A DNA stretch of 64,000 bases, from positions 682,001 through 746,000 of the forward strand of contig NZ_CP138333.2 in NCBI RefSeq assembly GCF_038561955.2, written 5' to 3'. Position 1 is the stretch's first letter. Each line of letters opens with the position of its first letter. Both the position numbers and the translations under genes were made by a program. The notes beneath the pieces were generated by a model that searched no databases, was not told the origin of the DNA, and worked only from the letters and a program-made list of their open reading frames with translations. The DNA comes from Salinicoccus sp. Bachu38. Its GTDB lineage: Bacteria > Bacillota > Bacilli > Staphylococcales > Salinicoccaceae. Shown here piece after piece: positions 1 through 64,000 of the stretch.

Positions 1-1
1 A

Positions 2-298
2 TCTAAGGTTGTATTGAGTGATAGTGGTACGATTAGTGAGGAAGCTTCAATTCTAGGTTTGAAGGCAATAAATATTAGAGAAGCTCATGAGCGACCTGAA
101 GCTATGGAGGAAGCTAGTGCTATGTTAGTTGGTTTAAATAAAGAAAGAATCCTACAAGGCATAAGTATATTAGAAAATTCAAATCACAAAAAAAACTTAT
201 TAGTGAGCGATTACAATAAACCGAATGTAAGTGAGAAGGTTCTCAAGATAATTATATCCTATACCGACTATATTAAGAGAAATGTTTGGAAAGTATAG
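2..298 (+). CDS. wecB: UDP-N-acetylglucosamine 2-epimerase, C-terminal fragment (cut by window edge)
   Basis: The reading frame is open from base 2, so the gene starts outside the window and only the last 98 residues are seen. The motif SDSGTISEEASILG followed by NIREAHERPEAMEE is the conserved C-terminal active-site region of non-hydrolysing UDP-GlcNAc 2-epimerases, which make UDP-ManNAc. The substrate it would provide fits the UDP-ManNAc dehydrogenase encoded at 13135, suggesting that ManNAcA is a component of this polysaccharide. The gene is AT-rich like the genes that follow. The TTG at base 14 is an internal leucine codon, not a start. Confidence 0.9.
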   Translation, partial: SKVVLSDSGTISEEASILGLKAINIREAHERPEAMEEASAMLVGLNKERILQGISILENSNHKKNLLVSDYNKPNVSEKVLKIIISYTDYIKRNVWKV

Positions 299-335
299 TA
301 CAGAAAGCTGGTTACCTTAAGGTGGGGCAGACGCT

Positions 336-1724
336 ATGAGAGATATTCTAAGAGTGAGCGGGGGAAATGTACTTTTTTTAGCTCTAAGTATTATAATGAC
401 TTTATTTCTTCCATTTATATTGTCAGTAGAAGATTTTGGTTATTGGCAACTATTTTATTTTTATAGCAGTTTCTCGGGGTTATTAATGTTTGGCTTTAAT
501 GATGGAATTCACTTGAGATTTGCTGGAGTATCAGAAAATGAACTTAAAAACATACCGGTTGGCAACTATTTTATCTTTAACTTACTATTTGCGGGGATAT
601 TAACAATATTATTCTTAATAGTTATTATGATAATAGATATAGATACGCAAAGGAAGATAGTTTTTTTTTCTTTAGGTATATATTTATGGCTCTTTAATAT
701 AAATAGCTTCTTTAACCATGTATACTTGATAACTATGCAATTCAAAAAATATTCTTTTTTGAAATATGCACAAAGGTTACTTTTTTTAATACTCTTAATA
801 GTTAATATTTTAACCATAAATATTTTTAATTATAAGAGTGTAATCTTTTTGTATGGAGGTGCTATATGCCTTTTAATACTTCTAAATATATATTTAAACT
901 ATAGTATATTATTTAAGCATAAGTATGGGACAACTATTAAAGATATAGTAACAAATTTTAAAAGAGGGTTACCACTAACAATAGCTGCAATCATTTCAAT
1001 GTTACTTGTCGGTTACCCACGAATTATTGTAGATAATAATTTTTCAATAGAGATTTTCTCTGTTTATTCACTTGCTTCGAGTATGCTCTCAATGCTGATA
1101 ACAGTAATATTATCAATATCAACTGTTTTATATCCAAAGTTAAAAAAGAAGTCTAAAAATGACATAGGTATAATCATGCATAAAGCAACGAGTATAATAG
1201 CTCCAGTATTAATAATAAGTTTTTTAAGCTATTTTGTCTTTGTTATTATAATAAGAAATTTTTTACAACAATATATTTCTATATTAGATTTTATACATTT
1301 TATTATGCCTTTAGTTTATTTTCAGGCATTATTCAATATTATCATCGTGAATTTATTTAAAATATATGATCTTGAAAAGAATTTATTTATCACCAATAGT
1401 ATGGGACTTATATTTAATATATTAATTACCTATTTTGTTTTTAGCATATATGAAAGTTTAGAAGTAATCGCGTTAGTATCTACTATAACATATGGTATAT
1501 TTTTTTTAGTATCCTTAGTTTATGTATCCAATCTTACTCAATGGGATTATAAAAAACATCATTTATGGGCTGATTATATATATATGGTGATTTTCATAAT
1601 AGCTATAGAATTATTCCATGAATATATCACTTTTGTAGTAATACTTATAAGTACTATTATTTATGCGTTATATATCCTAATTATAAAAAAATACTATTTA
1701 TTATTCATAGGAGGTAGAGAATGA
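336..1724 (+). CDS. Polysaccharide flippase, Wzx/MATE-like
   Basis: This 462-residue, very hydrophobic protein has about twelve to fourteen predicted membrane segments and begins MRDILRVSGGNVLFLALS, the style of O-antigen/teichoic-acid flippases. It would move undecaprenyl-linked repeat units across the membrane. The ATG lies after a good AAGGTGGGG ribosome site at 320-328. The 3' end overlaps the next glycosyltransferase by 4 bp, indicating translational coupling. It is extremely AT-rich. Flippases diverge greatly, so the assignment rests on topology and neighbours (polymerase, glycosyltransferases) rather than on a catalytic motif. Confidence 0.8.
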   Translation: MRDILRVSGGNVLFLALSIIMTLFLPFILSVEDFGYWQLFYFYSSFSGLLMFGFNDGIHLRFAGVSENELKNIPVGNYFIFNLLFAGILTILFLIVIMIIDIDTQRKIVFFSLGIYLWLFNINSFFNHVYLITMQFKKYSFLKYAQRLLFLILLIVNILTINIFNYKSVIFLYGGAICLLILLNIYLNYSILFKHKYGTTIKDIVTNFKRGLPLTIAAIISMLLVGYPRIIVDNNFSIEIFSVYSLASSMLSMLITVILSISTVLYPKLKKKSKNDIGIIMHKATSIIAPVLIISFLSYFVFVIIIRNFLQQYISILDFIHFIMPLVYFQALFNIIIVNLFKIYDLEKNLFITNSMGLIFNILITYFVFSIYESLEVIALVSTITYGIFFLVSLVYVSNLTQWDYKKHHLWADYIYMVIFIIAIELFHEYITFVVILISTIIYALYILIIKKYYLLFIGGRE

Positions 1725-2923
1725 ATATTGTAATCTTAACAGGGAATTACTTACCTACACCATCTCCGAATGGCAATATTGCAAAAATTATAGCTGAACA
1801 ATTGTCAATTGAAGGAGACAATGTATATGTAATTTGTTTTGATAAAGGGTTTATACCTCTTTCAGATAGTAGTATAAAGCCTGTACCTATCACTACTTTA
1901 CATAGAAGGTTAAGGTATTATTTTATAGAAAAAAACATACCTTTAGGAGTAAAAATAACTTCTTTATATAGAGTGGGTTATAGATTAATTACTGGAAGAA
2001 CCCAAGAGAGTTGGTATATTAAAAAAGCATTGAATAGTCTGAAAAAAATTAATAATGAAGAGGAGATCGATTTAATAATAAGCCTAAATAATCCTATTGA
2101 AGCACATATTTCTGCCATAAAATTTAAAGAAGAATTTGGTACAAAAGTAATAACTTATTGGCTAGATCAATACTCAGATGCTAGTAAAATCCACAAATAT
2201 AGTTTGTTTAAAGAAAAAAATTATAATAATAATATATTAAAAGAGAAATGGATACATAACTCTAGCAATTTAAATTTGATAACAGAAAATAGAGTAGAGT
2301 GGATAAAAAATTATATAGGCCAGAATAACTATTCAATTACTAAATATCCTTTAATTACGAAAAAAAATTACTCGAACAACTCTAACAGTAATCAAATAAA
2401 CATAACTTATGCAGGTAGTTTTTATAAGAATTTACGAGAGCCGTTACAACTATTATCCTTTTTCGAAAAATTGAATGAGCAAAATGTTTATTTAAATGTT
2501 TATGCCAAAGGTGATTGTGAAGAAACCTTAAATCAATTTAGAGATACTAAAAATATAAATATTTTTAGTGTGAAAAGTAAAGAGGAAATAATCGAAATAT
2601 ACACCCAAAGTAATATATTAATTAATATAGGAAACTCTAATCCTACTCAAATGCCTAGTAAGTTATATGAGTATATAGATATGGGAGTACCTATATTGAA
2701 CTTCTATTATAGTAATGATTATGAAGATGTATTAAGAGACTATCCTTACCATTTATCCATTCCCTATGAGAGATTAAATGAGTATGAAGGACAGATAATC
2801 GATTTTATAAATAAATATTCCAAAATGAGGTTATCTAAAAAGAACATACTATCTTATTATTATGAAGCTACGCCAGAATATGTAGTTTCTAAAATCAAGG
2901 GTAATTATCTAAAGAATAAGTAA
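1721..2923 (+). CDS. Glycosyltransferase, GT4-like (GT-B fold)
   Basis: The 400-residue cytoplasmic protein starts MNIVILTGNYLPTPSPNGN, the glycine-containing N-terminal loop typical of GT-B family 4 enzymes. The C-terminal half has ITYAGSFYKNLREP, then a nucleotide-binding region with PSKLYEYIDMGVPIL near residue 310, the usual donor-binding loop. It should add one sugar to the lipid-linked repeat unit. Donor and linkage cannot be read from the sequence. It overlaps the flippase by 4 bp and is followed 21 bp later by the polymerase, so it is part of the same AT-rich operon. Confidence 0.8.
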   Translation: MNIVILTGNYLPTPSPNGNIAKIIAEQLSIEGDNVYVICFDKGFIPLSDSSIKPVPITTLHRRLRYYFIEKNIPLGVKITSLYRVGYRLITGRTQESWYIKKALNSLKKINNEEEIDLIISLNNPIEAHISAIKFKEEFGTKVITYWLDQYSDASKIHKYSLFKEKNYNNNILKEKWIHNSSNLNLITENRVEWIKNYIGQNNYSITKYPLITKKNYSNNSNSNQINITYAGSFYKNLREPLQLLSFFEKLNEQNVYLNVYAKGDCEETLNQFRDTKNINIFSVKSKEEIIEIYTQSNILINIGNSNPTQMPSKLYEYIDMGVPILNFYYSNDYEDVLRDYPYHLSIPYERLNEYEGQIIDFINKYSKMRLSKKNILSYYYEATPEYVVSKIKGNYLKNK

Positions 2924-2944
2924 ATATAGATTAAAGGAGAAAAA

Positions 2945-4210
2945 ATGGATAATATATTACGAGAAAAAGGGTATATAAATTTAAATTTATATATGATTCT
3001 TCCTTTTGGAGCAATTGTATTATTACCTAGTCAATACTCTAGTCTTTTTAGATTTAATACACCTGTGGGTGAATTAAGAATCGATTTTATTTTTTTACTC
3101 ATAGTATTAGTGAGTATGATTTTTTTGAGCTTAAAGAAAATCTATATCTCACCTTTTAGGTTACTATCGTCTCTAATCATATTAAATACTTTATTCCTAA
3201 TAATTAATTTGGCATCAATATTTGTAAACGGATTTACTTTAGAAATGTTAAGGTATGTGATTTACATATTTATAATTAGTTTTGGAATGATTATATTAGT
3301 AGGAATAAGTTGGAAAAAGGTTGATTATCATAAAGTAATAATTTATTCAATATATTTTTCGACTATTGTATGTATGATTGCAATTCTAGAATTTTTCAAT
3401 GTATTTAGATTTTATAGTGACTTATACTTGGAAGATAATGTTTGGTTCAGTTACTATGAAGGGTCAAGTAATATAAGAGTTACTTCATCTATAGGTAATC
3501 CTTTAGTGTTATCAGCTTTTTTGTTACTTATGGTAAATGTAATTTTATATGTAAAAGAAATTTCTGCAAAAAAAGTATTTTGGTATAGTATTCTTCTAAT
3601 ACATTTTCTAACCATATTAGCTACTCAATCGAGATCTGCTTTCATATGTTTACTTATAATTTTAGGCTACCATTATTTTCTAGATATAAAGAAAAATTTA
3701 ACAGTAATTTTTGCTATAATAATATCTACAAGCACCTTCTTGGTAATATTAGATTATTTACAAGCAGATCAAAACTTTATAAATAGATTGTTATTTAAAG
3801 AACAGTCTGCAAGTTTTAATATTAGATATGAAGCTTATCTTATAGCAGCTGAGATGTTAAAAGATATAGAAATAATTTCTTTTGGAGTAGGGCCTAATAG
3901 GGTGAATTCTATTCTGGATACAATCAATACCAGAGTTCAGACCTTGGACAATGTGTTTTTGATGACATTTATCAGTACAGGAATATTTGGTTTGTTAATC
4001 TTTACCTTAATCTTTATCTTTATATGGATGAAACTTCATAATGTGACTTACCGCCTTAAACTATTTGGAAGAGGGCTAGTTATTACTATGGTTGTAATGG
4101 GATTTTCATTTAATATCACTTATTTTTCTGCTATTTGGGGAGTGTTTTGGTTTTATATAGGAATAATAATAATGTTAAATAGTGCTGAAAAAGAAAAGGT
4201 TATTCACTAA
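2945..4210 (+). CDS. O-antigen polymerase/ligase-like membrane protein (Wzy)
   Basis: This 421-residue integral membrane protein has about ten to twelve hydrophobic segments and a longer hydrophilic loop around residues 145-180 and again near 280-330. The segment ATQSRSAFICLLIILGYHYF with the later GVGPNRVNSILD matches the pattern of the Wzy_C/O-antigen ligase family (an SRSA motif after a membrane segment). It probably polymerises the repeat unit outside the membrane. A ribosome site AAAGGAG sits just upstream of the ATG. It is the only polymerase in the first locus. Confidence 0.78.
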   Translation: MDNILREKGYINLNLYMILPFGAIVLLPSQYSSLFRFNTPVGELRIDFIFLLIVLVSMIFLSLKKIYISPFRLLSSLIILNTLFLIINLASIFVNGFTLEMLRYVIYIFIISFGMIILVGISWKKVDYHKVIIYSIYFSTIVCMIAILEFFNVFRFYSDLYLEDNVWFSYYEGSSNIRVTSSIGNPLVLSAFLLLMVNVILYVKEISAKKVFWYSILLIHFLTILATQSRSAFICLLIILGYHYFLDIKKNLTVIFAIIISTSTFLVILDYLQADQNFINRLLFKEQSASFNIRYEAYLIAAEMLKDIEIISFGVGPNRVNSILDTINTRVQTLDNVFLMTFISTGIFGLLIFTLIFIFIWMKLHNVTYRLKLFGRGLVITMVVMGFSFNITYFSAIWGVFWFYIGIIIMLNSAEKEKVIH

Positions 4211-4377
4211 CAATTTAGAGTGGTGTAATAGAGGTTGTTAAAATTTAACATACTCAGATTTTAGCCAATGTATATGCTGTAGTTCCATCAAAATTTTACA
4301 ATACTATACCAAGTATTTGGCTGGTTAATATATGACATTGTATATCTTTAAAAATCATATTATAGAGGTGAGAAATA
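4211..4377 (+). other. Intergenic spacer before the ATC-start glycosyltransferase
   Basis: This 167-bp AT-rich gap holds no gene that I can see. It ends with a strong ribosome site, AGAGGTGAG at 4364-4372, placed for the downstream gene whose first codon reads ATC. I do not see a convincing terminator or promoter here. Confidence 0.5.
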
Positions 4378-5493
4378 ATCAAAAAAATACTATACATTTC
4401 TTTAATTTTTCCCCAACAACGTGTATTCAAGACAATCCAAAGTTTAAATGATTTAGGTTATGAAGTAGATATAATAACATTCAAAATTGATAATAATAAA
4501 GTTGAGGCATTCGATCTTAACAAGTTAGAATATAACTTAACTTATTTAAAGCTACCCAAATTAGTGATGTTTTTGCCGTTAAAACTTTTTTTACTTAAAA
4601 AACAGATAAGAAAAATGGTGAAATTTAACAAATATCATAAAGTCATCATGAGAGATATTTTTTCATGGGATATTTCATTATATTTAAAAAAATATCATAA
4701 TACGGAATACATAATCGATATAGCTGATAATTACCCTGAAGTTTTTAAGTCTAGATTCAGAAGTAAAACACTATCTAATTTTTTGGCATATTTTTATAAT
4801 TTGAGCGAAAAAATTGCTGTAAAAAATTCCAGATTTGTTTTTGTGGTTACTGACTATAGTAAAAATCTTTTAATCAAAAAACATAAATTAAAACCAGAAA
4901 GTATTTCTATTTTAAACAATTATCCTCAGAGAAGTGATGTGCTTACTCCCAAATCATGTTTGAAACCAATCAATGTTTCTTCGAAACCAAGTCTCGTTTA
5001 TGTTGGGACTGTTGATCAAAAAGTAAGGAACTTAGATGATGTCCTATCATATATTAAGGATACGGATATCGAATTGAATATATACTCTTACAATAAAGAA
5101 ACCATTGAAAAAATGGTAGACATACATCAAGTTAAAGACAATGTTAAAATCCATGAACCAGTTAAGAGGTCTAATCTTATTAAATCAATTAGAAAATATG
5201 ATATAGGAATCATTCCACATAAGCTAATATTAGGGACAGAATATACTGTACCTAATAAATTATATGACTATATTCATAGTGAAGTGCCTATATTAGCAAC
5301 AAAAAATAAGGCTATGACACGGGAGATTCAAAATCTTGGTGTAGGAAGAACCTATAACAACAAAAAAACATTTTATCATGAACTTTATTATTTAATAAAT
5401 AATAAAGATAAGTACTTAAATCATATATGCCAAGTTAAGCATGAGTGTGTGTGGGAGAAACAAAATGATGTAATAAAGGGAAGGTTATTATAA
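4378..5493 (+). CDS. Glycosyltransferase, GT4-like, with an apparent ATC start codon
   Basis: The frame gives KKILYISLIFPQQRVFKT directly after an ATC codon that sits 5 bases past AGAGGTGAG. That is exactly where a start ATG would be, and KKILYIS is the normal first beta strand of GT-B enzymes. Upstream the frame closes at a stop at 4369-4371, so no AUG, GUG or UUG start can encode this strand. Starting at the next ATG (4564) would remove 62 residues including the strand. The C-terminal half carries SLVYVGTVDQKVRNLDD and PNKLYDYIHSEVPIL, the donor-binding loop. The protein is 371 residues from the ATC. The end overlaps the next start (TAATG), indicating coupling. Either ATC is used for initiation or the gene is weakly expressed through a start-codon mutation. 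Confidence 0.75.
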   Translation: MKKILYISLIFPQQRVFKTIQSLNDLGYEVDIITFKIDNNKVEAFDLNKLEYNLTYLKLPKLVMFLPLKLFLLKKQIRKMVKFNKYHKVIMRDIFSWDISLYLKKYHNTEYIIDIADNYPEVFKSRFRSKTLSNFLAYFYNLSEKIAVKNSRFVFVVTDYSKNLLIKKHKLKPESISILNNYPQRSDVLTPKSCLKPINVSSKPSLVYVGTVDQKVRNLDDVLSYIKDTDIELNIYSYNKETIEKMVDIHQVKDNVKIHEPVKRSNLIKSIRKYDIGIIPHKLILGTEYTVPNKLYDYIHSEVPILATKNKAMTREIQNLGVGRTYNNKKTFYHELYYLINNKDKYLNHICQVKHECVWEKQNDVIKGRLL

Positions 5494-7589
5494 TGAAACA
5501 ATTGCTCAATTCTTTTGGAACTGGCGAAGTTTATTTGGAAAACATCTCTAAACCAACCATTGACAAAAATAAACTCTTAATAAAAAATCATTACAGTGCA
5601 GTTTCCGTAGGGACAGAACGAATGTTAGTAGACTTTGGAAAAGCAAATTACTTTCAAAAAGCTAGACAGCAACCAGAAAAAGTGAAAGAAGTTATCAATA
5701 AAGTGAAAACAGATGGGCTAAATACAACTTATAATGCAGTTAAATCTAAACTTGATCAGCCTATTCCATTAGGTTATAGTTCTTGCGGTGAAGTGTTGGC
5801 AGTTGGTGAAAACTGCAAAGACTTCGAAGTTGGTGATTTTGTGATTTCCAACGGTGCGCATGCTGAAGTTGTTGCTGTAAATAAGAATCTTGTAGCAAAT
5901 GTACCTGGCGGGGTTAGTCTGGAACAAGCCGCTTTCACAGTTATTTCTACAATACCACTTCAAGGAATAAGGTTACTCCAAGTAGATATAGGAGAAACAG
6001 TGGTGGTAACAGGATTAGGACTAATGGGATTAATAGCTTCACAAATCCTTATGGCTAACGGTTGTAAAGTAATCGCTACAGATTTTGACTCTAATAAAGT
6101 TGAAATTGCTAAAAGTTTTGGTGTTGATGCTATTGATTTGAATAGTGGGATGGATATTGTTGATTATGTTAAACAGCAGACTGGTGGTTTTGGATCAGAT
6201 AAAGTACTTATAACAGCCTCAACAAAAAGTAACGATCCTATTATGCAAGCAGCTGAAATGGTACGAAAAAGAGGTAAAATTGTACTTGTTGGAGTGGTTG
6301 GCCTTGATATTGATAGAACTCCATTTTATGAAAAAGAAGTCACTTTTCAAGTTTCATCCTCCTATGGGCCAGGCAGATATGATTCTCAATATGAGGAAGG
6401 TGGGATTGATTACCCCTATGGCTATGTAAGATGGACAGAGAATAGAAACTTCCAGGCAATATTGGATCTGTTGAAAACAAATCGTATATCATTTGATAGG
6501 TTGATTACTCATAGATTTCGATTTGAGGAAGCTGACAAAGCATATGAGGAACTGAGTAATACAAGTAATGTCATTGGAGGTCTATTTGAGTATGATCACT
6601 CTTCAGTTGAAACTGAAGACATAGTTGATATTTCTTCTAATAAAGTCAATCCTAAATCTCACGTTACTATAGGAATGATAGGGGCAGGCAATTACTCTAA
6701 TCAAACGCTTCTTCCAAAAATAGACAATAAATTTAGAAAGAAAATTATTGCAAGTTCAGGAGGGATGAGTTCTACTGTAGTTGGAAAAAAACATGGATTT
6801 GAATCTGCGACCACAAATGTTGATAATATTATGAATGATGACGAAATCAATACAGTGATTGTTACAACGAGACATAACTCTCATTACAAGTATGTAAAAG
6901 AGGCTATGGAAAATAATAAATCTGTATTTGTTGAGAAGCCATTGGCTCTAACTCATGAAGAAATAGATGATTTGGTACAAGTTTATAATGGTCATCATGT
7001 GATGGTAGGCTTTAATCGTAGATACTCCCCTTTAGTTGAAAAAATGAAAGAACTATTTTCTTCAACCTTATCTGCAAAATTTATTAATATTAATGTTAAT
7101 GCTGGGCAAATTCCTAAAGATCACTGGTCACAAGATCATAAAGTGGGCGGTGGGCGTTTAATTGGGGAAGCATGTCACTTTGTGGACCTAGCCAAATTTC
7201 TTGCAGACTCAAAAATCTTAAATCACAAGATTTTAAGTATGTATGACAGAGATGAAAACTTTGACACTTTTTCTATTATTCTCAAGTTTGAAGATGGATC
7301 ACTAGCAAATATAAATTATTATGCAAATGGGAGTAAATCATTTCCTAAAGAACATGTACATGTAAGTTGTGAAGACAAGATATTGGAAATAGATAATTTC
7401 AAAGTTTTACGTGGATTTGGCTTTAATAAGTTTAAAAAAATGAAGTCTGCTAATCAGGATAAAGGGCATGAAAAATGCATTAATGAATTTCTTAAGAGTA
7501 CTAAAACAAACCAATCTCTTATACCGTTCGAAGATATTGTTGAAGTTTCAAGAGTTTCAATTGATTTAGACGCAAAGATGAGGAATTAA
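5493..7589 (+). CDS. Bi-domain oxidoreductase: zinc alcohol dehydrogenase-like plus Gfo/Idh/MocA
   Basis: The 698-residue fusion has an N-terminal medium-chain dehydrogenase domain (about 1-360, with GLGLMGLIASQILMANGCKV as its dinucleotide-binding turn). A C-terminal Gfo/Idh/MocA domain (about 385-698) follows, with IGMIGAGNYSNQTLLPK at its start and VEKPLALTHEE near residue 480, the family's EKP motif. Such fusions are found in polysaccharide loci next to heparinase-like genes, where they probably oxidise or rearrange a nucleotide or lipid-linked sugar; the exact reaction is not established. It overlaps the preceding gene by 1 bp and lies 1 bp from the heparinase-like gene, which supports a joint function. 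Confidence 0.85.
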   Translation: MKQLLNSFGTGEVYLENISKPTIDKNKLLIKNHYSAVSVGTERMLVDFGKANYFQKARQQPEKVKEVINKVKTDGLNTTYNAVKSKLDQPIPLGYSSCGEVLAVGENCKDFEVGDFVISNGAHAEVVAVNKNLVANVPGGVSLEQAAFTVISTIPLQGIRLLQVDIGETVVVTGLGLMGLIASQILMANGCKVIATDFDSNKVEIAKSFGVDAIDLNSGMDIVDYVKQQTGGFGSDKVLITASTKSNDPIMQAAEMVRKRGKIVLVGVVGLDIDRTPFYEKEVTFQVSSSYGPGRYDSQYEEGGIDYPYGYVRWTENRNFQAILDLLKTNRISFDRLITHRFRFEEADKAYEELSNTSNVIGGLFEYDHSSVETEDIVDISSNKVNPKSHVTIGMIGAGNYSNQTLLPKIDNKFRKKIIASSGGMSSTVVGKKHGFESATTNVDNIMNDDEINTVIVTTRHNSHYKYVKEAMENNKSVFVEKPLALTHEEIDDLVQVYNGHHVMVGFNRRYSPLVEKMKELFSSTLSAKFININVNAGQIPKDHWSQDHKVGGGRLIGEACHFVDLAKFLADSKILNHKILSMYDRDENFDTFSIILKFEDGSLANINYYANGSKSFPKEHVHVSCEDKILEIDNFKVLRGFGFNKFKKMKSANQDKGHEKCINEFLKSTKTNQSLIPFEDIVEVSRVSIDLDAKMRN

Positions 7590-7590
7590 T

Positions 7591-9540
7591 ATGAATATTG
7601 AATTGGTGAAAAATATGGGGATGAGATGGCTTATTTATCGATCACAGTATGAAGTGAAGAAAAAATTTGGCTATCTAAAAAAAACGTATCCATCTAAGCA
7701 TCTTGAAGATATTAATATAGGCTATAATATAGGAAAAAAAACTATAAGAGATAGAATCTTAAGTAATTTTTCAGAGTTGAGCAAAGTTGACCAATTAAAA
7801 CCTGAAGATATATTCAGGTTAAAAGTAAGAGCTGATAGGATAGTTGAGGACAAATTTCATTACTTTAATGATTTGGAAAACACTTATTCCTACGTAGCAT
7901 GGAATTATTCGCCTAAGACAAGAAGTCACGCTCCTAAAGATTATCATTGGAGTGAAATTTCTGACTTTAATAGTGAGTTTGGAGATATAAAGTGGATTTG
8001 GGAATTGAGTCGATTTACTTTTACTTATGATTTGGCAAGAGCATATCTCTATACTGGGAAAGATGGATATGCTGAAAAATTTTGGAGACTTTTTGAAGAC
8101 TTCATTGAAAATAATCCTCTCGAAACAGGGGTGAACTACAAATGTAGTCAAGAAATGTCTTTTAGAGTTAACGCATGGCTATTTGCTCTATATCATTTTA
8201 TAGATCACCCATCTTCTACAGAAAAGAGAGTGATAAATATGGTAAAATCAATAGCTCATTATGGTAATCATATCCACAAGCACATTAATTTTTCGGTTGA
8301 GGCTGTGAAAAATAACCATAGTATCTCTGAAGCGACGACTTTAGTAGTTATAGGCAATACATTGGATTTTCTTCCAAACAGTAATAAACTCTTTAGAAAA
8401 GGTTCGAAAATATTAAAAAAGGAAATCAATTGGCAGATCAAAAGTGATGGAAGCTTTATTCAGCATTCTCATAATTATCATAGGCTCGTTTTACAAAATA
8501 TTTCTTGGTACTTGACGAGTATGAAGAGCGTGAATAAATATATCTCACAGACTATAGTAAAAAAAGCGAATCTTTCAATCGACTACTTTATGAATGTGAT
8601 TTCAGCTAAAGGGGAAGTTCCAAATTATGGGATGAATGATGGATCATATATAATGCCCTTGACTGAAAGAGGATATAATGATTATCGTCCAGTTCTTCAA
8701 TGCTTGAACTATCAATTAAACAACACATTGTTATTTAGAGACACCTCTGTAAATGAAATTCTAAATCTGTTCAACAGGACAGTAAGTGTTGAGGAGACTG
8801 ATACTAAGGAGCATGAACCCAAGGATGTCGCAATCAATCATGAGGGGGGTTATCACACCTTAAAACATGGTGATTTTAAAGTTCATGTAAAGTCGAAAAG
8901 TTATAAAGATCGACCAGCACAAGCGGATATGAATCATGTAGAGATATGGTGGAGAGAGCAATGTATTTTTTGTGATGCAGGGACCTACAGTTATAATGAC
9001 AACATGGGTATTATCAATTACTTTAACGGCACCCCATCACATAATACAGTTTTAATTAATGATGAGAGTCAGATGAAAAAAGGCGCGCGTTTTATTTGGT
9101 ATAATTGGTCAAAATCAAAAAAGCCAGAAGTTAAACGAAAAGCCAGTGAAGTTAGAATAGAAGTCGAGCTGCGTAATTATGGGAAATACCGTCATAAGCG
9201 ATCAGTTACAATTGGATACAATGAAGTGGTAATAATTGACCAAATTGTAGCACCCTCTGATAAGGATATAGCTGATTTTAAACTGCAATGGCTGACAGAA
9301 CTAGATGTAAAGGTTAAAGAGAACCAGCTTAAATTGGGCGAGGATGAATGGAAAATGACTTTTGCCTCTGATAATGGTGGTGAATTAATCACCTATTATG
9401 GTAGTGAAGAACCCTTTAGAGGATGGGTTTCTTCCACATATGGAGAAAAACATGCAGCTAATCAGATAATCTATCACACGAAAACAAGTAACCGCAGCTA
9501 TAATATTAAGACTATTTTAAGCAAAACAGAAAAGGTGTAA
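7591..9540 (+). CDS. Heparinase II/III-family protein
   Basis: This 649-residue protein has an N-terminal alpha-toroid domain (about 60-380, with NNHSISEATTLVVIG near residue 245) and a C-terminal beta-sandwich (about 415-620). The C-terminal part shows QADMNHVEIWW, DAGTYSYND and the characteristic GTPSHNTVLIND. These are hallmarks of heparinase II/III and alginate-lyase-like proteins. No signal peptide is visible, so it probably acts in the cytoplasm or on the membrane face. In these operons such proteins always travel with the dehydrogenase fusion seen immediately upstream. Uronate lyase activity on the ManNAcA-containing polymer or its intermediates is possible but unproven. Confidence 0.85.
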   Translation: MNIELVKNMGMRWLIYRSQYEVKKKFGYLKKTYPSKHLEDINIGYNIGKKTIRDRILSNFSELSKVDQLKPEDIFRLKVRADRIVEDKFHYFNDLENTYSYVAWNYSPKTRSHAPKDYHWSEISDFNSEFGDIKWIWELSRFTFTYDLARAYLYTGKDGYAEKFWRLFEDFIENNPLETGVNYKCSQEMSFRVNAWLFALYHFIDHPSSTEKRVINMVKSIAHYGNHIHKHINFSVEAVKNNHSISEATTLVVIGNTLDFLPNSNKLFRKGSKILKKEINWQIKSDGSFIQHSHNYHRLVLQNISWYLTSMKSVNKYISQTIVKKANLSIDYFMNVISAKGEVPNYGMNDGSYIMPLTERGYNDYRPVLQCLNYQLNNTLLFRDTSVNEILNLFNRTVSVEETDTKEHEPKDVAINHEGGYHTLKHGDFKVHVKSKSYKDRPAQADMNHVEIWWREQCIFCDAGTYSYNDNMGIINYFNGTPSHNTVLINDESQMKKGARFIWYNWSKSKKPEVKRKASEVRIEVELRNYGKYRHKRSVTIGYNEVVIIDQIVAPSDKDIADFKLQWLTELDVKVKENQLKLGEDEWKMTFASDNGGELITYYGSEEPFRGWVSSTYGEKHAANQIIYHTKTSNRSYNIKTILSKTEKV

Positions 9541-9542
9541 AT

Positions 9543-10775
9543 ATGCATATTTTGTTGGTTCACCAGTTTTATTTAGGAGAAAGTGATTCAGGCGGCTCAA
9601 GGTTTAACCAGTTCGTCAAATATTGGGAAGATCGTGGACATACTATAACTGTCTTAGCTGGTACAGTGAACTATACTACAGGGAAGAAGAATGAAAAGTA
9701 CAAAGGCAAATTTATAACTAAAGAAAAAATATCAGAAAAAGTTACGATTTTAAGATGTCATGTATCAGATAACTATAATAAAAACTTTTTAGGTCGTTTG
9801 GGTGGTTACTTTTCTTTTAATTTCTCTTCAGCAATAGCTTTATTCAAGACCAGTAAACCAGATATAATTCTTGTGACTTCTCCTCCATTATTTGTAGGAT
9901 TAACAGGGATATTAGCGAAAATAACCAAAAGAAAGCCTTTGATTTTTGAAGTTAGGGATTTATGGCCTGAATCAGCCATCGATATGGGAATACTCACAAG
10001 CAAGCCTATTATTAAACTTGCATATCTAATAGAAAAACTATCTTACAAGACTGCGGATAAAATAAATGTACTGACTCCTGCTTTCAAAAATAAATTGGTG
10101 AATCAGAAGAGTGTAACAGAAAGTAAAATTATATATGTTCCAAACGGTGCAGATACAGATATTTTCCAACCTGAGTCTAAAGTAGGTTGGGTGAGAGATA
10201 AATATAATTTACATGACAAGTTCATTGTTACTTATATGGGAGCTCATGGAATTGCAAATAATCTTATCACTTTATTGAAAGCTGCAAAAAAATTGCAGGC
10301 AATCGATAATGAAATTCATTTCATGTTGATAGGAGATGGGATGAAAAAACCTGAACTGGTTGAATATGCTAAAGAAAATGGAATCAATAATGTTACTTTT
10401 GTAGCAGCTCAGTCTAAAGCAGTTATGCCAGATTTCTGTAATACTTCGGATTTATGTACAGCTATTTTACAGAATAATAGCACATTTAGGACAGTATATC
10501 CGAATAAAATATTTGATTATATGTCATGTAAAAAGCCAGTGTTAATAGGTATTGATGGGATAGCTAAAGAGCTGGTAGTTAATAATAATGCAGGAGTTTA
10601 TGTAAATCCTGATAATATGAATGAAATGGTCGATAAAATACTAACCTTAAAAAACAACCCCTCTCTGTTAGAAGAAATGGGGAATAATGGATATGAATTT
10701 GTTATTAATAATTTTCAGAGGCAAAAGCTTGCTGACAAATACGTAGAGGCAATGGAGGAGGTTATTAATGATTAA
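9543..10775 (+). CDS. Glycosyltransferase, WbuB-like GT4
   Basis: The 410-residue protein begins [20 protein letters not shown], followed by the long hydrophobic segment around residues 85-120 and [18 protein letters not shown], the signature of WbuB/WcaI-type GT4 enzymes. The donor site shows [15 protein letters not shown] and [15 protein letters not shown]. It would transfer an amino sugar to the lipid-linked intermediate. The ribosome site is AAAAGGTG, just before the ATG. The end overlaps the PglC-like gene by 8 bp. AT content is lower than in the genes before it, marking a gradual change in composition. Confidence 0.87.
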
Positions 10776-11376
10776 AAGACTTTTTGATTTCACTGCTTCT
10801 TCTATAGGTCTTGCTGTGGCTTCCCCTATTTTATTAGGTACCACATTACTGGTTAAAAAGAAGCTTGGCTCCCCTGTTCTTTTTAAGCAGACTCGCCCTG
10901 GACTTCGCGGAAAGCCGTTTGAACTATACAAATTCAGAACGATGATTGATGGCAAAGATGAAAATGGCATGCTACTTCCAGATGAAGAACGTTTGACTGA
11001 GACCGGCAAGTTCATTAGAAAATATAGTTTGGATGAACTGCCTCAACTTATCAATGTAATCAAAGGGGAGATAAGCCTAGTAGGTCCACGTCCCTTACTT
11101 ATGGAATATCTCGAATTGTATGATGAACGTCAGATGCGCCGTCATGAAGTGAAGCCTGGAATTACAGGGTGGGCACAAGTGAATGGTAGAAACGCAATAT
11201 CTTGGGAAGAAAAATTTGAACTGGATGTGTGGTACGTGGAAAATCAGTCGTTTTTACTTGATATGAAGATTCTCTACCTTACATTGCTGAAAGTGCTCAA
11301 AAGTGAAGGCATCAACCAAGATGGCCAAGTGACCATAGAGAAATTCAAAGGAAGAAAAGAAGCAGAGCCGGTATGA
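10768..11376 (+). CDS. pglC: Phosphoglycosyl transferase (PglC-like initiating sugar transferase)
   Basis: This 202-residue monotopic enzyme has one N-terminal re-entrant hydrophobic helix ([17 protein letters not shown]) followed by the small catalytic core. Visible motifs are [29 protein letters not shown] and SLVGPRPLL. It joins a sugar 1-phosphate to undecaprenyl phosphate and so starts repeat-unit assembly. The size matches Campylobacter PglC rather than long WbaP types. It is preceded by GAGGAGG and is coupled on both sides to the WbuB-like and PglD-like genes. A second PglC-like gene lies at 20173. Confidence 0.9.
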
Positions 11377-11999
11377 AAAAAGTAATATTAATTGGAAATG
11401 GTGGCCACAGTAGAGTCATTCAGGAAATGATTAATAAAAACAACGCCTATGAATTGATTGGTATACTCGACCAATCAGTGGAATCTTTTTATAAAGAGGA
11501 GTCTGTAATTTATGATAATACAGACAATCTCTCTTATTATAAACAGGAAGCATCTTTTGTTCTAGCCATCGGAGATAATAAAACCAGGAAAAAAATAATG
11601 AAGGAAAACAACCTTGAACCTGAAAACTTTGCTACTATTATCGATCCTTCAGCAATAGTAGCAACTGACGTCTCTATTGGTGCAGGTACGGTGGTTATGC
11701 CTGGAGCAGTTATAAATACAGGTACTATAATTGGAAACCATACAATTATAAATACGCGTGCAGTAGTTGAGCATGACAATGTAATAGAAGATTTTGTCCA
11801 TATCTCCCCTAATGCAACATTAACCGGAACCGTTCGTGTAAGAAATTTTTCCCATATAGGTGCAGGGGCTATTGTAATACCTAACAAGACGATTTATGAG
11901 AATGTGTCAGTCGGTGCCGGTGCAGTAGTCGTTGAAGATGCTGAAAAGAATACTGTTATTGTTGGTGTCCCAGCAAAAATCATTAAAAGGAGATCTTAG
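11373..11999 (+). CDS. pglD: Sugar O/N-acetyltransferase, PglD/NeuD family
   Basis: This 208-residue protein has an N-terminal Rossmann-like half ([18 protein letters not shown]) and a C-terminal left-handed beta helix of hexapeptide repeats from about residue 90 ([16 protein letters not shown] and onward). [15 protein letters not shown] includes the histidine that acts as base in PglD. Acting between the aminotransferase and PglC, it would acetylate a UDP-4-amino sugar to give a UDP-di-N-acetylbacillosamine-type donor. It overlaps pglC by 4 bp and is 2 bp from the aminotransferase gene. Confidence 0.88.
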
Positions 12000-12001
12000 T
12001 T

Positions 12002-13138
12002 ATGGGCAATCAGAAAATTCATTTGTCCTCCCCACATATGGGAGGAACAGAAGAAAAGTATGTACAAGAGGCGTTTGATACTAACTGGATTGCTCCTTTG
12101 GGTAATAATGTCAATGAATTTGAGAAACAAGTCAAGTCCTACACTGGTATCCGAGCTGCTTGTGCGTTATCCAGTGGTACGGCTGGCATACATATAGCAC
12201 TCGACCTTTTGGGAGTGAAGCAAGGTGATATTGTATTTTGTTCCTCTCTCACGTTTATTGCAAGTGCTAATCCTATCCTTTATTTAGGTGCCGAACCGGT
12301 CTTCATCGATTCTGATTTAGAGAGCTGGAACATGTCACCTATTGCGCTGGAAAAAGCATTCAAGGCTTATGAAAAAAAAGGACAATTGCCAAAAGCAGTT
12401 GTTATCGTTAATCTTTATGGGCAGTCAGCAAAGATGGACGAACTTATGGCCATTTGTGATAAATATGAAGTTGCTGTTGTGGAAGATGCGGCAGAGTCAC
12501 TTGGTTCAAAATATAAGGGGAGAATGAGTGGAACATTTGGTAAGTTTGGTATATTTTCTTTCAATGGGAACAAAATTATTACGACTTCCGGTGGTGGCAT
12601 GATTATATCTGATGACAAAGAGTTAATCAAAAAGTCATTGAAAAAAGCGACTCAGTCGAGGGATCAGGCAAAGCACTATCAGCATAGTGAAGTCGGTTAT
12701 AATTATCGATTAAGTAATATCAGTGCTGGCATAGGTAGAGGGCAGATGGAAGTACTTAATCAACGTGTGGAACAAAAAAGGACCATATTTAATCGGTATG
12801 CAAAGGCTTTCGAAAACATAGGAGGAATAGAACCAATGCCAGAAATGGAGAATACGCTACACAATCGATGGCTCTCTGTGTTTACTATTGGTTCAAGTGA
12901 ACTTGATATTCGTCCTAGTGAAATCATTGAATATCTCGCGAAATTTCATATAGAAACGCGTCCAGTTTGGAAGCCGATGCACATGCAACCTCTATTCGAG
13001 GATTGCGCCTATTTTAGTGAAGATGAAGATAATGCAAAATGTTTATTTGAAAATGGCATATGTCTACCTTCTGATACTAAAATGACTGAAGGTGAACAAA
13101 TTTCAGTAATCAACAGAATGTTGGAGGTTCTCAAATGA
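12002..13138 (+). CDS. UDP-4-keto sugar aminotransferase (DegT/DnrJ/EryC1/StrS family)
   Basis: The 378-residue PLP enzyme starts with HLSSPHMGGTEEKYVQEAF and has the PLP lysine in FSFNGNKIITTSGGGM near residue 190. It is of the PglE type: it aminates a 4-keto sugar nucleotide that a CapD/PglF dehydratase would provide. Its closest relative in the window is the gene at 30115, with the same opening motif. The 3' end overlaps the next gene by 4 bp, yet composition changes sharply just there: this gene is AT-richer and the next is markedly GC-richer. Confidence 0.9.
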   Translation: MGNQKIHLSSPHMGGTEEKYVQEAFDTNWIAPLGNNVNEFEKQVKSYTGIRAACALSSGTAGIHIALDLLGVKQGDIVFCSSLTFIASANPILYLGAEPVFIDSDLESWNMSPIALEKAFKAYEKKGQLPKAVVIVNLYGQSAKMDELMAICDKYEVAVVEDAAESLGSKYKGRMSGTFGKFGIFSFNGNKIITTSGGGMIISDDKELIKKSLKKATQSRDQAKHYQHSEVGYNYRLSNISAGIGRGQMEVLNQRVEQKRTIFNRYAKAFENIGGIEPMPEMENTLHNRWLSVFTIGSSELDIRPSEIIEYLAKFHIETRPVWKPMHMQPLFEDCAYFSEDEDNAKCLFENGICLPSDTKMTEGEQISVINRMLEVLK

Positions 13139-14424
13139 AATTGACGACAATAGGTTTAGGATACATCGGTCTGCCGACATCGATCATGTTCGCGAAGCAT
13201 GGTGTGGATGTCCTCGGTGTGGATATCAAGCAGGAAGCAGTGGATATGCTGAATGCTGGCAAGATTCATATCGAAGAGCCGGGCCTACAGGATGCGCTGG
13301 AGGCAGTAATCGAACAGGGGACTTTCCGTGCATCCACGACACCGGAAGAAGCGGATGTCTACATCATCGCCGTGCCGACACCGAATAATGATGATCAATT
13401 CAAATCCTGTGACATCTCCATCGTCATGTCCGGCGTGAAGAGTATCGTACCGCTGCTGAAGAAGGGCGATACGGTCATTGTGGAATCCACGATTGCACCC
13501 CGCACGATGGATGATAATGTTGCACCATACCTTGAAGAGCAGGGCTTCACCATTGGTGAGGACATCTTCCTCGTTCACTGTCCAGAACGCGTCCTGCCCG
13601 GCAAGATCATGGAGGAGCTCATCTACAACAACCGCATCATCGGCGGCATGACGCCGGCCTGTGTGGAAGCCGGCAAGAAGGTCTACGGCACATTCGTCAA
13701 AGGCGAGATGATCGAAACGAATGCCAAGACGGCAGAGATGTCCAAGCTGATGGAGAATACCTACCGTGATGTGAACATTGCATTGGCCAACGAACTGGCA
13801 AAGATCTGTAATCATCTCGACATCAACGTACATGAAGTCATCGAAATGGCGAACAAGCATCCGCGTGTGAATCTGCATACTCCAGGACCGGGTGTGGGCG
13901 GCCACTGTCTGGCGGTTGATCCATACTTCATCATTGCCGAAGCACCAGAGAAATCCCCACTGATCCAGCAGGCGCGGGAGATCAATAAATCCATGCCGGC
14001 ATATGTCTTCGATTATACGAAGGAAATCCTCTCCAAGCTTGATGGCGCGAAGGTCACTGTCTTCGGTCTCACGTACAAGGGCGACGTGGATGATATCCGT
14101 GAATCTCCGGCATTCGACATCTACGAACTGCTCAGGAAGGATGAGAAACTCGATGTCGTGGCCTACGATCCACACGTCAAGATGGACTGGGTGGAAAAAG
14201 ATGTGAAGAAGGCGGTCGCCGACAGCTCGCTGGTACTGGTACTGAGTGACCACAGCCAGTTCAAGGAAATGACGGATGACGACTTCTCCACGATGAAGGA
14301 CGCCTACATCTTCGATACGAAGAACGTCATGAAGCACGACTTCAAAGAAGTGAACTACTATAACTATGGAAATATCCAGAAAATCAAAGAAGATATTCAC
14401 CTGAAATTTAATGTAGTATTGTAA
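13135..14424 (+). CDS. wecC: UDP-N-acetyl-D-mannosamine dehydrogenase
   Basis: This 429-residue UDP-glucose/ManNAc dehydrogenase family member has the NAD-binding TIGLGYIGLPTSIMFAKHG at the start, HCPERVLPGKI near residue 150 and the catalytic cysteine in GPGVGGHCLAVDPYF around residue 255. The C-terminal domain carries VFGLTYKGDVDDIRESPAF. It oxidises UDP-ManNAc twice to UDP-ManNAcA, using the product of the epimerase at the left edge. Codon use is clearly GC-richer than in the preceding genes, so this gene probably belongs to the resident backbone. It is followed directly by a decayed insertion sequence. Confidence 0.92.
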   Translation: MKLTTIGLGYIGLPTSIMFAKHGVDVLGVDIKQEAVDMLNAGKIHIEEPGLQDALEAVIEQGTFRASTTPEEADVYIIAVPTPNNDDQFKSCDISIVMSGVKSIVPLLKKGDTVIVESTIAPRTMDDNVAPYLEEQGFTIGEDIFLVHCPERVLPGKIMEELIYNNRIIGGMTPACVEAGKKVYGTFVKGEMIETNAKTAEMSKLMENTYRDVNIALANELAKICNHLDINVHEVIEMANKHPRVNLHTPGPGVGGHCLAVDPYFIIAEAPEKSPLIQQAREINKSMPAYVFDYTKEILSKLDGAKVTVFGLTYKGDVDDIRESPAFDIYELLRKDEKLDVVAYDPHVKMDWVEKDVKKAVADSSLVLVLSDHSQFKEMTDDDFSTMKDAYIFDTKNVMKHDFKEVNYYNYGNIQKIKEDIHLKFNVVL

Positions 14425-14451
14425 GACTGCATAAAGAGTTGTGGACTATAA

Positions 14452-14498
14452 CCCGAATAATGGACAGTTAATAAAAAACGTCCATTATTCGGGTTTTT
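14452..14498 (+). terminator. Rho-independent terminator inside the left end of the IS
   Basis: A perfect 14-bp stem (CCCGAATAATGGAC at 14452-14465 and its complement at 14480-14493) has a 14-base AT-rich loop and is followed by TTTTT. It would stop transcription leaving wecC and also shield the transposase from outside transcription, as is common in insertion sequences. Confidence 0.8.
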
Positions 14499-14557
14499 CT
14501 GTGCCCACTCAATAATCTTGTTTATAATGAAAAAAAGTATTGGAACGGGGGCATCTT

Positions 14558-14987
14558 ATGTCACGGCATTTTTCAGCATTTGAAATGAAGCAGTTGGAAA
14601 AGAATTCAAACATTCTCAGTGTCTCAGATTGTTCGATTACTTATCATCCGGGATTCAAAAAGGTCGCTGTCCAAACCTATCTTTCAGGGGGGAACCGACC
14701 CAGATATTCATTGACCAGATTTGGCCATCATTGGAAAAGAACAACCAGGTAGGTCCTTCAGACGGTGGCGCAAAATGTATGAAAAGTATGGTGAAGGTGG
14801 GTTGGAAAATGAGTTCCGGGACAGAGGGGCCACTGGGCGGCCATCCAACAAGGCGCTCTCAGCAGCAGAAAAGTTAAAGAAGGCAGAAGTACGGATTAAA
14901 TATCTAGAGACAGAAAATGAATTCCTAAAAAACTCGAAACACACGAAAGACAGGCGAAGCACCAGAGACGAGACTAAAACATTCTGA
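14558..14987 (+). pseudogene. IS150-type transposase OrfA, frameshifted
   Basis: The reading begins [17 protein letters not shown] and continues as a helix-turn-helix OrfA in three different frames. The first segment loses frame after TYLSGG at about 14690, continues as [18 protein letters not shown], then shifts again to [19 protein letters not shown]. The last part, [20 protein letters not shown], is the leucine-zipper tail common to IS150 OrfA. At least two frameshifts prevent a full product. A ribosome-like GGAACGGGGG precedes the ATG. Confidence 0.85.
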
Positions 14988-15836
14988 AGTATATGAACTG
15001 ATTGAACAGCTCCATCGCAAGCATCCACTTAAAAATATGGTGTCTCACTATGCAAGCTCTCAGGCGTCAGTCGAAGTGGCTATTACGCGTGGTTAAAAGG
15101 AGAGGCAGGCTGACAAATGGAAACGGAAAATAACGACAAAGCTGCGGCATTGATTGAAAAGATCTTTGATGCGGAAAAAGAAAAGGTCGGTGCCCTCCAG
15201 ATCAAAATGTATTTGGAGAATGATTACGGCATCATCATGAATCGCAAAAAGATCCGACGATTGATGAAAAATATCATTTGACCGCAAAGGTCAGACAGGC
15301 CAAGCCGTACAGGCATATGTTGAAAGCGATAAAGGAATACAGCACATGCAAGAACTTATTGAATCGGGCATTCGACCAAAATAAACCGGGCAAAGTGTAT
15401 CTGACCGTCATCACTTATATTTACTATGGAAACGGCCAAAAAGCATATCTCTCCTGCGTCAAAGATAACACAACGAAAGGAATCATTATACATGTCGTGT
15501 CACGCTCCCTAAAGATGGATATCGTCCATTGAATTCTCAAACAACTGAATGAAACTGTAGAGTGGGTTCATCCGGAAGCAATGATACATTCCGACCAGGG
15601 CGTGCATTATACCCACCCCGAGTTCCAGAACAGAGTCAAACAGCTGGGTCTCCGCCAGTTCATGTTCCACCAGGGGAACTGCTGAGATAATGCACCCATG
15701 GAATCCTTCTTTGGTCACTTTAAAGACAGGGGGGACCATAAAGCCTGCCCGTCCTTTGAATCATTGCAGCATGCAGTTGGCAATTATATCAACAAGTATA
15801 ATAATGAAATATACCAATGGTGACTAAAAAGAATGA
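14984..15836 (+). pseudogene. IS150-type transposase OrfB, multiply disrupted
   Basis: Fragments in order are VYELIEQLHRKHPLKNMVSH, ALIEKIFDAEKEKVGALQIK, the integrase core VYLTVITYIYYGNGQKAYLS, MIHSDQGVHYTHPEF and DNAPMESFFGHFKD. These are the DDE regions of IS3-family transposases. Stops interrupt the frame near 15094, 15281, 15530 and 15683. The first catalytic aspartate, expected in the motif LTDITY, is valine here (LTVITY), so the catalytic core is dead even apart from the stops. Confidence 0.85.
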
Positions 15837-16003
15837 CCCCGGTACAATACTGAGGTCATCTACTTGCAGCATAATGCATTTTTTAAACTATCTACTTGAC
15901 GGGGCTCAGTCCACATTGTTGTCATCACAACTCTTTCTTTTTTACAATATGCTAAAGGTATGTATAACGTAAAAACTCATAATATTTGAAAAATTCTAAT
16001 CAG

Positions 16004-16035
16004 AATATTCCAAAAATTATAAATATGTGGTATAT
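16004..16035 (+). promoter_or_regulatory. Duplicated cap-type promoter with CodY-like box (copy 1)
   Basis: AATATTCCAAAAATT (16004-16018) matches 12 of 15 positions of the CodY box AATTTTCWGAAAATT. An extended -10, TGG-TATATT, ends at 16035. The same arrangement precedes capA at 22474-22506. CodY represses capsule genes in Staphylococcus aureus; binding here is inference. Confidence 0.45.
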
Positions 16036-16285
16036 TTGGTTAAAACTTATACAGAGAGATAAATATAAGTTAATTAAGGGGTGATTGAAAGGTAAGAAGA
16101 AAGACGAAGATTATAGGTCGAAAATCTATAACATTTAATTATGCGCAACGAGAATAAGAGTTTTTTAATTAGAAGTTTTTGAACAACTTTTTTGACCATA
16201 AGGGGGGTGATTAAGAACAGTAATTGGCTGCTTTAGAGGATAATGATCGATATTGTTGAAGTGCAAAAAACAAGGGAAAGAAATA

Positions 16286-16403
16286 GGGTAGGAAAACATG
16301 AATTTATTAGCGTAACGGAGTGATTTTGCCTAGAGAGGTCGTGGCGGAGTCACAGAAAAAGGTCGGAGTGGGTCAGAGGGTGTATTACGGAAAAGTCGAA
16401 TAA
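16286..16403 (+). ncRNA. Candidate EAR/epsC-type leader RNA, copy 1
   Basis: This 118-nt element begins GGGTAGGAAAACATGAATTT and ends CGAATAA, exactly as copy 2 at 24190. The central hairpin pairs GTGATTTTGCC (16320-16330) with GGCGGAGTCAC (16343-16353), using G-U pairs, around a loop containing GAGAGGTC. The stem sequence differs completely from copy 2 but still pairs, which argues for a functional RNA structure. It precedes a truncated capD remnant. Confidence 0.6.
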
Positions 16404-16443
16404 AGACAGTTTGAAGAATAGACGAAAAAAAATAGAGGAAACT

Positions 16444-16584
16444 ATGGGTGCTAAAAAGAAATATTTTCTCTTTTTATTTGTCGACTTGTTAATCGTAATT
16501 TTTCCAGTTTTTATTGGTTACTACATCCTCATGCAGGCTTGCTCACTAAATGCACGGGTGGTTTTTAAAAGAACTCTGTTTTAA
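16444..16584 (+). pseudogene. capD N-terminal remnant
   Basis: The 46-codon frame begins MGAKKKYFLFLFVDLLIVIF and runs GYYILM, matching the first 30 residues of the intact CapD at 24339 (MGAKKRYFLFLFVDSLIVTF). After 16533 the similarity ends abruptly and the frame closes at 16582. It includes only the first membrane segment and cannot be active. Confidence 0.85.
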
Positions 16585-16768
16585 GGTGCTTTATATCTTT
16601 TTGTCGTGCATGGAGTATTAAAGAGTAAAAGGTATAAGCATGTTACAAGTTCTTACCTTAAAACTAATCTGTGTGAATATATATAAAAATCAGTTAAATA
16701 TTAAGAGATGCATGGCAGTTTGCCAAAGCACAATACAACTGAATAAATGCATGCTGCCATCAAAACTA

Positions 16769-16800
16769 AGGGGTTTGGAGATGTAGCTTATGCAGAAGAA
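16769..16800 (+). repeat. 32-bp identical repeat at the start of two glycosyltransferase genes, copy 1
   Basis: The 32 bases from AGGGGTTTGGAG to CAGAAGAA are identical to 28752-28783, including the ribosome site and first four codons. Beyond this the genes diverge moderately. Confidence 0.9.
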
Positions 16801-17971
16801 GATTATTGAAGAGGTCACTTCTTCCCGCAGTGTACTGCTGGTTGAGAAACAGGTACAGTCTATTGAAAATAACGGCTATAAGGTTAAAGTTGTTTGTAAC
16901 AAAGAGTTTGACAAGATTTATGATGAGAATAGCATGAATAGCCCCTCTCATGAGAGGCGGAATAATATCTTCAAGGATATACGAAGCCTATATAATTTGA
17001 CCCGTTACTTGAATAAGGAGCAGCCAGATATCGTTAATTTCTGTACTCCAAAAGTCGGTATTATGGGAATGGCAGCTGGGTGTTTGAACCACATCAAAAC
17101 CCGCGTATATGTGCAGAGTGGGCTGCATTCTGCAGCAGACAGAAGGTTGAAAAAAGCATTCCTCTATTCGACGGAGAGGTTGACATGTCTGCTCAGTACC
17201 CATGTGATTGTTACTTCGGACAGTCTGGAGCAAGAACTCATGCAACAGAAAATAGTCAACCCGCGAAAAGTTGTCAGAATCAGCAGAGGAATCAGCAACG
17301 GAATTGATTTGGAAAAATTCAACAATGCTAACTTGGATAATGAGAAGCAGGAAGTCCTCAAAGATACCCTAGGTATAGGTCCTTCCGATTTCGTCATTGG
17401 TTACGTCGGTAAGTTGACCAAGGGGAAGGGGGTCAATGAGCTGGTGGAAGCATTCGAGAAACTAAGTAGTGAATACAATCATCTTAAATTGCTGCTCATT
17501 GGGAACTTTGAAGATAACGACCCGGCAGGAAAAGTTGTCAAAGAAAGGATCATTAATAATTCCAATATTTTTCACCATCCTAAAATAACCGATGTGGAAT
17601 ACTATTACAACATGATGAACCTGTTTGTTTTTCCTTGCCAACAAAAGGAATTGGGGATTGTAAGCCTAGAAGCTCAAGCGATGCGCGTGCCTGTGGTCAC
17701 TTTCAACTCTCCTGGTACCAGAGATGCATTGATGCCCAATACAACAGGACTGATTACCGAGAATAACACTTCTGAAAGTCTTGGGGAGTCAATCGAATAC
17801 CTCATTGAAAATCCGAAGATACGAAAGCGAATGGTGCAGGATACACGTCCGTTTGTTTTAGAAAACTTTGAAAAGAAGCGTATGGAGGAGCAACTTTTTG
17901 AATTTTATGATGCGATTAGAGAACAAGACAATTATGAGATTGAAGAGAATCATCAAGTCACTGACACATGA
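16790..17971 (+). CDS. Glycosyltransferase, GT4 family
   Basis: This 393-residue GT-B enzyme opens MQKKIIEEVTSSRSVLLVEK and has the donor half marked by FVIGYVGKLTKGKGVNELVE (about 200-220). It also has ELGIVSLEAQAMRVPVV near residue 285, where the second conserved glutamate of the EX7E motif sits. It is a clear paralogue of the gene at 28773; the 32 bases across the two starts (16769-16800 and 28752-28783) are identical. The ATG follows GGAG with a 9-base gap. It could be transcribed from the duplicated promoter at 16004-16035. Confidence 0.88.
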   Translation: MQKKIIEEVTSSRSVLLVEKQVQSIENNGYKVKVVCNKEFDKIYDENSMNSPSHERRNNIFKDIRSLYNLTRYLNKEQPDIVNFCTPKVGIMGMAAGCLNHIKTRVYVQSGLHSAADRRLKKAFLYSTERLTCLLSTHVIVTSDSLEQELMQQKIVNPRKVVRISRGISNGIDLEKFNNANLDNEKQEVLKDTLGIGPSDFVIGYVGKLTKGKGVNELVEAFEKLSSEYNHLKLLLIGNFEDNDPAGKVVKERIINNSNIFHHPKITDVEYYYNMMNLFVFPCQQKELGIVSLEAQAMRVPVVTFNSPGTRDALMPNTTGLITENNTSESLGESIEYLIENPKIRKRMVQDTRPFVLENFEKKRMEEQLFEFYDAIREQDNYEIEENHQVTDT

Positions 17972-18340
17972 TCTTTATGGCAATTTATCCATTTAAAGAA
18001 GGGTTGGAAAATAAATTCCATAGAAGATTACACTACTTGGAAAGAGAGAGGCTTTAGAAAGAGCGATACGATAGTATAAGGCACTTCGCATATAATTTCC
18101 AGCATATCAAGGTAAACGCATGAATAACGGTACTGCAATAAATTAAAAAAGGGAGAAGACCGTTTTCGAAACAATAATCTATGGAAATGAGAAATGAAAA
18201 TCATCAACCGTATCAGTATGCGGGGGTGTGTTTAGATATATGATGAATTTCCTAAAAATAGCTTATATCTAAACTTTTACGCTTTCTAGTGGGGAGAGAA
18301 CACTTAAATTAATGCAAATACAACTGAATAGAGGTGTACT
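17972..18340 (+). other. Intergenic stretch with one AT-rich hairpin
   Basis: I see no gene in these 369 bp. A 10-bp inverted repeat (TTTAGATATA at 18231-18240, complement at 18264-18273) is followed by CTTTT and could be a weak terminator. The sequence AATACAACTGAATA just before the next gene also occurs near 16731, before the upstream glycosyltransferase, hinting at duplicated flanks. Confidence 0.45.
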
Positions 18341-19312
18341 ATGAAAAATGGTACGTTTATCATCTCGCTGGATTTCGAATTGTATTGGGGCTATTTGGGG
18401 ATTACCGACTACAACAAACAATTCAAACGATTTTATCAGACACGGGATATTGCTTCAGAGATGATCAAACTATTTGAAAAAAATGAGATGAAAGTAACTT
18501 GGTCTACGGTTGGTTTTCTGATGGTGGAAAATTCTAAGGAATTGAATGAACTTACACACCATATAGCCAAACCAAAATATAGTAGACGGGAGCTTGATAA
18601 TTATTTTAATTTCAACCATGTCGTTGAAGAAGAGAATTTCTGCGAAGGTGTCTTCTTTGCGAATGACATAGTAGAAGAGCTGAAGAACAGTAAGTATCAA
18701 ACCATCGGAACCCATAGTTTTTCACACTACTATTGCCTGGAGGATGGTCAGACGGTTCATGAATTTGCAGACGACCTTAGGATTGCTAAAGAGATTGCGG
18801 ATGAGAAGGGGATTGAGATGAGCAGTATCGTGTTTCCAAGGAACCAGTTCGACAGGGACTATCTTAATCTCTTGAAAAAATACGGTATCGATACCTACAG
18901 GGGGACACCGGACCACCTTATCTTCAGACCGAGAAGGCATGATAACTATTTCATCCGGGGAATGCGGCTGGTAGACACGTACTTAAACATTACGGGGAAC
19001 CTTACACATGAACATCCTTCCCCTTATGAAGAGTTGTACAACATAAAGGCGAGCCGTTTCCTCAAGCCTCAGAATAAGACCAACCGGGTGATGCGGGCCC
19101 TGCAGCTGAGGAGGATAAAAAATGAAATGACTGCGGCTGCGAAGAACAATCATTACTACCACATCTGGTGGCATCCGCATAATTTCTCAGTGTCTCCAGA
19201 GGAGAATTTCCGATTCCTGGAGGATATCATCGATCATTTTAAAACATTAGAGAAGGAATACAATTTCAGTTCCGAAAGCATGGAATCATATGTGGAGAAG
19301 GTGAGAGCATAG
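18341..19312 (+). CDS. Polysaccharide deacetylase (NodB-like)
   Basis: The 323-residue protein has TFIISLDFELYWGYLG at the start, which is the first NodB motif with the metal-binding aspartate. GTHSFSHYYC near residue 125 supplies the two histidines of motif 2, and HIWWHPHNFS near residue 280 is the late histidine motif. It probably deacetylates an N-acetylated sugar. No signal peptide is visible, so it may act on cytoplasmic lipid-linked sugars. Its last codon overlaps the GTG of the formyltransferase gene, consistent with deacetylation followed by formylation of the exposed amine; that order is inference. Confidence 0.85.
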   Translation: MKNGTFIISLDFELYWGYLGITDYNKQFKRFYQTRDIASEMIKLFEKNEMKVTWSTVGFLMVENSKELNELTHHIAKPKYSRRELDNYFNFNHVVEEENFCEGVFFANDIVEELKNSKYQTIGTHSFSHYYCLEDGQTVHEFADDLRIAKEIADEKGIEMSSIVFPRNQFDRDYLNLLKKYGIDTYRGTPDHLIFRPRRHDNYFIRGMRLVDTYLNITGNLTHEHPSPYEELYNIKASRFLKPQNKTNRVMRALQLRRIKNEMTAAAKNNHYYHIWWHPHNFSVSPEENFRFLEDIIDHFKTLEKEYNFSSESMESYVEKVRA

Positions 19313-20079
19313 TGAAAAGGATAATGATGATCTGTACTTTGGGGGTCACTTCCAGCTATATATACAACAATGTAACCAAGGAGTTTCCCATCGATGAAGT
19401 TGTGGTTGTAGGAAAAGGAAGCAGGAAGGTGTTTTTGAAGAGAAGGATAAAGCGGCTGGGTCTGCCGAAGGTGATGGGTCAAATCATTTTCTCACTATAC
19501 TCCAAAATCTTCTTGAAAAAGGAAGCAGATGCAAGAATCCAGACCATACAGAAGATGTATGGTTTGGATGACGCTGATATACCGGAGGACAGGATAACGC
19601 ATATAGCTTCAGTCAATTCGGAAGAGATGAAGAATAGGATAAGGGAAATGAATCCTGATCTGATCCTCATCAATGGAACGCCGATAATAAAGGGCGAGAT
19701 TTTAAGTGTCACAGACGCTAAGTTTGTAAACATACATGTGGGCATCACTCCGAAATATAGAGGGGTTCACGGGGGCTACTGGGCACTGTACAACAATGAT
19801 GCAGAACTTGCGGGTGTAACGACACATTTCGTGGATGAAGGGATAGATTCAGGAGAGGTACTTGATCAGAAAGTGATAGAAGTGACTGAGGATGACAACT
19901 TTCTGACCTACTCGCATCTACAGGAGGCATATGCCCTGGTAGACTACAACAAGATCATCGGGTCCATTTTGGATGACACTTTCAAAGTGAAAGAGCCTTT
20001 GACACGGGAGAGTGCACTTTGGTCCCATCCCACGATTTTCAGCTATCTCTACGGACGGACGATAAAGAAGGTTAAATAG
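19312..20079 (+). CDS. Sugar N-formyltransferase (methionyl-tRNA formyltransferase-like)
   Basis: This 255-residue protein has LILINGTPII, FVNIHVGITPKYRGVHGGYW and VDEGIDSGEVLD, the Asn-His-Asp catalytic triad region of N10-formyltetrahydrofolate-dependent formyltransferases. It is shorter than tRNA formyltransferase and sits among sugar genes, so a 4-amino sugar or a deacetylated amino sugar is the likely substrate. The GTG start at 19312 overlaps the stop of the deacetylase gene. A second, divergent formyltransferase follows at 20771. Confidence 0.82.
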   Translation: MKRIMMICTLGVTSSYIYNNVTKEFPIDEVVVVGKGSRKVFLKRRIKRLGLPKVMGQIIFSLYSKIFLKKEADARIQTIQKMYGLDDADIPEDRITHIASVNSEEMKNRIREMNPDLILINGTPIIKGEILSVTDAKFVNIHVGITPKYRGVHGGYWALYNNDAELAGVTTHFVDEGIDSGEVLDQKVIEVTEDDNFLTYSHLQEAYALVDYNKIIGSILDDTFKVKEPLTRESALWSHPTIFSYLYGRTIKKVK

Positions 20080-20111
20080 AAATAATCATCAGCATAAAAA
20101 TTTTTATTAAT

Positions 20112-20135
20112 TTATTTCAGAATATTCTGAAATAA
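20112..20135 (+). promoter_or_regulatory. 24-bp perfect palindrome, possible operator upstream of the second PglC-like gene
   Basis: Half-site TTATTTCAGAAT followed by its exact complement, centred at 20123/20124. The core CAGAATATTC is shared with 16001-16010 and 22471-22480 in the two cap promoters. It matches 11 of 15 positions of the CodY box on each strand. There is no T-run, so it is more likely a protein-binding site than a terminator. Confidence 0.5.
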
Positions 20136-20172
20136 TGGGAGTGGAGAACTTTTGTGAAAGAAGGGGGTCACT

Positions 20173-20757
20173 TTGCTTAAAATTAAAAGAGCTTTGGACT
20201 TTGTCATCAGTACATTCTGCCTATTGGTGCTTCTGCCACTGCTGGTCATTACCGGCGGCATGATCAAGATCACGATGCCCGGTCCGCTTTTCTTCAGGCA
20301 GCGACGCGTCGGACTGCATCACAAATTATTCGATATATACAAGTTCCGGAGCATGAAGGTGGACGAGTCGGCCGAGAGGAATTTCGATTTCGCCAAGGAT
20401 GCGGAAAGACTGACGAAATTCGGGAAGATTATCCGGCGTCTCAAGATCGATGAGCTGCCCCAGCTGATGAATGTACTCAAAGGGGATATGAGCCTTGTGG
20501 GGCCACGTCCGACGGTCGAGGAGCAGACGAAGGAATATGACGCGTACCAGCAGAAGCGCCTGGAAATGCGTCCCGGCATGACGGGGCTGGCCCAGGTCAA
20601 CGGGAATACACACCTGACATGGGAAGAGCGGATTGAATACGATGTGGCGTATGTGAAGCACTACTCCCTGTGGCTGGATGTGAAAATCCTACTGAAAACG
20701 GTACTGATTGTCCTCTTTGGTGAGGGCAGCTTTAAAAGGAATCCGAAAAGGACTTGA
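20173..20757 (+). CDS. Phosphoglycosyl transferase (initiating sugar transferase), second copy
   Basis: This 194-residue enzyme has an N-terminal membrane segment (FVISTFCLLVLLPLLVITGG). The catalytic core follows with GPLFFRQRRVG, FDIYKFRSMKVD, IDELPQLMNVLKGD and SLVGPRPTVEEQ. It joins a sugar 1-phosphate to undecaprenyl phosphate. The start is TTG, supported by AAAGAAGGGGG 6 bases upstream. It is related to, but clearly distinct from, the PglC-like enzyme at 10768, so the window encodes two initiating enzymes, probably for two repeat units or two donors. Confidence 0.9.
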   Translation: MLKIKRALDFVISTFCLLVLLPLLVITGGMIKITMPGPLFFRQRRVGLHHKLFDIYKFRSMKVDESAERNFDFAKDAERLTKFGKIIRRLKIDELPQLMNVLKGDMSLVGPRPTVEEQTKEYDAYQQKRLEMRPGMTGLAQVNGNTHLTWEERIEYDVAYVKHYSLWLDVKILLKTVLIVLFGEGSFKRNPKRT

Positions 20758-20770
20758 AGGGGTTGGAGTT

Positions 20771-21676
20771 ATGGAACATGTCAAAACGATCCTTATAGGA
20801 TCGGTTGAATCAAGCAAGGTTGTACTCGATGGAATGGTGGTGCATGACTATCCGCCGGAAATGGTATTTGGTCTGGACAGGAAATATTCGAAGAACGTCT
20901 CCGGGTATGTGGACCTCTCCGTCATCGCGGAGGAGAATGATATCCCCCACATGACGTTCAAGAATATTAATGACGATAAGGTCGTGGAGGAGATCCGTTT
21001 GATTGCACCGGACTATATCTTCGTCGTGGGAATTTCACAATTGATCAAGGAGGAGATCATCAGTACGGCTAAAAAGGGCGTCATCGGTTATCACCCGACG
21101 GCACTGCCGAAGTACAGGGGCAGGGCGGCGCTGCCCTGGCTGGTGCTCCTTGGGGAGAAGGAATCGAAGACGTCCTTGTTCTTCATCGATGAAGGGATGG
21201 ATTCGGGCGACATCGTCGATCAGGAAACCTACCTGATTGGTGAGGGGGATTATGCGGAGGATGTCTACCATGCTTCGAATGAAGCCCTCGGACGGATGCT
21301 TAGACGGGTGCTGAAGCAGATGAAAAATGATGCAGTGGAAGCGACGCCCCAGGATCATGAGAAGACGACCTACCTGCTGAAGCGTACGCCGGAAGACGGC
21401 AGAATCGACTGGAGTGCACCCGCTGAAGATGTACATAGGCTGATCCGTGCGACTTCAAGGCCGTACCCCGGTGCCTTTTCTCACTACAGGGACCATAAGG
21501 TCATTATATGGCGCGCGAGCGTGCATCCGAATGCACGCTATATTGGTATACCTGGACAGATCATCCGTTCCGATTCCATGTCGATCGATGTACTGTGCAC
21601 GGATGGCATACTGCGTATTGAAGATTATGAAGTGGATGAGGATGTCAGATTCGTCGACGGGAATAAATTCAAATAA
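20771..21676 (+). CDS. Sugar formyltransferase, second type
   Basis: The 301-residue protein has VIGYHPTALPKYRGRAALPW and LFFIDEGMDSGDIVDQE, matching formyltransferases of the WbkC-like group, which have GYHP instead of the NxHP of tRNA formyltransferase. The C-terminal domain begins near KRTPEDGRIDWSAPAEDVHR, the usual second domain. I start it at the ATG at 20771, which follows AAGGGGTTGGAG; the longer frame from 20708 would overlap the preceding gene by 50 bp. It lies between PglC-like and PIG-L genes, so the substrate is probably a sugar amine. Confidence 0.82.
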   Translation: MEHVKTILIGSVESSKVVLDGMVVHDYPPEMVFGLDRKYSKNVSGYVDLSVIAEENDIPHMTFKNINDDKVVEEIRLIAPDYIFVVGISQLIKEEIISTAKKGVIGYHPTALPKYRGRAALPWLVLLGEKESKTSLFFIDEGMDSGDIVDQETYLIGEGDYAEDVYHASNEALGRMLRRVLKQMKNDAVEATPQDHEKTTYLLKRTPEDGRIDWSAPAEDVHRLIRATSRPYPGAFSHYRDHKVIIWRASVHPNARYIGIPGQIIRSDSMSIDVLCTDGILRIEDYEVDEDVRFVDGNKFK

Positions 21677-21690
21677 TTGGAGGTCGGAAT

Positions 21691-22344
21691 ATGAACATAC
21701 TTTTTTTTGCACCACACAACGATGATGAGGTACTGGGCGCAGGGGGGACCATAGCCAAGTATGCCAATGAAGGACATGATGTTTATATTTGTGAAGTGAC
21801 GAATGGGCCAAACTCTGAAAGAGTTGAGATGTTGAAGAGAGAAGCACACGAGGCTCATGAAGTACTGGGCGTGAAAGAGGCATTTTTTCTGGAACTGCCT
21901 ATGATTGGACTTAGACATATACCGACAGGTGAAATTAACGCCAAGTTTCATGAAATTGTTAAGCAGGTAAAACCTGAGATTGTTTTTCTTCCGCATAAGG
22001 GAGACATGAACTTCGATCATGCGGAAACGACTTATGCAGCCATGGTGGCGCTTCGTCCATTCAACGTCCCTAATCTGCGTGAAATTCTGGTGTATGAGAC
22101 GTTATCCGAGACCGAATGGAATACGCCGACTATGGACAATACGTTTGTTCCCAATGTCTTTATAGACATTTCAAGCACGATAGAGAAGAAGCTCGCAGCG
22201 ATGGAGTGTTATCGTTCACAGCTTAAGGATTATCCGCATCCGAGGTCGTTGGAGGCAATTCGTGCATTGTCGATGGTCCGGGGAACCACGATTTGTGTGG
22301 CGCATGCAGAAAGCTTTATGCTGATCCGTACGATAAAAAGATAG
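21691..22344 (+). CDS. PIG-L family N-deacetylase
   Basis: This 217-residue protein starts MNILFFAPHNDDEVLGAGGT; H-x-D-D-E is the zinc-binding motif of PIG-L/LmbE deacetylases (HNDDE here rather than HPDDE). LPHKGDMNFDHAET near residue 105 gives the third ligand. It hydrolyses an N-acetyl group on a sugar or a lipid-linked sugar. Together with the formyltransferases it could swap acetyl for formyl groups on the repeat unit; this coupling is inferred from position only. The GGAGGTCGG ribosome site is 3 bases after the preceding stop. Confidence 0.88.
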   Translation: MNILFFAPHNDDEVLGAGGTIAKYANEGHDVYICEVTNGPNSERVEMLKREAHEAHEVLGVKEAFFLELPMIGLRHIPTGEINAKFHEIVKQVKPEIVFLPHKGDMNFDHAETTYAAMVALRPFNVPNLREILVYETLSETEWNTPTMDNTFVPNVFIDISSTIEKKLAAMECYRSQLKDYPHPRSLEAIRALSMVRGTTICVAHAESFMLIRTIKR

Positions 22345-22391
22345 CTACCCTTTCCATCCGTGTGTCCCACTCGGTAGCAAGGGTTATTTTA
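22344..22391 (+). terminator. Possible terminator after the PIG-L gene
   Basis: GCTACC (22344-22349) can pair with GGTAGC (22373-22378), and ACCCTT with AAGGGT just after it, before TTATTTTAATT. Stems are short and mutually exclusive, so the call is weak. Confidence 0.35.
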
Positions 22392-22473
22392 ATTAATATT
22401 TGGGTTGTATATTTATTGATATTATGTATATACAAGTAAAAAAATACATAATATTTGTAAAATTATCAAACAG

Positions 22474-22506
22474 AATATTCCAAAAATTCTAATTACGTGT
22501 TATATT
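22474..22506 (+). promoter_or_regulatory. cap operon promoter with overlapping CodY-like box (copy 2)
   Basis: AATATTCCAAAAATT (22474-22488) is identical to the box in copy 1 and matches 12 of 15 CodY-box positions. It overlaps the weak -35 TTCCAA; 17 bp later comes the extended -10 TGT-TATATT (22498-22506). The ATG of capA lies 54 bp further on. Confidence 0.55.
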
Positions 22507-22559
22507 GGTTCCAAACTTATAGAGAGAGATAAAGTTTGGTTATTAAGGGGAGGGGTCGT

Positions 22560-23234
22560 ATGGAAGATTCAGTAAACGTTGAGAGGGCCTGGGCGATCAT
22601 CAAAAAGAATGTGGCATCCATCATTACTTCGATGCTGCTGGTGGGCATACTCGCTGCGCTCATCACCTATTTTGTCATGACGCCGAAGTACGAAGCAGAA
22701 ACACAGATGCTGGTCAGTTCGCCGGGGGATGCTGTGGTGGTGGATTTCGAGAATATCGAAACGAACCTGCAGCTGATCCACACCTACAGGGATATCATGT
22801 TGAGCAAGACGATACTCGAGGATGTAATCACCAATCTCGAATTGGAAGAGACTGTGAAGGAGCTTTCCAAGCAGGTTTCCGTCACCAACCAGGATCAGTC
22901 GCAAGTGTTGTCCATCAGGGTCGTTGACGAGTCGGCGGAAGAGGCGGTAGCGATTTCCAATGAAATTGCGCAAGTCTTCCAGGAAAGAATCGTTGAAATC
23001 ATGTATGTGGATAATCTCTCCATCTATGCACCGGCGAGTATCGGGCCGGATATGGAGCCGGTATCACCACAGCCTCTCTTGAACATCGCACTCGGCCTGT
23101 TTGCCGGATTGATGCTCGGTCTGATTTTGGCCTTCGCAAGAGACCATTTCGACAAGTCAATCAAGAATGAAGGGGATGTACGGAAAGTTCTCGATTTGCC
23201 AGTGGTCGGGTCAATCGCGAAATTTGAAGATTAA
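22560..23234 (+). CDS. capA: Capsule chain-length regulator / tyrosine-kinase activator
   Basis: This 224-residue Wzz-type protein has a first membrane segment near residues 20-42 (SMLLVGILAALITYFVM), an extracellular region, and a second membrane segment near 180-200 preceded by EPVSPQPLLNIALG, the conserved proline-rich Wzz motif. The cytoplasmic tail is short, as in staphylococcal CapA, which activates the separate kinase CapB. I use the ATG at 22560, after AAGGGGAGGGG; a TTG 24 bases upstream is in frame but lacks a site. It is the first gene of the intact cap operon. Confidence 0.9.
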   Translation: MEDSVNVERAWAIIKKNVASIITSMLLVGILAALITYFVMTPKYEAETQMLVSSPGDAVVVDFENIETNLQLIHTYRDIMLSKTILEDVITNLELEETVKELSKQVSVTNQDQSQVLSIRVVDESAEEAVAISNEIAQVFQERIVEIMYVDNLSIYAPASIGPDMEPVSPQPLLNIALGLFAGLMLGLILAFARDHFDKSIKNEGDVRKVLDLPVVGSIAKFED

Positions 23235-23262
23235 GAAGCTTTGATATTAAGGGGGAGCTTTC

Positions 23263-23979
23263 ATGAACAGGAAGAAAATGAACAAAATTGAAAATACGAC
23301 GCCCAGGAGCATGGTCGTGGCCAACCAGCCGCATGCGACTGTGAGTGAACAATTCCGGATACTGCGGACAAATATCACGTATTCGGGTGTAGATCATCCA
23401 ATACGGTCGGTGCTGTTCACCTCCGCCATAGCGGGGGCGGGAAAGTCGACGATTGCCGCCAACATGGCGGTCGCCTATGCACAGGCAGGAGTGAAGACGC
23501 TATTGGTGGATGGGGATCTGAGGCGGCCGACAACCCATTATACGTTTGAAGTCCCGAACAGAAAGGGGCTGTCCAAGGCGATTATTGACCATGTGCCGCC
23601 AGAGGATATGGTCACAAAGACCGAATTCGATAAACTCGACCTGATGACTTCCGGTCCGATTCCACCAAATCCGTCGGAACTTCTGGCATCGAAAAGCATG
23701 GAAGCTTTGATGAATGCACTGGCAATCAACTACGAAATGGTGATCATCGATTCGCCACCACTGTTGTCGGTGACGGATTCCCAGCTTCTATGCAAGCAGG
23801 CGGATGGCGTAGTGCTCATCACCGATGTGGAGAACAATGACCGCAACGAGTTGCTGGAAGCGAAGGACCTGTTGGATAAGGCGGGTGCGAACATTATCGG
23901 AGTGGTTCTCAATAACCGGGAGGAAAGGCGCGGTCCGAACGAAGCATACTACTATGCAGAGCCGGTTACGGAGAGCTGA
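23263..23979 (+). CDS. capB: BY-type tyrosine kinase of capsule synthesis
   Basis: The 238-residue cytoplasmic kinase has Walker A in SAIAGAGKSTIAANMA (residues about 53-65), Walker A' in LLVDGDLRRPT near 85 and Walker B in MVIIDSPPL near 160. The C-terminal EAYYYAEP is a short tyrosine cluster that would be autophosphorylated. It works with CapA to control polymer length. No CapC-type phosphatase gene is seen in the window, so dephosphorylation must come from elsewhere. A GGGGGAG ribosome site precedes the ATG. Confidence 0.92.
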   Translation: MNRKKMNKIENTTPRSMVVANQPHATVSEQFRILRTNITYSGVDHPIRSVLFTSAIAGAGKSTIAANMAVAYAQAGVKTLLVDGDLRRPTTHYTFEVPNRKGLSKAIIDHVPPEDMVTKTEFDKLDLMTSGPIPPNPSELLASKSMEALMNALAINYEMVIIDSPPLLSVTDSQLLCKQADGVVLITDVENNDRNELLEAKDLLDKAGANIIGVVLNNREERRGPNEAYYYAEPVTES

Positions 23980-24338
23980 TATCCTGCAGCCTGGTCATCC
24001 TTACCAGATGGATCGGGACGCTAATCAATTGTTGAAAATGAATAATATACGAAGCGTGAATCATCTTGAATGACTTCAGGGGTGCGGTCATTCGGGCATC
24101 AAAGGGGGTGGTTGAAAACGGGGCAGAACTGTTTTACACATTGACCATTGATTGCATTGAATAGACGCTCGACAAATTAGAAAGACATTGGGTAGGAAAA
24201 CATGAATTTATTAGCATAACGGAATGGGGCCACCTGAGAGGTCATGGTGGCCCCCAAGAAAGAGGTCAAAAGCGGTACAAAGGGTGCAATGCAAAACAAT
24301 CGAATAAGGGTATTTCTAAAAGGAAAGAAGAGGATACT
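23980..24338 (+). other. Gene-free leader region between capB and capD
   Basis: No gene is supported in these 359 bp. The second half holds the structured RNA described at 24190-24307. The first half (23980-24150) has no recognised feature. Confidence 0.6.
24190..24307 (+). ncRNA. Candidate EAR/epsC-type leader RNA, copy 2
   Basis: This 118-nt element lies between capB and capD, the same position as the EAR element between epsB and epsC in Bacillus subtilis, where it promotes read-through of long exopolysaccharide operons. Its central stem GGGGCCACC (24226-24234) pairs with GGTGGCCCC (24246-24254) around a loop with GAGAGGTC. The flanks GGGTAGGAAAAC and CGAATAA match copy 1. The EAR assignment comes from position and length; I could not check the covariance model. 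Confidence 0.65.
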
Positions 24339-26186
24339 ATGGGTGCTAAAAAGCGTTATTTTCTCTTTCTATTTGTCGACTCGTTAATCGTAACTTTTTC
24401 AGTGTTCATCGGCTACTACATCCTCATGCCATTCTTCTCGGACTATTCGCTGACAGTGCTGGGAGTGACAGCCGTCGTACTGCTTGTGAACCACCATCTG
24501 TTCGCCTATATCTTCAACCTGTACCACCGGGCTTGGGAATATGCGAGCGTCAGGGAACTGATTTCGGTCACACAGGCGGTCAGTGCATCGATACTGGCCA
24601 CGACGATTCTGATATACCTTCTGTTCGACAGCACATTCATACGGCTGATGCTTGTGACATGGATGATGCATATGCTGCTCATCGGCGGGTCAAGGCTGTC
24701 ATGGAAGCTCATCTCCTATGAGCTGAACGGAAGGATGTCCCATGGGCCCAAGATGACCCGGACGATGGTATTTGGCGGTGGCAAAGGGGGATCCATCCTC
24801 ATCAAGCAGATGCTTGATAACCCTTCCATGGGCATGAACCCTGTGGTTGTGGTCGATGATGATCCCTTCAAGCACAATCTGGAGCTCTGCGGTGGTGTCA
24901 GGGTGGAAGGCAACCGGAATGATATCGAACGTCTCGTGAAGAAATACGATATCAAGAAAGTCGTCATCGCGGTGCCTTCCCTGAGCAAGACGGAACTCAA
25001 GGAAATCCATACATTTGCCAACCTGGATGGTGTGGACGTCCTGACCATGCCGAATATCGAAGACGTGCTCTCGGGAAAACTGGAAGTCAATGCACTGAGA
25101 CAGGTCCAGGTGGAAGACCTGCTTGGACGCGAACCGGTGCAGCTCGATATCAAGGGGATTGAGGAGCAGGTGACGGACAAGACGATACTGGTCACAGGTG
25201 CCGGAGGAAGCATCGGATCTGAGATCGTCCGACAGATCGCCAAGTTCCAACCGCGGCAGATACTGCTTTTGGGACATGGTGAGAACAGCATCTACTCCAT
25301 ACTGGAAGAGGTGCTGGAGAAGAAGAATGACAGTATCAGCTATGTGCCGATCATTGCGGATGTGCAGAACAGGAAGCGCATGTTCGAAGTGTTCGAGAAG
25401 TACAGGCCGGATATCGTCTATCATGCCGCAGCGCACAAGCATGTGCCGATGATGGAGTACAATTCGCGGGAAGCGGTGAAGAACAATGTCATCGGGACGA
25501 AGAATACAGCTGAGGCGGCATGCCATTACAAAGCGAAGAAATTCGTCATGATCTCAACGGACAAGGCGGTCAATCCACCGAATGTCATGGGGGCGACGAA
25601 GCGAATGGCTGAGATGATCGTCCAGGCGCTCGATAAGGGGTGCAAGGATACGACGCTCGTTGCGGTCAGGTTCGGAAACGTCCTTGGCAGCCGCGGTTCC
25701 GTCGTTCCGAAATTCAAGAAGCAGATCCAGGCGGGCGGACCGATTACGGTCACTGACCCGAAGATGACACGCTACTTCATGACCATTCCGGAAGCGTCAC
25801 GGCTCGTCATCCAGGCGAGTACAATCGCAGAAGGCGGGGAAGTGTTTGTGCTCGATATGGGAGAACCTGTGAAGATTGTCGACCTTGCCAAGAACATGAT
25901 CCGTCTGTGCGGATTCACGGAGACCGAAATCGGCATCGAATTCGTCGGCATACGACCGGGCGAGAAGCTGTATGAGGAACTGCTGAAAGAGAATGAAATC
26001 CATCCGGAACAGGTCTATGAGAAGATCTATCGGGGCAGGGTTTCAGAATCTTCACTGAGTCTTCTCGAGGCGCAGATCAAGTCGTTCCTCTCCATCGATG
26101 AGAACGAGATGAAGGAGCGGATCGTCAAGTTCGTCAGGCAGGAAAACATGGAGCCTGAAAAAGTAGGACAGGAAAATGCAAGCTAA
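24339..26186 (+). CDS. capD: Membrane-anchored UDP-sugar 4,6-dehydratase (CapD/PglF/EpsC family)
   Basis: This 615-residue protein has four N-terminal membrane segments (to about residue 115), a first nucleotide-binding domain (MVFGGGKGGSILIKQM) and a second extended SDR domain from about 275. The SDR part has LVTGAGGSIGSEIVRQI, AAHKHVPMMEYN and ISTDKAVNPPNVMGATKRMA. It makes UDP-4-keto-6-deoxy-GlcNAc, the substrate for the DegT aminotransferases at 12002 and 30115. Length and layout match full-length PglF/CapD. The leader RNA lies directly upstream and the flippase gene overlaps its 3' end by 11 bp. Confidence 0.93.
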   Translation: MGAKKRYFLFLFVDSLIVTFSVFIGYYILMPFFSDYSLTVLGVTAVVLLVNHHLFAYIFNLYHRAWEYASVRELISVTQAVSASILATTILIYLLFDSTFIRLMLVTWMMHMLLIGGSRLSWKLISYELNGRMSHGPKMTRTMVFGGGKGGSILIKQMLDNPSMGMNPVVVVDDDPFKHNLELCGGVRVEGNRNDIERLVKKYDIKKVVIAVPSLSKTELKEIHTFANLDGVDVLTMPNIEDVLSGKLEVNALRQVQVEDLLGREPVQLDIKGIEEQVTDKTILVTGAGGSIGSEIVRQIAKFQPRQILLLGHGENSIYSILEEVLEKKNDSISYVPIIADVQNRKRMFEVFEKYRPDIVYHAAAHKHVPMMEYNSREAVKNNVIGTKNTAEAACHYKAKKFVMISTDKAVNPPNVMGATKRMAEMIVQALDKGCKDTTLVAVRFGNVLGSRGSVVPKFKKQIQAGGPITVTDPKMTRYFMTIPEASRLVIQASTIAEGGEVFVLDMGEPVKIVDLAKNMIRLCGFTETEIGIEFVGIRPGEKLYEELLKENEIHPEQVYEKIYRGRVSESSLSLLEAQIKSFLSIDENEMKERIVKFVRQENMEPEKVGQENAS

Positions 26187-27384
26187 AATCCTGAACATCG
26201 TAGGGACCCTGCTGTTTGCACTCAATCAATGGATGCAGGTGATTCTGATCACACGGTTGCTCGGTCTCTATGAAGTGGGCCTGTTCTCATACTTTCTTGC
26301 TCTGACAGGCCCGCTTGTATTGTTCAGCCGCTTCATGCTCATCGTCCTGGTGCCGACGCAGAGGAAGCTGTCATATGACTATGTGATATTCCACGAATTC
26401 AGGAACCTCGCCAACTATGCATTCATTCTTGGCTCATTGATCGTCCTGCTGTTTGTGGACTTGAGCATATATGAGAGCATATGCCTCTTCATCTTCGTCC
26501 TCTTCAAGTTCTACGAGAACAAGGAGGATTTCATCTATACGGAGAATATTGCGGAGGCCAGGATCAGCTTTCTCGCCTATTCGAAGATATACAAAAGCAT
26601 CGTCACAATCATACTATTTTCAGCGGCCGTGTTCATCTTCGATTCCCTGGTGATGGCAATATTGAGCCTGCTGGTTTCACAGATGATCATCTACTATGTG
26701 TATGACTGCAAATTTTCATTTTCGAAAAAAAGGGCGAATATTGGAATCAAGTGGCGCGAGTTCAAGAACATCTTCATTTTAGGAATCGGGCTCTCGGTTG
26801 TGGAATTGCTCAACTCGCTCGTTTCAAACATTCCGAGGTATGTCCTCGAATACTTCCATAGTGTCGAGACACTCGGTATTTTCGCAACGATCATGTATTT
26901 TGTGATCATCACCAACAACGTCGTCGTTGCCATCAGCCAGAGTGTAGTGGCGGGGCTTTCCAAGGAAGCGGAAGAAAGCGCAGCCAAATTCTATCACTCA
27001 TTCTTCAGGCTGTGCGGTATATTCCTGATCCTCATAGTGATAGGGGAGGCCATACTGCTTACTTTCGGCAACAGCATACTCGTACTCGTCTACGGAGAGC
27101 GGTTCAGCGGATACCAGGATGAAATCATCCTCCTTGGCATCCTGCTCATCTTCACCGTATATACGAAACTGTTCGAGATGGCACTCAGCATATTCAACAT
27201 CTACAATCTGCAGGTGCTCCTGCAGGGTACGACTTTCATAGCAGCAATCATATTATCGTTTATCATCATCGTTCCTTATGGTCTAACCGGTGCATTTATT
27301 GTGGTCATCCTCACGTATCTGATCCTGGCCATAGGGCAGATTGGCGTGCTGATCCACCATTGGAAATTTAAAGTACGCTCCTAG
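26176..27384 (+). CDS. Oligosaccharide flippase, Wzx-like
   Basis: This 402-residue protein has about twelve membrane segments and the MATE/PST layout: paired helices, a cytoplasmic loop near 165-195, and LVYGERFSGYQDEIILLGIL near residue 305, a motif often seen in polysaccharide transporters. It would flip the repeat unit made by this second locus. Its start overlaps capD by 11 bp, showing coupling. It is much GC-richer than the flippase at 336, so the two loci carry independent export genes. Confidence 0.83.
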   Translation: MQAKILNIVGTLLFALNQWMQVILITRLLGLYEVGLFSYFLALTGPLVLFSRFMLIVLVPTQRKLSYDYVIFHEFRNLANYAFILGSLIVLLFVDLSIYESICLFIFVLFKFYENKEDFIYTENIAEARISFLAYSKIYKSIVTIILFSAAVFIFDSLVMAILSLLVSQMIIYYVYDCKFSFSKKRANIGIKWREFKNIFILGIGLSVVELLNSLVSNIPRYVLEYFHSVETLGIFATIMYFVIITNNVVVAISQSVVAGLSKEAEESAAKFYHSFFRLCGIFLILIVIGEAILLTFGNSILVLVYGERFSGYQDEIILLGILLIFTVYTKLFEMALSIFNIYNLQVLLQGTTFIAAIILSFIIIVPYGLTGAFIVVILTYLILAIGQIGVLIHHWKFKVRS

Positions 27385-27396
27385 GAGGCGGAGGAC

Positions 27397-28686
27397 ATGT
27401 TCATCATCTGGCTGGTCGCACTTTCATATGTGGTTATGGGGTATCTGTTCAGGGATTATATTACGGATACGACCCTTCTGACAGTTTCATTCATCATCAT
27501 TACGTCAATTCTGCTGTTCTTCCTGCTGTACTTGAAATATACAAAGTTTCTCATCCTCATCTATGCAGGGTTCCTGGCAAGACTTGGGATGGTATTGTAC
27601 GATCTCGAAGAAAAGATGCCCAACCTTCCGCATAGTGGGATCGATTCTGAAAACTACTATAAGACAGCGCAATATATCAGCGAGAAGATGGCACTGATGA
27701 ATGCTGAGATGTATGGCGGCCTGTACACGAAATTCCTGGCGCTCATCTTCAATATGTATGGTGACGACCGGCTCTTCGCCCAATTCCTGAATGTGCTGAT
27801 GGCACTCACCGCCATCCTTCTCGTTATACAGATTTTCAGAATGCTGGATGTGCCGCTCCATATACAGTTTGTACTGGTCGGGGTCATGTCATTCTTTCCG
27901 CATTCACTGATATTCTCGAGCATATTGGTCAGGGAAGCCATCATTACGCTGATGGTGACACTATCACTCTACTGTTTTGTCAGATGGTATAAGAATGGGG
28001 AATGGAGTAGCGCGATACTGAGCGTGGCATTCATCCTGCTCGGTGCGTCGTTCCATACCGGCGTAATCGGGGTGCTGGTGGGCTATCTGTTCGGCTTCAT
28101 ATTCTATCAGCACAGCAAGAAGGCATTCAGGTTCACACTGAGGTCCATCATCCCTTTCACTATATTTGCGGTGAGCATCACGTACGTCATGATGTATCCG
28201 GAGAGCATATCGGCGTTGCCGATATACGACAAGATAGACCAGGTGGAGCGGAACAATTCCAGCATCTACGAAGCGTTCACTGACGATATCGGGGAGAGTG
28301 CCTACTTGAGCTGGCTGGTGGTCGACAACATCTACCAGATGGTTCTATTCTCACCGATAAAGGTATTCTATTTCATCGGTTCACCGATGCCGTGGACCGT
28401 CAGAAACTTCAATGACCTGATCGCCTTTTTCCTGGATGGGGTATTCTACCTCTTCGCACTCGCCGTATTCGTCAAAAACTATGCGCTCATTAAGAAGCGT
28501 CCGATATTCGGCATCATTCTGCTTAGTATCGTCGTGACATGGCTCATATTCGGATTCGGCATTTCGAACGCAGGGACGGCACTCAGGCACCGGTTCAAAA
28601 TATTCTATGTCATCATCGTGGCAATCGGTGTCATATGGACATATTGGTCGAAAAAGAAAGAGACCGCCATCAGGGGGTACCGTTAA
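27397..28686 (+). CDS. Multi-spanning membrane protein, probable polysaccharide polymerase
   Basis: This 429-residue protein has about eleven membrane segments and a large loop near residues 265-310. A conserved-looking acidic motif, SGIDSENYYKTAQ, follows the third segment, resembling the GT-C-like EpsG/Wzy group. No other polymerase exists in the second locus, and the gene sits between flippase and glycosyltransferase, so a Wzy role is the best inference. A GGAGGCGGAGG ribosome site precedes the ATG. GT39-type mannosyltransferase activity is an alternative. Confidence 0.6.
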   Translation: MFIIWLVALSYVVMGYLFRDYITDTTLLTVSFIIITSILLFFLLYLKYTKFLILIYAGFLARLGMVLYDLEEKMPNLPHSGIDSENYYKTAQYISEKMALMNAEMYGGLYTKFLALIFNMYGDDRLFAQFLNVLMALTAILLVIQIFRMLDVPLHIQFVLVGVMSFFPHSLIFSSILVREAIITLMVTLSLYCFVRWYKNGEWSSAILSVAFILLGASFHTGVIGVLVGYLFGFIFYQHSKKAFRFTLRSIIPFTIFAVSITYVMMYPESISALPIYDKIDQVERNNSSIYEAFTDDIGESAYLSWLVVDNIYQMVLFSPIKVFYFIGSPMPWTVRNFNDLIAFFLDGVFYLFALAVFVKNYALIKKRPIFGIILLSIVVTWLIFGFGISNAGTALRHRFKIFYVIIVAIGVIWTYWSKKKETAIRGYR

Positions 28687-28751
28687 AGGGGTCTGGCATA
28701 AGCATTGATTGGCATCTTGTATGCAGTCCAGGGGTGCGGCTGCAAAAAAAC

Positions 28752-28783
28752 AGGGGTTTGGAGATGTAGCTTATGCAGAAGAA
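28752..28783 (+). repeat. 32-bp identical repeat at the start of two glycosyltransferase genes, copy 2
   Basis: Same sequence as 16769-16800. It marks the second glycosyltransferase paralogue and the ancestral duplication of part of the polysaccharide locus. Confidence 0.9.
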
Positions 28784-29942
28784 ATTGATTCATGGTGTCA
28801 CTTCCTCCATGAGCGCACTGTTCATCCATGAGCAGGTGCACTTTATAGAACAGAACGGCTACCAGGTGGAAGTGGTATGCAACAACGATCCAGAAAGGCA
28901 CTACGAAGGACTCAAGCTCAAACATATTCCATTCGAGCGTGAAATCAATCTTTACAGGGATGTGACGACACTTTATTCCTTGTACAGATATTTGAAGCAG
29001 AAAGATCCGGACATCATTTTATTCAGCACACCGAAGGCAGGACTGCTCGGCATGGTTGCAGGCTATCTGAACGGCACTGAAACGAGAATCTATGCGCAAT
29101 GGGGTCTGCGTCTTGAAACAGTGACGGGAGTGAAGAAACTCATCCTGGAGACAACGGAGAAACTGACCTGTTTATTGAGCACGCATGTCCTCGTGATTTC
29201 CGACAGTCTTGAAGAGGAGATGGTCGGCAGAAAGCTCGTCAACCGTGAGAAAGTCGTCAGAATCGGCAAAGGTAGTGTCAATGGCCTCGATATGCAGCGG
29301 TTCAGCCCGGATGCAGTGGATCAGGACCGGCTCACACGGATGAAGGAGACGCTAGATATCGAACCCTCTGATTTCGTCATCGGCTATATCGGTAGGATGA
29401 CACGTGACAAGGGGACCAATGAACTTGTGGAGGCTTTTACTAGACTGAGTAGAAAATATGAAAATATCAAGCTGTTGTTGGTTGGGGACATTGAAGAAGC
29501 GGATCCGATCCGGCCAGAAAATATAGATATCATCCATACACATGAACGGATCATCCTTTGTAGCCATACAACAGAACCGGAATATTACTACAGCATGATG
29601 CATGTATTTGCCTTCCCAACCTACCGTGAAGGATTCGGTACGGTCAGTATTGAGGCACAGGCAATGAATGTGCCGGTTGTCGGTTTTAATTCGACAGGTG
29701 TGAGAGATACGGTTGTACACAACGAGACGGGGCTTATTGTCCCAAATAATGATATCAAGGGGTTGGAAGAAGGGCTCGAGGACATGATCATCCACCCGGT
29801 GAAACGGGGTCAGATGGGGCAGAATGCCCGGAAATTCGTTGAAGACAACTATGATAGAGAGGTCATTCAGCGGAAAGTGCTCGACTTCTACAATACACTG
29901 GGAAGAATAGATGATACGAAAGCTGGATATATTAAGGCTTGA
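28773..29942 (+). CDS. Glycosyltransferase, GT4 family, paralogue of the gene at 16790
   Basis: The 389-residue enzyme starts MQKKLIHGVTSSMSALFIHE. The donor site has FVIGYIGRMTRDKGTNELVE, EGFGTVSIEAQAMNVPVV (both glutamates of EX7E) and NETGLIVPNND. The gene at 16790 has the same layout and start region, but QKELGIV in place of REGFGTV. It would add one sugar within the CapD-dependent repeat unit. An 86-bp spacer separates it from the polymerase, and the spacer's last 21 bases are identical to those upstream of the paralogue. Confidence 0.9.
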   Translation: MQKKLIHGVTSSMSALFIHEQVHFIEQNGYQVEVVCNNDPERHYEGLKLKHIPFEREINLYRDVTTLYSLYRYLKQKDPDIILFSTPKAGLLGMVAGYLNGTETRIYAQWGLRLETVTGVKKLILETTEKLTCLLSTHVLVISDSLEEEMVGRKLVNREKVVRIGKGSVNGLDMQRFSPDAVDQDRLTRMKETLDIEPSDFVIGYIGRMTRDKGTNELVEAFTRLSRKYENIKLLLVGDIEEADPIRPENIDIIHTHERIILCSHTTEPEYYYSMMHVFAFPTYREGFGTVSIEAQAMNVPVVGFNSTGVRDTVVHNETGLIVPNNDIKGLEEGLEDMIIHPVKRGQMGQNARKFVEDNYDREVIQRKVLDFYNTLGRIDDTKAGYIKA

Positions 29943-30114
29943 GATTGTGGTTTATAAATTGCAATTTGAAAGAGAGAATCCGGACGTGCCTATAGAGAAA
30001 GAATAGGGCGTTCAATATATGAATATAAGGACATATCTTCGGTTTTGTCGGGAAGCCGAGGATATGGAATGGAAACGTGAGAAACAAACCAATTAAGGGA
30101 GAGGTGACCGAGTC

Positions 30115-31269
30115 ATGTCTCAATGCAGAATTTTTTTGTCATCACCTCATATGGGCGGTACGGAAATGAAGTATGTCCAAGAGGCATTCGATACGAATTG
30201 GATTGCACCACTAGGAGAAAATGTCGATATATTCGAAGATCAGGTCAAGGAATTTACAGGAGCGAATGCGGCGTGCGCCCTTGCCAGCGGGACAGGCGGA
30301 ATCCACCTTGCACTCGACCTGCTTGAGGTCGGGCGGGGGGACATCGTTCTTTGTTCTTCACTCACATTTGTAGCGAGCGCGAATCCGGTGCTATATCACG
30401 ATGCGACACCGGTGTTCATCGATTCCGAGATGGACAGTTGGAACATGTGTCCGAAAGCGCTGGAGAAGGCTTTGAAATACTATAAGATGCAGGGCAAGCA
30501 GCCAAAAGCGATTATTGTCGTCAACCTGTATGGCCAGTCGGCACGGATGGATGAAATCAGCGAAATATGCAGAAGGTATGGTGTACCCATCATCGAGGAT
30601 GCGGCAGAATCCCTGGGTGCGGTATACAAGGGCAGGATGAGCGGTACCTTCGGCAAATTCGGCATATTTTCATTCAACGGCAACAAGATCATCACGACAT
30701 CAGGAGGCGGGATGATCATATCCAATGATGAGATGCTCATCGAAAAAGCACTCAAGAAAGCGACCCAGAGCAAAGAGGTCGCTGCACACTATCAGCATGA
30801 ATCGGTGGGGTACAACTACCGGTTGAGCAACGTCTGTGCAGGCATCGGACGCGGCCAGATGGAAGTGCTGGAAGCGCGTATCCAGCAGAAGCGGGACATC
30901 TTCGACAAGTATGTGGAGGGGCTCGAAGATGTGGAGGGCATTGAATTCATGCCTGAAATCGAAGGTTCATACCATACGAGATGGCTTTCCACCATGCTCA
31001 TCGACTCTAAAAAGCTCGGAATCACTGTAAACGAACTGATCGAGTACCTTGATGAACACAATATCGAATCGAGGCCGGTCTGGAAGCCACTCCATATGCA
31101 GCCGCTGTTTGAAGGGACAACATATTTTTCCAATGAGGAAGATAATTCAAAATACCTTTTCGAACATGGCATCTGTCTTCCGTCCGACACCAAGATGACC
31201 GAAGAAGAGATAGAAAAGGTCATTCAGTTGTGTAGGGATCGATTGCTGACCCACGAACTCTTTGCCTGA
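30115..31269 (+). CDS. UDP-4-keto sugar aminotransferase (DegT family), second copy
   Basis: This 384-residue PLP enzyme starts FLSSPHMGGTEMKYVQEAF and has the PLP lysine in FSFNGNKIITTSGGGM. It is close in sequence to the aminotransferase at 12002 but GC-richer, so one is a paralogue or a transferred copy. It would aminate the CapD product to give UDP-4-amino-4,6-dideoxy-GlcNAc. No PglD-type acetyltransferase follows; instead a FemAB-like gene comes next, so the free amine may be aminoacylated or formylated. The ATG is preceded by AAGGGAGAGGTGA. Confidence 0.92.
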   Translation: MSQCRIFLSSPHMGGTEMKYVQEAFDTNWIAPLGENVDIFEDQVKEFTGANAACALASGTGGIHLALDLLEVGRGDIVLCSSLTFVASANPVLYHDATPVFIDSEMDSWNMCPKALEKALKYYKMQGKQPKAIIVVNLYGQSARMDEISEICRRYGVPIIEDAAESLGAVYKGRMSGTFGKFGIFSFNGNKIITTSGGGMIISNDEMLIEKALKKATQSKEVAAHYQHESVGYNYRLSNVCAGIGRGQMEVLEARIQQKRDIFDKYVEGLEDVEGIEFMPEIEGSYHTRWLSTMLIDSKKLGITVNELIEYLDEHNIESRPVWKPLHMQPLFEGTTYFSNEEDNSKYLFEHGICLPSDTKMTEEEIEKVIQLCRDRLLTHELFA

Positions 31270-31326
31270 TATTTGAGTCTCGAAGAGCGTATTGGATATG
31301 CGAATCTACCTATTGGAGGGTCTACA

Positions 31327-32331
31327 GTGAACAAAGACATATACTTTACCAAAGAATATGCACAAGTCAACGAACTGATAGAACGTGGGAAAGCGATTTT
31401 CATCGACATAGAGTGCGAGTATGGTCATATTACCCACAGCGCCATCAAAAGGGAGATTGGTACCCAAATCAATGGCGTGAAGTACTATGATATGGTGACG
31501 CCCTATGGATACGGAGGACCGATCATCCATGAGTATACGAATATGACCAAGCTTATTGAAGTCTTCGAAGATACTCTGGTGGACTATTGTGAGACGCATA
31601 ACATCGTTTCTGAATTTGTGCGGTTCCATCCGATGTTCCAGAATCAGGAGCCATTCAGAAGCATCTATGATGTGAGTTATACGAGGAAAACAGTCGGCAC
31701 AGACTTGCTTAACTTTGAAGATCCATTCCAGAGCGAGTTTTGTTCTACGGCACGCAGGCGTGTCAGGAAGCTTATACGGGATGACAGATTCTCCTGCCTG
31801 GTGGCGGCGAAATTCGAGGATATCGAAGATTTCATCGAGATATACAACGATACGATGGATCGTCACCATGCAACTGACTTCTACTATTTCGACCGTGAAT
31901 ATTTCGAAAGGCTGAAATGGGAGTTCGGTGACAAGCTGTTCACGACGAGCGTATTCTTCGAGGGCAGGATCATCGCTATGGGGCTGTACTTCATGTCGGA
32001 TGACGTCATCCATGATCACCTGAATGGCACCCTGGCGGACTACCTCCATCATTCGCCGGCCTATCTTCTGAAATACACGATGATGAACTGGGCGAAAGCG
32101 AATGGCTTCTCCTTCGTGCATTATGGCGGCGGGGTCACCAATGCGGAGGATGATTCCGTACTCAAGTTCAAGAAGCGGTTTTCCAGCCATACCGAGTTCG
32201 ATTTCCATATCGGCAGGAGAATATGGAACCACAAAGTGTACGACGCATTATGCCGAAAGAAGGGGATTGATAGAGAGACGGACTTCTTCCCGGCATACCG
32301 TGCACCGAAGATCGCGGTAAAAAAGAATTAG
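31327..32331 (+). CDS. FemAB/GNAT-like aminoacyl- or acyltransferase
   Basis: The 334-residue protein begins MNKDIYFTKEYAQVNEL and shows the double-GNAT layout of the FemAB/BioF2-like family: SEFVRFHPMFQNQEPF, RRRVRKLIRD and FEGRIIAMGLYFMSDD, and near the end NGFSFVHYGGGV. FemAB proteins add amino acids from tRNA to an amine on peptidoglycan. In sugar loci relatives probably modify the amino group made by the neighbouring aminotransferase. I prefer the GTG at 31327, since GGAGGG lies 6 bases upstream; the longer TTG frame from 31273 has no ribosome site. Confidence 0.8.
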   Translation: MNKDIYFTKEYAQVNELIERGKAIFIDIECEYGHITHSAIKREIGTQINGVKYYDMVTPYGYGGPIIHEYTNMTKLIEVFEDTLVDYCETHNIVSEFVRFHPMFQNQEPFRSIYDVSYTRKTVGTDLLNFEDPFQSEFCSTARRRVRKLIRDDRFSCLVAAKFEDIEDFIEIYNDTMDRHHATDFYYFDREYFERLKWEFGDKLFTTSVFFEGRIIAMGLYFMSDDVIHDHLNGTLADYLHHSPAYLLKYTMMNWAKANGFSFVHYGGGVTNAEDDSVLKFKKRFSSHTEFDFHIGRRIWNHKVYDALCRKKGIDRETDFFPAYRAPKIAVKKN

Positions 32332-32339
32332 CATTCTGC

Positions 32340-32373
32340 ACTGCATTCCAAGAAATAAACTTTGGAATGCAGT
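32340..32373 (+). terminator. Hairpin after the polysaccharide operon
   Basis: ACTGCATTCCAA (32340-32351) pairs perfectly with its complement at 32362-32373. The T-run after it is weak (TCTGATT), so termination may be partial and could let transcription continue into the next gene. Confidence 0.5.
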
Positions 32374-32441
32374 TCTGATTAAATGGACTGACAGCAGACA
32401 ACAGGATGCAACTGCACCACTTTGCTTGGTGAGGAGGACAT

Positions 32442-33011
32442 ATGAAAATAAGGATCATAATCATTTTGTTCTGCATTTCATTGATGTTGATTGTTGTATC
32501 AATCATCGACAGCTTTGATCACAGCTATACGGATCAGCCTGTAGAAAGTGATCTGATTGTGATGCTTGGCGGGGGCGAAGCTTCGAGGATGCAGAAAGCC
32601 GCACAACTCTATCACGAAGGCTATGCAGATCATGTCCTGATCACTCCAGTCATCGAGTCGGCCGAACTCAACCAAAGCTCGGCACTCGCAATGGAATACG
32701 GCATACCCGAAGAAGCACTGATATTGGAAGACAAGGCAACCAGCACCTACACCAACGCCACCATAACCATGGATATCATGGACCGTCTCGATATGACCTC
32801 TGCACTCATCGTAACGAGCGACTGGCATATCAAACGCTCCAAGTACATCTATGACAAGTTGAATGACGGAAGCTTCGATTTCCACTATATTTCAGCCTTA
32901 CCTATGCAGGAAGGAAGATGGCATGAGAGCGGGGACGCATTCTATGTATGGTACAGCGAATATATCAAGTTGTGGGTGTACAGGATGGGCATCTACTGGT
33001 GGAGTGAGTAG
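32442..33011 (+). CDS. YdcF/SanA-like DUF218 membrane-anchored protein
   Basis: This 189-residue protein has one N-terminal membrane segment (IIIILFCISLMLIVVSII) and an extracellular DUF218 domain: DLIVMLGGGEASRMQKAA, VLITP, a LEDKATSTYTNA motif near residue 100 and VTSDWHIKRSKYI. Members such as ElyC and SanA affect envelope polymer metabolism, but the reaction is not known. The position after the polysaccharide operon fits an envelope role. A GAGGAGG ribosome site lies before the ATG. Confidence 0.82.
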   Translation: MKIRIIIILFCISLMLIVVSIIDSFDHSYTDQPVESDLIVMLGGGEASRMQKAAQLYHEGYADHVLITPVIESAELNQSSALAMEYGIPEEALILEDKATSTYTNATITMDIMDRLDMTSALIVTSDWHIKRSKYIYDKLNDGSFDFHYISALPMQEGRWHESGDAFYVWYSEYIKLWVYRMGIYWWSE

Positions 33012-33032
33012 GATGGAAGAAATGTAAAAATC

Positions 33033-33076
33033 AATGCATCCTGGAGCTGAAATGAAGCTCTCAGGATGCATTTTAT
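33033..33076 (+). terminator. Rho-independent terminator after the YdcF-like gene
   Basis: AATGCATCCTG-GAGCT pairs with AGCTC-TCAGGATGCATT (one bulge) and is followed by TTTATTGTT. Confidence 0.85.
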
Positions 33077-33100
33077 TGTTAATTTACAACTTGTATGTAC

Positions 33101-33115
33101 ATGAAAACGTTATTT
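33101..33115 (+). promoter_or_regulatory. cre-like (CcpA) site upstream of the symporter gene
   Basis: ATGAAAACGTTATTT fits the cre consensus WTGNAARCGNWWWCA except the last two bases. It lies about 140 bp upstream of the symporter start. CcpA control is inference. Confidence 0.35.
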
Positions 33116-33252
33116 TACTGAAAATTTTTACTTTTTGAGCTCATCCCTTGACATCAAAGGATTTCTAAAATTTTTTCCGGATGAGAAGCTGAAATGAAAA
33201 TTCTAATGTGTTAGGTTGTTAAAGGACACAATACAAACACAGGGGGAAAACA

Positions 33253-34662
33253 ATGGAATTTTCAAATCAACCCATACTCATATGGTTTGTAGTAGGTTAT
33301 GGCGTATTCATGCTGCTGCTTGGCATGTACTACTCCAAGAAAATCAGTTCGAGTGAGGACTTCATACTCGCTGGCAAGTCTCTGGGACCGGTCGTCCTGA
33401 TGGGGACATTGCTTGCAACGTGGGTCGGAAGCGGTTCTGTAACGGGTGGACAGAACTCACTGGCATACTCCTTCGGGATATGGCCGGCACTGATGTCGAC
33501 ATTGCCGTCGCTCATCGGTATTGGAACGATCTTCCTCATTTCGTCAAAAATCAAACATTACGGAAAATATACAGTAGCGGAAATATTGGAAGTGAAATAT
33601 GGCAAGGTGGCAAGTCTGCTTGCAGCCCTGATCATCATTCTCGCTTTCGTGGGCATCGTTTCATACCAGTACCAGGGTCTCGCCTATATACTCAACATCT
33701 CGATCGGCATACCGGTAGGCACAGGTACGATTATTGCCGCAGCGATCATCATCTTCCTGGCAGGCATCGGCGGTCTGATGTCCGTGGCGCCGACGGATGC
33801 CTTCAGTGCATTCCTCGTCATCTTCGGACTCATCATCGCACTGCCGATTGCCTTGTCAGTCGGTGGAGGATGGAGTGAAATCACATCCAACGTGCCGGAG
33901 AGTCACATGAGCGCCACGGGTTCGCTGAGCTTCATTCAGCTGATGGGGTACTACATCCCGACGCTGTTCCTGCTGCTCGGTGACCAGAACATCTATCAGA
34001 GGATGTCTTCTTCAATGAATGACAAATCCACCAAGCTCGGTACAGCCGGCTGGATTCTCGGCCTGATCATCGTCACACCGCTGATTTCCATTCTGGCATT
34101 CATTTCACGCTCCATGTTCCCGGATATTGAACCGGGCATGGCACTGATTGCCATCACGAGCGTACTCCCGGTCGTCATTGGCGGCATCCTGATTGCCGCA
34201 CTGACTGCATTCATCGTCACGACAGGCAACTCCTATCTGCTGTCAGCTGCAACGAGTGTCATCTATGATTTCGTCGGCAAGTACATGAAGAAGGACATCA
34301 ACGACCATCAGAAACTGGTCTACACAAGGGTCCTGATTCCGATACTCGGCATCATCGCATTCCTGTTGACGATGTACTTCCCGACTGTCCTTTCGGTACA
34401 GATGTACGCATATACAGTATACGGCGCAGGGATTACACCGGCACTGCTCGCAGTGTTCCTGTTCCCTAAAGTCACGAAACCGGCCGGACTCGCCTCCATG
34501 GCATCCGGACTGCTCGCCACATTGTTCTGGGAATTCTTCTATGTACAGTCGACAGGCATCAATTCAGCACTGATCTCGGTACCGATCGCATTCATCGTAC
34601 TGTTTGCCGTGACGCTGTTTACAAAAGGACAGCATAATGAAATGAAGGAAGTGTCAGAGTAA
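33253..34662 (+). CDS. Sodium:solute symporter (SSS family)
   Basis: The 469-residue protein has about thirteen membrane segments. It opens with a segment followed by YYSKKISSSEDFILAGKSLG, the typical SSS first loop, and has LLATWVGSGSVTGGQNSLAY, part of the sodium and substrate site. It imports an organic solute with sodium. The coupled M24 gene downstream (1-bp overlap, TAATG) suggests that the imported compound is hydrolysed by that protein. The substrate cannot be read from sequence; proline, creatine-like or other nitrogen compounds are options. Confidence 0.88.
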   Translation: MEFSNQPILIWFVVGYGVFMLLLGMYYSKKISSSEDFILAGKSLGPVVLMGTLLATWVGSGSVTGGQNSLAYSFGIWPALMSTLPSLIGIGTIFLISSKIKHYGKYTVAEILEVKYGKVASLLAALIIILAFVGIVSYQYQGLAYILNISIGIPVGTGTIIAAAIIIFLAGIGGLMSVAPTDAFSAFLVIFGLIIALPIALSVGGGWSEITSNVPESHMSATGSLSFIQLMGYYIPTLFLLLGDQNIYQRMSSSMNDKSTKLGTAGWILGLIIVTPLISILAFISRSMFPDIEPGMALIAITSVLPVVIGGILIAALTAFIVTTGNSYLLSAATSVIYDFVGKYMKKDINDHQKLVYTRVLIPILGIIAFLLTMYFPTVLSVQMYAYTVYGAGITPALLAVFLFPKVTKPAGLASMASGLLATLFWEFFYVQSTGINSALISVPIAFIVLFAVTLFTKGQHNEMKEVSE

Positions 34663-35789
34663 TGGATAGAGCGAAAAGAGTGGAAGCCCTCAGAGAGGTC
34701 ATGACAGAAAAGAATCTGGATGCTGCCATCATATTCAACTTCGAAAACCAGTTCTATTTCAGCGGACTCAAAGCCATCACCTATTCCCGGCCGATCATCA
34801 TGGTCGTGGAACAGGCGAGGCAGAGCCTGATCATTCCGAAGCTCGAGGAGAAACACGCGAAGGAGAAGACGGATGCGAATCCAATCCACATCTATCATGA
34901 AGTCGAAGGCAGGGGCAGCACAGATTACCATGAACTGTTCGACAAAGTGCTGAATGGCATTGAAGGCAGTCAGGTGGGCATCGAATTCGGTTCCTTGCCG
35001 GCTGAACTTGCCTCAGCCATTCAGGAGAAGGGGCACGACCTCGTCGATATCCAGGCCGATATCGTCAAAATGCGCGCCATCAAGAGTGGTGAAGAGATCG
35101 ACATGATCAAGGAATCCGGCAAGCTTGTGAGCGGCGCACTGAAACATACGCTCGAGAACTCCGGATCGGGAAAGTCGGAACTCGAAATCGACTACCATGG
35201 CAACCAGTACCTATTCGAAGAGATTTCAAGGCATCATACCGATTCCACACTGGATTACTTCGTTATGTCTCCGTCAGGGGTCGAACGGACAAACATGCCA
35301 CACGTATTCTCCAATACACGGAAACTGGAGACGGGCGATGTCATCATCCACAGCCGCCAGGTCGGCCTGAACGGCTACCGGGCGGAATGTGAACGGACAT
35401 ACTTCATCGGCGCGCCGACGGAGGGACAGAGGGAAGCATTCAGAGTCATGCTGGAGGCACACCTCGCTGCACTCGATTTCATCAAGGCGGGCGTCACCGC
35501 AAAAGCCGTCAACCAAGCGGCCCTCGATGTCATCAAGGAAGCAGGGTATGACTCCTACGTCTCCCACCGTACCGGACACGGCATCGGCATCGGGCAACAT
35601 GAAGAGCCCTCACTCCGCTTCGACAACGACCTCGTGCTCGAAGCCGGCATGGTATTCTGTGTCGAACCCGGCATCTACATCCCGGGCGTCGGCGGATTCA
35701 GGCACTCCGATACCGTCGTACTGACGGAGGACGGTGCCGAGGTCATCACGGAATATCCGAGGGATCTGGAGAGCATGGTTTTTGAATAG
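34662..35789 (+). CDS. M24-family hydrolase, creatinase-like (lacks two metal-binding aspartates)
   Basis: This 375-residue protein has the creatinase N-domain (MDRAKRVEALREVMTEKN onward) and a pita-bread C-domain from about 150. HRTGHGIGIGQHEEPSLRF and MVFCVEPGIYIPGVGG are standard. The first metal motif, normally ID.G and SDxTRTF in prolidases, reads IIHSRQVGLNGYRAECERTY here: both aspartates are replaced. Creatinase, which needs no metal, shows the same kind of loss (LNCFPMIAGYYTALERT). I therefore expect amidino or amide hydrolysis rather than dipeptide cleavage. The last 35 codons are duplicated at 46017. Confidence 0.8.
   Translation: MDRAKRVEALREVMTEKNLDAAIIFNFENQFYFSGLKAITYSRPIIMVVEQARQSLIIPKLEEKHAKEKTDANPIHIYHEVEGRGSTDYHELFDKVLNGIEGSQVGIEFGSLPAELASAIQEKGHDLVDIQADIVKMRAIKSGEEIDMIKESGKLVSGALKHTLENSGSGKSELEIDYHGNQYLFEEISRHHTDSTLDYFVMSPSGVERTNMPHVFSNTRKLETGDVIIHSRQVGLNGYRAECERTYFIGAPTEGQREAFRVMLEAHLAALDFIKAGVTAKAVNQAALDVIKEAGYDSYVSHRTGHGIGIGQHEEPSLRFDNDLVLEAGMVFCVEPGIYIPGVGGFRHSDTVVLTEDGAEVITEYPRDLESMVFE
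35671..35774 (+). repeat. Direct repeat, left copy (3' end of the M24 gene)
   Basis: 104 bp that recur at 46017-46120 with about four mismatches. This copy is inside the intact gene. Sequence after the repeat differs: here the protein ends with MVFE, in the other copy with LIIK. Confidence 0.9.
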
Positions 35790-35807
35790 CAGTATAAATG
35801 CATAAGA

Positions 35808-35849
35808 AGAGGGACAGCAGACTGGTTGTAGTCTGCTGTCCCTCTTTTT
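35808..35849. terminator. Strong terminator between the M24 gene and deoR, probably bidirectional
   Basis: AGAGGGACAGCAGACT (35808-35823) pairs perfectly with 35830-35845 around a 6-base loop, then TTTTT. On the minus strand an AA-rich side precedes the stem, so it can also stop the convergent regulator transcript. Confidence 0.9.
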
Positions 35850-35853
35850 GCTG

Positions 35854-36633
35854 CTAATTTAAAATGGGGGAAACCATGGTAATATCATATTTTACCAGGT
35901 CATTGGAAATTTTTTCTTCTATGGGTTTGTCAGTGATCAATGTATTTATCTGACTAACCTTGGCAAAAACGGCACTTGAGTTGATACCTATCTTGGAACT
36001 GTCGATAATAGCGACAACTTCTCGAGAGTGGTTGACCATTTCTTTTTTAAGTTCAACTTCGTAAAGATTGAAGTCTGTTAGTCCCTTTTCAATAGAAAAG
36101 CCGCTTGCAGAAGTGAACATCATATCAATATTGACATGATCCAGAATATCTAGACCAAGCTTACCTTCTATAGAACTAGAGCCGGGAGTGACTACACCAC
36201 CGATTAGTATCACCGTTATATCCGGGTTTTCTTTAAGTTCAAGGGCAGATTGAATACCACTTGTTACAACAGTCAGTTTTATAGCCTGGTGTTTCAAATA
36301 ACGAGCGAGTTCGAGTGCAGTTGAACTGGCATCCAGTAATATACATTGTTTCTCTTCAATAAAGCGATAGGCTTCTCTTGCAATTTGATTCTTTTCTTTT
36401 CTATTTTTCTTCTCACGTGCAGAAAAACTCATCTCGCCATCTGTATAGTCATTGAGAACAGCGCCCCCGTGTGTCCTCGTTAACAATCCTTCGGTTTCCA
36501 TTTTTGTCAAATCGGATCGAAGCGTCGCTTCGGATACGCCAATTCGTTTTGCAAGGTCTTTTACTGTAACCCTTTGCTTTTCCTGTAAGTAATGTAGTAT
36601 TTCATTTCTTCTTTCACTTGCGAACATTTTCAT
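35854..36633 (-). CDS. DeoR-family repressor of the tetritol island
   Basis: The 259-residue regulator has an N-terminal DeoR helix-turn-helix (RRNEILHYLQEKQRVTVKDL to ATLRSDLTKMETEGLL, about residues 8-52) with GLLTRTHGGAVL. A C-terminal sugar-phosphate-sensing domain follows, with LLDASSTALELARYL and VVTSGIQSALELK. I place the start at the ATG ending at 36633 (GAGGA just upstream; 36627 is also possible). The longer frame to 36732 would run through the operator at 36709-36723. It is divergent from the catabolic operon and probably senses erythrulose phosphate or a related tetrose phosphate. Confidence 0.88.
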   Translation of the reverse strand: MKMFASERRNEILHYLQEKQRVTVKDLAKRIGVSEATLRSDLTKMETEGLLTRTHGGAVLNDYTDGEMSFSAREKKNRKEKNQIAREAYRFIEEKQCILLDASSTALELARYLKHQAIKLTVVTSGIQSALELKENPDITVILIGGVVTPGSSSIEGKLGLDILDHVNIDMMFTSASGFSIEKGLTDFNLYEVELKKEMVNHSREVVAIIDSSKIGINSSAVFAKVSQINTLITDKPIEEKISNDLVKYDITMVSPILN

Positions 36634-36708
36634 TGATTCCTCATCCTCTTTATTTTTTGCATGTTTATTATATATTCTATCAATAAATTTCCAGGTTATC
36701 ATTATAGT

Positions 36709-36723
36709 TTCGTTTATTTTCGA
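36709..36723 (+). promoter_or_regulatory. Candidate DeoR operator 1 (upstream of the regulator gene)
   Basis: TTCGTTTATTTTCGA; its reverse strand contains CGAAAATAAACGA, nearly the same as the operators at 36787 and 42089. It lies about 80 bp upstream of the regulator start and suggests autoregulation. Confidence 0.55.
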
Positions 36724-36778
36724 ATATATCATTTAACTTATATATGATTTCAATATATTAGAATTATTAAAAAATTAA

Positions 36779-36806
36779 TTGACAATACGAAAATAAATGA
36801 TAATAT
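36779..36806 (+). promoter_or_regulatory. Promoter of the tetritol operon with operator 2 in the spacer
   Basis: A consensus -35 TTGACA (36779-36784) and a -10 TAATAT (36801-36806) are 16 bp apart. The motif ACGAAAATAAATGA (36787-36800) fills the spacer exactly. A repressor bound there would block RNA polymerase directly. Confidence 0.7.
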
Positions 36807-36823
36807 TATTCTTATAACAATTG

Positions 36824-36838
36824 TTGAAAGCGATTGCA
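36824..36838 (+). promoter_or_regulatory. CcpA-binding (cre) site of the tetritol operon
   Basis: TTGAAAGCGATTGCA fits the cre consensus WTGNAARCGNWWWCA with one mismatch. It lies about 18 bp after the -10, a position where bound CcpA would block transcription. Confidence 0.7.
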
Positions 36839-36989
36839 AATCATCGTATTATTTCGTTTCAAGTTTTAAAAAATGTGTTTTGAAACTTTTAGTACCTGTA
36901 TTATATCATATTGATTTTGTGATTTTTCATGATATGAGTGATTTGAAAAGGAATAAGACACCCAAAGTATATTAGAAAGAAGGGGTTGT

Positions 36990-37757
36990 ATGGGATTTAA
37001 AGGGTATGACAAGAACTTCAACATCACTGACAGAGTCGCGGTGGTCACAGGAGGTGCAAGTGGTATAGGTCGTGCTGTTGTGGAGTTGTACATAGAAAAG
37101 GGAGCTAAAGTTGCGATTCTTGACATGAACGAAAAAGCAAATGAAGTTGCAATGGAGATTGATAGCAAACGTACAGTAGGTATCCAATGTGATGTAACGG
37201 ATGCTGGCAGTATTACTCAGGCAATAGAAATGGTGCAAGAGAAGTTTGGCAGAGTTGATATCCTTGTAAATTGTGCTGGCATTGCTTTACTGGATGACGC
37301 AGAAAATATATCTGATGAATATTGGAAGAAGACTATGGCAATCAACCTGGATGGGCTTTTCAAAGTGACTCAGCAAGTAGGGAACATTATGATCAGTAGT
37401 GGTGAGGGTGGAAAAATCATCAATATGGCCTCCCAAGCTGCTTTGATTGCCCTTGATAACCATGTCGCATATAGCACGAGTAAGGCTGGATTGCTTGGAA
37501 TGACTAAAACGCTTGCTTATGAATGGGCTCAATTCGGCATTACAGTGAATGCAATTTCCCCTACAGTCGTCCTCACAGAACTTGGGAAGAAGGCGTGGGC
37601 AGGTGAAAAGGGAGAAAAAGCAAAAAGAGAGATTCCTCTTGGGCGTTTTGGATATCCTGAAGAAGTGGCGGCCATCGCATTGTTCCTAGCCAGTGATGCA
37701 GCAAATTTAATTACAGGAGAGAACATTGTCATGGATGGTGGAAACACAATTAAATAA
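36990..37757 (+). CDS. dthD: Short-chain dehydrogenase, D-threitol dehydrogenase-like
   Basis: The 255-residue SDR has the NAD motif VAVVTGGASGIGRAV (about 15-29), LVNCAGIALL (about 90), the catalytic Tyr and Lys in VAYSTSKAGLLG (about 155) and MDGGNTIK at the end. SPTVVLTELGKKAWAGEKG followed by PLGRFGYPEEVAA resembles D-threitol dehydrogenases described in Mycobacterium, which oxidise D-threitol to D-erythrulose. The other genes of the operon are those of tetritol use. The start follows AAGAAGGGG. It is the first gene after the CcpA- and DeoR-type sites. Confidence 0.82.
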   Translation: MGFKGYDKNFNITDRVAVVTGGASGIGRAVVELYIEKGAKVAILDMNEKANEVAMEIDSKRTVGIQCDVTDAGSITQAIEMVQEKFGRVDILVNCAGIALLDDAENISDEYWKKTMAINLDGLFKVTQQVGNIMISSGEGGKIINMASQAALIALDNHVAYSTSKAGLLGMTKTLAYEWAQFGITVNAISPTVVLTELGKKAWAGEKGEKAKREIPLGRFGYPEEVAAIALFLASDAANLITGENIVMDGGNTIK

Positions 37758-37816
37758 AAGGTAGATAAAATTTTGAGATTACCATTTACTATAGAAAAAT
37801 TGATAAAGGAGAATTA

Positions 37817-38926
37817 ATGATGAATGAAATAGCTGAGAGTAAAACTGGTCGGGAATCAATGCCTGAGAAAATGAAAGCGGTTGTAGCGTACGCGCCGAAA
37901 GATTACCGTTATGAAGAGGTCAGCATACCTGAAATTGAAAATGACAAAGAAATCATCATAAAGCTCGAAGCATGTGGCATTTGCGCAGGAGACATTAAAG
38001 CATATGATGGCGCACCCAGTTTTTGGGGTGATGATACGCAACCCTCCTATATCAAGGCGCCTATGATTCCAGGACATGAATTTATCGGACGTGTCGTTGA
38101 AAAAGGGGATGCTGTAGATGATTTTGAAGTTGGGGATCGTATCATCTCTGAGCAGATCGTTCCATGCTGGGACTGCAGGTTCTGTAACCGGGGTCAGTAT
38201 TGGATGTGCGAGAAGCATGATCTTTATGGATTCCAGAAAAATGTTAATGGCGGTATGGCTGAATACATGAAGTTTACTAAAGAAGCAATTAACTTCAAAG
38301 TGCCAGAAGAATTGACTATTGAGCAGGCCATACTTATTGAACCTTATGCATGTAGTTTGCATGCAGTACAAAGAGCTCAGCCACAACTCGGAGATGTTGT
38401 CGTACTTTCGGGTGCCGGTACGCTTGGACTAGGGATGATTGGCGCCCTAAAGAAGTCAGGACCAGCGAAAATCGTTGTATTAGATATGAAAGATGATCGT
38501 TTGGAGCTGGCAAAAAAATTTGGTGCTGATATTGTGATGAATCCAAGCAAGGTGGATGTAGTGAAAGAGATTAAGGATATGACAGAAGGATACGGCTGCG
38601 ATATTTATATTGAAGCTTCCGGACATCCTAAATCTGTAGAACAAGGTTTACATGCAATCCGTAAACTGGGAACCTTTGTAGAGTTCAGTGTATTTGGTGA
38701 ACCGGTTACAGTGGACTGGAGCATAATTAGTGATCGTAAGGAATTGGATCTTCTTGGCTCTCACCTGGGCCCATACTGCTATCCAATTGTGATTGACGGT
38801 ATTGTAAATGGAGATTTTCCAACTGAAGGTGTAGTTACACACCAATTGAAACTAAGAGATTTCGAAGAAGGATTTGAACTCATGAAAAAAGGCGAAAAAT
38901 CATTGAAAGTCATATTGAAACCGTAG
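37817..38926 (+). CDS. eltD: Zinc alcohol dehydrogenase, erythritol/L-threitol dehydrogenase-like
   Basis: This 369-residue medium-chain dehydrogenase has the catalytic-zinc GHEFIGRVVEKGD, and the structural-zinc cysteines in CWDCRFCNRGQYWMC. VLSGAGTLGLGMIGAL is its NAD-binding motif. The stretches SEQIVPCW, KHDLYGF, VDWSIISDRKELD and LGSHLGPYCYP match, as far as I recall, the Mycobacterium erythritol/L-threitol dehydrogenase EltD, which yields L-erythrulose. With the SDR upstream, the operon could oxidise both threitol enantiomers and erythritol. AAAGGAG precedes the start. Confidence 0.82.
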   Translation: MMNEIAESKTGRESMPEKMKAVVAYAPKDYRYEEVSIPEIENDKEIIIKLEACGICAGDIKAYDGAPSFWGDDTQPSYIKAPMIPGHEFIGRVVEKGDAVDDFEVGDRIISEQIVPCWDCRFCNRGQYWMCEKHDLYGFQKNVNGGMAEYMKFTKEAINFKVPEELTIEQAILIEPYACSLHAVQRAQPQLGDVVVLSGAGTLGLGMIGALKKSGPAKIVVLDMKDDRLELAKKFGADIVMNPSKVDVVKEIKDMTEGYGCDIYIEASGHPKSVEQGLHAIRKLGTFVEFSVFGEPVTVDWSIISDRKELDLLGSHLGPYCYPIVIDGIVNGDFPTEGVVTHQLKLRDFEEGFELMKKGEKSLKVILKP

Positions 38927-38958
38927 TTCTACTACGAGTCAACAAAGGGGGATGACAA

Positions 38959-40260
38959 ATGACACATCTATCAGCTAATAGTACCTTTCTGGATAAAATA
39001 GGTATACCTTCTCATTTGGTATGGGGATATTTCGGAGTATTAATCTTTATGATGGGGGATGGACTTGAACTGGCTTGGATCAGTCCATATCTTGTAGACC
39101 AAGGACTTTCAGTTCAGCAAGCAGCTTTTCTAACAACAGCTTACGGGGTTACGATTGCCATTGGTGCATGGTTTTCGGGTGTACTTGTGGAAGGTATAGG
39201 ACCTAGGAAGACGATGTTGCTAGGTGTAATTTTCTACATTATAGGACATGTACTTTTTGTGGGCTTGGCGATACCGACCTTGAACTACGAGTTGATGGTT
39301 CCTACATATGCCATCAGAGGTTTTGGCTACCCACTCTTTGCCTATGCATTTCTTGTGTGGATTACGTATCGTACGCCTCACCAACAACTGGGTAAGGCAG
39401 TCGGCTGGTTCTGGTTTGTATTTACAGGTGGGTTGAGTGTGCTTGGCGCATTCTACTCCAGTTGGTCAATACAACTTATAGGGCATGTACCTACATTATG
39501 GACAAGTCTTCTCTGGGTGGTTATTGGAGCGGTATTCGCAATTGTAGTAAACCGCGACAAATTAGAATTGAAAGTTAAAAAGGAAAGTAATGCCTCCAAG
39601 TTAAAAGAACTATCAAATGGTATTACAATATTGAAACGGGAACCGAAGGTAGCTATTGCTGGTATTGTCCGTATCATTAATCAATCTTCCCAATATGCCT
39701 TCCCTTTGTTTCTGCCTATCTATCTAGCCGGATACGGTATAGAGACGACTGTCTGGCTAAACATTTGGGGAACGATATTCATATCAAATATTGTATTCAA
39801 TCTAATATTCGGCTATGTCGGAGATAAATTTGGCTGGAGAAATACAGTTACATGGTTCGGAGCAGTCGGCTGTGGTGTATTTACGTTATCCCTTTTCTAT
39901 GCCCCTCAAATCTTCACTGGTAACGTAGTTATGGTTGCGATTATAGGTATGCTCTGGGGAGCGTGTATCGCAGGATTTGTTCCATTGTCTGCCTTAACAC
40001 CATCACTTGTTGGCGATGGGGATAAAGGTGCAGCAATGTCTATTCTGAATCTAGGCGCAGGTTTATGTGTATTTGTTGGCCCGGCGCTTGTTGCTCTCTT
40101 CTTCGATGCCGTGGGTCCTGAAGGATTGGTATGGATTCTTGCCGGATTTTATTTTATAGCAGCTATAATGACCAGATTCTTGAAAATCCCAGAACATAAC
40201 ACGGCGAAAGCGGAAGCCGAAAAAAATACAGCACAGAGTGTCCCATCCACGACAGTCTGA
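38959..40260 (+). CDS. MFS polyol permease
   Basis: The 433-residue transporter has twelve membrane segments split by a cytoplasmic loop near residues 200-230. The region GDGLELAWISPYLVDQGLS in the first helix pair and AIRGFGYPLFAYAFLVWI are typical of the ribitol/arabitol-type polyol permeases (RbtT/DalT/CsbX group). It should import threitol or erythritol. It lies between the two dehydrogenases and the kinase, with GGGGG before the ATG. Substrate choice is inferred from operon content. Confidence 0.82.
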   Translation: MTHLSANSTFLDKIGIPSHLVWGYFGVLIFMMGDGLELAWISPYLVDQGLSVQQAAFLTTAYGVTIAIGAWFSGVLVEGIGPRKTMLLGVIFYIIGHVLFVGLAIPTLNYELMVPTYAIRGFGYPLFAYAFLVWITYRTPHQQLGKAVGWFWFVFTGGLSVLGAFYSSWSIQLIGHVPTLWTSLLWVVIGAVFAIVVNRDKLELKVKKESNASKLKELSNGITILKREPKVAIAGIVRIINQSSQYAFPLFLPIYLAGYGIETTVWLNIWGTIFISNIVFNLIFGYVGDKFGWRNTVTWFGAVGCGVFTLSLFYAPQIFTGNVVMVAIIGMLWGACIAGFVPLSALTPSLVGDGDKGAAMSILNLGAGLCVFVGPALVALFFDAVGPEGLVWILAGFYFIAAIMTRFLKIPEHNTAKAEAEKNTAQSVPSTTV

Positions 40261-40318
40261 TATATAAGGATTTGTAATATTGAGCAAATGATAAAAAGAG
40301 TAATGATAAGGAGCAATA

Positions 40319-41326
40319 ATGATGAAGAAGCTGATGAACGACTCTAAAGATATAGTGGAAGAAATGATTGAAGGATATGTTAAGGCCCATCCAGATATTA
40401 TTCGCCAAGTTCCTGAAAATGCAAGAGCGCTTGTCACCTCCCAAGAAACTAGGGAGAACAAGGTCGGTATCCTAGTCGGCGGTGGCTCTGGACACGAACC
40501 GGGTTTCATGGGATATGTCGGTTCAGGTATGGCTGACGGTGTGGCTGTCGGCAATATATTTGCATCTCCCTCGCCTGATCCGATTCTGGAAGTGACTAAG
40601 AATATCGACAAAGGTGCTGGTGTTGTTTATCTATATGGCAATTATGCTGGGGACGTAATGAACTTTGGAATGGCAGCTGAGATGGCTGATCTGGAAGAGG
40701 ACATTCAAGTGGGTATGGCTTTAGCGACAGATGACGTAGCCTCAGCTCCGAAAGAAGAAAAGGAAAAACGTCGTGGTATTGCAGGTGAGTTCTTTATATT
40801 CAAGGCGGCAGGTGCTGCAGCAGATTTTGGATATTCACTTGAAGAAGTTGTAAGAGTAGCCAATAAGGCGAATGATAATACTCGTTCCATGGGCGTTGGA
40901 CTTTCTCCTTGTTCATTGCCTCAGACAGGCGAACCTAGTTTTGTACTAGGTGAAGATGAAATGGAAATCGGACTCGGTCATCATGGAGAACCTGGGCTTG
41001 AGAAAGGGAAAATTGAATCTGCAGACAGTGTTACTGATCGTCTGGTCAACGATATTCTGGAAGATATAGAAATAAACTCTGGTGAAAAAGTGGCGGTACT
41101 GGTGAATGGCTTGGGCTCCACACCCAGAATGGAACTATATGTTATGTACCGTAGAGTAGAACAGATTCTGAACGAACGTGGTATTGATATCTATCGATCC
41201 TATGTCGGAGACTATATTACATCTCTTGAAATGGGCGGTGCCTCAGTAACACTTATGAAATTGGATGATGAACTGGAAGAAGCAATCGACCATCCAGTAA
41301 ACTGCCCTATGTTTGTCCAAAAATAA
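40319..41326 (+). CDS. dhaK: Dihydroxyacetone-kinase-type K subunit, probable erythrulose kinase
   Basis: This 335-residue protein has VGGGSGHEPGFMGYVGSGMA (about residues 50-70) and LGEDEMEIGLGHHGEPG (about 215-231), the latter including the histidine that binds the substrate carbonyl in DhaK. Together with DhaL it transfers phosphate from ATP to a ketose. In tetritol pathways DAK-family kinases phosphorylate D- or L-erythrulose, so erythrulose is more likely than dihydroxyacetone here. No DhaM gene is present, so the phosphate donor should be ATP. AAGGAG precedes the start. Confidence 0.85.
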   Translation: MMKKLMNDSKDIVEEMIEGYVKAHPDIIRQVPENARALVTSQETRENKVGILVGGGSGHEPGFMGYVGSGMADGVAVGNIFASPSPDPILEVTKNIDKGAGVVYLYGNYAGDVMNFGMAAEMADLEEDIQVGMALATDDVASAPKEEKEKRRGIAGEFFIFKAAGAAADFGYSLEEVVRVANKANDNTRSMGVGLSPCSLPQTGEPSFVLGEDEMEIGLGHHGEPGLEKGKIESADSVTDRLVNDILEDIEINSGEKVAVLVNGLGSTPRMELYVMYRRVEQILNERGIDIYRSYVGDYITSLEMGGASVTLMKLDDELEEAIDHPVNCPMFVQK

Positions 41327-41343
41327 AAAGGAGGAATCCACTA

Positions 41344-42000
41344 ATGGAGTTTTCAGCAAACCAATTTAAAAGTTACTACAAAGAGATTATAAGCATGGTT
41401 GAAGAGGAGAAAAATTACTTATGTGAGCTCGATCGTAAACTTGGAGACGGAGATCATGGCGTAACAATGTCTATAGGTTGGCAAGCGGTCGATGAAAAGA
41501 TTGATAATGAACTTGTAGAAGAAGAAGACTGCGGGAAAATCAATATTATGGTTGGAAAAACATTCCTTAATGCAGTTGGATCTTCTGTGGGGCCGCTCTA
41601 TGCTACAGGTTTCATGAGGGGTGCTAAGGTAGTCAAAGGTAAATCAGTAATCGGTGACAATGACCTTGCAGAATTCTGGATAGCTTTTGCAAGAGGAATA
41701 CAAGAGCGCGGCCAAGCAGAAGTAGGCGATAAGACAATGGTCGACACATTGGAGCCATTTGCGGATAAGTTGGAGTCTGTTTTTGCGGAAACAAAGGACT
41801 TTCGCATAGCATTTAATGAAGCTGTGGAAGCGGGAGAAAAAGGTATGCAATATACGAAGGACATCGTTTCCAAAAAAGGCAGGTCCAGCCGACTCGGTGA
41901 ACGATCAATCGGAGCACAGGATCCTGGAGCAACCTCTGCCTATTTGATTCTTGCAACTTTCCAGAATTTCATTAAGTCTCATACTGCTCAAGTGGGTTGA
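41344..42000 (+). CDS. dhaL: Dihydroxyacetone-kinase-type L subunit (nucleotide-binding)
   Basis: The 218-residue protein has LDRKLGDGDHGVTMSIGW near residue 28; these aspartates hold the magnesium ions and nucleotide. VGSSVGPLYATGFMRGAK and SSRLGERSIGAQDPGATS complete the DhaL set. It is the ATP-binding half of the split kinase whose substrate half is encoded directly upstream, 17 bp away. In mycobacterial tetritol pathways the kinase is a single fused protein; here it is two. A terminator follows. Confidence 0.88.
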   Translation: MEFSANQFKSYYKEIISMVEEEKNYLCELDRKLGDGDHGVTMSIGWQAVDEKIDNELVEEEDCGKINIMVGKTFLNAVGSSVGPLYATGFMRGAKVVKGKSVIGDNDLAEFWIAFARGIQERGQAEVGDKTMVDTLEPFADKLESVFAETKDFRIAFNEAVEAGEKGMQYTKDIVSKKGRSSRLGERSIGAQDPGATSAYLILATFQNFIKSHTAQVG

Positions 42001-42042
42001 GCCATATTCTAAAACAGATAAAACTGGTTGAATACTCGAATT

Positions 42043-42078
42043 AAATGAATCAGGAATATATATTTCTGATTCATTTTT
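42043..42078 (+). terminator. Terminator after dhaL
   Basis: AAATGAATCAG (42043-42053) pairs with CTGATTCATTT (42066-42076) and is followed by TT. It splits the catabolic genes into two transcription units. Confidence 0.75.
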
Positions 42079-42088
42079 AAAATCTCAA

Positions 42089-42144
42089 ACGAAAATAAAT
42101 GAAAGTTAAGTGAAGAGAAAAATATGTAAACGAAATTTAATGAA
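42089..42144 (+). promoter_or_regulatory. Two DeoR operator-like motifs upstream of the isomerase gene
   Basis: ACGAAAATAAATGA (42089-42102) is identical to the operator in the main promoter (36787-36800). ACGAAATTTAATGA (42130-42143) is a weaker copy. They lie between the terminator and the isomerase start, so the second unit is probably under the same repressor. Confidence 0.65.
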
Positions 42145-42182
42145 GTTTTATACATTATTTATTAAAACTGGAGGAATTGAAC

Positions 42183-42674
42183 ATGAAAATTGGTATCGGC
42201 AGTGATCATAACGGATTTGAGATGAAAGAAGCAGTCAAACATTTTATACAAGAGTCAACAGAGCACGAACTGGTCGATTACGGTTGTCATTCCTGTGCAT
42301 CAACAGATTATCCGGATGTAGCATTCGAAGTGTCTGAAGAAATTAGTAAGGGAAATCTGGATAGGGGAATTCTTGTGTGTGGAACCGGTATTGGTGTGGC
42401 TATTGCTGCTAACAAGTACCCAGGGATTCGCGCTGCAACTGCTCATGATGTGTACTCTGCAGAACGTGCTCAACTCAGTAATAATGCGCAGATTATAACA
42501 ATGGGTGCTCAAATTATTGGAGAGGAAGTAGCTAAGAAGGTTGTAGAGGCATACTTGAATGTTGAATGGGCAGATGGATCAAAACGCAAGGTGGACAAGA
42601 TCATTGAAAAAGAGCAGGAGTTTGTTGGTCGCAGTTTTGAGAAGATGGCCACTTCCAATAATCTAGACAGTTAA
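42183..42674 (+). CDS. rpiB: RpiB-family isomerase, probable erythrulose-4-phosphate isomerase
   Basis: This 163-residue protein begins [19 protein letters not shown] (RpiB proteins have SDHAG). It has [15 protein letters not shown] and the active-site cysteine in [16 protein letters not shown] near residue 65. RpiB/LacAB isomerases interconvert aldose and ketose phosphates. In tetritol operons such enzymes convert erythrulose 4-phosphate to erythrose 4-phosphate, which fits here better than ribose 5-phosphate. I use the ATG at 42183, 7 bases after GGAGGA, rather than a TTG 6 bases upstream. Confidence 0.83.
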
Positions 42675-42693
42675 TTTGAAAGGGGGAAATCCA

Positions 42694-43650
42694 ATGCAAT
42701 CATTATCACTAGAATTTTTGAGAGTGACTGAATCAGCTGCAATTGCTGCATTACCTTGGGTTGGAAGAGGTGATAAAATATCTGCGGATGATGCCGCAAC
42801 GACTGCAATGAGAAATGCATTGAACACTATTCCGATGCGAGGCAGAATTGTTATCGGCGAAGGTGAAATAGACCAAGCACCAATGCTTTATATTGGTGAA
42901 AGGCTTGGAAAAGGTGGTTTTGCTGAAGTAGATATTGCAGTAGATCCGATTGAAGGAACCACTCCAACTGTAAATGCACAAGAGAATGCAATCACGGTTA
43001 TTGCAGCCGCTCCAAAAGGAAAGCTTCTGCATGCTCCTGATATGTATATGGAAAAACTTGCTGTGGGGCCAAAAGCTAAAGGGAAGATTGATATTGAAGC
43101 TTCGTTAATTGAGAATATGAAAGCAGTTGCCGAGGCAAATGGCAAGGATATATCAGAACTGAACGTAGTAGTTCAGAATAGGCCGCGGCATGCTGAGTAT
43201 ATCGATCAAATTAGAAAGTCTGGTGCCAAAGTCCAAATCTTTAACGATGGCGATGTCATTTATGCTGCCGCAACATGTATGGAGCATATTGATATCGATA
43301 TGTTCCTTGGTATCGGAGGGGCTCCGGAAGGGGTATTGAGTTCAGTAGCAATTAGAGCTCTTGGCGGAGAAATGCAGGCAAAGTTAAAACCTCAAGATGA
43401 TTTGGAATTAAATCGCTGCAAAGATATGGGTATCGATAACCCGGAAGGGGTTCTTAAACTTGATCAGTTAGTAGAATCGGATGAATGTATATTCATAGCG
43501 ACAGGTCTTACAGACAGTTTTCTCCTTAATGGAATCAAGTGTAGTGGGCGTTCTTATACCACTCACTCCGTCCTAATTGACGGGAAAGATAAACAGTTGC
43601 GTTACATTGAAAGCGAACACAAGTTTGAGACTGTAATACAGACAGTATAG
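42694..43650 (+). CDS. glpX: GlpX-type (class II) sugar bisphosphatase
   Basis: The 318-residue enzyme has GEGEIDQAPMLYIGE, the metal site DPIEGTTPTVNAQENAIT (about 78-95), and LGIGGAPEGVLSSVAIRALG near 205. Class II enzymes remove the 1-phosphate of fructose 1,6-bisphosphate, and some act on sedoheptulose 1,7-bisphosphate. Next to a transketolase and an erythrose-4-phosphate-forming isomerase, the sedoheptulose activity is the attractive option: erythrose 4-phosphate plus dihydroxyacetone phosphate would give the bisphosphate. The ATG at 42694 follows AAAGGGGGA; the frame from 42676 is less likely. Confidence 0.85.
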   Translation: MQSLSLEFLRVTESAAIAALPWVGRGDKISADDAATTAMRNALNTIPMRGRIVIGEGEIDQAPMLYIGERLGKGGFAEVDIAVDPIEGTTPTVNAQENAITVIAAAPKGKLLHAPDMYMEKLAVGPKAKGKIDIEASLIENMKAVAEANGKDISELNVVVQNRPRHAEYIDQIRKSGAKVQIFNDGDVIYAAATCMEHIDIDMFLGIGGAPEGVLSSVAIRALGGEMQAKLKPQDDLELNRCKDMGIDNPEGVLKLDQLVESDECIFIATGLTDSFLLNGIKCSGRSYTTHSVLIDGKDKQLRYIESEHKFETVIQTV

Positions 43651-43733
43651 TCGGTAAGTCAGAAGATTTAAAAAAAGAGATTATTTTCTGGCATAAAAGA
43701 ATTCTAATCTTATTATGAGGGGAACATACCGTA

Positions 43734-45746
43734 ATGCCATTAACTCAAGTTTCTACAGAACAACTATCTATTAATTCCATTCGTACTCTATCCATTGATG
43801 CTATTGAGAAGGCAAGTTCCGGACATCCAGGATTGCCTATGGGTGCAGCTCCAATGGCTTACACGCTGTGGACGAGACATATGTTACACAATCCGGAACA
43901 TTCCAAATGGTTCAACCGGGACCGTTTCGTCCTTTCTGCTGGTCACGGTTCAATGTTACTTTACAGTCTGCTTCATTTATCTGGTTATGATGTGACGATG
44001 GAAGATTTAAAAAACTTTCGCCAATGGGAATCACGTACTCCAGGCCATCCTGAAGTACATCATACAGACGGTGTAGAAACCACTACAGGTCCGTTGGGGC
44101 AGGGGCTGGCTACCGCTGTTGGAATGGCTATGGCAGAAGCGCATCTCTCTTCAGTATTTAACAAGGAAGATTTTCCTATTGTTGATCATTATACTTTTGC
44201 ACTTATCAGTGATGGTGATCTGATGGAAGGTATTTCTCATGAAACTGCTTCACTTGCAGGTCATCTTGGGTTGGGCAAGCTGATTGTGTTATACGATTCA
44301 AATGATATCTCTCTAGACGGGGAATTAAGCAAGTCATTTTCTGACAACACACAAATGCGGTTTAATGCTTATGGATGGCAAGTGCTTAGCGTTGACGACG
44401 GAAATGATACCGAAGACATAGGGGGTGCTCTGGAAAAAGCAAAAAGCAACATTGATCAGCCTACATTGATTGAAGTTAAGACCACTATTGGTTTCGGCTC
44501 CCCAAACAAGTCTGGATCTTCTGAATCTCATGGTGCACCCCTCGGTGAAGAAGAAGTGAAATTGACTAAAGAATATTATGGTTGGGCACATGAGCCTTTT
44601 GATGTGCCTAAGAGTGTATATGAAGACTTTAATGAAAAAGTCATTAAAACAGGTGCAGAGGCAGAAAGTAACTGGAACCGTTTATTTGAAGGATATGAAG
44701 AAAAGTATCCGGAGGATGCTAAACAGTTAGCTTTAGCAATGAACGGAGAATTACCTCAAGATTGGGAAAAAAACTTGCCGACATATGAAGAGGGTAAAGA
44801 TGTACTCGCTACACGTGCTTCCTCAGGAGAAGTGTTAAACGCAATTGCTGAGGCAGTGCCGAATTTCCTTGGAGGCAGTGCCGATCTTGCTGGGTCCAAT
44901 AAGACACTGATTAAAAATCAGAAAGACTTCTCAAGAAAGAGTTTCGAAGGCCGCAATATATGGTTTGGGGTTAGAGAATTCGCTATGGCTGCTGCACTTA
45001 ATGGTATGGCGCTTCATGGTGGTCTTAAAGTTTATGCGGGAACATTTTTCGTTTTCAGTGATTATCTTCGTCCGGCAGTGCGTTTATCTGCGCTTATGCA
45101 ATTGCCTGTCACTTATGTTTTTACACATGATTCAATCGCTGTGGGTGAAGATGGTCCTACACATGAGCCAGTCGAGCACCTTGCATCTCTCCGTACAATG
45201 CCTGGATTATCAGTGATTCGACCTGCAGATGCAAATGAAACACAAGCAGCATGGCGTCTTTCAATGGAATCTAAGGATAGGCCAACTGCATTGGTACTGA
45301 CAAGGCAAGACCTTCCCACTCTTGAAGGCACACAAGAAAATGCATACAAAGGTGTAGAAAAAGGTGCATATGTGGTAAGTAAGGAAAGCAAAGACGTACT
45401 AGATGCAATTCTACTTGCTACTGGCTCTGAAGTTCAATTAGCTGTCAAAGCCAAAAAAGCTTTATCTGAAAAGAATATAAATGTTCGTGTGGTCAGTATG
45501 CCATCTTGGGACAGATTTGAAGAACAAGACGAAGCATATAAAAATGAAATCATCCCCCCGAATGTGAAGAAACGCCTCGGGATTGAAATGGCCTCTCCCT
45601 TCGGTTGGAGGGAATACGTTGGAGATGAAGGAGAAGTCCTCGGAATAGACACTTTTGGAGCTTCAGCAAAAGGTGAAAGAATCATGGAAGAGTGCGGGTT
45701 TACCGTAGAGAATATAGTGAAGATTGTAGAAGATATGCTAATTTGA
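43734..45746 (+). CDS. tkt: Transketolase
   Basis: This full-length, 670-residue enzyme has [20 protein letters not shown] at the start, [20 protein letters not shown] near 115 and the TPP motif [18 protein letters not shown] near 155. The pyrimidine domain shows [20 protein letters not shown] and [18 protein letters not shown]. It exchanges two-carbon units between pentose, tetrose and heptose phosphates. Placed after the tetrose-phosphate isomerase and GlpX, it would feed tetrose carbon into the pentose phosphate pool. It is probably an additional copy, since a housekeeping transketolase is expected elsewhere. Confidence 0.93.
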
Positions 45747-46016
45747 TATTTTTGTGGGCTCACTTTTGAAGTGAATTGAACAGTTTAATTTAGAAAAGAG
45801 TCATAATCTGATTTTCTAGAATACAAGTGCAAATCCTTGAAGTCAGAAATACAGAAATTTGCATTTAGTTATTACCGCTTTATTTGCAATCTGCAATCTC
45901 CACTTTCAATCCACCTGCATAATAAGGCCCTCAGCTAACCGAGGGGCAGAGAAGTTGATGGCACTTTCTACGATGGAGAGTATAGCTGAATTCAGCCTGT
46001 AGCAAGTAATGGTTTG
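45747..46016 (+). other. Island right-hand junction, no gene
   Basis: This 270-bp stretch after tkt contains only a small inverted repeat, TCACTT-TTG-AAGTGA near 45760, and CCCTC...GAGGGG near 45933. It leads directly into the duplicated M24 gene end. Confidence 0.5.
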
Positions 46017-46120
46017 GCATCTATATTTCGGGCGTCGGCGGATTCAGGCACTCCGATACCGTCGTACTGACGGAGGACGGTGCCGAGGTCATCACGGAAT
46101 ATCCGAGGGATCTAGAGAGC
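46017..46120 (+). repeat. Direct repeat, right copy
   Basis: Matches 35671-35774 over 104 bp with about four mismatches, same orientation. The two copies enclose the DeoR-tetritol island (35775-46016, about 10.2 kb). Confidence 0.9.
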
Positions 46121-46135
46121 TTGATCATAAAATAA
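46017..46135 (+). pseudogene. Fragment of the M24 gene: last 35-40 codons only
   Basis: The sequence encodes GIYISGVGGFRHSDTVVLTE and PRDLESLIIK followed by a stop. It is the C-terminal end of the protein encoded at 34662. The first 104 bp match 35671-35774 at about 96% identity. Nothing upstream belongs to the gene, so it cannot be expressed. It carries its own terminator downstream. Confidence 0.92.
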
Positions 46136-46143
46136 TTCGATTT

Positions 46144-46185
46144 GAAGTCCCTTCCGGCACATTCCATCCGGGAGGGGCTTCTTTA
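46144..46185 (+). terminator. Terminator behind the M24 gene fragment
   Basis: AAGTCCCTTCCGG (46145-46157) pairs along its whole length, with two G-U pairs, with CCGGGAGGGGCTT (46168-46180), then CTTTAT. It probably was the original terminator of the M24 gene before the island entered. Confidence 0.8.
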
Positions 46186-46331
46186 TGGAATGGATATAGA
46201 GTGTATAGTATCCATAATGTTTCATTTTGTTCACCATTTTGGAAATAAAGGATAAGCAATTATGATGAAAATACCCTATAATGTAGTGGGCGGGTAAAAT
46301 TACTTGTACATACATGGTGGGGGAGAACGTC

Positions 46332-47006
46332 GTGGTCCATAAAGGTCAATCTTACTATGCAGCTGGTCAGCATAGTGTAAAAGCAATGGCGCGTATCGAA
46401 AAGGAAATTGATGTCTGTCAGAAAACAATTGTATATTATGAAAAAAGACTCTTCGATTACCATGAGAATGATCTGAGCCATAATTATGAGGATACGTTGC
46501 GGCGGTATGAAAACCTGAAGGCAGACCGGCTGTCAGACCGTTCTGCTGTTGATTCACATAACTGGAAGGGAAAACTTCATAACTTCATGACTTCCTGCCA
46601 TAGCTTAATCCGGAGCTCAGTGGTGACGGGTGTCGCAGCTGTTTTAATGGCTGTCGCTCATATCCTGTATGTCGGCCTTGATTTTGGCCTTATGGGAATC
46701 ATTTTGCTACTCACATTGAGCAGCGGCATCGGAATGACATGGATGATTGCCGACTGCATCCTTCAACGCCGGAGTGCTCAAGTGGTGAAAAGAAGTGCCG
46801 AAATGGAACTGGATGCCATTGAAGCAAAAATGGCCGAGATGGCTTCACAGTATGAATCCATCATCGTTTCAAACAGGAAGCGTGCCATCACCCTCTTCCG
46901 AAAGCAGGAACAGCTGATCAGGCAGACAGAGGTGGAGCGTCATCAGGAAGCGGCAGGCTTTGATGACCAGAATGACACAGTCATATGGAATAAGCGGCTG
47001 GTATGA
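46332..47006 (+). CDS. Coiled-coil protein with two membrane segments, unknown function
   Basis: I do not recognise this 224-residue protein. The N-terminal half is charged and helical (HSVKAMARIEKEIDVCQKTI), two membrane segments lie near residues 95-140 (VVTGVAAVLMAVAHILYVGL and LMGIILLLTLSSGIGMTWMI), and the C-terminal half is a likely coiled coil (EMELDAIEAKMAEMASQYES). I choose the GTG at 46332, six bases after GGGGGAG; the ATG at 46314 has no ribosome site. A terminator follows. It is GC-richer than the island before it, consistent with backbone. Confidence 0.65.
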   Translation: MVHKGQSYYAAGQHSVKAMARIEKEIDVCQKTIVYYEKRLFDYHENDLSHNYEDTLRRYENLKADRLSDRSAVDSHNWKGKLHNFMTSCHSLIRSSVVTGVAAVLMAVAHILYVGLDFGLMGIILLLTLSSGIGMTWMIADCILQRRSAQVVKRSAEMELDAIEAKMAEMASQYESIIVSNRKRAITLFRKQEQLIRQTEVERHQEAAGFDDQNDTVIWNKRLV

Positions 47007-47009
47007 TAG

Positions 47010-47038
47010 AGGGCAGAGGAATCTGCTCTTATTTTTTG
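47010..47038 (+). terminator. Terminator after the coiled-coil protein gene
   Basis: AGGGCAGA pairs with TCTGCTCT around GGAA, followed by TATTTTTTG. Confidence 0.75.
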
Positions 47039-47182
47039 CATTTTTTGAGGTGCGGAGCACTGTCTGAAAGGGTATATGATAAGAGGGAATATAGAGGGCT
47101 GAATTATAAAATACAGCAGACAGTGATAGAATGCCTGTAAGAGACAGGAAATCCAATCTGATCCATAGAGGGGAGGTGCTGT

Positions 47183-47986
47183 ATGAACATGCGATGGCTG
47201 ATGCTGATTGTGGCAGCCCTGTATCTTTCAGGCTGTGGAATGAAGGAAACTGAAGAGACCGGATCCCGATCTGAAGAGAGCACGGCTGAAGTGCCAGATG
47301 AGCCTTCAGAAGCATCCGAAGAATCGGAAGAGACATTCACCTCGCCGGAATCGATGACGGCTGAATCCATAGTTGAGGCTGTGGAGGCCCGGTCCGAAGA
47401 GAATGTCAACTACTTCCTCCACACCCGGGTTTCCATGGAATACGAGGATGAGACACAGGTGTCGGAGACGAAGGAGTGGTACCACAAGGAAGGGGAGAAG
47501 GATTTCGTTCGCCGGGAAGTATATAATGAAGGGATGCCTGTACAGTACTATGTGAATGACGGCGAAAAGGCATGGCAATACAGCGAAGGGGATTCTGTGG
47601 CCTACGTCAGTGATGTGACGCGGGGCGGAGACATGATGGCCCGACCTTCCGGAGTCATAGGCAACCGGCTCCGCAACTATCAGGAGGGCCATACGATGGC
47701 ACTTGAGGAGACCGTGGAGATTGCCGGTCACGCCGGATATCATATCGCTTTTACACCAAAGGAAAATCCAGGGCAAACAGCGCTTGATGTCTACCTTAAT
47801 GTCAATAATGGGTTGATTTTAAAGGAAGTCATGATTCAGGATGGCCACCAGATGGTGTATGAACTGATCGCCTTTGAAGGGGATGTTGAGCATTCACCTG
47901 AACGTTACGCGATCAATCTGCCGGAAGACGTAGAGGTCATTGATATGTCCCAGCCGGAACATGATACGGATCTAGACAGTTTCTGA
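47183..47986 (+). CDS. Lipoprotein of unknown function
   Basis: The 267-residue protein has a lipoprotein signal: MNMRWLMLIVAALYLSGCG with lipobox LSGC (Cys18). A serine/glutamate-rich linker to about residue 55 follows. The remaining domain has alternating strands with YYVNDGEKAWQYSEGDSVAY and TALDVYLNVNNGLILKE, similar in layout to LolA/LppX-like or DUF6612-type lipoproteins. It is anchored on the outer face of the membrane. The ligand is unknown. GGGGAGGTG precedes the ATG and a clear terminator follows. Confidence 0.8.
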   Translation: MNMRWLMLIVAALYLSGCGMKETEETGSRSEESTAEVPDEPSEASEESEETFTSPESMTAESIVEAVEARSEENVNYFLHTRVSMEYEDETQVSETKEWYHKEGEKDFVRREVYNEGMPVQYYVNDGEKAWQYSEGDSVAYVSDVTRGGDMMARPSGVIGNRLRNYQEGHTMALEETVEIAGHAGYHIAFTPKENPGQTALDVYLNVNNGLILKEVMIQDGHQMVYELIAFEGDVEHSPERYAINLPEDVEVIDMSQPEHDTDLDSF

Positions 47987-48008
47987 TGAATCATTGGAAG
48001 CATTATGA

Positions 48009-48044
48009 CCCTGTCACCCATAAAGGCTGACAGGGCAGCTTTTT
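48009..48044 (+). terminator. Terminator after the lipoprotein gene
   Basis: CCCTGTCA (48009-48016) pairs with TGACAGGG (48028-48035), followed by CAGCTTTTT. Confidence 0.85.
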
Positions 48045-48120
48045 GTCATTCCTATTGGATGGAATGGGTAAAAATATAATAAAAAAATCATGGCGCAGGT
48101 GGAATATCGTATCTGGGGTA

Positions 48121-48129
48121 TGCTATAAT
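48121..48129 (+). promoter_or_regulatory. Extended -10 promoter of the tRNA gene
   Basis: TGCTATAAT is a perfect extended -10, 37 bp before the tRNA. The -35 is weak, as is common for such promoters. Confidence 0.6.
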
Positions 48130-48165
48130 CAATTTGGACATTTTTCCAATACATATCTAAAACTT

Positions 48166-48236
48166 GCCGACATAGTTTAATGGTAGAACACAGCCATGGT
48201 AAGGCTGCAATGCGAGTTCGATTCTCGCTGTCGGCT
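48166..48236 (+). tRNA. tRNA-Thr (anticodon GGT)
   Basis: The 71-nt sequence folds as a cloverleaf. The acceptor stem is GCCGACA with TGTCGGC, the D arm GTTTAATGGTAGAAC, the anticodon stem CAGCC/GGCTG with loop ATGGTAA (anticodon GGT), and the T arm GCGAG-TTCGATT-CTCGC. The discriminator base is T and no CCA is encoded. GGT reads threonine codons ACC and ACU. It stands alone between the lipoprotein and RDD genes. The short D loop resembles that of glycine tRNAs, but the anticodon is unambiguous. Confidence 0.9.
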
Positions 48237-48381
48237 TAGGCGTTCACATGATGGCCATCGTTTCAGTTGCTGTATCTGCAGCAGTCGGAAGCGGTGGCCT
48301 TTTTTGTTGGATGAATGTATATCCTTGCAGTGTGTGGCAGTGCTACAATGGAAGAAAGAGAAATAGTATGGGGGTTTGAAA

Positions 48382-48804
48382 ATGTCAAACGTAGCAGGAT
48401 TCTGGGTAAGGCTCGGCGCACGGCTGCTTGATGGCCTGTTGATTGGAATGGTGGTCGGGACGCTCGTCTTTCTGTTCCAGCTAGACACGAGCAGCCAGGC
48501 TGTACAGACGGGTGAAAGCGTAGTTGCAGCACTGTATTTTGTACTGATGCCTGTGTTCCTTTATGGTTACACCGTTGCCAAGCGGGTGCTCAATATCAGG
48601 GTCGTGAGGAAAGATGGAACAAATGTGGGCTTTGGAACAATGGTTGTACGTGAAGTCATCGGCGGATTCATCTATGGCATCACATTCGGTATTGCACTGA
48701 TCGTCTCGGCATTCATGGTGGGATTGAGGGAAGACAAGCGCAGCATCCACGATCTCCTTGCCGGCACGTATGTCACATATGACAGGCCGGAACATTGGGA
48801 GTAG
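48382..48804 (+). CDS. RDD-family membrane protein
   Basis: This 140-residue protein has VAGFWVRLGARLLDGLLIGM, where the R, D and D pattern of RDD domains is visible. Membrane segments lie near residues 13-35, 45-65 and 90-115, and the end is DKRSIHDLLAGTYVTY, a classic RDD C-terminus. Function is not established; some relatives move sodium or protons, which suits a halotolerant host. The ATG at 48382 is supported by TATGGGGG upstream; the in-frame codon at 48376 is less likely. A terminator follows. Confidence 0.88.
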   Translation: MSNVAGFWVRLGARLLDGLLIGMVVGTLVFLFQLDTSSQAVQTGESVVAALYFVLMPVFLYGYTVAKRVLNIRVVRKDGTNVGFGTMVVREVIGGFIYGITFGIALIVSAFMVGLREDKRSIHDLLAGTYVTYDRPEHWE

Positions 48805-48856
48805 AGCAGTAAATTATAAATTTCTATGAACAGCATATGATTCACTAATCAAATGA

Positions 48857-48902
48857 AAGACGCGGCAAGGGGTTTATCATCGTCCTTTGCCGCGTCTTGT
48901 TT
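48857..48902 (+). terminator. Terminator after the RDD gene
   Basis: AAGACGCGGCAA (48857-48868) pairs with TTGCCGCGTCTT (48887-48898), then GTTT. Confidence 0.8.
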
Positions 48903-48940
48903 ATTATTATCCTAAAGCTATTTTTACCCATCTCGCATGG

Positions 48941-49132
48941 CTAATGGAGTAGTTCATTTTCTTCTCTTTCAAGTCTGTCCAGAATCTCCTGCTTACCTTC
49001 AGTTTTTCTAGGAATATCAAATTTGCGTTTACCCTTATGGAAATCGGGATCAGCTTTTTTTACGGCTTTTATTGCGATATCTCTTCGACGATTGTTCTGT
49101 TCATCTAAGTTCTTTAGATTATATGTTTTCAT
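48941..49132 (-). CDS. Small hypothetical protein, highly charged
   Basis: I do not recognise this 63-residue protein. It starts MKTYNLKNLDEQNNRRRDIA, is rich in Lys, Arg, Glu and Asp, and has no membrane segment or signal peptide. The ATG ending at 49132 is preceded on its strand by AAGAGGTGG at an 8-base gap, a strong ribosome site, so I consider it a real gene. A GTG four codons earlier is in frame but has no site. It is the only minus-strand gene between 36.7 and 56.4 kb. Confidence 0.6.
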   Translation of the reverse strand: MKTYNLKNLDEQNNRRRDIAIKAVKKADPDFHKGKRKFDIPRKTEGKQEILDRLEREENELLH

Positions 49133-49336
49133 TGTAACAACCACCTCTTATTACATTATACACTGATTTAAAAAACCTCCAAATCCAGTAGCCAATGAGT
49201 TTAAGACAGAAAGTTTTTTGGAGGTTGCAGTAAAAAAAGTTTAGAATATTCAGTTTACAACCGACTGTTTAGTGTAATAGTAACTATAGAGACGTTTTTT
49301 AGCAGAACGGTATAACACTATAAGGGGGACGGGAAC

Positions 49337-51271
49337 ATGCCATTGAATGTGGCCCAAAAGTTGATTCAGGACCATCTCGTTTCGGGAGAAATGAAGCCCG
49401 GAGAAGAGATTGGACTGAAGATCGACCAGACGTTGACGCAGGATGCGACGGGTACGATGGTGATGCTGGAACTGGAAGCGATGGGCATAGACAAGGTGAA
49501 GACGGAAGTCTCTGCACAGTATGTCGACCACAACCTGATACAGGATGATCATCGGAATCCCGATGACCATCAGTTCTTAAGGAGTGCGGCACAGAAATTC
49601 GGCGTACACTACAGCAGACCCGGCAACGGCGTCAGCCACCCTGTGCATATGCAGGAACTGTCGATACCTGGCAAGACGCTGCTTGGCTCGGACAGCCATA
49701 CATGCGCGAATGGGTGCATGGGAATGCTCGCGATGGGGGCCGGCGGCATCGATGTGACGATGGCCATGGCTGGGGAACCGTACTACGTGGAAATGCCCCG
49801 CATCATGGGTGTGAAACTGACAGGGAAGCTGCCGGACTGGGTCAGTGCGAAGGATGTCATTCTTGAGATGCTGCGCCGCCACACTGTGAATGGAGGCGTC
49901 GGCAGAATCATCGAGTATTACGGCCCTGGACTCGATGACCTTTCTGCAATGGACCGGCACGTCATCGCCAACATGGGTGCTGAACTCGGCGCAACGACAT
50001 CGGTTTTTCCATCAGATGAGGAAGTGAAACGCTTCATGGAGACACAGGGACGCGCCGATGAGTGGGTCGAACTGAAGGCTGACGAAGGGGCAGAGTATGA
50101 CGACCATGATGAAATCAACCTCTCGGAACTGGTGCCGCTGATTGCGAAGCCGACCAGCCCGGACAACGTGGTCTCTGTCGAGGAGATTGCAGGGCAGGAA
50201 ATCTACCAGTCATACATCGGCTCTTCCGCAAACCCGGGGTATCGGGACTTTGCGGTCGCAGCAGAAATCGTCAAAGATAAACAGATTGCCAACGGCATTT
50301 CATTCGACATCAATCCGACATCACGCCTACTGCTCCAACAGCTGGTGGAGAATAAACATATCGCCAGTCTGCTTTCCTCAGGTGCACGGCTGCACCAGGC
50401 AGGATGCAACGGCTGTATCGGTATGGGACAGGCACCGGCGACAGACCAGAACAGTCTACGGACGACCCCGAGGAACTTCCCGGGACGATCCGGAACGAAG
50501 GAGGACAAGGTTTTCCTCTGCAGTCCGGAAATTGCAGCCGCTTCGGCGCTGACCGGTGTCATCACCGACCCGCGGACACTCGATATGGACTACCCAGAAA
50601 TACCAGAAGCCGCAGCCATCAAAACGAATGAAATGCTCGAAGCCCCTCCGGAAGACACCAGCAACATCGAAATCACGAAGGGACCGAACGTGTCGACCAT
50701 CCCGGATTTCGATCCAATCGAGGACAACTTCGACATGCCTGTGCTGCTCAAGATGGATGACAATATCTCGACGGATGAAATACTCGCCGGCGGATCAAGG
50801 GTACTGCCATTCCGCAGCAACATTCCAAAAATCAGCACATTCGTATTTGAAGGCATCGATGAGACCTATACGGAAAGGGCAGAGGAGAAGCTGGAAGAAG
50901 GCGGACACATGATTGTGGCCGGCAACAACTATGGCCAGGGTTCGAGCCGTGAGCACGCGGCACTTGCGCCCAGGTATCTCGGCCTGAAAGTGGTGCTGGT
51001 CAAAGACTTCGCCAGGATCCACCTGCAGAACTTGATCAACTTCGGTATTCTGCCGTTGACCTTCGCTGACCGAGAAGACCATAAGAAGATCGATGAGGGG
51101 GATGTCATCGAGTTCAGGAATGTCCATCAGGCCATCCGGGACGGAAACACATTCACCGTCCGGCTGAAGGACTCCGGTGAAGAGATTACGGTCAAGCACA
51201 GCATGACCAGCCGGCATCTTGATATCATGCTGGCCGGAGGCATCATCAACTGGGCGAAACAGCGACAATAA
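49337..51271 (+). CDS. Aconitate hydratase, short type
   Basis: The 644-residue protein has TLLGSDSHTCANGCMGMLAM (first cluster cysteine region), AGCNGCIGMGQAPATD (CxxC pair) and the swivel-domain NNYGQGSSREHAALAPRYLG. These hold the 4Fe-4S cluster and substrate of aconitase. Staphylococcal AcnA is about 900 residues, whereas this is the compact form found in Clostridia and Thermus, so it is either the only aconitase here or a second one with a related substrate such as homoaconitate or methylcitrate. No other TCA-cycle gene is adjacent. GGGGGACGGG precedes the ATG. Confidence 0.85.
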   Translation: MPLNVAQKLIQDHLVSGEMKPGEEIGLKIDQTLTQDATGTMVMLELEAMGIDKVKTEVSAQYVDHNLIQDDHRNPDDHQFLRSAAQKFGVHYSRPGNGVSHPVHMQELSIPGKTLLGSDSHTCANGCMGMLAMGAGGIDVTMAMAGEPYYVEMPRIMGVKLTGKLPDWVSAKDVILEMLRRHTVNGGVGRIIEYYGPGLDDLSAMDRHVIANMGAELGATTSVFPSDEEVKRFMETQGRADEWVELKADEGAEYDDHDEINLSELVPLIAKPTSPDNVVSVEEIAGQEIYQSYIGSSANPGYRDFAVAAEIVKDKQIANGISFDINPTSRLLLQQLVENKHIASLLSSGARLHQAGCNGCIGMGQAPATDQNSLRTTPRNFPGRSGTKEDKVFLCSPEIAAASALTGVITDPRTLDMDYPEIPEAAAIKTNEMLEAPPEDTSNIEITKGPNVSTIPDFDPIEDNFDMPVLLKMDDNISTDEILAGGSRVLPFRSNIPKISTFVFEGIDETYTERAEEKLEEGGHMIVAGNNYGQGSSREHAALAPRYLGLKVVLVKDFARIHLQNLINFGILPLTFADREDHKKIDEGDVIEFRNVHQAIRDGNTFTVRLKDSGEEITVKHSMTSRHLDIMLAGGIINWAKQRQ

Positions 51272-51282
51272 TTTGGGAGAAC

Positions 51283-51309
51283 AAAGGCTCTTTTATAGAG
51301 CCTTTTTAT
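51283..51309 (+). terminator. Terminator after the aconitase gene
   Basis: AAAGGCTC (51283-51290) pairs with GAGCCTTT (51298-51305), with following T residues. Confidence 0.85.
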
Positions 51310-51362
51310 TTTGAGTCTACACTTCTGATATAATTCATGTATATGAAAGTGAGGGATACATA

Positions 51363-52298
51363 ATGAAGAAAGTGATAATGGATGTCGACACGGGCGTCGA
51401 TGATGCGCTGGCCATCCTGTATGCGCTGGAGAGCAGGCAGCTTGATGTACTGGGCATTACGACGGTGAACGGCAATGTGCCGCTTGAAATGGTAAACGTG
51501 AATACACTGAAGATACTGTCTCTGGCGGGCAGAGAAGAGATTCCCGTGCAACCGGGTGCGGATCGGCCGCTGCTGAGGGAATCGGAGCACGTCCACCATA
51601 TCCATGGAGATGATGGCATCGGCAACGCACTGGACGGCTTCGAACATAACAACCAATGCGAGGCACAGTTTGCTGCGGACTTCATCATTGAACAGGCGAA
51701 AAATCATCCGGGAGAAATCACGCTGATCGCCGTCGGCCCCTTGACCAACCTGGCATTGGCATTCAGGAAGGAACCGAACCTCTCCAAATGGCTCAGTGAA
51801 GTGGTCATCATGGGCGGACTGGTGTCTGAAGCAGGCAGAGGGAACAAGCTGCCGAACTCGGAGTTCAATATCTTCACAGATGCCGAGGCGGCACGGATCG
51901 TCTTCCACAGTGGAGCGGAGACCACACTTGTGAGCCTTGATGTGACGAAACAAACACTGCTTTCAAGTTATGATGTCGAAGTGCTTGAAGGCAGGAAGTA
52001 CCACGACTTCGTCAGGCAGTCGACGGAAGTCTACCGCGCCTTCAGCAAGGAGAGGTTCAACCTAGACGGCTGTGCACTGCACGACCCGCTTACGGTCGGG
52101 TACGTCCTGAACCGTGACTTCCTGAAGACGGAGAAGCACTATGTCGATGTGGAGACAATCAGCCCGCTCGGCTATGGCCAGACCATCTGCGACTTTGGCG
52201 GTCTTTTGGGCAAGGAACCCAACGTCACTATATGCACCGATGTGGACGGAGAAGCGTTCGTTGCGCATTTCCTGGAGACGCTTGGCAAGGAAGGGTGA
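51363..52298 (+). CDS. Nucleoside hydrolase (ribonucleoside hydrolase)
   Basis: This 311-residue protein has MDVDTGVDDALAILYALE at the start, the calcium-binding DxDxxxDD cluster of inosine-uridine nucleoside hydrolases. LIAVGPLTNLALAFR lies near 120, VIMGGLVSEAGRGN near 150, and the catalytic histidine is in GCALHDPLTVGYV near 240. It splits the N-glycosidic bond of ribonucleosides to base and ribose, in salvage. It stands alone between terminator and riboswitch. The base preference cannot be read. Confidence 0.9.
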   Translation: MKKVIMDVDTGVDDALAILYALESRQLDVLGITTVNGNVPLEMVNVNTLKILSLAGREEIPVQPGADRPLLRESEHVHHIHGDDGIGNALDGFEHNNQCEAQFAADFIIEQAKNHPGEITLIAVGPLTNLALAFRKEPNLSKWLSEVVIMGGLVSEAGRGNKLPNSEFNIFTDAEAARIVFHSGAETTLVSLDVTKQTLLSSYDVEVLEGRKYHDFVRQSTEVYRAFSKERFNLDGCALHDPLTVGYVLNRDFLKTEKHYVDVETISPLGYGQTICDFGGLLGKEPNVTICTDVDGEAFVAHFLETLGKEG

Positions 52299-52475
52299 TC
52301 TGCCTGTTAGGGGTGGTTCAAAATTAGAATCTTGAAAAGCACCCTATCTCTCATTGTACGACTGGTTTATCGGATCATGATTGTATTTTGTAACGAAATA
52401 ATTTAGAATGATAAATATAGGGCAATGATTCAAATTCACTTGCCGCAAAGATCCACCAACTGAATAAAACCGAAA

Positions 52476-52568
52476 TCACTGGAAGAGCCTTTGTGAAAGG
52501 CTGAGATCAAAGTATCGACTTTGGAATTCCTTGAACCTGATCCAGTTCATACTGGCGTAGGAAAGTGA
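52476..52568 (+). promoter_or_regulatory. TPP (THI-box) riboswitch
   Basis: The closing stem TCACT (52476-52480) pairs with AGTGA (52564-52568). Inside are the signature AAAGGCTGAGATCAAAG and GAACCTGATCCAGTTCATAC followed by TGGCGTAGGAAAGTG, all conserved in the thiamine pyrophosphate sensor. It sits ahead of the thiazole-synthesis operon. Confidence 0.95.
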
Positions 52569-52586
52569 CGTTACTTAAAAATATCT

Positions 52587-52621
52587 GCGTTATTTTTCTA
52601 CATGAAAAATAACGCTTTTTT
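52587..52621 (+). terminator. Riboswitch-controlled terminator (expression platform)
   Basis: GCGTTATTTTTC (52587-52598) and its exact complement at 52604-52615 form a 12-bp stem with TTTTTT after it, 18 bp past the riboswitch. With TPP bound it should form and stop transcription before tenI. Confidence 0.9.
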
Positions 52622-52636
52622 ATTTGGGGTGTAAAT

Positions 52637-53221
52637 ATCTTTATCGCAATTACACATGACAAAGTACTGACCAGTGAAGATATTGAGCATTTTATGAACA
52701 TTGAGCCTGTCGTTGACCGGTTGCTTTTGAGGACACGTATGAATTCAGTTGGGCTGATATTCTTCCTCAATATGCTGGTGAATAAGGGGTTCCCGAAGGA
52801 TAAACTGATCATCCATAGCAACATCCGGGTGTTGGAAGCGCTTCGGTTGAAAGCCATTCACTTCAAAGAAGGGGATCCGATGGCATATGCCTATAAAGCG
52901 AGGCATCCAGAGATATCTGTCAGCATGTCGACACATTCCATGAAAAGCATCAGTGAGGCCAGGGAGAATGGTCTGGATCATGTCTTCTTTGGTCACGTTT
53001 TTGAAAGCGCTTCTAAAAAGGGAGTGCGACCGAGATCTTTGGATGAAATGGAGCGGGCTGTAGATATGGACATTCCGGTCATGGCTATCGGTGGAATTGG
53101 TCAGCACACGATAGGCGATTTGCCCGATGGGTTCAGCGGCATATGTGCCATTTCATTATTTATGGATCACAATCTTGAAGAAATCAGAGCAGTAAGAAGG
53201 GCGTGGTATGAGAATGTATGA
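52637..53221 (+). CDS. tenI: Thiazole tautomerase TenI, with an apparent ATC start codon
   Basis: The frame gives FIAITHDKVLTSEDIEHF right after an ATC codon located 5 bases behind GGGGTG. That is the normal TenI N-terminus with ATC in place of ATG. The next ATG (52694) would remove 19 residues including the first beta strand. Later motifs are SMSTHSMKSISEARENG and GHVFESASKKGVRPRSL, which match TenI rather than ThiE, and VMAIGGIGQHTI near residue 157. TenI aromatises the thiazole product of ThiG. The protein is 194 residues from the ATC. Its 3' end overlaps thiO by 14 bp. Confidence 0.82.
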   Translation: MFIAITHDKVLTSEDIEHFMNIEPVVDRLLLRTRMNSVGLIFFLNMLVNKGFPKDKLIIHSNIRVLEALRLKAIHFKEGDPMAYAYKARHPEISVSMSTHSMKSISEARENGLDHVFFGHVFESASKKGVRPRSLDEMERAVDMDIPVMAIGGIGQHTIGDLPDGFSGICAISLFMDHNLEEIRAVRRAWYENV

Positions 53222-54326
53222 TGTTGCAGTTGTAGGATCTGGTGTCATTGGCATGTCCATAGCAAAAGCACTTGATGAATACGGCTTGAAAATAGCGGTA
53301 ATAGACCGTGATGAGCCGGGTAAGCATGCTTCATATAAAGCCGGTGGCATGCTCGGTGCCCAGAATGAATTCAATGAAGACGGGGCTCTTTTCAGAATGG
53401 CCCTTGCATCGAGAAGCAGATTTGAGGCTCTGAGTCGGACATTCCTGGAAGAACATGATCTGGATATCGAATTCAGACAGGGGGGACTGATCAAGATGGC
53501 GGCAGATGAGGATGATATTCCTGATCTCGAATCCCAGTATCAATTTCTCAACAGCCATGATCCGCGGGTCCAGAAATTGAGCGAGCCGGCACTCGATAAT
53601 TTGACACAGGGGTCGGTCGTATATCGCAATCTATCCATCCATATTCCAAATGATGGACAGATTAATGCATGGAAATATACCAGGGCACTGCTTACCTCAG
53701 TCATCACAAAAGGAATCGACCGTTTCTGCAGGACTGAAGTCCATCAGATATCGAAAAGATTCGATTCCTACATGCTGAAGACTTCAGCCGGTGATATCCA
53801 TGCAGATAAAGTGATAGTTGCCGGAGGCGCATGGAGTGGGAAGTTGCTGGAAACTTATGATATATCACCCATGATTTCAGGTGTAAAAGGAGAGGTGCTG
53901 CTTGTTGAACATGAGGGTCTGAATATCGACCAGACAGTATTCATGACCAATGGATGCTACATCGTCCCCAAAAATAAAAATCGATTTCTGATCGGAGCGA
54001 CAAGCTACTTCAATGATTTTTCAGTGGGCGTATCGGATGTCGGGACAGAATGGTTGAAAACTCAGGCCACAGCGACCATACCGGTACTTGCTGAAAGCCG
54101 CCTGCTGAAGAAATGGTCTGGTGTACGTCCATATACGGTTCGCGAACAACCAATCATGGACGAACTGAACAATGGACTCTTTGTCATCACCGGACACTAT
54201 CGAAATGGCATTCTGCTATCACCACTCATTGGAGATCTCGTTGCGGACTGGGTCATCAAAAATCAGAGGCCCGAACTACTCAGGCCATTCCAAGTCACCA
54301 GAGGAGGTGTGGGTAATGGAATGTAG
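53208..54326 (+). CDS. thiO: Glycine oxidase
   Basis: This 372-residue FAD enzyme opens MRMYDVAVVGSGVIGMSIAK, the dinucleotide-binding motif, has YKAGGMLGAQNEF near 45 and KWSGVRPYTVREQPIMDE near 300, and ends with VITGHYRNGILLSPLIGDLV, typical of the DAO fold in ThiO. It oxidises glycine to dehydroglycine, the imine needed by ThiG in aerobic thiazole synthesis. It is coupled to tenI upstream and overlaps thiS by 11 bp. Confidence 0.92.
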   Translation: MRMYDVAVVGSGVIGMSIAKALDEYGLKIAVIDRDEPGKHASYKAGGMLGAQNEFNEDGALFRMALASRSRFEALSRTFLEEHDLDIEFRQGGLIKMAADEDDIPDLESQYQFLNSHDPRVQKLSEPALDNLTQGSVVYRNLSIHIPNDGQINAWKYTRALLTSVITKGIDRFCRTEVHQISKRFDSYMLKTSAGDIHADKVIVAGGAWSGKLLETYDISPMISGVKGEVLLVEHEGLNIDQTVFMTNGCYIVPKNKNRFLIGATSYFNDFSVGVSDVGTEWLKTQATATIPVLAESRLLKKWSGVRPYTVREQPIMDELNNGLFVITGHYRNGILLSPLIGDLVADWVIKNQRPELLRPFQVTRGGVGNGM

Positions 54327-54516
54327 AATCAACGGGGATTCATTTTCTTTTGAGTATGAAATGAGTATCCATGAAATATTGGAATCGCTTGAACTGGATC
54401 ATGACCGAATCATTGTCGAGCACAATAATGTGCTCATAAAAAAGAAGGATTTCAATGAATATATCGTAAGAGAAGCAGATAGGCTGGAACTATTAGAATT
54501 TGTAGGAGGCGGTTAA
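54316..54516 (+). CDS. thiS: Sulfur-carrier protein
   Basis: This 66-residue ubiquitin-like protein starts [20 protein letters not shown] and ends EFVGGG, the di-glycine tail that is adenylated by ThiF and then carries sulfur as thiocarboxylate. I start it at the ATG at 54316, which follows GAGGAGGTG; the frame itself is open much further upstream through thiO but without a site. It overlaps thiO by 11 bp and lies 2 bp from thiG. Confidence 0.92.
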
Positions 54517-54518
54517 TT

Positions 54519-55286
54519 TTGTTTAAGATAGGACCTTTTGAATTGGAATCAAGATTACTCTTGGGGACAGGCAAGTTTGAAAATGAGGAAATACAATCCG
54601 GTGCGATAGCCGAATCAGGAACGGAGGTACTTACTTTTGCCGTCAGACGCATGAATCTGTATGGCAAGAACCTTCCGAATCCTCTGGCAAACGTGGATTT
54701 GAATGATTTTATCACTTTTCCCAATACAGCTGGGGCAAAAACGGCTAAAGAAGCTGTAAGAATTGCCGAAATCGCAAGCCATGCTGGTGTATGTGACATG
54801 ATCAAAGTCGAGGTGATTGGAGATGACAAGACCCTGCTCCCCGACCCTCTCGGCACATACGAAGCATGCAGGGTACTTCTGGAAAAAGGCTATATCGTAT
54901 GCCCCTATACTTCAGATGATGTAGTGCTGGCGAGAAAGCTGGAGGAGCTCGGCGTCCATGCCATCATGCCCCTCGCATCCCCCATAGGCACCGGCCGTGG
55001 TATCAACAACCCCCTCAATATGAGGTATATTGTTGAACAGGCAAATGTACCTGTTATCGTGGATGCGGGAATCGGCTCGCCGAAAGATGCATGCCATGCG
55101 ATGGAGCTCGGTGCAGATGCAGTACTATTGAATACGGCAATATCTGCTGCAAAAGATCCGGTCAAAATGGCAAGTGCGATGAAATTGGGGATAGAAGCCG
55201 GAAGGCTGAGTTATGAAGCTGGGAGGATTCCAGTGAAGTATACTGCACAAGCATCCAGTCCCGCCGACGGGCTTGGATTTCTATGA
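54519..55286 (+). CDS. thiG: Thiazole synthase
   Basis: The 255-residue TIM barrel starts [20 protein letters not shown]. The Schiff-base lysine is K96 in [12 protein letters not shown], and the phosphate loop is near [18 protein letters not shown]. It builds the thiazole ring from deoxyxylulose phosphate, dehydroglycine and ThiS thiocarboxylate. The start is TTG, after TAGGAGGCGG. It shares 4 bp with the next gene. Confidence 0.95.
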
Positions 55287-56284
55287 TGGAACGCTACAAT
55301 AGACAGGCAAGTTTCGCCCCCTTCGGGACAGAGGGCCAGCATCAGCTGATGAAAACACGGATAATGATCATGGGAGGCGGCGCATTAGGCAGTCATCTGG
55401 CAGAACAGCTTGCCCGTATGGGAGTGGGTCATCTGACGGTCATCGACATGGATGTCGTGGAACTGTCCAATTTGCATAGACAGGCGCTCTATGATGAACA
55501 TGATGCCGAATCCATGTCTCCGAAGGTCGAGGTACTGAAAAAGAATATTGGCCGAATCAATCGACATGTCGGATTTGATGCTCTGCATGTCGAACTAACC
55601 CCGCGTAACATCGAAGAAATATTGAATGTTTATCAGCCGGATATCGTATTGGATGGCATGGACAACTTTGAGATGCGATTTCTAATCAACGAAGCATGTC
55701 ATAAGCTAGGCATTCCATGGGTTTATGGTGCAGCGGTAGGAAGCAAAGGTACAGTATATGCCATGGACTACACTGGACCTTGTTTGAAATGCATGCTCGA
55801 TATCATTCCCGACACAGGGGAAAGCTGTGCAATCAACGGAGTGCTTCCACCTGCCATACACCAGGTCATAAGCTACGAAATCGGCGAAGTGATCCGGTAT
55901 GCCTCAGGAGAAGGGTTCTCTAAAAAACTCATATCTTTGGACATTTTTACAATGAAGAACCAGACGATGGACATCGATGGCTTGAAAGATGGGAGCTGTC
56001 CTGTCTGTGACAGAAGTGAATATGAATTGTTGAATAAAAAAGAAAGCGGTCCTATTGAGGCATTGTGTGGAGGAACATACATGTTCAGGTTGAAAAGGAC
56101 TGCCTTCGACAGTGCAGAATATCTACCTGGTAATATCAAGAAGGAAACTCCCTTTGTAAAGCTTATCAGTTATAAAGATATAGAAATGACCGTATTTCAG
56201 GATGGTCGGATGAACGTGTATGGAATCCCATCAGATGACTTGGCCTACGATTTTTATAGGACACTTTTAAAGTCTATCAGATGA
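55283..56284 (+). CDS. thiF: ThiS adenylyltransferase (E1-like)
   Basis: This 333-residue enzyme has [20 protein letters not shown] and the nucleotide motif [37 protein letters not shown] follows, and zinc cysteines appear in two pairs: CLKCML and CPVCDR. It adenylates the C-terminus of ThiS. The length is that of ThiF/MoeB with a short C-terminal extension (about 290-333), not a full rhodanese domain. It is the last gene of the operon; a terminator follows about 90 bp later. Confidence 0.92.
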
Positions 56285-56372
56285 CCATTCCTGTCGGGAG
56301 AATTCATTATCGGGGGATTCATGATGGTGGCCGATCTTAATGATGTGCTTAAAAAAGTCCATTTAAAAAAGA

Positions 56373-56415
56373 TAAACCTTCCGGAAGCTGATTGGCTTCC
56401 GGGAGGTTTATTTTT
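56373..56415. terminator. Terminator between thiF and the gntR gene
   Basis: TAAACCTTCCGGAAGC pairs with GCTTCCGGGAGGTTTA (one mismatch or wobble) around TGATTG, then TTTTT. An A-run (56364-56370) lies just upstream, so it may serve both strands. Confidence 0.85.
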
Positions 56416-56486
56416 AAATTGTTTATAAGTAAAGCGACCCGCCCCGGCTCCCGTCCACATGGGATGGCGAGGGAGGGTGCTCTGTC

Positions 56487-57206
56487 TTATGAAAGACTGT
56501 TGATCTGCAGGTAGAACTGCGCTTCCTGAAAATTATAGACAAGCTTTGAATAATCGAACGCTTCCCCATTTGGAAGGTGATAGACCGATTCGTAGTACAG
56601 CGCAGGATCTCCGGTTCTCAATGCCAGCAGATCCGCTTCAGTTTTTGTGAGCTTCCCGATATGGAAGAAGTTGTCCGAGAAGCCGATCTCCAGTTTCAAC
56701 CCTTCCCTGAGGTAGGTGAATATGGATTCCGAGACAATCTGTTCATTCAGGAAAGGAACGACGGATTTCTTATAGTATGACTCCTCAATGCACAGCCGCT
56801 GTCCATGGATGAAACGCAGCCGCTTTACATAGTAGACATCTTCTCCAGCTGAAATCGAAAGATTGGCCATGACTTCTTCCGACGGTTTCACCACTTCGAG
56901 GTTGAGGACTTCAGACGTAAGCTGAAATTCATTAAGTCCGGATCTGAATCCCTGATTCTCATCGAGGTTGATATAGCCTTTCCTCTTATGCCGCCTGACG
57001 AAAATACCGCTGCCTCGCACCTGATAGATGATCCCTTTCATCTCCAGCAGCTCAAGCGCTTTTGTGATCGTGCTTTTGCTTACTTCATAATTTCTTCTGA
57101 GTTCTTCAAGCACAGGCAGCTTATCCCCCTGCTTTAATTTATTGTCAACGATGTAGTGCTCTATATCGTCGGCAATCCTCTGGTACTTCAGCATCTTATC
57201 CTTCAT
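56487..57206 (-). CDS. GntR/HutC-family regulator of the beta-glucoside genes
   Basis: This 239-residue regulator has a winged helix (MLKYQRIADDIEHYIVDNKL to EVSKSTITKALELLEMKG) and a UTRA effector domain from about residue 80, ending with YDFSKLVYNFQEAQ-like elements (here FDYSKLVYNFQEAQFYL). TreR/BglR-type members sense a phosphorylated disaccharide. It is divergent from the PTS operon, whose promoter contains a matching palindrome, so local control is very likely. The ATG follows AAAGGAATG at a 10-base gap; M5 is an alternative start. Confidence 0.9.
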   Translation of the reverse strand: MKDKMLKYQRIADDIEHYIVDNKLKQGDKLPVLEELRRNYEVSKSTITKALELLEMKGIIYQVRGSGIFVRRHKRKGYINLDENQGFRSGLNEFQLTSEVLNLEVVKPSEEVMANLSISAGEDVYYVKRLRFIHGQRLCIEESYYKKSVVPFLNEQIVSESIFTYLREGLKLEIGFSDNFFHIGKLTKTEADLLALRTGDPALYYESVYHLPNGEAFDYSKLVYNFQEAQFYLQINSLS

Positions 57207-57300
57207 CTTATAACATTCCTTTATTTGGGCATCTTTATGTCTTCCTTTATATTATAACACCGATGATCCAATGATTTGTTTAAAATAAATTATATTTGTC

Positions 57301-57329
57301 TTGATAAATTGTACCGATACAATTATAAT
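57301..57329 (+). promoter_or_regulatory. Promoter of the beta-glucoside operon with GntR operator in the spacer
   Basis: -35 TTGATA (57301-57306), 17 bp, -10 TATAAT (57324-57329). The palindrome AATTGTA-CCGA-TACAATT (57307-57324) fills the spacer, so the repressor would compete directly with RNA polymerase. Confidence 0.82.
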
Positions 57330-57360
57330 TAACTCAAACAAACAAAGGGGTGTGGTATTG

Positions 57361-60754
<3,394 letters not shown>

Positions 60755-60836
60755 ACAGTGATGGAAGTTTCAACCGGGAACTATTCTCCAACACCAAAAG
60801 CCGAGTGAAAGATGTGGTTTTGAAATAGCTTATGTA

Positions 60837-60881
60837 AAAAAGATGTCGCAGGCTTTGACCAGCCTGCGACATCTTTTTTTA
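60837..60881. terminator. Strong terminator, probably bidirectional
   Basis: AAAAGATGTCGCAGGCT (60838-60854) pairs with 60861-60877 around TTGACC, followed by T residues. A-rich sequence before the stem gives the minus strand a T-run as well, serving the convergent acyltransferase gene. Confidence 0.92.
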
Positions 60882-60902
60882 ATGCAATATACTGCTCTTT
60901 CA

Positions 60903-61943
60903 TCAGCGCTTCAGCATGGCGTCCTTCGGATAGGCGTCCCGTCTTTCCTTGTACAGCTTATAGAGTGCATTCTGACTCGGCTGCTCCACATAGCGATAGA
61001 TGCCGTATGCCATCAGTATGCTGACGCCAATCGGCACAAGCATGTAGATTTCATGGACCAGGCCGAATGATTCCATCCGGTTGATCATGACATATCCGAT
61101 ATTCTGATGGACCAGATAGACCGGATATGAGATGGTGCCGAAGAAGACGAGCACCTTCGAACTCAGGAACTTCAGGTTGCCATTCAGTATGAGGTGGAAC
61201 ACCCCGATGAACAGGAGGGTGAACAGTGCGTTCTCGATACTGTGGAAAAAGATATCATAGATGACGGCCATGCCGATCACCAGATGGTACTTGATCCGGT
61301 GGCCATGCTGCCATATGGCGTAGAACATCATGCCGATGATGAACATGTGGCTGAAGCTGGCGATGGAATATTCGCGAATGATCGACGTCAGCTCCGTATC
61401 CATCGTACGGTGGACGACTTGTATCAGTACGGATGCTGTGAACCAGCTGAGCGTGACACCCATGATGTGCTTCGCTTTGCCGAACAGGAGCAGTATGCCC
61501 ATCAATACATAGAATGTCAATTCGACACGGAGTGTCCAGTAGACGCCGTCCACCCGTCCCACACCGGTGAAGAAGTCCTGCAACATGGTCATGTTGATCA
61601 GCGCCTCGCCGAAGCCGACTTTGAGATCCTCCATTACAGATGTTGAGACGACCACAAATGTCAGGGCGACGGCGAACATGTACGCCGGATACAGACGGAT
61701 GGACCGCTTGATGGCAAAATCGGAGGCAGATTTCACCTTCATGACGGACATGTAGATGACGAAGCCGCTGATGATGAAGAATAGCTGTACGCCGTATTCG
61801 CCGAACCAGAAGAAGTCGATATACCCCTCCTTCACATGGCCGAACCGGTTGTCATAGTAGGTGGTGTAGTGGAAGAGGATGACCGCGATTGCGGCGAGCC
61901 CCCTCAGTGCATCGATCTCTGTGAAGCGTTTTTTCTGTGACAT
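60903..61943 (-). CDS. Acyltransferase family 3 membrane protein (OafA-like)
   Basis: This 346-residue protein has about ten membrane segments and starts EIDALRGLAAIAVILFHY, where the R-G and H are the catalytic and acyl-binding residues of acyltransferase-3 proteins. GVQLFFIISGFVIYMSVM follows near 55. It probably O-acetylates a surface glycan, perhaps one made by the loci at the left of the window. It has no SGNH domain. It is convergent with the glucosidase gene and stands alone on the minus strand. Confidence 0.9.
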   Translation of the reverse strand: MSQKKRFTEIDALRGLAAIAVILFHYTTYYDNRFGHVKEGYIDFFWFGEYGVQLFFIISGFVIYMSVMKVKSASDFAIKRSIRLYPAYMFAVALTFVVVSTSVMEDLKVGFGEALINMTMLQDFFTGVGRVDGVYWTLRVELTFYVLMGILLLFGKAKHIMGVTLSWFTASVLIQVVHRTMDTELTSIIREYSIASFSHMFIIGMMFYAIWQHGHRIKYHLVIGMAVIYDIFFHSIENALFTLLFIGVFHLILNGNLKFLSSKVLVFFGTISYPVYLVHQNIGYVMINRMESFGLVHEIYMLVPIGVSILMAYGIYRYVEQPSQNALYKLYKERRDAYPKDAMLKR

Positions 61944-62139
61944 GGTTATGTGCTCCCATCAGTCTCCAATTGGTTCTTGGATTTTTTGCCGATTTTTATT
62001 GTCACCCAATATATACCCCCTCCCGGGCGGAATTCAATTGGAAAGGGTGTTAAGTCTCCATTACAAACATGACATGCCAGTTACATCTCCATGACAGGTG
62101 TGTGTGGTATGATGGGGGCAAATGGAAGGGGGAATGGCC

Positions 62140-62685
62140 ATGGCGCGACGTATCGTATTGGACCTCGCTGTAACATTGGATGGCTATATCGAAGGGGAGC
62201 ATGGTGAAATCGACTGGTGCATCATGGACCCGGAGATGAATTTCACGGACTTTCTGAAATCAGTGGATATCATACTTTTCGGCAGGAAGAGCTATGACAT
62301 GTGGAAATTGTATGTACCGGATGAAGAGGAATCCGACCTCGACAAAGAAATGATGCAGATGATTGAAGACAAGGAGAAGATCGTCTTTTCACGATTGAAG
62401 AGTGAGTCGGAAAACAATGTGACTTTTTCAAATGGGGTTGAAGAGACGGTCGAGGCGCTGAAGTCCCGGGATGGCAAGGATCTCTGGCTGTATGGTGGAG
62501 CGGAACTGATCACCGAATTCGTGAACCGGGGCCTTGTTGATGAATACCGACTCTCCATCCACCCGGTCGTACTGGGCAAGGGGAAGCCGCTATTCAGTAA
62601 TATAGAAGGGCGATTGAACCTCGCGCTCCAGGAAGTGAACAGGTACCAGTCCGGTGTGGTGCAGCTGGTATACAAAAAGCAGTAA
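62140..62685 (+). CDS. Dihydrofolate reductase-like / RibD C-terminal domain protein
   Basis: This 181-residue protein starts MARRIVLDLAVTLDGYIEGE and has ILFGRKSYDMWKLY near 50, KIVFSRLK near 85, LWLYGGAELITEFVNRGLVD near 125 and PVVLGKGKPLFSNI near 150. These are the NADPH-binding and fold motifs of RibD C-terminal (YyaP-type) reductases. The substrate is unknown. The ATG at 62140 follows GGAAGGGGG by 7 bases; ATGs at 62122 and 62134 are in frame but less well placed. Confidence 0.85.
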   Translation: MARRIVLDLAVTLDGYIEGEHGEIDWCIMDPEMNFTDFLKSVDIILFGRKSYDMWKLYVPDEEESDLDKEMMQMIEDKEKIVFSRLKSESENNVTFSNGVEETVEALKSRDGKDLWLYGGAELITEFVNRGLVDEYRLSIHPVVLGKGKPLFSNIEGRLNLALQEVNRYQSGVVQLVYKKQ

Positions 62686-62772
62686 TCCAGATCATGGCTG
62701 CCGTAATCTCATTGTTTGAATCTGTAAAAAGGTTTGATTATTTCCTGTCAAAGTCGAAGGAGGTGAAATGGC

Positions 62773-62952
62773 ATGAGGACCATCGAATACAAAGGTGTCA
62801 CCTACAATGTGATTCAGGCAATTCCTGAAGCAGACCTATTGCTTGTATATAAAGAGGATGAGAGTTTTTCGAGTGGTGTGAACTACCCGGCCAACTGCCT
62901 GGTAGTGCCGGATGTCGATCATCCTGACTATCATCAAAATGCTTACGATTGA
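62773..62952 (+). CDS. Small protein of 59 residues, unknown function
   Basis: This short gene is supported by a near-perfect ribosome site, GGAGGTGAAATGGC, before the ATG. It encodes MRTIEYKGVTYNVIQAIPEA, then DLLLVYKEDESFSSG and NCLVVPDVDHPDYHQNAYD. No membrane segment or signal is visible; it appears to be a small beta-rich soluble protein with an acidic C-terminus. It lies between the RibD-like gene and a strong terminator, so it may be co-transcribed with the former. I do not recognise a family. Confidence 0.65.
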   Translation: MRTIEYKGVTYNVIQAIPEADLLLVYKEDESFSSGVNYPANCLVVPDVDHPDYHQNAYD

Positions 62953-63020
62953 ATACAATCTTCTTCTGAGGAGAGATGCCGTCTGACATGAAGCAATTGA
63001 TATAGAGGGCGGTATAAGTA

Positions 63021-63055
63021 AAAATGGCAGGACCTTCAGGTCCTGCCATTTTTGT
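63021..63055. terminator. Strong bidirectional terminator
   Basis: AAAATGGCAGGACC (63021-63034) pairs perfectly with 63039-63052 around TTCA, with T's on one side and A's on the other. It separates the small-protein gene from the convergent YdhR-like gene. Confidence 0.92.
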
Positions 63056-63361
63056 CTAGCCGATCGGTGCATGATTGATTTTTGAAAGTGGCTCATTGAT
63101 GTCGAAGATCTTGCCGATGACATTGCTGATGCCGAAGCTTGCGAGCCTCTCGGTATGCATCTTCAGATACTTTTCGGCATCCTTCCTCGTTTCGAATACG
63201 TAGATGCCGCCTGCTTCTTTTCCCAGTGCGTTTTCCGTCCATATCTTCCATAGGAATCCGGGTTCCTCATTGATGCTTTCGGCGAGGTCTTTGAACGCTT
63301 CCGACATCTCTTCACCAAAAGGGCCTTTCATTTCGAAATCCACCTGCAATAATGCTGCCAT
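63056..63361 (-). CDS. YdhR-like putative monooxygenase
   Basis: This 101-residue ferredoxin-like dimer-type protein starts MAALLQVDFEMKGPFGEEMS and has EPGFLWKIWTENALGKEAGG and YVFETRKDAEKYLKMHTERL, the features of YdhR/ABM-type putative monooxygenases. The reaction and substrate are unknown. The start at 63361 is preceded on its strand by GGAGGGAAAAC. It is a single-gene unit. Confidence 0.88.
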   Translation of the reverse strand: MAALLQVDFEMKGPFGEEMSEAFKDLAESINEEPGFLWKIWTENALGKEAGGIYVFETRKDAEKYLKMHTERLASFGISNVIGKIFDINEPLSKINHAPIG

Positions 63362-63515
63362 GAATGTTTTCCCTCCAATTCTTTATTCCTTCCCTTATAC
63401 CCAATTTCACTGGACCCATGTGGCCGGTTATCACTAAGGATCTGATCCGATGTATTTCCCAGCCAAGTTCGGGTAGAGTAAGGGTAGGTATATAACAATA
63501 CAGAGGAGGATCCAT

Positions 63516-64000
63516 ATGAATATTGGAATCATTGGTGCAGGGGCCATCGCAAATGGGATGCTCGAGCGCATCAACCATGACAGTCATGAAAATTTGAAAA
63601 TCAGCAGCGTATTCGTGAGGAACGAAGAGAAGTATCGGCATCTGGAAAATGAGTTTGGTGTCACACTGTACACGGATCTTGATGGCTTCCTGTCATCCGG
63701 CATCGACATCGTGGTGGAAGCGGCGAATGGGGAAGTCGTGAAGGAACATCTGCCTGAGGTGCTTAAACATAAAGATGCCATGCTGATCAGTGTCGGTGCA
63801 TTGGCAGACGGGGAACTTGTGGCCGAGCTGATGCAGGTTGCGAAAAATCATAATCACACTCTGCACCTGCCATCCGGCGCCATCGGGGGCCTCGACCTCC
63901 TTCAGAATGCCCAGTCCCACGGCGATCTGAAAAAGGTCATGCTGACGACGCGGAAGCCGGCGGCTGCGCTCAGCTATGAGAATCTGGAGTCGGAGCGGGT
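63516..64000 (+). CDS. nadX: Aspartate dehydrogenase-like protein, N-terminal part (cut by window edge)
   Basis: 161 codons are visible; the frame is open to the end of the window. It starts MNIGIIGAGAIANGMLERIN, a Rossmann turn, and continues VVEAANGEVVKEHLPEVLKH and LHLPSGAIGGLDLLQNAQ, all characteristic of aspartate dehydrogenases. These oxidise L-aspartate to iminoaspartate, a step in NAD synthesis in bacteria lacking NadB. No other NAD gene is in view. GAGGAGG precedes the ATG. Without the C-terminal half, assignment to NadX rather than a related amino-acid dehydrogenase is provisional. Confidence 0.78.
   Translation, partial: MNIGIIGAGAIANGMLERINHDSHENLKISSVFVRNEEKYRHLENEFGVTLYTDLDGFLSSGIDIVVEAANGEVVKEHLPEVLKHKDAMLISVGALADGELVAELMQVAKNHNHTLHLPSGAIGGLDLLQNAQSHGDLKKVMLTTRKPAAALSYENLESER

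Follow-up and report, generated by a model that had tools for sequence, protein, structure and literature searches.

A putative tetritol island in Salinicoccus sp. Bachu38 with a predicted sedoheptulose-bisphosphatase exit for erythrose 4-phosphate

Results

Gene content and genomic setting of the island

Nine genes at positions 35854-45746 of a 64,000-nucleotide stretch of Salinicoccus sp. Bachu38 (NZ_CP138333.2, positions 682,001 to 746,000; the window), a halophilic bacterium, form an island that very probably degrades four-carbon sugar alcohols, erythritol among them, and channels the products into central metabolism. We consider it likely (probability roughly 0.6) that this is an acquired, DeoR-regulated tetritol island from which erythrose 4-phosphate (E4P) leaves through a host aldolase, the island bisphosphatase GlpX acting as a sedoheptulose-bisphosphatase (SBPase), and transketolase (Tkt). 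Directly established are the gene content, the recurrence of an operator, a residue change in the RpiB-family enzyme and the membership of the island GlpX in a clade that contains a characterised plasmid SBPase. Open reading frames and profile scans indicate that all nine genes are real and intact; every gene named in a preliminary description of this DNA was recovered in place, with the motifs looked for intact save for one Tkt residue.

35854..36732, minus strand: DeoR/GlpR-type island regulator (PF00455/PF08220)
36990..37757, plus strand: short-chain dehydrogenase (SDR) of the GolD/DthD family, probable D-threitol dehydrogenase (NF005309, 373.6 bits, cut-off 286)
37817..38926, plus strand: zinc-dependent medium-chain dehydrogenase, EltD-like, probable erythritol dehydrogenase (PF08240/PF00107, zinc motifs)
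38959..40260, plus strand: polyol permease, MFS transporter of the RbtT/DalT/CsbX family (TIGR00897, 557.3 bits, cut-off 375)
40319..41326, plus strand: DhaK-type substrate-binding subunit, probable erythrulose kinase (PF02733, GHHGEPG motif)
41344..42000, plus strand: DhaL-type subunit (TIGR02365, 176.8 bits, cut-off 138.3; GDGDHG motif)
42183..42674, plus strand: RpiB-family isomerase with Ser for the ring-opening His, probable D-erythrulose-4-phosphate isomerase
42694..43650, plus strand: GlpX, a class II bisphosphatase in the clade of island enzymes and GlpX-P; probable SBPase and fructose-bisphosphatase (FBPase) (TIGR00330, 407.1 bits, cut-off 259.3; trees; AU test)
43734..45746, plus strand: transketolase (profile scan; 59% identity with the genome's other full-length Tkt)

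In the profile scan the zinc dehydrogenase matched no curated equivalog at its cut-off. With 389.5 bits the island DhaK falls short of the dhaK1 equivalog cut-off (406.25), which the genome's other DhaK exceeds (440.1 bits). The latter belongs to a separate DhaK-DhaL-DhaM set elsewhere in the genome, where DhaM scores above its own cut-off. Profile scans found no DhaM among the nine island proteins, and the island kinase is therefore probably ATP-dependent. RpiA and a class III FBPase are likewise encoded elsewhere, and a transaldolase-family gene is present in the genome. No aldolase gene lies among the island genes (35854-45746); the genome has one class II aldolase (Fba), outside the island. 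The GC content of the island is 38-43%, compared with 46-53% over 46-64 kb of the window, and the island DhaK (at least 91%) is present in 3 of 12 genomes of the genus, whereas the other DhaK (38-41%) is present in all 12, with an internal stop in one. Together, these patterns fit an acquired island.

Predicted route from tetritols to erythrose 4-phosphate

In the pathway that we predict, the permease would import erythritol and/or D-threitol, and oxidation by the zinc dehydrogenase and the SDR would yield D-erythrulose, from which DhaK-DhaL would form D-erythrulose 4-phosphate; the RpiB-family enzyme would isomerise it to E4P. The host class II aldolase would then join E4P and dihydroxyacetone phosphate into sedoheptulose 1,7-bisphosphate, from which GlpX would irreversibly remove one phosphate. 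The extra Tkt would convert the resulting sedoheptulose 7-phosphate to pentose phosphates and, with more E4P, to fructose 6-phosphate and triose phosphate. Each substrate, as well as the direction of the pathway in the cell, is predicted from sequence.

The step from D-erythrulose 4-phosphate to E4P is marked by a residue change. Passages of PMC4783025 identify His99 of E. coli RpiB as the ring-opening residue; in the window RpiB this His is replaced by Ser, a departure from canonical RpiB. Of 76 aligned rows, 71 (65 different sequences) have Ser at this position, among them 33 of 33 core islands (defined by a zinc dehydrogenase, RpiB and DhaK). Ser is also found in a rhizobial protein (L064) scoring above the cut-off for D-erythrulose-4-phosphate isomerase; the four other RpiBs and 3he8 have His. 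The window RpiB scores above the cut-offs of both the general RpiB subfamily and the rpiB equivalog; against NF051858 (rhizobial D-erythrulose-4-phosphate isomerase) it reaches 154.5 bits, below the cut-off of 240. Given Ser in all 33 cores and the separate DhaKLM set and RpiA of the genome, the island isomerase looks tetrose-specific. The analysis supports the tetritol-to-E4P pathway proposed in the preliminary description.

Control regions

The island contains the following candidate control elements.

36710..36722, minus strand: operator-like copy, 1 mismatch (motif scan)
36788..36800, plus strand: putative operator CGAAAATAAATGA, exact (motif scan; recurs in relatives)
42043..42076, plus strand: 17-nt inverted repeat, possible terminator after dhaL (repeat search)
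42090..42102, plus strand: putative operator CGAAAATAAATGA, exact, upstream of rpiB (motif scan; recurs in relatives)
42131..42143, plus strand: operator-like copy, 2 mismatches (motif scan)

Compared with its 259-aa counterpart in a related locus (L009), the longest regulator reading frame is extended by 33 residues at the N-terminus; profile matches begin at residue 36-41, and the likely start is near 36633. The operator at 36788-36800 overlaps a promoter-like pair at 36779-36807. Across the whole window, matches to CGAAAATAAATGA with up to two mismatches are at chance level (5 found versus 4.39 expected), yet we take the shared operator, previously proposed for this DNA, as real because four of the five sit in the two island control regions and because it recurs in relatives. 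Among 45 related loci other than the window, near-duplicate species included, the 13-base operator occurs in 30 within 200 bp upstream of the RpiB match and in 28 within 350 bp upstream of the DeoR match, that is, before the regulator gene. The inverted repeat at 42043-42076 is absent from the terminator scan output; together with the second operator pair before rpiB, it suggests two transcription units rather than one.

The island GlpX groups with a plasmid sedoheptulose-bisphosphatase

Judged by its position in trees, the island GlpX is not of the housekeeping type. A branch with 100/100 support separates 40 island GlpXs and two plasmid GlpX-Ps from 37 others; the island side leaves out L016, L048, L055 and the near-copies L012, L035 and L042, and the other side comprises 14 of 30 rows from L091-L120, 17 of 36 from L127-L162, all five from L231-L235, and L236. 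The 36 GlpX loci sampled were picked among matches listed above about 430 bits, and the window's own GlpX scores below this. The same split appears in a second tree (37 against 53 rows), which leaves out L126, L048, L016, L103, L001, L122, 12 chromosomal rows and L136. A chromosomal GlpX of a B. methanolicus-like genome (G083) falls on the non-island side, and the B. methanolicus plasmid GlpX-P is nested within the island clade: the AU test rejects island GlpXs as a clade without it (p 0.0065). Identity between the window GlpX and GlpX-P is 52%, the two lie in different subclades, and just two positions, both conservative, separate the clades at the threshold used. A profile built from island GlpXs and GlpX-P was run over 398 Bacilli genomes, where ten matches stand apart (at least 492.9 bits; next 477.8): the window, eight loci each with a DhaK and an RpiB, and a single plasmid carrying a GlpX that shares 96.6% identity with GlpX-P.

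According to passages of PMC3905653 and PMC7092467, only GlpX-P, and not the chromosomal GlpX-C, is reported as a sedoheptulose-bisphosphatase in B. methanolicus, and both are FBPases; a passage of PMC10733421 calls E. coli GlpX an SBPase. Membership of the clade is thus neither proof of SBPase activity nor exclusive to it.

Similar islands recur in Bacillaceae and Paenibacillaceae. Among the best 80 of 509 DhaK loci we found 33 core islands, 31 of which carry GlpX, and both GlpX-less cores carry a transaldolase-family gene (chance 0.019; 0.13 after adding three further cores of another genus of the order). In these three, neither GlpX nor a transaldolase-family gene lies within 19.5 kb, and we dropped the generalisation that every core island has one or the other. 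The two genes occur together in 7 of 42 islands, a set in which L223 and L226 are without a zinc dehydrogenase of at least 60% (32% and 51%). Since the transaldolase-family protein of the islands belongs to the TalC/MipB/fructose-6-phosphate aldolase family, it is uncertain as a stand-in for GlpX. A literature search on such Bacillota islands and their phenotype was without clear result.

The GlpX clade and this occurrence pattern both favour the E4P exit through GlpX and Tkt that had been suggested for the window. In a flux model, SBPase permits E4P use when transaldolase and the oxidative branch are both lacking, whereas FBPase alone does not; with transaldolase present, SBPase brings no gain and costs more ATP. 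The host transaldolase-family gene makes the SBPase route an option rather than a necessity.

Probable links to pBM19 through transketolase and aldolase

In the profile scan the island Tkt matches ordinary bacterial transketolase at 976.6 bits (cut-off 682.25). The first Gly of its thiamine motif is Ser; we dropped this as a lead, as the other full-length Tkt of the genome and some others have it too. Tkt is present in 13 of the 31 GlpX-bearing cores (best 80 of 509 DhaK loci) and, with 4 to 6 label changes on trees, entered islands several times. The Tkt of the B. methanolicus plasmid pBM19 is 66% identical to the island Tkt and groups with island Tkts; an AU test did not distinguish placement inside from placement beside the five nearest island Tkts (p 0.36). 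In one relative (L038) an Fba adjoins Tkt; it is 77% identical to the pBM19 Fba, and the two are nearest each other in a tree of 15 rows. Both B. methanolicus Fbas are described in passages of PMC3905653 and PMC7092467 as making sedoheptulose 1,7-bisphosphate, active as SBA. Since GlpX-P lies among the island GlpXs and the plasmid Tkt groups with island Tkts, a common origin of these islands and the SBPase arm of pBM19 methylotrophy is probable.

Discussion

The tetritol pathway might hold with GlpX as an ordinary FBPase that primes the fructose 6-phosphate pool for transaldolase and transketolase, E4P leaving through the host transaldolase. FBPase activity of both GlpX-P and GlpX-C (passages of PMC3905653 and PMC7092467), the host transaldolase-family gene and the seven of 42 islands with such a gene beside GlpX all speak for this, and we regard it as unlikely but credible. 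Against it, the genome already encodes a class III FBPase, none of the eight flux-model pairs with and without FBPase (drawn from 16 gene sets) differed in E4P use, the island clade contains the reported SBPase and stands apart from GlpX-C, and both GlpX-less cores of the 33 carry a transaldolase-family gene, an association that weakens from 0.019 to 0.13 with the three added cores.

The substrate itself could also differ. The gol operon of Listeria innocua is a PEP-dependent glycerol/dihydroxyacetone system with DhaM, a GolD-type SDR, DhaK and RpiB; the island resembles it in the SDR, DhaK, RpiB and the pentose phosphate pathway link, but gol contains a DhaM and the island does not. A gol-type island, in which GolD would yield dihydroxyacetone and DhaKL dihydroxyacetone phosphate, with GlpX, Tkt and RpiB linking to the pentose phosphate pathway, would suit the GolD/DthD family name of the SDR, the dihydroxyacetone kinases that are the closest solved relatives of DhaK, and the fructose-6-phosphate aldolase type of the transaldolase-family protein in some islands. 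We nonetheless find it improbable, as the DhaK that passes the dhaK1 cut-off lies elsewhere with DhaL and DhaM, the island DhaK falls under that cut-off with no DhaM beside it, the island RpiB is without the ring-opening His, and the zinc dehydrogenase is commoner than the SDR (33 versus 15 of the best 80 of 509 DhaK loci). The chances seem similarly slim, if not slimmer, that another polyol or sugar (a pentitol or an apiose-like branched compound) is converted to a tetrulose or another ketose for DhaKL. Related DhaK loci do carry xylose-isomerase-like TIM-barrel, hydroxyisobutyrate-dehydrogenase-like, solute-binding and GH43 proteins (families tested on L024 only), but these loci show no match to the permease, GlpX or the zinc dehydrogenase, one 29% match to the last aside, and the island RpiB shares its Ser with a DerI-type protein. 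A xylulose-monophosphate-type formaldehyde pathway, with transketolase acting as dihydroxyacetone synthase, would account for the co-occurrence of a DHA-kinase-like enzyme, transketolase and bisphosphatase; it is hardly credible beside an ordinary transketolase 66% identical to that of pBM19, and it leaves the permease and two polyol dehydrogenases unexplained.

A tetritol island with an SBPase exit can also be compared with other known systems. The tetritol pathway of Mycobacterium smegmatis comprises EltD, DthD, LerK/DerK, LerI and DerI (Huang 2015, cited in passages of PMC10733421 and PMC12780249). The island, as predicted from its genes, likewise begins with dehydrogenation and proceeds through an erythrulose kinase and isomerisation to E4P, but it has a split DhaK/DhaL, an MFS permease, a DeoR-type regulator and the added GlpX and Tkt, and profile scans of the island named no LerI. 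The preliminary description knew of no tetritol operon in this family with the exit route, but the route as such is known: passages of PMC11005471 describe how Brucella, growing on erythritol, uses transaldolase or, alternatively, an SBPase bypass in which Fba joins E4P and DHAP to SBP and a bisphosphatase yields S7P. The proposed island exit follows the same Fba and SBPase steps, whereas in Brucella the Ery enzymes produce E4P, and Fbp and Bbp serve as SBPases (same passages) rather than a GlpX-type enzyme within an island. pBM19 shares with the islands the GlpX clade, the Tkt clade and the rearrangement from E4P through sedoheptulose 7-phosphate to pentose phosphates, but it serves methanol rather than tetritol use, and no DhaKL, RpiB or permease is among the genes listed in 12.5 of its 19.2 kb. 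The route as such is thus already known in Brucella; new here, as read from sequence, are its island-encoded form and the relationship of that form to plasmid-borne methylotrophy.

Passages of the pBM19 literature do not state the source of its SBPase arm. It may be, though the case is evenly balanced, that tetritol islands of Bacillaceae were the original home of the SBPase-type GlpX of Bacilli and that pBM19 took glpX, tkt and perhaps fba from one of them. If so, a sugar-alcohol module for E4P disposal was reused to regenerate the formaldehyde acceptor in B. methanolicus. The island GlpXs offer a set of enzymes for mapping SBPase versus FBPase preference, and synthetic formaldehyde cycles that run via E4P could draw on the islands for ready-made modules. 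The island itself would be a tetritol pathway carrying its own E4P exit, tying a natural sugar-alcohol pathway to plasmid-borne methanol use.

Gene content and setting of the island

Family searches bore out the observation first made from the sequence alone, as a whole and for each gene named: window positions 35854–45746 hold a DeoR-type regulator, an SDR, a zinc dehydrogenase, a permease, DhaK, DhaL, RpiB, GlpX and a transketolase (Tkt). Reading of the sequence refined the starts of rpiB and glpX to 42183 and 42694, and the regulator probably starts 33 codons into its longest open reading frame. The island has a GC content of 38–43%, versus 46–53% over 46–64 kb of the window. Its DhaK shares 97% identity with the counterpart in Salinicoccus luteus and 91% with the one in S. 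halodurans, which places the source among Salinicoccus relatives. DhaK of this type (≥91%) occurs in three of 12 genomes of the genus, while another DhaK (38–41%) occurs in all 12, one copy having an internal stop. The island is followed, ∼2.4 kb further to the right, by a tRNA-Thr (ggt) at 48166–48236. Positions 1–12000 have a GC content of 25–36%, far lower than the remainder, and this low value suggests a further acquired region.

The genome (G000) consists of one 2.62-Mb contig, C1, with the window at C1:682001-746000. Outside the island it encodes one more full-length Tkt (59% identity to the island Tkt), one transaldolase-family gene (Tal) adjoining one class II aldolase (Fba), a single class III fructose 1,6-bisphosphatase (FBPase) and a single RpiA; a search of this genome found no second class II GlpX. 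It also carries the following locus:

G000:C1:91461-92348 (L123), separate DhaK-DhaL-DhaM set of the PEP-dependent type; DhaK over the dhaK1 cut-off, DhaM over its own cut-off

Since the genome already has these other enzymes, the island supplies dedicated extra ones. The L123 set adjoins an aldehyde dehydrogenase gene and the end of an iron-type alcohol dehydrogenase gene.

Predicted substrates

The histidine that assists furanose-ring opening of ribose 5-phosphate is missing from the window RpiB-family protein. In a 76-row alignment, serine occupies this position in 71 rows (65 different sequences), including every island and DhaK-locus RpiB (33/33 core islands, as defined below), and histidine in five (loci L138, L141, L150 and L151, and the structure entry 3he8). 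Because erythrose 4-phosphate (E4P) and erythrulose 4-phosphate are unable to form such a furanose ring, replacement of histidine by serine is consistent with a predicted tetrose-phosphate isomerase. The H99N substitution in E. coli RpiB is reported to lower kcat 26-fold (PMC4783025). Among the serine-bearing proteins, a rhizobial RpiB (L064) scores 254.4, above the curated cut-off of 240 for D-erythrulose-4-phosphate isomerase; the RpiB proteins of the window (154.5) and of the L032 island (157.9) fall under it, and both are over the general RpiB cut-offs.

The island SDR scores over the GolD/DthD cut-off. EltD with LerK is reported to convert erythritol to D-erythrulose 4-phosphate, and L-threitol to L-erythrulose 1-phosphate, which proceeds onward via LerI (PMC10733421). 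General family scans assigned none of the island genes to LerI, which makes erythritol and D-threitol the likelier predicted substrates.

A shared operator

The preliminary description placed both gene groups under a common operator, and this proposal held: the 13-mer CGAAAATAAATGA has two exact copies in the window, upstream of the SDR gene and of rpiB, each with one degenerate copy nearby, and the motif recurs in relatives. With up to two mismatches the entire window contains five matches versus 4.39 expected, which is chance level; the weight of the motif lies not in this total but in the four of five matches that fall within two island control regions, and in its recurrence. Of 45 further loci that hold DhaK, RpiB and GlpX, 30 have a match to the 13-mer upstream of rpiB and 28 have one upstream of the regulator gene, with a density of 3.69 per kb in those intervals versus 0.097 elsewhere. 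None of 200 shuffled patterns, a control covering the interval upstream of rpiB only, reached 30 loci (mean 3.1, largest 17). The gap between dhaL and rpiB contains a 17-nt inverted repeat. We interpret these features as a single regulon comprising two transcription units.

Exit genes across relatives

The best 80 of 509 DhaK loci include 33 core islands, in which DhaK is accompanied by a zinc dehydrogenase match of at least 60% and an RpiB match of at least 50%. These carry GlpX (31), permease (30), SDR (15), Tkt (14) and Tal (5), and both GlpX-less cores (L013 and L058) have Tal. In L011 this island Tal scores as TalC/MipB/fructose-6-phosphate aldolase, so it is only a putative transaldolase in the cell. 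In a set of 42 islands (the 33 cores, L125 and eight found through GlpX), the gene combinations in the fetched stretch were distributed as follows: GlpX alone (23), GlpX+Tkt (10), GlpX+Tkt+Tal (6), GlpX+Tkt+Tal+Fba (1), Tkt+Tal (1) and Tal (1). At L038, a DhaK locus without such a zinc dehydrogenase, GlpX, Tkt and Fba are consecutive; the same contig of Alkalihalobacillus sp. BA299 holds a second DhaK locus, L036, ∼20 kb from L038.

Three genomes of another genus, g2, in the same order (loci L259, L260 and L261; ORFs read for L260 only) have minimal islands that comprise zinc dehydrogenase, DhaK, DhaL and RpiB, with no match to GlpX, Tkt or Tal within 19.5 kb and none to the permease. Adding these cores moves the association between GlpX loss and Tal from 0.019 to 0.13. 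Given these three cores, an exit gene is usual in such islands, not necessary. Operator-like copies lie near a DeoR-type gene in both L260 and L261. Another DhaK locus type, without GlpX (L024, L025, L027, L030, L033, L037 and L039), combines RpiB, a DeoR-type gene, a TIM-barrel protein, DhaKL, a hydroxyisobutyrate-dehydrogenase-like protein and a solute-binding protein, some with GH43 (protein families tested on L024).

A proposed sedoheptulose-bisphosphatase exit

In a small linear flux model of our own construction, FBPase had no effect on E4P use in any case. With Tal, all carbon reached triose; without Tal and with sedoheptulose 1,7-bisphosphatase (SBPase), carbon yield was equal and PFK flux doubled; without both, E4P was used only via the oxidative branch, and a quarter of the carbon was lost. 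Since FBPase never alters E4P use in this model and SBPase does, a bisphosphatase in such an island would make metabolic sense mainly as an SBPase. With Tal present, we infer that its benefit may be an irreversible pull on E4P.

The preliminary description regarded this exit as undescribed among tetritol operons of this family; the route as such was not new. Brucella is reported to grow on erythritol via Tal or via Fba plus SBPase, so the route was already known; the SBPases there are Fbp and Bbp (PMC11005471). The same two E4P variants are discussed in a synthetic-cycle paper (PMC10733421). In the titles and abstract starts of the open-access papers listed (subscription papers lying outside this scope), we found neither Bacillota islands of such composition nor a link between such islands and the B. 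methanolicus methylotrophy plasmid pBM19. The proposed tetritol pathway with a GlpX/Tkt exit is, judged from the genes, the likeliest of the interpretations considered.

Probable relationship to plasmid methylotrophy

In a 79-row GlpX tree, a 100/100 branch separates 40 island GlpXs and two plasmid enzymes (GlpX-P) from the other 37, which include the chromosomal GlpX of a B. methanolicus-like genome (G083). Constraining the islands together without plasmid GlpX was rejected (AU p 0.0065); the placement of plasmid GlpX among the island enzymes had already appeared in earlier trees. When 398 Bacilli genomes were searched with a profile derived from island GlpXs and GlpX-P, 10 matches lay above a score gap (492.9 to 477.8): the window, eight loci at which RpiB and DhaK are both present, and a 20.2-kb plasmid-like contig. 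As this search recovers RpiB and DhaK loci, the link between GlpX and the islands does not come solely from DhaK seeding. Five lower-scoring GlpX places in four genomes, taken for comparison, had no DhaK or RpiB match, and four of them have Fba, Tal and GlpX together; in a sample of 151 genomes, the 36 other GlpX loci that were retrieved likewise showed no DhaK. In B. methanolicus, both GlpX-P and the chromosomal GlpX-C reportedly accept fructose 1,6-bisphosphate, and GlpX-P alone accepts sedoheptulose 1,7-bisphosphate (PMC3905653, PMC7092467). E. coli GlpX is termed an SBPase in the synthetic-cycle paper (PMC10733421), so this activity is not limited to the island/GlpX-P clade.

Two loci, L138 and L141, have GlpX, Fba, Tkt and histidine-bearing RpiB within one 19-kb stretch without DhaK, perhaps a different sugar-phosphate cycle. 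An E. coli plasmid record (L126, 563–12033) carries tkt, cmtBA, yggP (a zinc dehydrogenase), a GlpX paralogue, fumE, yggC, epd, pgk and fbaA in a row that recalls the island grouping.

The plasmid Tkt clusters with four island Tkts (100/95; 100/97 in a second tree) and shares 88% identity with the L032 enzyme, and the G083 chromosomal Tkt groups with chromosomal rows; for B. methanolicus MGA3, an identity of 76% between its two Tkts is reported (PMC3905653). An AU test did not separate a position of the plasmid Tkt inside its nearest island Tkts from one beside them (p 0.36). The window Tkt falls in a separate island group (eight rows, 100/99), and islands acquired Tkt on several occasions. 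The Fba nearest to that of pBM19 is the L038 enzyme (77%), with support that is not firm. Judged from these phylogenies, the islands and the SBPase arm of plasmid methylotrophy are probably of common ancestry, which is the more surprising result.
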